DNA from: Cafeteria roenbergensis
Lineage: Eukaryota; Sar; Bigyra; Bicosoecida; Cafeteriaceae
Direction: 5' to 3'
DNA length: 30,332 bases
Assembly: GCA_008330645.1 (NCBI GenBank)
Contig: VLTN01000117.1
Span: 1-30,332, forward strand
Made by a program: the position numbers and the translations under genes. Shown here in pieces: positions 1 to 30,332 of this stretch. A model generated the notes under the pieces. That model saw only the letters and a list, made by a program, of their open reading frames with translations. It did no database searches and was not told the origin of the DNA. Every line of letters starts with the position of its first letter. Position 1 is the first letter of the stretch.

Positions 1-1
1 G

Positions 2-3000
2 GGAAACGGTGGGCTGATCGGAGGTGCCGGCGCACGTGAAGATTCACTGCCGGTGGATGGCGGAGCAGCCATGGAGGAGGAGAGCCAACCACCGGAGACT
101 CAGGACGCGTCGGGTGACGACGAAGACGGGTCGGGGGAGGATGATGATGTCGTTGGTGGAGACGGCGACATGACGTCGATGGACGAGGACGCAGGGAGCG
201 AGGGGGAGAGCGAGGCGTCGGGAGGTGAGGACGCGGCGGATGGGAACACTGGCGAACGGCTGGTGGATGGATGCCAAGCTACTGGGAGCCAGACCAGAGG
301 CTCCATGGACTATGGCACAACGGACGAGGCCAGTGACGAGGGGTCGGAGGACGACGGCGAGGCGAGTGAGGAGGAGGACTGGCAGATGACGGGCGACAGC
401 GCAGCCAGCCAGGACCAAGTCGAGGAGACAATGGACGACGGAGGATGGAGTCCGAGGAGCGAGACGCCAGAGGATGATGGCGCCTCGGACGAGGAGGAGG
501 ACGGGTCGCTGGCGGGCGACAGCGCAGCCAGGGCGGAGCGAGAGGGGTCGACGGTGGACAATGGTGAATCGGGGGAGGTGGAGGATGACCCGGCGGCGGA
601 TGATGAGGAGGCGAGTAGGGAGGAGGACGAGTCGGCGGAGGAGACTGGCGCAACTGGCGGAGCGCGGGGTCCATCAGCTGCAAACGCGGCGGGGGACCCG
701 AGTGTAGGACAGGTTCACAGCACCATGCCGCAGCTCGAGGTGGAGGTGCCGGCGGCGGCAGGAGTCACAGGGCAGTTGGCCGGAGCGAACCGGACAGCGG
801 AGCCACCGACGGGCGAGGAGGGGGACATGGATGCAAGCCACGGATTGGAGGGGGATGACGCGGAGGACGTGACGGGAGCGATGGCGGAAGCAGGAGGCAA
901 CGAGACGCCACTCTCTGACGGAGAGAGGGCGTGTGGGGACGGGCGGTGCAAGCGGTGCTCCACCAGCTCTCCGGACAGCCTCGCCAAGGGAGCCTTTCTG
1001 AGACACGGATGTCCCTCCAAGAAGTGGGTGCAGTGGTACATCAAGGCGCTGCTCCGGCAGTGCACCTTCGGCGAGGCCTTTGCCGCGGACAAACTGCGGC
1101 AGCGCAAGGCGGTGAGCGAGCACGTGCCGGTGGCGCTCGAGCCCACCTTACAGCATGGCACCATGGCAGCGGCGGCGTCCCTGGCGGGTGCTGGGCGCAG
1201 AGGCAACGCGGAGGGCCACCCGACCGTCGAGCAAGCGGCGGGAATAAGGGTGCAGCTCACCACGGTAGCGGCCCTGAAGGCGTATCTGCGGCGTCAAAAC
1301 GGCACTTCCGCCAAGGACCTGGCGAAGAGCATGGCATCGGCGGGCACCGTCGCGCAGGACAGGGAGACGCTGGAAGCGTTGATGAGCCTGCACCCGAGCG
1401 AGGAGGAGGTGGTCGACGGCACAGTGGAGGGAGAAGCGCCGGACCTCACCGACTCCGAGCTTCGGGAAATGGTGTCGGCGGCGATTCAGTCGATGCCGCA
1501 CAAGAAGGCCGTGGGCCCGGACGGCATGGTCGCGAAGCAGCTGGAGAACATCGCCGAGAAGGACCTGGATGCGCTCGTGTCATTTGTCCGAAGGGCGTTG
1601 AGGAACGACCTCTCTGCCGAGGAGCGCAGGGTCCTCGGGTCGTCAACCCTGATGGCGATTCCCAAGGGCAACGGCAAGATCAGGCCGGTGGCCATGGTCT
1701 CGGGCCTGGGCAAGCTGGTGGGCAAGGTGGTGAACACCATCCTGGGAAAGCACGGACTGCTGGACCAGCTGCGCTTCCAGTTCCTGGGCTGCCGAGACGG
1801 GTCGTGCAGGCTGGTCCATGCTGTCCGCACCGCGTTCGAGGAGGGAGGAGCCAAACGGTGGTTGTTGCGCTGGACATGGCCAACGCCTACAACTCCGTCT
1901 CCAGACGCGCGATGATCGAGGAGGTGCGGCGGCTGGACGAGAAGCTCGTGCCGGCGGTGCTGGCGCTGTACGGCTCGTCCAGCCCGCTCTCTCTTTGCCA
2001 CGGACGAGGGCGAGGTCTTTGAGCTGAAGTCCAACAGGGGCGTGCGTCAAGGCGACCCGGCAGCGGGCGCACTGTTTGCGATCGCAGTGCACCCCCTGGT
2101 GGACGAGGTGAGGCGCGCCTTCCCAGATGTGCTCATCTTGCAGATGGCCGACGACACGACGCTCGTGGGCCCGAGGAGGAGCGCCTTCAAGGCAGCCCAG
2201 ATGCTGGCCGAGCGGCTCAGCACGGTGGGGCTGCGGATGAACGCCAGACAAGACCCAGGTGCTGTGCAAACGTGGACAGCGGGAGAACGAAGGCCAGAAT
2301 CCAGCGGGAGATGAAGCGGAGTAGGGACGATCCAGGGTCCCCACCCTCGGTGCTGGAGGGGTGCCACCTCACCGAACGGAGCGTGGCGGTGCTGCAGTGT
2401 CCTGTGGGGGAGGAACTCCCGCCGGAGGTGGCACTTGAGCACTCGATGAAGCGACTGGAGAAGGAGTTCGGGCCGGCCGCGGAGCGCCTGCTCGCGGGCA
2501 TCGAGGTCTGCGGGCTCAAGCGGGCGCACCACCTGCTGCTGTCAGTGGTGGGCCAGAAGTTCAGCTACCTGCACAGAGCAGCGGGTGCGGCGGCGGGCCA
2601 GGAGCTGGCGGTGTTCCATGCGGCGCTGCTGGCCAACCTGGCGGCAGTGGCGCACAAGACGGAGCTGGATGCGATCGGCCACGCGCTCTCGGACGAGATG
2701 TGCACGGTGACCGAGGACGGCTTCCGTGAGGCCATGTCCAAGGCCATCGAGGCGCTTGTTCGGGGGCTGCCGGACGAGCACGCAAGGCGGGAGGCGTGGT
2801 GGGCGCTCCTGGGCCGGGAAGCCGACGGTGTGACTCGGCTCGCATCGGCAGCGTCCAACCCGGCCTTGAAGAAGGGAGGCTACGCTCAGATGAGGCTGGC
2901 AAAGATGCTGAGCAAGGGCTGCAAAGCCGGGGGCATGGGCCTGCCTGGCGTGGCGCAGTTCCGCTTCGAGGCGACAGCGGGCTTCATCGAGGCCGTTCGG

Positions 3001-5187
3001 GACATGCGGAAAGGGCGGTTCGAGATGGCACCACCGCCGGAGGAGGCCCTTGACGGACCCGGCACTGGTGGAGGCGGAGGAGAGCCAGCGTCGGGGAGTG
3101 GTGCCGGAGCGGGACCAGCCAACGCCGGCGAGGCGGAAGCGGAGGATGAGTCAGGTGCGGCGGCTGCTACAGCGGGCGGCACGCCGTGGGTGGACCACCC
3201 GGCGGTCGGAGAGAGCGAGTCCAAGGAGGACTGCGAGGAGGGGCCGGCGCACGGGCAGCAGCTTGCAGGTACGCTGGACGGCTGGCTCGTCAGCGGTACG
3301 GGGGGAGCGGCTGAACCGGGGCATCAGCCAACACCGACAAGCGGAGGCCAGACGGTCGGCGGAGGTGCGGCTGCCGCCAGCGCGGCGGGAGCGGCGACCG
3401 AGATGACGACGAGCGGCGGCGGCGCAGCGGCAGCTAGTGCGGCTGGCGCTCCAACCGGCCAAGAGACATCTGATGCCGCACAGCCGAGAGCGGATGCGGC
3501 ACAGGTCTACTCGGTCAGGCGAACGCCGGCGATCGGGTTGGCCAGGGACGGACCCGACGCGGACGCGGATGGCAACGACCCCAACTGGAAGGGCATCTCG
3601 CTCAAGAAACTCGTGATGAGCTCGCTGAAGCGCTCAGACCGCAGCGATGCGACCAAGGAGGTGGGCGACATCCTGCTGCGATGCGAGGAGGTCGCCAAGG
3701 GAGCCTACCGGGACTACGAGCGGGACAGCAAGGAGTACAAGGACGCCTGCACCGAGGCACGGTACTTCAGGCCGGACAAGGACTGCGTCGTGGGCAAGGA
3801 GGCCGACCTTCATGCCGCCAGGGTGAAGAAGCGCTACCAGCTGGCGCACGTGTGGAGGTCGGACATCGCGGGGGCTGTCGAGGGCCTGGAAGAGCTGCGC
3901 GCCGAGATCGAGGAGCTGGCGCTGGAGGCGATGATGGAGCTCAGATCTGACGACGAGTCGTCGGATGACATGGAGGCAACTGCAAACCTGGTGGAGGAGT
4001 TCATCAGGGCATGCAAGGGAGCCCGCTGCCTGGCCGCAGCGACAGGGTTCGAGGGCTTCTTGCCCGACACCCTGGGTAAGCTGCCGGGCGAGCTGAAGGC
4101 CAAGCTCCGCAAGTGCCTGTACGGCGACGGGGTGACAGCGCGGGCGAACGAGCAGACCGAGGCGCCCTGGCAGCGCAAGATGGTGCTGCACCACGATGAC
4201 ATGCTGCGCATCAAGCACGAGTGCGTCTTCCTGCGCCGGCTGGCCAAGGCGCGCAGGGCCTGCACAGCACGCTGCAGGGCCGAGGCGCTGGCCAAGGGCA
4301 CGACGGAGAAGCGTGTCGCCAACATCGACGACCCGGCCATGTTCCGCGTCATGAGCGACCTGGTCGCGTTCCGGGAGGCATGCGTGCCGGGAACGCACTA
4401 CTGGCTCCGCAACACGATGATGGGGCCCCGCGGGCTCACAGACGAGGAGTTCGCGGTGGTCACCCGCTACCGCATCGGAGCCTCCGAGGCCGACCACGTG
4501 GTGCCAGACGGCGTGTCGATCAACTGCGCGTGCGTGCAGCGGGACACCACCGCGAGAGGCACCGTCCACATCGGCGGGGTCTCGGGCGTGGCACATCACC
4601 TGGCGCGCTGCCGCTGCGGCAAGGGCTCCACCATCCGGGCGCACAACGACGTCCGCGACGTCCTGCACGCGGCGGTGCGCTCGGCGGGACTACAGTCGGT
4701 GGTGGAGCCCTCCAGCTGGCAGGACGGGCAGACGCGCTTCGGGTCCCAGCCGGGGTCCAGCGAGGCCGCGCGCAAGCGACCGGACCTGCGGGTGCACGTC
4801 GACTTCGAGACCACCTGTCTCGTCGACGTGCAGATCACCTCGGCGGTGAGCAAGTCCTACGTGACGCAGGGCCTGCAGAACATGGACGCCTTTCTCGAGC
4901 GCCGTGAGAATGACAAGATGAGGGAGTACAAGAAGAGCTCAGCTACAAAGGACAACATGAGCTCCATTGTGCCCTTCGTCATCACGACCACGGGACGCAT
5001 GGGACCGGCGGCCTTCGCCTTCCTCAAGAAGGTGGCGGACACGGCCTTCGGTGATCGGCCGAGGGAGCGTGCGCGCTGGGCCTTTCGCTGGCTGTCGAGG
5101 CTGAACGAGGTCATCGCCAAGGGACTGGCGACCCAGCTGATCGGGCAGACGCAGTACCTGCGACAGCAGGTGGAGCGTATGCGGTGA
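2..5187 (+). pseudogene. Frameshifted RT-endonuclease polyprotein of copy A
   Basis: The frame is open from base 2 without a stop; the first in-frame ATG is at 71. It encodes about 300 acidic residues, a Cys-rich patch (CGDGRCKRC, then HGC, near 935-1020) and the start of the RT (KKAVGPDGM near 1500, IPKGNGKIRPVAM near 1660). Relative to copy C, one A is lost near 1853-1856, so the frame ends at a stop at 1915. One base is gained near 1986-1994, one A is gained near 2246, and two bases are lost near 2285-2295. The RT core (LDMANAY, RQGDP, MADD) is therefore split over three frames, and the rest reads openly from about 2272 to 5187. The C-terminal part keeps the CAC...HH...CRC cluster, RPD and VDVQ of the RLE nuclease. 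The net shift is -1. Either the copy has decayed or there are sequencing indels. If repaired it would encode at least 1,700 residues. Confidence 0.85.
71..915 (+). other. Acidic, low-complexity N-terminal domain of the element ORF
   Basis: The translated region is dominated by Glu, Asp, Gly, Ser and Ala, with almost no aliphatic core, so it is probably disordered. It contains an imperfect internal duplication: the GDSAAS-type segment at 391 recurs at 514, a spacing of 123 nt (41 codons), with similar EASEEED and DGG/DNG neighbours. It occurs only in copy A, because all other copies are truncated downstream of it. I recognise no ORF1-type RNA-binding fold. A role in packaging or nuclear targeting would be a guess. 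Confidence 0.6.
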
Positions 5188-5365
5188 GCAGGGGCGGCTG
5201 ATTGGCGACTCGAGGCAGTGTGATGGCAGGGAGCTGGGATTTGAGACTTGGGATTGTGGGTTTGGCGCGGTTTGTGATTCATCGGTGATGGAGTTGCAGG
5301 ATTGGTGATTGGTGAGTCTATGAATCGAGTGTGTGGCATGGTTTTGCGAGCTTTTGACCCCCCCC
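5188..5365 (+). other. Element 3' UTR with C8 terminus (reference copy)
   Basis: The segment runs from after the TGA stop to the last C of the C8 run and is 178 nt long. It is GT-rich with many TTGGGATT, TTGGTGATT and GTGAATCGAGT words. Near-identical segments of exactly 178 nt follow the ORFs of B (7642-7819), C (11801-11978) and D (14731-14908), and a 174-nt version follows E (17070-17243). By analogy with R2-type elements, such a constant 3' UTR would be the part the RT binds for target-primed reverse transcription. That role is inferred. Confidence 0.75.
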
Positions 5366-7641
5366 AACGATGTTCACGAGCCGGGGGCATGGGCCTGCCT
5401 GGCGTGGCGCAGTTCCGCTTCGAAGCGGCAGCGGGCTTCATCGAGGCCGTTCGGGACATGCGGAAAGGGCGGTTCGAGATGGCACCACCGCCGGAGGAGG
5501 CCCTCGACGGACCCGGCACTGGTGGAGGCGGAGGAGAGCCAGCGTCGGGGAGTGGTGCCGGAGCAGGACCAGCCAACGCCGGCGGGGCGGAAGCGGAGGA
5601 TGAGTCGGGTGCGGCGGCTGCTGCAGCGGGCGGCACGCCGTGGGTGGACCACCCGGCGGTCGGAGAGAGCGAGTCCAAGGAGGACTGCGACGAGGGCCCG
5701 GCGCATGGGCAGCAACTTGCAGGTACGCTGGACGGGTGGCTCGTCAGCGGTACGGAGGGAGCGGCTGAACCGGAGCATCAGCCAACACCGACAAGCGGAG
5801 GCCAGACGGTCGGCGGAGGTGCGGCTGCCGCCAGCGCGGCGGGAGCGGCGACCGAGATGACGACGGGTGTCGGCGGCGCAGCGGCAGCTAGTGCGGCTGG
5901 CGCTCCAACCGGCCAAGAGACATCTGATGCCGCACAGCCGAGAGCGGATGCGGCACAGGTCTACTCGGTCAGGCGAACGCCGGCGATCGGGTTGGCCAGG
6001 GACGGACCCGACGCGGACGCGGACGGCAACGACCCCAACTGGAAGGGCATCTCGCTCAAGAAACTCGTGATGCGGGCGCTGAGGCGCTCAGACCGCAGCG
6101 ATGCGACCAAGGAGGTGGGCGACATCCTGCTGCGATGCGAGGAGGTCGCCAAGGGAGCTTACCGGGACTACGAGCGGGACAGCAAGGAGTACAAGGACGC
6201 CTGCACCGAGGCACGGTACTTCAGGCCGGACAAGGACTGCGTCGTGGGCAAGGAGGCCGACCTTCATGCCGCCAGGGTGACGAAGCGCTACCAGCTGGCG
6301 CACGTGTGGAGGTCGGACATCGCGGGGGCTGTCGAGGGCCTGGAAGAGCTGCGCGCCGAGATCGAGGAGCTGGCGCTGGAGGCGATGATGGAGCTCGGAT
6401 CTGACGACGAGTCGTCGGATGACATGGAGGCAGCGGCAAACCTGGTGGAGGAGTTCATCAGGGCCTGCAAGGGAGCCCGCTGCCTGGCCGCAGCGACAGG
6501 GTTCGAGGGCTTCTTGCCCGACACCCTGGGTAAGCTGCCGGGCGAGCTGAAGGCCAAGCTCCGCAAGTGCCTGTACGGCGACGGGGTGACAGCGCGGGCG
6601 AACGAGCAGACCGAGGCGCCCTGGCAGCGCAAGATGGTGCTGCACCACGACGACATGCTGCGCATCAAGCACGAGTGTGTCTTCCTGCGCCGGCTGGCCA
6701 AGGCGCGCAGGGCCTGCACAGCACGCTGCAGGGCCGAGGCGCTGGCCAAGGGCACGCCGGAGAAGCGTGTCGCCAACATCGACGACCCGGCCATGCTGCG
6801 CGTCATGAGCGACCTGGTCGCGTTCCGAGAGGCGTGCGTGCCGGGAACGCACTACTGGCTCCGCAACACGATGATGGGACCCCGCGGGCTCACAGACGAG
6901 GAGTTCGCGGTGGTCACCCGCTACCGCATCGGAGCCTCCGAGGCCGACCACGTGGTGCCGGACGGCGTGTCGATCAACTGCGCGTGCGTGCAGCGGGACA
7001 CCACCGCGAGAGGCACCGTCCACATCGGCGGGGTCTCCGGCGTGGCGCATCACCTAGCGCGCTGCCGCTGCGGCAAGGGCTCCACCATCCGGGCGCACAA
7101 CGACGTCCGCGACGTCCTGCACGCGGCGGTGCGCTCGGCGGGACTGCAGTCGGTGGTGGAGCCCTCCAGCTGGCAGGACGGGCAGACGCGCTTCGGGTCC
7201 CAGCCGGGGTCCAGCGAGGCCGCGCGCAAGCGACCGGACCTGCGGGTGCACGTCGACTTCGAGACCACCTGTCTCGTCGACGTGCAGATCACCTCGGCGG
7301 TGAGCAAGTCCTACGTGACGCAGGGCCTGCAGAACATGGACGCCTTTCTCGAGCGCCGTGAGAATGACAAGATGAGGGAGTACAAGAAGAGCTCAGCTAC
7401 AAAGGACAACTTGAGCTCCATTGTGCCCTTCGTCATCACGACCACGGGACGCATGGGACCGGCGGCCTTCGCCTTCCTCAAGAAGGTGGCGGACACGGCC
7501 TTCGGCGACCGGCCGAGGGAGCGTGCGCGCTGGGCCTTTCGCTGGCTGTCGAGGCTGAACGAGGTCATCGCCAAGGGACTGGCGACCCAGCTGATCGGGC
7601 AGACGCAGTACCTGCGACAGCAGGTGGAGCGTTTGCGGTGA
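5320..7641 (+). pseudogene. Truncated ORF: linker plus RLE endonuclease (copy B)
   Basis: The first in-frame ATG (5320) lies in the 3' UTR of copy A. Reading runs through the C8/AACGATG junction, adding about 20 foreign residues, and enters the B coding sequence at GGMGLPGVAQ. The frame is uninterrupted to the TGA at 7639-7641. It encodes the Gly/Ala/Pro linker, a charged, probably helical region (DYERDSKEYKDA, then LEELRAEIEELALEAM), and the RLE nuclease with CAC, HH, CRC, RPD and VDVQ all present. There is no RT, so it could not retrotranspose on its own. Whether the chimeric frame is expressed is unknown. Confidence 0.75.
5366..5379 (+). other. Junction A/B: AACGATGTTC target-like motif plus 4 extra bases
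   Basis: AACGATGTTC follows directly on the C8 of copy A. It is followed by ACGA before copy B begins with GCCGGGGG. The same ten bases occur at the other three A-D junctions, so this is either a duplicated target site or the true terminus of the element. Confidence 0.7.
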
Positions 7642-7819
7642 GCAGGGGCGGCTGAGTGACGACTCGAGGCAGTGTGATGGGAGTGATCTGGGACTTGAGA
7701 CTTGGGATTGCGGGTTTGGAGCGGTTTGTGATTCATCGGTGATGGAGTTGCTGGATTGGTTTTTGATGAGTCTGTGAATCGAGTGTGTGGTATGGTTACG
7801 CGAGTTTTCGACCCCCCCC
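5380..7819 (+). mobile_element. Non-LTR retrotransposon copy B, 5'-truncated
   Basis: The sequence resumes inside the element at the equivalent of position 2926 of copy A, in the linker just after the RT region. It then follows the family consensus to the 178-nt 3' UTR and C8 (7812-7819). It lacks the entire RT. 5' truncation is the usual product of incomplete reverse transcription by LINEs. Its 3' UTR shares variants with copy E (such as GGGAGTGATCTGGG) rather than with C and D, so it probably derives from a different source lineage. Confidence 0.9.
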
Positions 7820-7831
7820 AACGATGTTCAT
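7820..7831 (+). other. Junction B/C: AACGATGTTC plus 2 extra bases
   Basis: AACGATGTTC, then AT, lies between the C8 of copy B and the first base of copy C (CCGACCGTCG). This is the second instance of the same join. Confidence 0.7.
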
Positions 7832-10800
7832 CCGACCGTCGAGCAAGCGGCGGGAATAAGGGTGCAGTTCACCACGGTAGCGGCCCTGAAGGCGTATCTG
7901 CGGCGTCAAAACGGCACTTCCGCCAAGGACCTGGCGAAGAGCATGGCGTCGGCGGGCACCGTCGCACAGGACAGGGAGACGCTGGAAGCGTTGATGGACC
8001 TGCACCCGAGCGAGGAGGAGGTGGTCGACGGCACAGTGGAGGGAGAAGCGCCGGACCTCACCGACTCCGAGCTTCGGGAAATGGTGTCGGCGGCGATCCA
8101 GTCGATGCCGCACAAGAAGGCCGTGGGCCCGGACGGCATGGTCGCGAAGCAGCTGGAGAACATAGCCGAGAAGGACCTGGATGCGCTCGTGTCATTTGTC
8201 CGAAGGGCGTTGAGGAACGACCTCTCTGCCGAGGAGCGCAGGGTCCTCGGGTCGTCAACCCTGATGGCGATTCCCAAGGGCAACGGCAAGATCAGGCCGG
8301 TGGCCATGGTCTCGGGCCTGGGCAAACTGGTGGGCAAGGTGGTGAACACCATCCTGGGAAAGCACGGACTGCTGGACCAGCTGCGCTTCCAGTTCCTGGG
8401 CTGCCGAGACGGGTCGTGCAGGCTGGTCCATGCTGTCCGCACCGCGTTCGAGGAGGGAGGAGCCAAAACGGTGGTGGTAGCGTTGGACATGGCCAACGCC
8501 TACAACTCCGTCTCCAGGCGCGCGATGATCGAGGAGGTGCGGCGGTTGGACGAGAAGCTCGTGCCGGCGGTGCTGGCGCTGTACGGCTCGTCCAGCCCGC
8601 TCCTCTTTGCCACGGACGAGGGCGAGGTCTTTGAGCTGAAGTCCAACAGGGGCGTGCGTCAAGGCGACCCGGCAGCGGGCGCACTGTTTGCGATCGCAGT
8701 GCACCCCCTGGTGGACGAGGTGAGGCGCGCCTTCCCAGATGTGCTCATCTTGCAGATGGCCGACGACACGACGCTGGTGGGCCCGAGGAGGAGCGCCTTC
8801 AAGGCAGCCCAGATGCTGGCCGAGCGGCTCAGCACGGTGGGGCTGCGGATGAACGCCGACAAGACCCAGGTGCTGTGCAAACGTGGACAGCGCGAGGAAA
8901 CCAAAGCCAGAATTCAGCGGGTGATGAAGCGGAGTAGGGACGATCCAGGGTCCCCACCCTCGGTGCTGGCGGGGTGCCACCTCACCGAACGGAGCGTGGC
9001 GGTGCTGCAGTGTCCTGTGGGGGAGGACCTCTCACCGGAGGTGGCTCTAGAGCAGTCGATGAAGCGACTAGAGAAGGAGTTCGGGCCGGCGGCGGAACGC
9101 CTGCTCGCGGGCATCGAGGTCTGCGGGCTCAAGCGGGCGCACCACCTACTGCTGTCAGTGCTCGGACAGAAGTTCAGCTACCTGCACAGAGCAGCGGGTG
9201 CGGCGGCGGGCCAGGAGCTGGCGGTGTTCCACGCGGCGCTGCTGGCCAACCTGGCGGCAGTGGCGCACAAGACGGAGCTGGATGCGATCGGCCACGCGCT
9301 CTCGGACGAGATGTGCACGGTGACCGAGGACGGCTTCCGTGAGGCCATGTCCAAGGCCATCGAGGCGCTTGTTCGGGGGCTGCCGGACGAGCACGCAAGG
9401 CGGGAGGCGTGGTGGGCGCTCCTGGGCCGGGAAGCCGACGGTGTGACTCGGCTCGCATCGGCAGCGTCCAACCCGGCCTTGAAGAAGGGAGGCTACGCTC
9501 AGATGAGGCTGGCAAAGATGCTGAGCAAGGGCTGCAAAGCCGGGGGCATGGGCCTGCCTGGCGTGGCGCAGTTCCGCTTCGAAGCGGCAGCGGGCTTCAT
9601 CGAGGCCGTTCGCGACATGCGGAAAGGGCGGTTCGAGATGGCACCACCGCCGGAGGAGGCCCTCGACGGACCCGGCACTGGTGGAGGCGGAGGAGAGCCA
9701 GCGTCGGGGAGTGGTGCCGGAGCGGGACCAGCCAGCATCGGCGAGGCGGAAGCGGAGGATGAGTCGGGTGCGGCGGCTGCTGCAGCGGGCGGCACGCCGT
9801 GGGTGGACCACCCGGCGGTCGGAGAGAGCGAGTCCAAGGAGGACTGCGAGGAGGGGCCGGCGCACGGGCAGCAGCTTGCAGGTACGCTGGACGGCTGGCT
9901 CGTCAGCGGTACGGGGGGAGCGGCTGAACCGGAGCATCAGCCAACACCGACAAGCGGAGGCCAGACGGTCGGCGGAGGTGCGGCTGCCGCCAGCGCGGCG
10001 GGAGCGGCGACCGAGATGACGACGAGCGGCGGCGGCGCAGCGGCAGCTAGTGCGGCTGGCGCTCCAACCGGCCAAGAGACATCTGATGCCGCACAGCCGA
10101 GAGCGGATGCGGCACAGGTCTACTCGGTCAGGCGAACGCCGGCGATCGGGTTGGCCAGGGACGGACCCGACGCGGACGCGGACGGCAACGACCCCAACTG
10201 GAAGGGCATCTCGCTCAAGAAACTCGTGATGCGGGCGCTGAGGCGCTCAGACCGCAGCGATGCGACCAAGGAGGTGGGCGACATCCTGCTGCGATGCGAG
10301 GAGGTCGCCAAGGGAGCTTACCGGGACTACGAGCGGGACAGCAAGGAGTACAAGGACGCCTGCACCGAGGCACGGTACTTCAGGCCGGACAAGGACTGCG
10401 TCGTGGGCAAGGAGGCCGACCTTCATGCCGCCAGGGTGACGAAGCGCTACCAGCTGGCGCATGTGTGGAGGTCTGACATCGCGGGGGCTGTCGAGGGCCT
10501 GGAAGAGCTGCGCGCCGAGATCGAGGAGCTGGCGCTAGAGGCGATGATGGAGCTCAGATCTGACGACGAGTCGTCGGATGACATGGAGGCAACTGCAAAC
10601 CTGGTGGAGGAGTTCATCAGGGCCTGCAAGGGAGCCCGCTGCCTGGCCGCAGCGACAGGGTTCGAGGGCTTCTTGCCCGACACCCTGGGTAAGCTGCCGG
10701 GCGAGCTGAAGGCCAAGCTCCGCAAGTGCCTGTACGGCGACGGGGTGACAGCGCGGGCGAACGAGCAGACCGAGGCGCCCTGGCAGCGCAAGATGGTGCT

Positions 10801-11978
10801 GCACCACGACGACATGCTGCGCATCAAGCACGAGTGTGTCTTCCTGCGCCGTCTGGCCAAGGCGCGCAGGGCCTGCACAGCACGCTGCAGGGCCGAAGCG
10901 CTGGCCAAGGGCACGCCGGAGAAGCGTGTCGCCAACATCGACGACCCGGCCATGCTGCGCGTCATGAGCGACCTGGTCGCGTTCCGAGAGGCGTGCGTGC
11001 CGGGAACGCACTACTGGCTCCGCAACACGATGATGGGACCCCGCGGGCTCACAGACGAGGAGTTCGCGGTGGTCACCCGCTACCGCATCGGAGCCTCCGA
11101 GGCTGACCACGTGGTGCCAGACGGCGTGTCGATCAACTGCGCGTGCATGCAGCGAGATACCACCGCGAGAGGCACCGTCCACATCGGCGGGGTCTCGGGC
11201 GTGGCACATCACCTGGCGCGCTGCCGCTGCGGCAAGGGCTCCACCATCCGGGCGCACAACGACGTTCGCGACGTCCTGCACGCGGCGGTGCGCTCGGCGG
11301 GGCTACAGTCGGTGGTGGAGCCCTCCAGCTGGCAGGACGGGCAGACGCGCTTCGGGTCCCAGCCGGGGTCCAGCGAGGCCGCGCGCAAGCGACCGGACCT
11401 GCGGGTGCACGTCGACTTCGAGACCACCTGTCTCGTCGACGTGCAGATCACCTCGGCGGTGAGCAAGTCCTACGTGACGCAGGGCCTGCAGAACATGGAC
11501 GCCTTTCTCGAGCGCCGTGAGAATGACAAGATGAGGGAGTACAAGAAGAGCTCAGCTACAAAGGACAACTTGAGCTCCATTGTGCCCTTCGTCATCACGA
11601 CCACGGGACGCATGGGACCGGCGGCCTTCGCCTTCCTCAAGAAGGTGGCGGACACGGCCTTCGGTGATCGGCCGAGGGAGCGTGCGCGCTGGGCCTTCCG
11701 CTGGCTGTCGAGGCTGAACGAGGTCATCGCCAAGGGACTGGCGACCCAGCTGATCGGGCAGACGCAGTACCTGCGGCAGCAGGTGGAGCGTATGCGGTGA
11801 GCAGGGGCGGCTGTGTGGTGACTCGAGGCAGTGTGATGGCAGGGATCTGGGATTTGAGACTTGGGATTGTGGGTTTGGCGCGGTTTGTGATTCATCGGTG
11901 ATGGCGTTGCTGGATTGGTGATTGGTGAGTCTGTGAATCGAGTGTGTGGCATGGTTTTGCGAGCTTTTGACCCCCCCC
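7832..11978 (+). mobile_element. Non-LTR retrotransposon copy C, 5'-truncated but with intact RT and RLE
   Basis: The copy starts at the equivalent of position 1220 of copy A, after the acidic and Cys-rich regions but before the RT. It continues unbroken to the 178-nt 3' UTR and C8 (11971-11978). It is the only copy in the window with an intact RT-to-RLE frame, so it is the best reference for the family enzyme. Its 3' UTR is almost identical to that of copy D, suggesting that C and D are close in source or age. Confidence 0.92.
7943..11800 (+). CDS. Reverse transcriptase / restriction-like endonuclease of a non-LTR retrotransposon
   Basis: The enzyme would nick the target DNA and reverse-transcribe element RNA from the nick. 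The chosen start is the first in-frame ATG (1285 aa). The frame is open further upstream into the 3' UTR of copy B. Visible RT motifs are KKAVGPDGM (about 58-66), IPKGNGKIRPVAM (about 110-122), LDMANAYNSV with catalytic Asp182, RQGDP (about 239-243), MADD with catalytic Asp274-275, and MNADKTQ (about 303). A thumb-like and unassigned region follows, then a Gly/Ala/Pro low-complexity linker (about 568-730). The C-terminus holds Cys1066/Cys1068, His1089-1090, Cys1094/Cys1096, then RPD (Asp1152) and VDVQ (Asp1166). That arrangement matches the zinc cluster and PD-(D/E)XK core of RLE nucleases of the R2/NeSL kind. No apurinic-type endonuclease is seen. The native N-terminus is missing. Confidence 0.88.
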   Translation: MASAGTVAQDRETLEALMDLHPSEEEVVDGTVEGEAPDLTDSELREMVSAAIQSMPHKKAVGPDGMVAKQLENIAEKDLDALVSFVRRALRNDLSAEERRVLGSSTLMAIPKGNGKIRPVAMVSGLGKLVGKVVNTILGKHGLLDQLRFQFLGCRDGSCRLVHAVRTAFEEGGAKTVVVALDMANAYNSVSRRAMIEEVRRLDEKLVPAVLALYGSSSPLLFATDEGEVFELKSNRGVRQGDPAAGALFAIAVHPLVDEVRRAFPDVLILQMADDTTLVGPRRSAFKAAQMLAERLSTVGLRMNADKTQVLCKRGQREETKARIQRVMKRSRDDPGSPPSVLAGCHLTERSVAVLQCPVGEDLSPEVALEQSMKRLEKEFGPAAERLLAGIEVCGLKRAHHLLLSVLGQKFSYLHRAAGAAAGQELAVFHAALLANLAAVAHKTELDAIGHALSDEMCTVTEDGFREAMSKAIEALVRGLPDEHARREAWWALLGREADGVTRLASAASNPALKKGGYAQMRLAKMLSKGCKAGGMGLPGVAQFRFEAAAGFIEAVRDMRKGRFEMAPPPEEALDGPGTGGGGGEPASGSGAGAGPASIGEAEAEDESGAAAAAAGGTPWVDHPAVGESESKEDCEEGPAHGQQLAGTLDGWLVSGTGGAAEPEHQPTPTSGGQTVGGGAAAASAAGAATEMTTSGGGAAAASAAGAPTGQETSDAAQPRADAAQVYSVRRTPAIGLARDGPDADADGNDPNWKGISLKKLVMRALRRSDRSDATKEVGDILLRCEEVAKGAYRDYERDSKEYKDACTEARYFRPDKDCVVGKEADLHAARVTKRYQLAHVWRSDIAGAVEGLEELRAEIEELALEAMMELRSDDESSDDMEATANLVEEFIRACKGARCLAAATGFEGFLPDTLGKLPGELKAKLRKCLYGDGVTARANEQTEAPWQRKMVLHHDDMLRIKHECVFLRRLAKARRACTARCRAEALAKGTPEKRVANIDDPAMLRVMSDLVAFREACVPGTHYWLRNTMMGPRGLTDEEFAVVTRYRIGASEADHVVPDGVSINCACMQRDTTARGTVHIGGVSGVAHHLARCRCGKGSTIRAHNDVRDVLHAAVRSAGLQSVVEPSSWQDGQTRFGSQPGSSEAARKRPDLRVHVDFETTCLVDVQITSAVSKSYVTQGLQNMDAFLERRENDKMREYKKSSATKDNLSSIVPFVITTTGRMGPAAFAFLKKVADTAFGDRPRERARWAFRWLSRLNEVIAKGLATQLIGQTQYLRQQVERMR

Positions 11979-11992
11979 AACGATGTTCATCC
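11979..11992 (+). other. Junction C/D: AACGATGTTC plus 4 extra bases
   Basis: AACGATGTTC, then ATCC, separates the C8 of copy C from the first recognisable D bases (AGCGACTAG). The ATG inside the motif is in frame with the D coding sequence and gives the start MFIQRLEKEF. Confidence 0.7.
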
Positions 11993-14730
11993 AGCGACTA
12001 GAGAAGGAGTTCGGGCCGGCGGCGGAACGCCTGCTCGCGGGCATCGAGGTCTGCGGGCTCAAGCGGGCGCACCACCTACTGCTGTCAGTGCTCGGACAGA
12101 AGTTCAGCTACCTGCACAGAGCAGCGGGTGCGGCGGCGGGCCAGGAGCTGGCGGTGTTCCATGCGGCGCTGCTGGCCAACCTGGCGGCAGTGGCGCACAA
12201 GACGGAGCTGGATGCGATCGGCCACGCGCTCTCGGACGAGATGTGCACGGTGACCGAGGACGGCTTCCGTGAGGCCATGTCCAAGGCCATCGAGGCGCTT
12301 GTTCGGGGGCTGCCGGACGAGCACGCAAGGCGGGAGGCGTGGTGGGCGCTCCTGGGCCGGGAAGCCGACGGTGTGACTCGGCTCGCATCGGCAGCGTCCA
12401 ACCCGGCCTTGAAGAAGGGAGGCTACGCTCAGATGAGGCTGGCAAAGATGCTGAGCAAGGGCTGCAAAGCCGGGGGCATGGGCCTGCCTGGCGTGGCGCA
12501 GTTCCGCTTCGAAGCGGCAGCGGGCTTCATCGAGGCCGTTCGGGACATGCGGAAAGGGCGGTTCGAGATGGCACCACCGCCGGAGGAGGCCCTCGACGGA
12601 CCCGGCACTGGTGGAGGCGGAGGAGAGCCAGCGTCGGGGAGTGGTGCCGGAGCGGGACCAGCCAACGCCGGCGAGGCGGAAGCGGAGGATGAGTCGGGTG
12701 CGGCGGCTGCTGCAGCGGGCGGCACGCCGTGGGTGGACCACCCGGCGGTCGGAGAGAGCGAGTCCAAGGAGGACTGCGAGGAGGGACCGGCGCACGGGCA
12801 GCAGCTTGCAGGTACGCTGGACGGCTGGCTCGTCAGCGGTACGGGGGGAGCGGCTGAACCGGAGCATCAGCCAACACCGACAAGCGGAGGCCAGACGGTC
12901 GGCGGAGGTGCGGCTGCCGCCAGCGCGGCGGGAGCGGCGACCGAGATGACGACGGGCGGCGGCGGCGCAGCGGCAGCTAGTGCGGCTGGCGCTCCAACCG
13001 GCCACGAGACATCTGATGCCGCACAGCCGAGAGCGGATGCGGCACAGGTCTACTCGGTCAGGCGAACGCCGGCGATCGGGTTGGCCAGGGACGGACCCGA
13101 CGCGGACGCGGACGGCAACGACCCCAACTGGAAGGGCATCTCGCTCAAGAAACTCGTGATGCGGGCGCTGAGGCGCTCAGACCGCAGCGGTGCGACCAAG
13201 GAGGTGGGCGACATCCTGCTGCGATGCGAGGAGGTCGCCAAGGGAGCCTACCGGGACTACGAGCGGGACAGCAAGGAGTACAAGGACGCCTGCACCGAGG
13301 CACGGTACTTCAGGCCGGACAAGGACTGCGTCGTGGGCAAGGAGGCCGACCTTCATGCCGCCAGGGTGAAGAAGCGCTACCAGCTGGCGCATGTGTGGAG
13401 GTCTGACATCGCGGGGGCTGTCGAGGGCCTGGAAGAGCTGCGCGCCGAGATCGAGGAGCTGGCGCTGGAGGCGATGATGGAGCTCAGATCTGACGACGAG
13501 TCGTCGGATGACATGGAGGCAGCGGCAAACCTGGTGGAGGAGTTCATCAGGGCCTGCAAGGGAGCCCGCTGCCTGGCCGCAGCGACAGGGTTCGAGGGCT
13601 TCTTGCCCGACACCCTGGGTAAGCTGCCGGGCGAGCTGAAGGCCAAGCTCCGCAAGTGCCTGTACGGCGACGGGGTGACAGCGCGGGCGAACGAGCAGAC
13701 CGAGGCGCCCTGGCAGCGCAAGATGGTGCTGCACCACGACGACATGCTGCGCATCAAGCACGAGTGTGTCTTCCTGCGCCGTCTGGCCAAGGCGCGCAGG
13801 GCCTGCACAGCACGCTGCAGGGCCGAGGCGCTGGCCAAGGGCACGCCGGAGAAGCGTGTCGCCAACATCGACGACCCGGCCATGCTACGCGTCATGAGCG
13901 ACCTGGTCGCGTTCCGAGAGGCGTGCGTGCCGGGAACGCACTACTGGCTCCGCAACACGATGATGGGACCCCGCGGGCTCACAGACGAGGAGTTCGCGGT
14001 GGTCACCCGCTACCGCATCGGAGCCTCCGAGGCTGACCACGTGGTGCCAGACGGCGTGTCGATCAACTGCGCGTGCGTGCAGCGAGATACCACCGCGAGA
14101 GGCACCGTCCACATCGGCGGGGTCTCGGGCGTGGCACATCACCTGGCGCGCTGCCGCTGCGGCAAGGGCTCCACCATCCGGGCGCACAACGACGTTCGCG
14201 ACGTCCTGCACGCGGCGGTGCGCTCGGCGGGGCTACAGTCGGTGGTGGAGCCCTCCAGCTGGCAGGACGGGCAGACGCGCTTCGGGTCCCAGCCGGGGTC
14301 CAGCGAGGCCGCGCGCAAGCGACCGGACCTGCGGGTGCACGTCGACTTCGAGACCACCTGTCTCGTCGACGTGCAGATCACCTCGGCGGTGAGCAAGTCC
14401 TACGTGACGCAGGGCCTGCAGAACATGGACGCCTTTCTCGAGCGCCGTGAGAATGACAAGATGAGGGAGTACAAGAAGAGCTCAGCTACAAAGGACAACT
14501 TGAGCTCCATTGTGCCCTTCGTCATCACGACCACGGGACGCATGGGACCGGCGGCCTTCGCCTTCCTCAAGAAGGTGGCGGACACGGCCTTCGGTGATCG
14601 GCCGAGGGAGCGTGCGCGCTGGGCCTTCCGCTGGCTGTCGAGGCTGAACGAGGTCATCGCCAAGGGACTGGCGACCCAGCTGATCGGGCAGACGCAGTAC
14701 CTGCGGCAGCAGGTGGAGCGTATGCGGTGA
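11983..14730 (+). pseudogene. Truncated ORF: post-RT region, linker and RLE endonuclease (copy D)
   Basis: The frame starts at the ATG embedded in the AACGATGTTC junction and is open for 915 codons to the TGA at 14728-14730. It holds the post-RT region (RLEKEFGPAAERLLAGIEVCG onward), the low-complexity linker and a complete RLE nuclease with CAC, HH, CRC, RPD and VDVQ. The RT motifs are absent, so the copy is not autonomous. It differs from C at a few residues, for example NAGEAEAED instead of SIGEAEAED and CACVQ instead of CACMQ. The frame match at the junction may be chance. Confidence 0.75.
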
Positions 14731-14908
14731 GCAGGGGCGGCTGTGTGGTGACTCGAGGCAGTGTGATGGCAGGGATCTGGGATTTGAGACTTGGGATTGT
14801 GGGTTTGGCGCGGTTTGTGACTCATTGGTGATGGAGTTGCTGGATTGGTGATTGGTGAGTCTGTGAATCGAGTGTGTGGTATGGTGACGCGAGTTTTCGA
14901 CCCCCCCC
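11993..14908 (+). mobile_element. Non-LTR retrotransposon copy D, 5'-truncated
   Basis: The copy starts at the equivalent of position 2450 of copy A, just after the RT catalytic core, and runs to the 178-nt 3' UTR and C8 (14901-14908). It is very similar to copy C, sharing silent variants such as GACGTTCGCGAC, CGTCTGGCC and GGCTGACCAC. It is the last member of the contiguous array; unrelated sequence follows. Confidence 0.9.
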
Positions 14909-14918
14909 AACGATGTTC
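14909..14918 (+). other. 3' end of the array: AACGATGTTC at the LINE/host boundary
   Basis: The same ten bases follow the C8 of copy D, but the next bases (TCCCTCGGG) belong to unrelated sequence. If the motif is a target-site duplication, this is the original downstream half of the target. The three internal junctions have A after the motif, while this one has T. Confidence 0.65.
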
Positions 14919-16183
14919 TCCCTCGGGCGACCCTGGCGGTCCCCGCCGAGCCGAATCTTTAGCCACTAGGTCAGCATCGGCGATTCTCGCCTCCACTCTG
15001 CCAACCAGAAATAAGACAGCAGAGGCGGCTATGGACTGGCCTACTCTGGGCCCGCCGGCCACATAGACAACGACTGCCAAGGGAGCCTCGGGAGCAGCGA
15101 GGGGCGGCGGGCGCTCAGGGGGCGAGGAAACAGCGGCAGGACGACGGACGTCGACGACGTCACCGGGAGTGACAGGCGCAGCGTTCACGAGCCCGGCACT
15201 CACATCCGCCATGAGGGCCGGGGCAGGCACCCGACAAGCCGCTGACGAAGCCCACGTCGGCCACCTGCCTGAGGACCGGTGCAGTGCGCGGAGCAGGGCA
15301 ACCACAGTCCTCCGCAAAACGTCGGACGGCTGAGGCCGTCGGATCAATTGCAAAGGTGCTGGGCGTCCTGAATGAGGTCAGCCCAAGTGTATCCAACCAA
15401 GGTCGCGAGTTTCTCAGGTCAGGGCGGCAATGTATCACTCCGGAGGGGCCCAGTGGCACCGGCTAGGACAAGGATGAGGTCGCTCCCCAGTCGTTGTGCC
15501 GAGCACCCTCACCGGAATCCCGAGAGAGCATATGAATGGTGTCATCAACAGCAAGCCTAACGAGGCTGAATTTTGAGCTGAAGGAAAAGCAACACGTCGA
15601 GTCAAAAGGAACCGCATCCTACAACAAGGACAGGCAGCGACGTGACGGATCAGGCAGAGGAGGGCGGCGTTCTCGCTGCAGCGCTGGGGAAAACTCTGCT
15701 CGACGAACGCCCGCGCAACCAAGACAATGAATGCAGGAACTCTCCCGTCGACAGCGGGCAACACAGCGGCACCGCACTCACCTGCCCTGACTAGTGGCCC
15801 CAAGGGAATCTGCGACTCCATATTCCCGTCACGTTTGTATGACGCACGCTTTGCTTTGCCCAGCCCACCCGCCCCGCGGGCAGACAGAGCTCTGCCAAGT
15901 GGAGGGCTCGACAAAGCAGAGCCCACCTGCCGTACTCGGTGACACACCCCAGTCACGGCTCCGGAAGGAGAGCAGGCGACGACTTGCACACCAACGATTT
16001 TTAACGATGCGAGATCAGTTTAAAAAGTCTAGGGACTGTGAGATGTTGACACAGCCTGGCAAAGATTGTCTGGAAAGCGCTGATACCACACGAGGACTCT
16101 TCCAACAAACACAACACAAACAAAAAAAGGGCTAAACTATGACATCTAAGAACAATCTCAGACCATAGTTAACGATGACACAG
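14919..16183 (+). other. Non-LINE spacer without recognisable gene
   Basis: About 1.27 kb separates copies D and E. Several short overlapping open frames exist on both strands, for example a - strand frame from 15819 starting MESQIPLGPL and a + strand frame at 15727-15942. None has a recognisable domain and no frame is dominant. The right part (about 15990-16183) is richer in A and T than its surroundings, including an A7 run near 16122. On the - strand this part reads as a T-rich segment followed by a primer-binding-site-like sequence. It may be the remnant of an LTR element or ordinary intergenic DNA. Confidence 0.5.
16076..16088 (-). other. Possible LTR-retrotransposon primer-binding site (initiator Met tRNA)
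   Basis: The - strand reads TGGTATCAGCGCT. The classic copia-type primer-binding site begins TGGTATCAG, complementary to the 3' end of the initiator methionine tRNA. The match covers nine bases, and the rest could fit a lineage-specific acceptor stem. It is preceded on the - strand by T-rich sequence, as an LTR end could be, but the expected CA dinucleotide is not seen (GTG instead) and no gag or pol is recognisable. The call is tentative. Confidence 0.3.
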
Positions 16184-17243
16184 GCCGGAGAAGCGTGTCG
16201 CCAACATCGATGACCCGGCCATGATACGCGTCATGAGCGACCTGGTCGCGTTCCGAGAGGCATGCGTGCCGGGGACACACTACTGGCTCCGCAACACGAT
16301 GATGGGACCCCGCGGGCTCACGGACGAGGTGTTCGCGGTGGTCGGCCGCTACCGCATCGGAGCCGCCGAGGCCGACCACGTGGTGCCGGAAGGCGTGTCG
16401 ATCAACTGTGCGTGCATGCAGCGAGACACCACCGCGAGAGGCACCGTCCACATCGGCGGGGTCTCGGGCGTGGCACACCACCTGGCGCGCTGCCGCTGCG
16501 GCAAGGGCTCCACCATCCGGGCGCACAACGACGTTCGCGACGTCCTGCACGCGGCGGTGCGCTCGGCGGGGCTACAGTCGGTCGTGGAGCCCTCCAGCTG
16601 GCAGGACGGGCAGGCGCGCTTCGGATCCCAGCCGGGGTCCAGCGAGGCCGCGCGCAAGCGACCGGACCTGCGGGTGCACGTCGACTTCGAGACCACCTGT
16701 CTCGTCGACGTGCAGATCACCTCGGCGGTGAGCAAGTCCTACGTGACGCAGGGCCTGCAGAGCATGGACGCCTTTCTCGAGCGCCGTGAGAATGACAAGA
16801 TGGGGGAGTACAAGAAGAGCTCAGCTACAAAGGACAACATGAGCTCCATTGTGCCCTTCGTCATCACGACCACGGGACGCATGGGACCGGCGGCCTTCGC
16901 CTTCCTCAAGAAGGTGGCGGACACGGCCTTCGGCGACCGGCCGAGGGAGCGTGCGCGCTGGGCCTTTCGCTGGCTGTCGAGGCTGAACGAGGTCATCGCC
17001 AAGGGACTGGCGACCCAGCTGATCGGGCAGACGCAGTACCTGCGACAGCAGGTGGAGCGCATGCGGTGAGCAGGGGCGGCTGAGTGGCGACTCGAGGCAG
17101 TGTGATGGGAGTGATCTGGGCTTGGGACTTGGGATTGCGAGTTTCGCGCGGTTTGTGATTCATCGGTGATGGAGTTGTTGGATTGGTTCTTGATGAGTCT
17201 GTGAATCGAGTAAGTGGCATGGTGACGCGAGCTTTCGCCCCCC
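16184..17243 (+). mobile_element. Non-LTR retrotransposon copy E, short and separately inserted
   Basis: The copy starts at the equivalent of about position 4303 of copy A, with GCCGGAGAAG, and contains only the RLE-coding end, a 174-nt 3' UTR and a run of six C (17238-17243). It is not joined to the A-D array. It differs most from the other copies (for example EVFAVVGRYRIGAAEADHVV and NDKMGEYKK) and is probably an older or separate lineage. Its 3' UTR is closest to that of copy B. The 5' flank has TTAACGATGACA and the 3' flank has CAATGATGCTGA, both resembling the A-D junction motif. Confidence 0.88.
16221..17069 (+). pseudogene. Remnant ORF: RLE endonuclease domain only (copy E)
   Basis: The first in-frame ATG is at 16221, and element homology in the same frame begins about 12 codons earlier (EKRVANIDDPAM). 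The 282-codon frame keeps the CAC cluster, HH, CRC, RPD and VDVQITS of the nuclease, so no catalytic residue has obviously been lost. There is no RT or linker. It is a fragment of a mobile element and not a host gene. Confidence 0.75.
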
Positions 17244-17308
17244 AATGATGCTGAGAATCTGAAGGGACAGCAATGGGATCTTGTTTTCAGCCTCGAGATC
17301 ATACTCTT
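17244..17308. other. Convergent spacer between copy E and the polycystin-like gene
   Basis: These 65 bases separate the 3' end of copy E (+ strand) from the stop codon of the large - strand gene. The left end carries CAATGATGCTGAG, the E target-like motif. I see no canonical AATAAA on the - strand, so the 3' UTR of the gene either is very short or runs into copy E antisense. Confidence 0.6.
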
Positions 17309-20300
17309 TCAGTCATTGTTGGATCGTCTCACAGTGTTTTGGGACATTCCCACGCGCCTTGAGGACGCTTGCACGCGAATAGTTCCGGCTGCGCGCCCTC
17401 CCCAGCTCGGGTTTCCGAGACGCGGGCGAGGTGGCAGATGCTGTCGAAGCGGGGCCTTTCTGAACGAGGCGTCGAGATATGTCTTCTTCAGCGACTCGGT
17501 TTGAATCGCTCCGAGCGCTGCCTCGTGCTCGGCATCGGCACAACGCCTTGCTGAGAGGTCTTGCCTGAGGCGCGAAATGCCCTTGTCGCTGATCGTCTGC
17601 ACCCGAAGCCGGACATATTCCCTCCAGACAACCGATTCTGGCGCTGTCAAGTGACTTGCTGGCTCGGCGCTGGCTCCTCGGTTGCTGGCCCACACTGGAT
17701 TTTCTCTCACAGGGCCGTCGGGCTCGCTGCCCTTTGCGCTCACAGCTCGCGGCCAGTCCGTCCTCCGCACCGCCCCGATGCCAAGCGTGCGCCTGGCGTT
17801 CGCCGGAATTTTACTTGCTGCTGCTTCGGCCAGCGGAATTGCAACCAAATCAAGGCTGTCTGCGAGCCAAGATGCCCAGCTTGACCGCTTGACGTTCTTG
17901 GACGATGCAAACACCGCTGCTGGTTGTACCACCAGAGCAAACGCTGCCTGGGTGAGCCAAGCGACCACGATCCACAAAGTGCCAACGTCGCCTTGCAGTG
18001 AGCTTGCAGCCAGGAAGCATGCTGCAGCTGCCGCAAGCAGCAAGCTTGGCATGATGAAAACAGCTGCCAGCAGGTCACCTCTCCGTCGAAGCCAGGTGTT
18101 CCGCTGCCTTCGAGTGCGACTGGTCTTCAGTGCACGCAGGTGAGGATGCAGAGCGAGCACTGTGGACACTGACTTCAACCGAATCAGAGCAGCGGTGGCC
18201 TGCTTGTCATGGTGCGGAATAGTTGGCAAATGTGCCCTTGGGCGCCGTCCGACGAGACTGGCAGGCCCCGTGACAGTGAACCCAGAAGCCAAGCCAAACC
18301 CGGCCAGCTGGGCCATCACGTGTTCAGACAATCTCCACTTTTCGTCGCGTTCCATGGCCGGCTCACTGACCGCCCAGCGAAGGCCACAACAGTGACGTTG
18401 GCATAGTCTTGTCGGGTTAGGCATAGGTGGCTTGCCAGCACCGCCATCGCTTTCGCCCTGTCGTGAGTTTGCCATCAAGTCGAGCGCGCATTGCTCCGGG
18501 TTGACGAACATGTCCTCCTCCATTTGGCTTTGGCCCAACCAGCAACAGTGGTCCGGTCTCCCACGTATGGCTCTTGCACGTCGTGCAGCGCGTGCAAGGA
18601 GAGACTTGCCAGCTTCCCGGCTGGCGCACGCAGCGCAGCTGCGGCGCGGGCAACCAACACCACCGGCCTCCCAGACGCCCAGAGACGACACATTGAGGTG
18701 CCCAGTCGCTCTGTCTCGCTTCGTGAGGATTGAGACCCTTGCTTCAGCCTCGTCGTGATCGAACCTAGAAAACTTGCTTGCAGAAAAGCAGCAGACGGAG
18801 GGCAATCGAAGTGCGCAGCGCAAGTTGGCTCGCTCATTTTCACAAGAGAGTCGGAAGCCACGCGTCAGTGAGTTTCCCAGCCACGTCACCGAGTCCGGAC
18901 GTGACATCGATGCAGCTATCTCTGACGCCTTGGCACGAGCGCGCCTGGTCGGAGACTCAGCATCGAGTGAAAGCGCCTCTTCGTGCGGCCCAGCAACCCG
19001 GAGCCAGTTGGCAGACGGCATGGCTGACCCACCTCTCACAACTTCGCCAATGCTGCTTGCGCTCGAGGTGGCATCACTAATGACGTCATCCTCTGAATCA
19101 GAGTCCCAGTCTATGACTATTGATGATGCCGAGCCGGGCTGGCCTGCCTGGCTCGCTCCAGCTTGCTTTTGATCCGCGAAGGAATCATCCAGCTCGACTG
19201 CTGCTTCGGAAGACGTGCTGCTGCCGACAGAGCTCCCAGAATTCCAATCAATCGCGTCGCATTCGGACGAATGCTCTTGAACTCTGTCCATGGCGGAAGT
19301 CCCTGCCGCACTTGCAGCCAATGCGGCGGATACAGGGGGCTTGGGAACTGCTCGGGACCGGGCCTGCAACACGTGAGATGCAATGCCTCTTGCTGGAGCC
19401 CTTTGTCCGACAACCAAGGCGGTTGGAAGCCCTCTCGATCCCATCCTGGTCCCCCGTTCAGCTGCCGTTGGTGCTGACGAGACAGGACGCTCTGGCTGGC
19501 CGTCACTTTCCAGCTTCACGTTCGAAACGAAGTCAGCAAGCTCGCGATTCTCTGCGATGCCGGAACCAACGTACTTGGGCAGAACCTTCACAGCAAACTT
19601 TCTGAACTCCAGCTCTTCCCACACCGTGAAGAATCGCCATTGGAAGGCGGCTCGACCAAGCTGCCTTGCAACGCATCTCCAAAAGACAAGCATGATCTGC
19701 TGCCCAATCGCTGTAGCGAAAGCCAAGGCAGCCATCTCCGGCAGCGAAGGCCCTGACGATGTGTGCGGCAGGTACAAGGCCAAAGCTGTGAGCGAGAGTA
19801 CGGTTGCCGAAGCCAAGCTGAGCACTCGAAGATGCCTTGGATGCCGCGCCCGGAAAACAGTGAAAAGCTCAAGCCATGCGTGCCTGTAGCACAGCTGCTC
19901 TGCACAACATGACGAGGAGCACTTGGACCTCACGCGGTCGATGCCAGTGAGCCCACTCATCTGTTTGGTGGCTGCTCGCAGCCTGGTCTGCCCATAGCGC
20001 ATTCGAGTTTGCGTCGATTTGTCGGGCCGAAGGTCAACGCCTGGGAGTCGCTTTTGGCCATGGTTGATCCAAGCCACCGGGTTGTTGTGCGCAACAAAAG
20101 CAGAGCCCGATGGTGCAGTCGCCTTCCATGTCGATCCGCCGGTCTCTCTAGACGCTGTCCTGTCAGCGTGTTTCGTGAAGGCTGGCGGGGCTACACATTT
20201 GGGAAGACCGATGTGCCGAGATTCCCGGATTGCCTGGAGGGCTCCCACTCTTGAGCTGGCCTCCTGAAGCGCCCTCGCGAGCTGCATTGAACTGTCGGCT

Positions 20301-23300
20301 GCCATTGCCTTTGCAAATCGACGTCCTTGCACTGTGTCAAGGTAGGCGGCCACTGCCAGAGTCAGAATCACAAGTCCCGCAAACGACCAAGCGTGCACAA
20401 CAGCAATTGCAGACCCCCACGGATGAATATCTTCCGGCTGGACAACGTCATGCGTCTCGGAGCTTGCGCCTGGGCGAATCGGAACGAGAATCGAGCTGAA
20501 GTCGGTCAAGTGATCGCAAACGCATGACAGTCCGGAGTTGCTAACATTGAGTGCGATACAACCTTGACTCGACCACCCCTGGGAGACCTTGTCCCAAAAG
20601 ACGCACGACCCAACAAGCGGATGACACGGCGGACTTGTCGACTCTGCCGAGCCGCTTCCAATCGCTGCCGTTGAAACTCGTGACTTGAACTGCTCGATTC
20701 GTTGGGCATGCCATTGCGCGGCCTTCTCGGCGTTTGCAGTGGTCCCAAATGCATTCTCCAACAGCTTCCACTTTCTCTCGAACTCCTCTCCCAGAGGAAT
20801 GCTCTGGGCAACAAACGAAGAGCTGCTGCGCGTCCACAGGCTTGCGATGTCGGCGGACGCAAATTCCAGAGATCCTGCGGCCACTCTGCATGAGGGCTCA
20901 ATACGGATTGGAATCTTCAGTCTCACTGGATCTGTTAGTGCTCTTCCCTTGATTCGCCCTCCGAAAACGTCCGTTGCAGAGAACTCGACAATCGGAGACC
21001 CAAGCGATACGCTTGTCGACTTGTTCAACCCCGCCAGGTCTTGTGCTGCCACAGGGCCAGAGAGGTCTCGACCGTGCACTTCGTCTGGCCACCGAATGAG
21101 CGAGACAACAACGTGTCTGTCCAGCCCTGAAGCATCGGCGGCAAAGTCCTCGCTAATTCGGATCCCTGCAGCTTGTCCGAGCTGACCATCGCTCAGGCTC
21201 CGACGCGAAGTGCTCTCTGTGTCCACGCGCTGGGTCTCCGACACATCGCCAACCTGGCCGTTTCTGGCAGCGGTACTGACTGTCATGGTTGCATGTTGCA
21301 CCGATGTAGACTCGCACGGAGCAAGCCAGCTCCAGCGAAGTTCAGTGGCACGCTCGCCGGGATAGGACGCGGCAGCCAGCTGACCACCGACTCGAAGAAG
21401 TGCGAGACCGGCGTCCTCAAGCGCAATGTCAGCGCGTGTTAAGTTATCCACATCGCCGCGAATGGCATTGGAAGCAACAACAGCTGCGAGGGCAGCCAAT
21501 CCCTCCCCTGTTGCCAAGGACAGTGATTGTGCCCCAGGCAGTGTTTGATCAGCATTTGTCGCCACCAGGTCGTCAAGACTGCTGTGTACGTAGGCCAACA
21601 AGTCCCGCATGGCAAGGGAAGAAAGGGTGGAGCATGTTGAGGCTGCCGAGACGAGCACTGCGGCGCCAAATTGAACGCGCTCTTCCGTCACAGCGAGTGG
21701 AAGGAGAGCATCCAAAGCATCGGAAATGAGTTGCTTGCGAAAGGCTGTCTCCTCCGCTGAGGGGAGACTTCCGGCTGACTGCTGAAGCGAAGAGAACGCG
21801 TTCAGCTGGCCTGCGAAGGCATTCACAGCGCTGGCCCGCTGAACTCCACCAACGCCTTCTGCGACGGTAGACCGTGCCTCATGCGCAAGCCGTGAAACAT
21901 GATCTTGAATCGCGGATTCAGAGATGAGCGGCGTGGCCGCCAAGTCTGCCTTCAACCTGATGCTGAGTGGAAGCAACTGGGACGCGCCTTGCTGAGAACG
22001 AACCACCAGAAGACAAGTTGCGTTCAATTCACCACTGGCTGGGAGGGCTTGGCCATTTGGCCATGCTGCTGTGAACTTCAACACTGGGGAAAGTTGAGGA
22101 GGAACGATCAGCTGTGCACCTTGCATCTGCAAAGCATCATCGGCAGACATCCCAGGCCTAAACCGTTGTTGGGGATCAAGAACGACCGAGTAGGTCAACG
22201 GAAGGCTCGATTCTGAAGCTTTCCACTCCTCTGCAGTCACTACAATTTGAGTTTTTGCTGCTGTTGCTTCGGCTGGGGTCAGTGTCGCTCGTCCCGCAAC
22301 TGGAACTCCGGGCGTCGTTAAACGAACAAATGCGCCATGCGTCTCCAGCCGAGCTGCGTCAAACACCTGGGCTTCCAAAATGTAGGTCGTATCAGGCTGC
22401 AGCGCATGGAGCTCCAGAACGCAAACCGAAATTCCAGAATAGCTGGCGTGCAAGGCAGCTGCGATGGCCACATCGTCAGTGGCCGCGTGAATGGGTCGAA
22501 TGCTCCAGGTGGTGTCCTGAGCGAGCGCATCAGCTGCACCAATGGACACAGCGAATCGTGCTTGCCCAGTGCTCCCAAGCTCAAGGCCGACGCCGGAAAT
22601 TGAGTTTGAGGCCAAAGGCTGCAGCGGGCGGATGAAGACTGCCGGCTGGGCTCCAGGAACGAATGCCAGCTTCACTGCAGCTTTGGCCCTTCGAGGCTGT
22701 TCAACCGCCCATGTCCTGCTTTCATCGACAGCCGCCGTTGAGACTCGCACAAGCTTGGAAGTCACAGTCAGCTCGACTGTCAGGGTGAATCCATTGAGCA
22801 AACTCATCAACTGGGTGTCCAATCGAAGCACGGGGCCAGAGCTGGCCACACTGAGACACGCAGACGCGGGGGCCTCCGAGGACAGGCCAATGGATGACGA
22901 AACCGCGCTGACGCAGGACCAAGCAAATTGCAAGTCATGCACCCAGCCCGATGACACGGATGGGCGGCCAGTCGTTGGGATTGCCACTTGGAAGATTGAA
23001 GAGTTGCGTCCAAAGCTTGGGCTGTAAGACTCACTCCCATCGATCGTCGCTGCCTCAGCGATGCCAAGTGTCCGATCGCCTCCTTTTACGACTGCAACTG
23101 GAGCCGCGACTGTGACGATCAACACGACCTTGGCGGAAGCTGAGATGTTTGATGCGCCACCCGTCACAGGTACCGACACATCGATCTGAAATCCGTAGCC
23201 AACGCCCGATTGAAGAGCTTTGCGTGGACGAACTACCAGCTCTGCAGACTCGGCTGCGTTGCTGAAGCGCGGCGGTGAGGCCGGTGCCGCGGGAATCCAT

Positions 23301-26300
23301 GCACTCAAGTCGAGGTCTGCCGCGGATGGAGTAAACTCGGACCAGGAAAAAAGCACCCTGTCGGGGTTCAAAGCCTGGTGCTCTTCGTTGCATGAACTCA
23401 TCCAGACCGTTGGCGTCACAACCAGCTTCAAGTCGGAAGGGCTCACTGAAACTGGCGTCGGCTGGTCAAACCTCACGAAAGCCACCTGTTCCGTCGACGT
23501 GATGGTGAGGGTGTGAGTGCCAGTTGCGGAGACGCCGAGGAAATTGACAACTTGCAAGTGCACGTGAAGATACACGTCTGCCCCGTGAGCAAGGAACGGA
23601 GGCGAGAATTCCAGGTACAAACTGCGCTCTGAATTCGCCGACGCGATTGCATCGAGCAAACTCTGGAAAATAGAAAGCGAGCTGTTTGCAGCCGTCGCCG
23701 ACCAAAACACTCCGACAAAAGGTCGTCCGCCTGATCCACGCGTGCTAGAGCCGTCGATCGTGAGTGCCTCAGAGCACGAACTTGAGATGCTAGGACCCCA
23801 AAGACGCACATTGGGCGACACGAGGTCCAAATCCTGTGGTATGACAGCAACGACCGAAGATGACCGCCAAAGAGCGGTCTGGCCAGGCAAAAGGCGTGGC
23901 TGAGCCAAGGACACTTGCCAGCCTGGCAACAACTCCGCGCCAACGCCAAAGTCAACGCGAACAAGGTCCGCCGACAATGCGGCGCAGAGCGGGCGCTCGC
24001 CGAGCCCGAAGCCGGAGCCGACAAGAGTCGAATTTGTCCGAAGAGAAGAGCAGAAAGACGGCATCGTCACGGAAAGCGAAAGGGGCGCTGAAAGCGCGAT
24101 CAAAAGCCCCTCAAAGGTAGGCAAGAACGAAGCACTAGAAAGGCCCGGAAGAGCAGACGTCGATGGAGACGACAAAGGAGAGACGGTGGAAGACGGGGGC
24201 AATGATTGACGCGGAGAGGAAAATGGCGTGAGCATCGTGGAGGGCGAGGGCGTCGCCGACAGCGTGGCCGTGGACGTCGTGGAGGGCGAGGGCGTCGCCG
24301 ACAGCGTGGCCGTGGACGTCGTGGAGGGCGAGGGCGTCGCCGACAGCGTGGCCGTGGACGTCGTGGAGGGCGAGGGCGTCGCCGACAGCGTGGCCGTGGA
24401 CGTCGTGGAGGGCGAGGGCGTCGCCGACAGCGTGGCCGTGGACGTCGTGGAGGGCGAGGGCGTCGCCGACAGCGTGGCCGTGGACGTCGTGGAGGGCGAG
24501 GGCGTCGCCGACAGCGTGGCCGTGGACGTCGTGGAGGGCGAGGGCGTCGCCGACAGCGTGGCCGTGGACGTCGTGGAGGGCGAGGGCGTCGCCGACAGCG
24601 TGGCCGTGGACGTCGTGGAGGGCGAGGGCGTCGCCGACAGCGTGGCCGTGGACGTCGTGGAGGGCGAGGGCGTCGCCGACAGCGTGGCCGTGGACGTCGT
24701 GGAGGGCGAGGGCGTCGCCGACAGCGTGGCCGTGGACGTCGTGGAGGGCGAGGGCGTCGCCGACAGCGTGGCCGTGGACGTCGTGGAGGGCGAGGGCGTC
24801 GCCGACAGCGTGGCCGTGGACGTCGTGGAGGGCGAGGGCGTCGCCGACAGCGTGGCCGTGGACGTCGTGGAGGGCGAGGGCGTCGCCGACAGCGTGGCCG
24901 TGGACGTCGTGGACGGCGAGGGCGTCGCCGACAGCGTGGCCGTGGACGTCGTGGAGGGCGAGGGCGTCGCCGACAGCGTGGCCGTGGACGTCGTGGAGGG
25001 CGAGGGCGTCGCCGACAGCGTGGCCGTGGTCGTCGTGGAGGGCGAGGGCGTCGCCGACAGCGTGGCCGTGGACGTCGTGGAGGGCGAGGGCGTCGCCGAC
25101 AGCGTGGCCGTGGACGTCGTGGAGGGCGAGGGCGTCGCCGACAGCGTGGCCGTGGACGTCGTGGAGGGCGAGGGCGTCGCCGACAGCGTGGCCGTGGACG
25201 TCGTGGAGGGCGAGGGCGTCGCCGACAGCGTGGCCGTGGACGTCGTGGAGGGCGAGGGCGTCGCCGACAGCGTGGCCGTGGACGTCGTGGAGGGCGAGGG
25301 CGTCGCCGACAGCGTGGCCGTGGCCGTCGTGGACGGCGAGGGCGTTGCCGACAGCGTGGCCGTGGACGGCGTGGAGGGCGAGGGCGTCGCCGACAGCGTG
25401 GCCGTGGACGTCGTGGAGGGCGAGGGCGTCGCCGACAGCGTGGCCGTGGACGTCGTGGAGGGCGAGGGCGTCGCCGACAGCGTGGCCGTGGACGTCGTGG
25501 AGGGCGAGGGCGTCGCCGACAGCGTGGCGGTGGACGTCGTGGAGGGCGAGGGCGTCGCCGACAGCGTGGCCGTGGACGTCGTGGAGGGCGAGGGCGTCGC
25601 CGACAGCGTGGCCGTGGACGTCGTGGAGGGCGAGGGCGTCGCCGACAGCGTGGCCGTGGACGTCGTGGAGGGCGAGGGCGTCGCCGACAGCGTGGCCGTG
25701 GACGTCGTGGAGGGCGAGGGCGTCGCCGACAGCGTGGCCGTGGACGTCGTGGAGGGCGAGGGCGTCGCCGACAGCGTGGCCGTGGACGTCGTGGAGGGCG
25801 AGGGCGTCGCCGACAGCGTGGCCGTGGACGTCGTGGAGGGCGAGGGCGTCGCCGACAGCGTGGCCGTGGACGTCGTGGAGGGCGAGGGCGTCGCCGACAG
25901 CGTGGCCGTGGACGTCGTGGAGGGCGAGGGCGTGGCCGACAGCGTGGCCGTGGACGTCGTGGAGGGCGAGGGCGTCGCCGACAGCGTGGCCGTGGACGTC
26001 GTGGAGGGCGAGGGCGTGGCCGACAGCGTGGCCGTGGACGTCGTGGAGGGCGAGGGCGTCGCCGACAGCGTGGCCGTGGACGTCGTGGAGGGCGAGGGCG
26101 TCGCCGACAGCGTGGCCGTGGACGTCGTGGATGGCGAGGGCGTCGCCGACAGCGTGGCCGTGGACGTCGTGGAGGGCGAGGGCGTCGCCGACAGCGTGGC
26201 CGTGGACGTCGTGGAGGGCGAGGGCGTCGCCGACAGCGTGGCCGTGGACGTCGTGGAGGGCGAGGGCGTCGCCGACAGCGTGGCCGTGGACGTCGTGGAC

Positions 26301-29300
26301 GGCGAGGGCGTCGCCGACAGCGTGGCCGTGGACGTCGTGGAGGGCGAGGGCGTGCCGACGACAGCGTGGCCGTGGACGTCGTGGAGGGCGAGGGCGTCGC
26401 CGACAGCGTGGCGGTGGACGTCGTGGAGGGCGAGGGCGTCGCCGACAGCGTGGCCGTGGACGTCGTGGACGGCGAGGGCGTCGCCGACAGCGTGGCCGTG
26501 GACGTCGTGGAGGGCGAGGGCGTCGCCGGCAGCGTGGCCGTGGACGTCGTGGACGGCGAGGGCGTCGCCGACAGCGTGGCCGTGGACGTCGTGGAGGGCG
26601 AGGGCGTCGCCGACAGCGTGGCCGTGGACGTCGTGGAGGGCGAGGGCGTCGCCGACAGCGTGGCCGTGGACGTCGTGGAGGGCGAGGGCGTCGCCGACAG
26701 CGTGGCCGTGGACGTCGTGGAGGGCGAGGGCGTCGCCGACAGCGTGGCCGTGGACGTCGTGGAGGGCGAGGGCGTCGCTGACAGCGTGGCCGTGGACGTC
26801 GTGGAGGGCGAGGGCGTCGCCGACAGCGTGGCCGTGGACGTCGTGGAGGGCGAGGGCGTCGCCGACAGCGTGGCCGTGGACGTCGTGGAGGGCGAGGGCG
26901 TCGCCGACAGCGTGGCCGTGGACGTCGTGGAGGGCGAGGGCGTGGCCGACAGCGTGGCCGTGGACGTCGTGGAGGGCGAGGGCGTCGCCGACAGCGTGGC
27001 CGTGGACGTCGTGGAGGGCGAGGGCGTCGCCGACAGCGTGGCCGTGGACGTCGTGGAGGGCGAGGGCGTCGCCGACAGCGTGGCCGTGGACGTCGTGGAG
27101 GGCGAGGGCGTCGCCGACAGCGTGGCCGTGGACGTCGTGGAGGGCGAGGGCGTCGCCGACAGCGTGGCCGTGGACGTCGTGGAGGGCGAGGGCGTCGCCG
27201 ACAGCGTGGCCGTGGACGTCGTGGACGGCGAGGGCGTGGCCGACAGCGTGGCGGTGGACGTCGTGGAGGGCGAGGGCGTCGCCGACAGCGTGGCCGTGGA
27301 CGTCGTGGAGGGCGAGGGCGTCGCCGACAGCGTGGCCGTGGACGTCGTGGAGGGCGAGGGCGTCGCCGACAGCGTGGCCGTGGACGTCGTGGAGGGCGAG
27401 GGCGTCGCCGACAGCGTGGCCGTGGACGTCGTGGAGGGCGAGGGCGTCGCCGACAGCGTGGCCGTGGACGTCGTGGAGGGCGAGGGCGTCGCCGACAGCG
27501 TGGCCGTGGACGTCGTGGAGGGCGAGGGCGTCGCCGACAGCGTGGCCGTGGACGTCGTGGAGGGCGAGGGCGTCGCCGACAGCGTGGCCGTGGACGTCGT
27601 GGAGGGCGAGGGCGTCGCCGACAGCGGGGCCGCGGCCGTCGTGGAGGGCGCGGGCGTCGCCGACAGCGTGGCCGTGGACGTCGTGGATGGCGAGGGCGTG
27701 GCAGACAGCGTGGCCGTGGACGTCGTGGATGGCGAGGGCGTGGCCGACAGCGTGGCCGTGGACGTCGTGGAGGGCGAGGGCGTCGCCGACAGCGTGGCCG
27801 TGGACGTCGTGGAGGGCGAGGGCGTCGCCGACAGCGTGGCCGTGGACGTCGTGGATGCAGTGGGCGTGGCCGACAGCGTGGCCGTGGACGTCGTGGAGGG
27901 CGAGGGCGTCGCCGACAGCGTGGCCGTGGACGTCGTGGAGGGCGAGGGCGTCGCCGACAGCGTGGCCGTGGACGTCGTGGAGGGCGAGGGCGTCGCCGAC
28001 AGCGTGGCCGTGGACGTCGTGGAGGGCGAGGGCGTCGCCGACAGCGTGGCCGTGGACGTCGTGGAGGGCGAGGGCGTCGCCGACAGCGTGGCCGTGGACG
28101 TCGTGGAGGGCGAGGGCGTCGCCGACAGCGTGGCCGTGGACGTCGTGGAGGGCGAGGGCGTCGCCGACAGCGTGGCCGTGGACGTCGTGGAGGGCGAGGG
28201 CGTCGCCGACAGCGTGGCCGTGGACGTCGTGGATGCAGTGGGCGTGGCCGACAGCGTGGCCGTGGACGTCGTGGATGCAGTGGGCGTCGCCGACAGCGTG
28301 GCCGTGGACGTCGTGGAGGGCGAGGGCGTCGCCGACAGCGTGGCCGTGGACGTCGTGGAGGGCGAGGGCGTCGCCGACAGCGTGGCCGTGGACGTCGTGG
28401 AGGGCGAGGGCGTCGCCGACAGCGTGGCCGTGGACGTCGTGGAGGGCGAGGGCGTCGCCGACAGCGTGGCCGTGGACGTCGTGGAGGGCGAGGGCGTCGC
28501 CGACAGCGTGGCCGTGGACGTCGTGGAGGGCGAGGGCGTCGCCGACAGCGTGGCCGTGGACGTCGTGGAGGGCGAGGGCGTCGCCGACAGCGTGGCCGTG
28601 GACGTCGTGGAGGGCGAGGGCGTCGCCGACAGCGTGGCCGTGGACGTCGTGGAGGGCGAGGGCGTCGCCGTGGACGTCGTGGAGGGCGAGGGCGTCGCTG
28701 ACAGCGTGGCCGTGGACGTCGTGGAGGGCGAGGGCGTCGCCGACAGCGTGGCCGTGGACGTCGTGGAGGGCGAGGGCGTCGCCGACAGCGTGGCCGTGGA
28801 CGTCGTGGAGGGCGAGGGCGTCGCCGACAGCGTGGCCGTGGACGTCGTGGAGGGCGAGGGCGTCGCCGACAGCGTGGCCGTGGACGTCGTGGAGGGCGAG
28901 GGCGTCGCCGACAGCGTGGCCGTGGACGTCGTGGAGGGCGAGGGCGTCGCCGACAGCGTGGCCGTGGACGTCGTGGAGGGCGAGGGCGTCGCCGACAGCG
29001 TGGCCGTGGACGTCGTGGAGGGCGAGGGCGTCGCCGACAGCGTGGCCGTGGACGTCGTGGAGGGCGAGGGCGTCGCCGACAGCGTGGCCGTGGACGTCGT
29101 GGAGGGCGAGGGCGTCGCCGACAGCGTGGCCGTGGACGTCGTGGAGGGCGAGGGCGTCGCCGACAGCGTGGCCGTGGACGTCGTGGAGGGCGAGGGCGTC
29201 GCCGACAGCGTGGCCGTGGACGTCGTGGAGGGCGAGGGCGTCGCCGACAGCGTGGCCGTGGACGGCGTGGAGGCAGTGGGCGTCGCTGACAGCGTGGCCG

Positions 29301-30332
29301 TGGACGTCGTGGAGGGCGAGGGCGTCGCCGACAGCGTGGCCGTGGACGTCGTGGAGGGCGAGGGCGTCGCCGACAGCGTGGCCGTGGACGTCGTGGAGGG
29401 CGAGGGCGTGGCCGACAGCGTGGCCGTGGACGTCGTGGAGGGCGAGGGCGTCGCCGACAGCGTGGCCGTGGACGTCGTGGAGGGCGAGGCGTCGCCGACA
29501 GCGTGGCCGTGGACGTCGTGGAGGGCGAGGGCGTCGCCGACAGCGTGGCCGTGGACGTCGTGGAGGGCGAGGGCGTCGCCGACAGCGTGGCCGTGGACGT
29601 CGTGGAGGGCGAGGGCGTCGCCGACAGCGTGGCCGTGGAGGTCGTGGAGGGCGAGGGCGTCGCCGACAGCGTGGCCGTGGACGTCGTGGACGGCGAGGGC
29701 GTCGCCGACAGCGTGGCCGTGGACGTCGTGGAGGGCGAGGGCGTCGCCGACAGCGTGGCCGTGGACGTCGTGGAGGGCGAGGGCGTCGCCGACAGCGTGG
29801 CCGTGGATGTCGTGGAGGCGAGGGCGTCGCCGACAGCGTGGCCGTGGACGTCGTGGAGGGCAAGGGCGTCGCCGACAGCGTGGCCGTGGACGTCGTGGAG
29901 GGCGAGGGCGTCGCCGACAGCGTGGCCGTGGACGTCGTGGAGGGCGAGGGCGTCGCCGACAGCGTGGCCGTGGACGTCGTGGAGGGCGAGGGCGTCGCCG
30001 ACAGCGTGGCCGTGGACGTCGTGGAGGGCGACAGCGTGGCCGTGGACGTCGTGGAGGGCAAGGGCGTCGCCGACAGCGTGGCCGTGGACGTCGTGAGGGC
30101 GAGGGCGTCGCCGACAGCGTGGCCGTGGATGTCGTGGATGCAGTGGGCGTGGCCGACAGCGTGGCCCGTGGACGTCGTGGATGCAGTGGCGTCGCCGACA
30201 GCGTGCCGGAACGTCGTGGAGGGCGAGGGCGTCGCCGACAGCGTGGCCGTGGACGTCGTGGAGGGCGAGAGCGTCGCCGACAGCGTGGCCGTGGACAGTC
30301 GTGGAGGGCGAGGGCGTCGCCGACACGTGGCC
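17309..30332 (-). CDS. Giant REJ/GPS (polycystin-1-like) membrane protein, N-terminus off window
   Basis: One continuous - strand frame ends in RRSNND and TGA (17309-17311). Residues are counted from 30061, which is not a real start: no ATG occurs on this strand within the repeat. Residues 1 to about 1942 are a tandem-repeat stalk, TSTATLSATPSPST in the frame continuous with the unique part. Next comes an extracellular region with a PKD/REJ-like segment (about 2318-2450; GGDRT, IDGSES, LQFAWSC). A GPS motif lies at 3153-3187, with a predicted cut between Leu3185 and Thr3186. Hydrophobic helices lie near 3216-3241, 3411-3432, 3442-3462, 3997-4019 and 4026-4052. The HAWLELFTVF stretch before the second helix and the QP at the end of the fifth recall polycystin-1. 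No PLAT domain is recognisable between helices 1 and 2, and no polycystin channel or EF-hand follows. A Ser/Asp-rich cytoplasmic stretch (IDWDSDSEDD) lies between helices 3 and 4. It is probably a surface adhesion or sensing receptor. Confidence 0.8.
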   Translation of the reverse strand, partial: ATCRRRPRPPRLSTATLSATLSPSTTSTATLSATPSPSTTFRHAVGDATASTTSTGHAVGHAHCIHDIHGHAVGDALALTTSTATLSATPLPSTTSTATLSPSTTSTATLSATPSPSTTSTATLSATPSPSTTSTATLSATPSPSTTSTATLSATPLPSTTSTATLSATPSPPRHPRPRCRRRPRPPRRPRPRCRRRPRPPRRPRPRCRRRPRRPRRPRPRCRRRPRPPRPPRPRCRRRPRPPRRPRPRCRRRPRPPRRPRPRCRRRPRPPRRPRPRCRRRLALHDVHGHAVGDALALHDVHGHAVGHALALHDVHGHAVGDALALHDVHGHAVGDALALHDVHGHAVSDAHCLHAVHGHAVGDALALHDVHGHAVGDALALHDVHGHAVGDALALHDVHGHAVGDALALHDVHGHAVGDALALHDVHGHAVGDALALHDVHGHAVGDALALHDVHGHAVGDALALHDVHGHAVGDALALHDVHGHAVGDALALHDVHGHAVGDALALHDVHGHAVGDALALHDVHGHAVGDALALHDVHGHAVSDALALHDVHGDALALHDVHGHAVGDALALHDVHGHAVGDALALHDVHGHAVGDALALHDVHGHAVGDALALHDVHGHAVGDALALHDVHGHAVGDALALHDVHGHAVGDALALHDVHGHAVGDALALHDVHGHAVGDAHCIHDVHGHAVGHAHCIHDVHGHAVGDALALHDVHGHAVGDALALHDVHGHAVGDALALHDVHGHAVGDALALHDVHGHAVGDALALHDVHGHAVGDALALHDVHGHAVGDALALHDVHGHAVGDALALHDVHGHAVGHAHCIHDVHGHAVGDALALHDVHGHAVGDALALHDVHGHAVGHALAIHDVHGHAVCHALAIHDVHGHAVGDARALHDGRGPAVGDALALHDVHGHAVGDALALHDVHGHAVGDALALHDVHGHAVGDALALHDVHGHAVGDALALHDVHGHAVGDALALHDVHGHAVGDALALHDVHGHAVGDALALHDVHGHAVGDALALHDVHRHAVGHALAVHDVHGHAVGDALALHDVHGHAVGDALALHDVHGHAVGDALALHDVHGHAVGDALALHDVHGHAVGDALALHDVHGHAVGDALALHDVHGHAVGHALALHDVHGHAVGDALALHDVHGHAVGDALALHDVHGHAVGDALALHDVHGHAVSDALALHDVHGHAVGDALALHDVHGHAVGDALALHDVHGHAVGDALALHDVHGHAVGDALALHDVHGHAVGDALAVHDVHGHAAGDALALHDVHGHAVGDALAVHDVHGHAVGDALALHDVHRHAVGDALALHDVHGHAVVGTPSPSTTSTATLSATPSPSTTSTATLSATPSPSTTSTATLSATPSPSTTSTATLSATPSPSTTSTATLSATPSPSTTSTATLSATPSPSTTSTATLSATPSPSTTSTATLSATPSPSTTSTATLSATPSPSTTSTATLSATPSPSTTSTATLSATPSPSTTSTATLSATPSPSTTSTATLSATPSPSTTSTATLSATPSPSTTSTATLSATPSPSTTSTATLSATPSPSTTSTATLSATPSPSTTSTATLSATPSPSTTSTATLSATPSPSTTSTATLSATPSPSTTSTATLSATPSPSTTSTATLSATPSPSTTSTATLSATPSPSTPSTATLSATPSPSTTATATLSATPSPSTTSTATLSATPSPSTTSTATLSATPSPSTTSTATLSATPSPSTTSTATLSATPSPSTTSTATLSATPSPSTTSTATLSATPSPSTTTTATLSATPSPSTTSTATLSATPSPSTTSTATLSATPSPSTTSTATLSATPSPSTTSTATLSATPSPSTTSTATLSATPSPSTTSTATLSATPSPSTTSTATLSATPSPSTTSTATLSATPSPSTTSTATLSATPSPSTTSTATLSATPSPSTTSTATLSATPSPSTTSTATLSATPSPSTTSTATLSATPSPSTTSTATLSATPSPSTTSTATLSATPSPSTTSTATLSATPSPSTTSTATLSATPSPSTTSTATLSATPSPSTMLTPFSSPRQSLPPSSTVSPLSSPSTSALPGLSSASFLPTFEGLLIALSAPLSLSVTMPSFCSSLRTNSTLVGSGFGLGERPLCAALSADLVRVDFGVGAELLPGWQVSLAQPRLLPGQTALWRSSSVVAVIPQDLDLVSPNVRLWGPSISSSCSEALTIDGSSTRGSGGRPFVGVFWSATAANSSLSIFQSLLDAIASANSERSLYLEFSPPFLAHGADVYLHVHLQVVNFLGVSATGTHTLTITSTEQVAFVRFDQPTPVSVSPSDLKLVVTPTVWMSSCNEEHQALNPDRVLFSWSEFTPSAADLDLSAWIPAAPASPPRFSNAAESAELVVRPRKALQSGVGYGFQIDVSVPVTGGASNISASAKVVLIVTVAAPVAVVKGGDRTLGIAEAATIDGSESYSPSFGRNSSIFQVAIPTTGRPSVSSGWVHDLQFAWSCVSAVSSSIGLSSEAPASACLSVASSGPVLRLDTQLMSLLNGFTLTVELTVTSKLVRVSTAAVDESRTWAVEQPRRAKAAVKLAFVPGAQPAVFIRPLQPLASNSISGVGLELGSTGQARFAVSIGAADALAQDTTWSIRPIHAATDDVAIAAALHASYSGISVCVLELHALQPDTTYILEAQVFDAARLETHGAFVRLTTPGVPVAGRATLTPAEATAAKTQIVVTAEEWKASESSLPLTYSVVLDPQQRFRPGMSADDALQMQGAQLIVPPQLSPVLKFTAAWPNGQALPASGELNATCLLVVRSQQGASQLLPLSIRLKADLAATPLISESAIQDHVSRLAHEARSTVAEGVGGVQRASAVNAFAGQLNAFSSLQQSAGSLPSAEETAFRKQLISDALDALLPLAVTEERVQFGAAVLVSAASTCSTLSSLAMRDLLAYVHSSLDDLVATNADQTLPGAQSLSLATGEGLAALAAVVASNAIRGDVDNLTRADIALEDAGLALLRVGGQLAAASYPGERATELRWSWLAPCESTSVQHATMTVSTAARNGQVGDVSETQRVDTESTSRRSLSDGQLGQAAGIRISEDFAADASGLDRHVVVSLIRWPDEVHGRDLSGPVAAQDLAGLNKSTSVSLGSPIVEFSATDVFGGRIKGRALTDPVRLKIPIRIEPSCRVAAGSLEFASADIASLWTRSSSSFVAQSIPLGEEFERKWKLLENAFGTTANAEKAAQWHAQRIEQFKSRVSTAAIGSGSAESTSPPCHPLVGSCVFWDKVSQGWSSQGCIALNVSNSGLSCVCDHLTDFSSILVPIRPGASSETHDVVQPEDIHPWGSAIAVVHAWSFAGLVILTLAVAAYLDTVQGRRFAKAMAADSSMQLARALQEASSRVGALQAIRESRHIGLPKCVAPPAFTKHADRTASRETGGSTWKATAPSGSAFVAHNNPVAWINHGQKRLPGVDLRPDKSTQTRMRYGQTRLRAATKQMSGLTGIDRVRSKCSSSCCAEQLCYRHAWLELFTVFRARHPRHLRVLSLASATVLSLTALALYLPHTSSGPSLPEMAALAFATAIGQQIMLVFWRCVARQLGRAAFQWRFFTVWEELEFRKFAVKVLPKYVGSGIAENRELADFVSNVKLESDGQPERPVSSAPTAAERGTRMGSRGLPTALVVGQRAPARGIASHVLQARSRAVPKPPVSAALAASAAGTSAMDRVQEHSSECDAIDWNSGSSVGSSTSSEAAVELDDSFADQKQAGASQAGQPGSASSIVIDWDSDSEDDVISDATSSASSIGEVVRGGSAMPSANWLRVAGPHEEALSLDAESPTRRARAKASEIAASMSRPDSVTWLGNSLTRGFRLSCENERANLRCALRLPSVCCFSASKFSRFDHDEAEARVSILTKRDRATGHLNVSSLGVWEAGGVGCPRRSCAACASREAGKSLLARAARRARAIRGRPDHCCWLGQSQMEEDMFVNPEQCALDLMANSRQGESDGGAGKPPMPNPTRLCQRHCCGLRWAVSEPAMERDEKWRLSEHVMAQLAGFGLASGFTVTGPASLVGRRPRAHLPTIPHHDKQATAALIRLKSVSTVLALHPHLRALKTSRTRRQRNTWLRRRGDLLAAVFIMPSLLLAAAAACFLAASSLQGDVGTLWIVVAWLTQAAFALVVQPAAVFASSKNVKRSSWASWLADSLDLVAIPLAEAAASKIPANARRTLGIGAVRRTDWPRAVSAKGSEPDGPVRENPVWASNRGASAEPASHLTAPESVVWREYVRLRVQTISDKGISRLRQDLSARRCADAEHEAALGAIQTESLKKTYLDASFRKAPLRQHLPPRPRLGNPSWGGRAAGTIRVQASSRRVGMSQNTVRRSNND
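20489..20605 (-). other. GPS (GPCR proteolysis site) motif
   Basis: The translated motif has the canonical spacing: CVFWDKVSQGW, then GC, then CVCDHLTDF. The four cysteines (residues 3153, 3168, 3180 and 3182) and two tryptophans match the GPS consensus. HLT is the autoproteolytic tripeptide, with cleavage expected between Leu and Thr. A transmembrane helix follows about 30 residues later, as in polycystin-1 and adhesion receptors. Confidence 0.88.
22712..23110 (-). other. PKD/REJ-like extracellular domain
   Basis: The segment reads APVAVVKGGDRTLGI, then IDGSESYSPSFG, LQFAWSCV, and LLNGFTLTVELTVTS. The order P-A-V-GGD, (I/L)DGS-S, W-x-C and a final alternating hydrophobic strand is typical of PKD-type beta sandwiches inside REJ modules. 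The boundaries are approximate and the assignment is by eye. Confidence 0.6.
24237..30332. repeat. 42-bp coding minisatellite, about 145 units, continuing past the right edge
   Basis: The + strand unit is GTGGAGGGCGAGGGCGTCGC followed by CGACAGCGTGGCCGTGGACG and TC. It repeats nearly perfectly over 6.1 kb with single-base variants (GAC, GAT or GAG before GGC; GTGGCC for GTCGCC). A minor unit type carries GATGCAGTGGGCG (units starting 27851, 28229, 28271 and 30134, with degenerate forms near 29267 and 30177). Forty-two is divisible by three and the unit has no stop in any of the six frames. The host frame on the - strand gives TSTATLSATPSPST, a mucin-like Ser/Thr/Pro sequence likely to be O-glycosylated if exported. 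Two 12-bp in-frame deletions occur near 28669 and 30019. Confidence 0.97.
30060..30332. other. Indel-rich edge of the minisatellite
   Basis: Within the last 270 bases, at least six units carry length changes that are not multiples of three: near 30093 (-1), 30165 (+1), 30189 (-1), 30205 (-2), 30296 (+1) and 30325 (-1). The preceding 5.8 kb has only three. The pattern suggests a low-quality contig end inside an unresolved repeat more than biology. Confidence 0.7.

Follow-up and report, generated by a model that had tools for sequence, protein, structure and literature searches.

Why do four retrotransposon copies lie one behind another, on one strand and with different 5' truncations, at the start of a contig of the marine flagellate Cafeteria roenbergensis, and why do all four end in the same letters? 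The window analysed here is the entire contig C117 (30,332 bases). A first-pass annotation of its letters had described copies A to D as a nested array joined at one invariant site, and had proposed repeated target-primed insertion, either in a subtelomeric or centromeric cluster or at a site-specific hotspot. We think it highly likely that this contig is a chromosome end and that its distal 15 kb consists of arrayed copies of a telomere-attaching non-LTR retrotransposon, which has a reverse transcriptase and a C-terminus resembling a restriction-like endonuclease (RLE).

The copies were aligned to an element ruler, the longest element copy available, whose 5' part was taken from the C28R copy. 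Copies A-D lie head-to-tail on the plus strand with 2-4 nt between neighbours (Table 1). The annotation had seen no host DNA between them, and in the assembly only the three short fillers listed in the table separate the copies; its description of different 5' truncations upstream of identical 3' ends also agrees with the alignment, at all four copies. The shared 18-mer CCCCCCCCAACGATGTTC is exact at each of these ends, with 0 matches in 100 shuffles, and pairwise identity among A-D is 97.4-99.1%. The extent given for the array, 1..14918, is right for the four copies and needs amending beyond them: 1.26 kb of other DNA follows D, and then comes copy E, which is 95.2-95.9% identical to the other copies. 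The 104-nt repeat directly after D may represent the tail of another element family. No Rfam family reached its gathering score in window 1-24000, and the tRNA search of the window found none.

Table 1 Coordinates of the array copies, their 3' ends and predicted coding features in the window, and of the telomerase reverse transcriptase (TERT) candidate elsewhere in the assembly.
Feature	Position	Strand	Remarks
Copy A	1-5375	+	Most distal; 5' end cut by contig start; frame broken
Copy A open stretches	2-1915, 2272-5187	+	From the open-frame listing
Copy B	5379-7829	+	5'-truncated at ruler 3075; filler ACG ahead
Copy C	7832-11988	+	5'-truncated at ruler 1368; filler AT ahead
Copy D	11993-14918	+	5'-truncated at ruler 2600; filler ATCC ahead
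Copy E	16184-17243	+	Older, 5'-truncated; decayed 3' end CCCCCAATGATGC
3' end of copy A, C8-AACGATGTTC	5358-5375	+	Exact 18-mer match
3' end of copy B, C8-AACGATGTTC	7812-7829	+	Exact 18-mer match
3' end of copy C, C8-AACGATGTTC	11971-11988	+	Exact 18-mer match
3' end of copy D, C8-AACGATGTTC	14901-14918	+	Exact 18-mer match; innermost exact join
104-nt repeat (TCCCTCGGGCGACCC...)	14919-15022	+	Common to several other loci
Reverse transcriptase domain, copy C	8270-8890	+	PF00078 (RVT_1), aa 162-368, E 2.3e-21
C-terminal Cys/His motif (CxC...HHxxxCxC) and KRPD-x13-D block, copy C	11138-11482	+	Motif only
TERT candidate	C17, about 528-532 kb		PF12009 and motifs by eye

The open frame at 7787-11800 (1337 aa) contains copy C; its start falls mechanically in the tail of copy B. 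The reverse transcriptase domain carries the motifs VVALDMANAYNSV, RQGDPAAGALF and ADDT, and the solved sequences nearest to it are R2 and LINE-1; the element is thus predicted to encode a non-LTR reverse transcriptase. The C-terminus looks, by its motifs, like a restriction-like endonuclease, the Cys/His motif with the KRPD-x13-D block being what we take to be the signature of that class. Neither sequence nor structure search backed this reading: the PDB search with the C-terminal part gave a single, unrelated match (E 1.8), and a single-sequence structure model of the same part was useless (mean pLDDT 39). Relatives of the element were absent from the viral contigs scanned. The fullest copy (C28R) opens with 19.3 units of a 72-bp tandem repeat and has 2003 codons stop-free in the stretch examined.

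The assembly analysed comprises 36,303,456 bases in 167 contigs; the published assembly of C. roenbergensis strain BVI is described as 170 contigs and 36,327,047 bp (Hackl et al., PMC6972860), and the same strains are named C. burkhardae in the eLife paper on virophages and retrotransposons (PMC8547959). One contig, C167 (43,160 bases), carries a bacterial-type SSU and a frame read as atp6 that requires TGA as Trp, the reading given for TGA in the Cafeteria mitochondrion (PMC6972860). The conserved nuclear 18S pattern matched nothing in the assembly, and the universal SSU pattern matched C167 alone, which was read as mitochondrial.

The annotation had advised mapping the join over the whole assembly. 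The exact 18-mer occurs at 230 places (104 on the plus and 126 on the minus strand; backward control 0), and the positional counts use the 100 of these joins that were listed, all on contigs C1-C45. The zone within 20 kb of contig ends makes up 7.0% of C1-C45 and holds 92 of the 100 listed joins, and in 91 of these 92 the element's 5' end points outward, the join of opposite polarity being C10:11392; 37 of the 90 ends of C1-C45 bear a listed join in this zone. The remaining eight listed joins are interior. For the tips themselves, 92 terminal pieces of 600 bases (one of 333) were taken, two from each of the contigs C1-C45 and C117; one piece ended 193 bases before the contig end. Thirty of the 92 start within the element, 29 of them with the 5' end outward (two-sided binomial p 6e-8), and the exception, C10L, is a divergent fragment (89%). 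Another 61 tips have no element match of at least 100 nt in the outermost 600 bases, some of them ending in other satellites, and one is N throughout. At several ends there is non-element DNA outside the outermost join, among them C1L (1-625) and the tips of C7L, C11L, C12L and C44L. Given these satellites and non-element stretches, bare arrays do not account for all contig ends. With contig ends as a stand-in for chromosome ends, the element arrays look as if they sit at chromosome ends, as the annotation's proposal of a subtelomeric or chromosome-end cluster had it. Its alternative of a centromeric, Zepp-type cluster was set aside on the nearly uniform terminal polarity and the few interior joins among those listed.

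The letters at the join are informative about its nature. Among 290,878 bases, chosen largely around joins and tips, all 58 distinct copies of AACGATGTTC have CCC ahead and none stands alone; the C run is exactly 8 in 51 of the 58. Of 56 distinct tails, 55 continue with A and 44 have T next, after which identity fades within about 5 nt, by about the sixth base. The flanks past the innermost joins, and past the 7 interior joins examined out of the 8 listed, vary by locus. Since CCC precedes every AACGATGTTC, since A-T is followed by a fading signal and since the flanks differ, AACGATGTTCA is most simply read as the element's own 3' end, at which initiation would be imprecise, with no fixed host target; A-T and then a fading signal is what imprecise initiation on an RNA end would be expected to leave. 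The invariant site of the annotation is therefore constant as a string, but the string belongs to the element, and the site-specific host hotspot is rejected on the differing DNA beyond the innermost joins and the 7 interior joins examined.

Over 15 arrays, 35 of 49 joins run into another copy's match within 40 nt, a count that includes C28R by construction (the 5' part of the ruler is the C28R copy) and the weak 68-nt match at C14L 7981. These copy-to-copy joins have 30 distinct start points and fillers of 0-23 nt, and such variable truncation and filler on a shared 3' end speak for the repeated target-primed addition that had been proposed. At C49:275207 the tail is present twice and is followed by AAACCCTAA, as if the reverse transcriptase had restarted on the RNA end. 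Three arrays each repeat a single truncation point, as 390-bp units in C4L, as two copies from ruler 3008 in C3R and as 131-bp pieces sharing one filler in C22R, and this suggests recombination, not fresh insertion, in those arrays.

Telomere-like letters follow a minority of the joins. Genome-wide, 24 places have CCTAA at most 24 nt after the join, to be set against 230 exact C8 joins with the reservation that this search counted joins with C4; its backward control was 0 and carries little weight, because the join is absent from the reversed pattern. C-strand-like fillers include ATCCTAAATCTAACCCTAACCCAA at C14L 3958, ACCCTAA at C30R 2852 and ATTCATTTAATCCCTAAG at C28L 1785. CCTAA was present in 6 of 57 first 29-nt windows after the join, about a tenth. 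The four windows that follow had it in 0, 3, 1 and 0 of 57 (4 of 228 together), so that the excess is roughly fivefold on small numbers. In 500 composition shuffles of the first window, CCTAA averaged 1.6 and peaked at 6 (observed 6); for CTAA the observed 9 is not striking (mean 5.3, maximum 12), and for CCCTAA the observed 4 is (mean 0.5, maximum 3). The telomere-letter signal from the 57 joins alone is thus modest. Three-unit runs of TTAGGG or TTAGG with at most 2 bases between units were found nowhere in the assembly, and CCTAACCCTAACCC is absent from it. The sole telomere-looking tip of the 92 is that of C7L, which begins ACCCTAACCTAACCCAACC and whose outermost 600 bases are free of the element.

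The profile search of the genome with PF12009 at E <= 0.001 returned nothing, and no match in the control genome either. With the limit relaxed to E <= 10, one 1916-aa open frame on C17 gave two colinear matches (E 0.032 and 0.0052). In the examined part of this frame the RNA-binding domain scores 33.9 bits against a Pfam cut-off of 25, and the only solved match is the telomerase reverse transcriptase 6d6v (E 0.0031), which we take to be the Tetrahymena enzyme. By eye, the upstream part shows motifs T, 1-2, A and B', and the next stretch, which is stop-free, shows LRLLDDFLIV, GCVINPGKT and WFAWCGLLL as candidate motifs C, D and E. The downstream piece alone matched no Pfam family; its one phmmer match, to a ketoacyl synthase (E 1.2e-5), was judged spurious and driven by composition. 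As judged from this candidate gene, telomerase, which ordinarily builds the ends of chromosomes, is very probably encoded in Cafeteria.

Other explanations of the arrays have to be weighed against attachment to chromosome ends. An ordinary dispersed repeat could appear terminal if assembly breaks piled repeats at contig ends, and the assembly history leaves room for it: PacBio RS II reads were assembled with Canu and curation split contigs at coverage drops, according to PMC6972860, and the tips do start mid-element. Breaks in a dispersed repeat would, however, leave both polarities, and the observed ratios are 29 to 1 at the tips and 91 to 1 within 20 kb (100 listed joins); the arrays are therefore terminal as far as the assembly goes, and we consider a dispersed repeat very improbable. 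We give equally little credence to an R2-like, site-specific insertion with AACGATGTTC as the duplication of a fixed target. The 10-mer does stand at every exact join, as it would if each insertion re-created it, but a fixed target fits neither with flanks that differ past the 10-mer at innermost and interior joins, nor with an element C run before all 58 10-mers (in a set drawn largely from around joins), nor with an identity that fades over about 5 bases and leaves no abrupt target border.

That the arrays arose mainly by recombination of a few original insertions, through unequal exchange, break-induced or rolling-circle copying, is unlikely, although it accounts for the repeated truncation points and fillers within C4L, C3R and C22R, and MoTeR arrays are described as behaving likewise (PMC7367193); the 30 distinct start points and varied fillers of the 35 copy-to-copy joins are what it leaves unexplained. 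Replacement of the HeT-A type, in which telomerase has been lost and chromosome ends depend on the retrotransposon alone, would agree with the polarity, the truncation and the outward stacking, and also with the assembly's lack of three-unit telomere runs and of CCTAACCCTAACCC. The TERT candidate, an open frame above the Pfam cut-off with motifs T to E by eye, nevertheless speaks against the loss of telomerase, and some joins carry CCCTAA-type seeds; HeT-A-type replacement is accordingly quite improbable. Of the HeT-A parallel drawn by the annotation, the polarity and the layout of the array stand, and the loss of telomerase does not.

Under the preferred reading, chromosome-end attachment, a 3'-OH at a chromosome end that is eroded, nicked or furnished with a few telomere-like letters would prime reverse transcription, and copying of the element RNA would start at its 3' end (...C8-AACGAUGUUCA...), with imprecise initiation leaving the filler of 0-23 nt. 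First-strand synthesis may halt early, or erosion may follow later, and either would give a 5'-truncated copy with its 5' end toward the tip; the following copy would join that outer end, so that the array would grow outward. Units may also be duplicated by unequal exchange or break-induced copying, and telomerase may supply short CCCTAA-type seeds. We infer that the contig ends are chromosome ends, that these prime the copying and that growth is outward; an endonuclease function, seeds made by telomerase and any role in end maintenance would likewise be part of this model.

The MoTeR and FoTeR elements of fungi, telomere-associated RLE retrotransposons like Cnl1, appear to offer a closer parallel than HeT-A. 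Elements of this class go with a host that keeps telomerase, and the TERT candidate agrees with that. MoTeR1 and MoTeR2 of Magnaporthe (Pyricularia) oryzae are described as telomeric and of RLE type, as the Cafeteria element may be. Head-to-tail arrays with truncated copies and repeated truncation points are common to both, the latter produced in MoTeR by break-induced copying, and variable telomere-like spacers stand between MoTeR copies and at a minority of the Cafeteria joins; MoTeR internal relics keep the 3' end, and the eight interior Cafeteria joins among the 100 listed resemble them (PMC7367193). MoTeR spacers are (TTAGGG)n, ranging from half a repeat up to over 20 units, in a genome where ordinary telomeres are seen (PMC7367193), whereas the Cafeteria spacers, in a stramenopile host, have 0-23 nt, are mostly non-telomeric and come with no assembled telomere tract. 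FoTeR of Fusarium oxysporum is located at chromosome ends, as the Cafeteria element seems to be, and its upstream tandem repeats recall the 72-bp repeat of the C28R copy; its 3' ends are followed by C-strand letters in the form of multiple TAACCC, typically 3.0-7.0 copies (PMC12857005), whereas CCTAA follows a minority of the Cafeteria joins.

Other systems are similar in part. R2-like elements have one fixed host target flank, whereas the flanks past the Cafeteria join differ, and Zepp-type elements form nested clusters at centromeres or at one chromosome end, whereas the Cafeteria arrays are found at many contig ends. GilM and GilT of Giardia, in a different host, have a poly(A) 3' end, in contrast to C8-AACGATGTTCA in Cafeteria. 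They are protist telomeric elements, as the Cafeteria element would be, and their reverse transcriptase is placed in the CRE clade (PMC10088271). HeT-A, TART and TAHRE of Drosophila are similarly stacked outward with 3' ends toward the centromere, but have poly(A) tails (PMC10088271), unlike the Cafeteria tail, and the Drosophila telomerase gene is reported lost (PMC4700185), whereas a TERT candidate is present here. The Cafeteria element may work like MoTeR/FoTeR and GilM/GilT, its endonuclease being a motif call.

According to PMC10088271, telomeric retrotransposons have been recognised in a small number of lineages. Words beginning with telomer have 0 occurrences in the main texts of PMC6972860 and PMC8547959, with 2 counted in a longer version of PMC8547959, and no report of a telomeric retrotransposon in Cafeteria stood among the literature matches listed (literature without Repbase and most subscription papers). 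The Cafeteria element would add a putative telomere-attaching retrotransposon in a free-living, culturable stramenopile, of a kind already known elsewhere. The arrays suggest why many contig ends of the Cafeteria assembly stop within repeats, and in Cafeteria, which is host to CroV and mavirus, the element would serve as a landmark for locating true chromosome ends. Cafeteria combines a seemingly intact TERT candidate with hardly any assembled telomere repeat, and lends itself to the question of whether elements of this kind are parasites of telomerase, a backup for it or a replacement. It is doubtful, though worth stating, that Cafeteria chromosome ends are chiefly made and maintained by the retrotransposon, with telomerase reduced to very short, degenerate priming seeds; if this were true, the organism, a stramenopile, would represent a surviving halfway stage between telomeres built by telomerase and telomeres built by retrotransposons.

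The fullest copy of the retrotransposon, at the right end of contig C28 (L022), starts within a tandem repeat of 72 bp present in 19.3 units, and the left tip of C13 falls inside this same repeat. Very short 3' pieces of the element are amplified in tandem at the left of C4 (L011) and the right of C22 (L019), with periods of 390 bp and ~154 bp; these arrays are satellites derived from the retrotransposon tail.

A repeat of 104 nt, sharply bounded on its 5' side and in most copies preceded by ...TTGACCC.CCCTCCCG, was found in both orientations, near contig ends and adjoining two interior joins (the element's own 3' end). One possibility is that this repeat forms the 3' tail of a second family of related elements. 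The candidate telomerase reverse transcriptase on C17 has a very high Ala content.

Location of the further features in the window and elsewhere in the assembly.
Feature	Location	Strand	Remarks
Candidate telomerase reverse transcriptase gene	C17, ~528-532 kb (L112, L113)		Frame open
104-nt repeat	Window 14919-15022; also L010, L017, L023, L027, L066, L069, L100		
Very long ORF	Window 17309-30332	-	>4,000 codons without stop

The very long ORF encodes a REJ domain (E 1.1e-13) and a GPS domain (E 5.3e-9); from window ~24.2 kb to the contig end it contains a 42-bp minisatellite specifying Ser/Thr/Pro-rich repeats. Because this minisatellite is common to the right end of the window and the right tip of C13 (L081), with best long matches of 91-94% in the orientation that would join the two, the window may represent the missing end of the C13 right arm.
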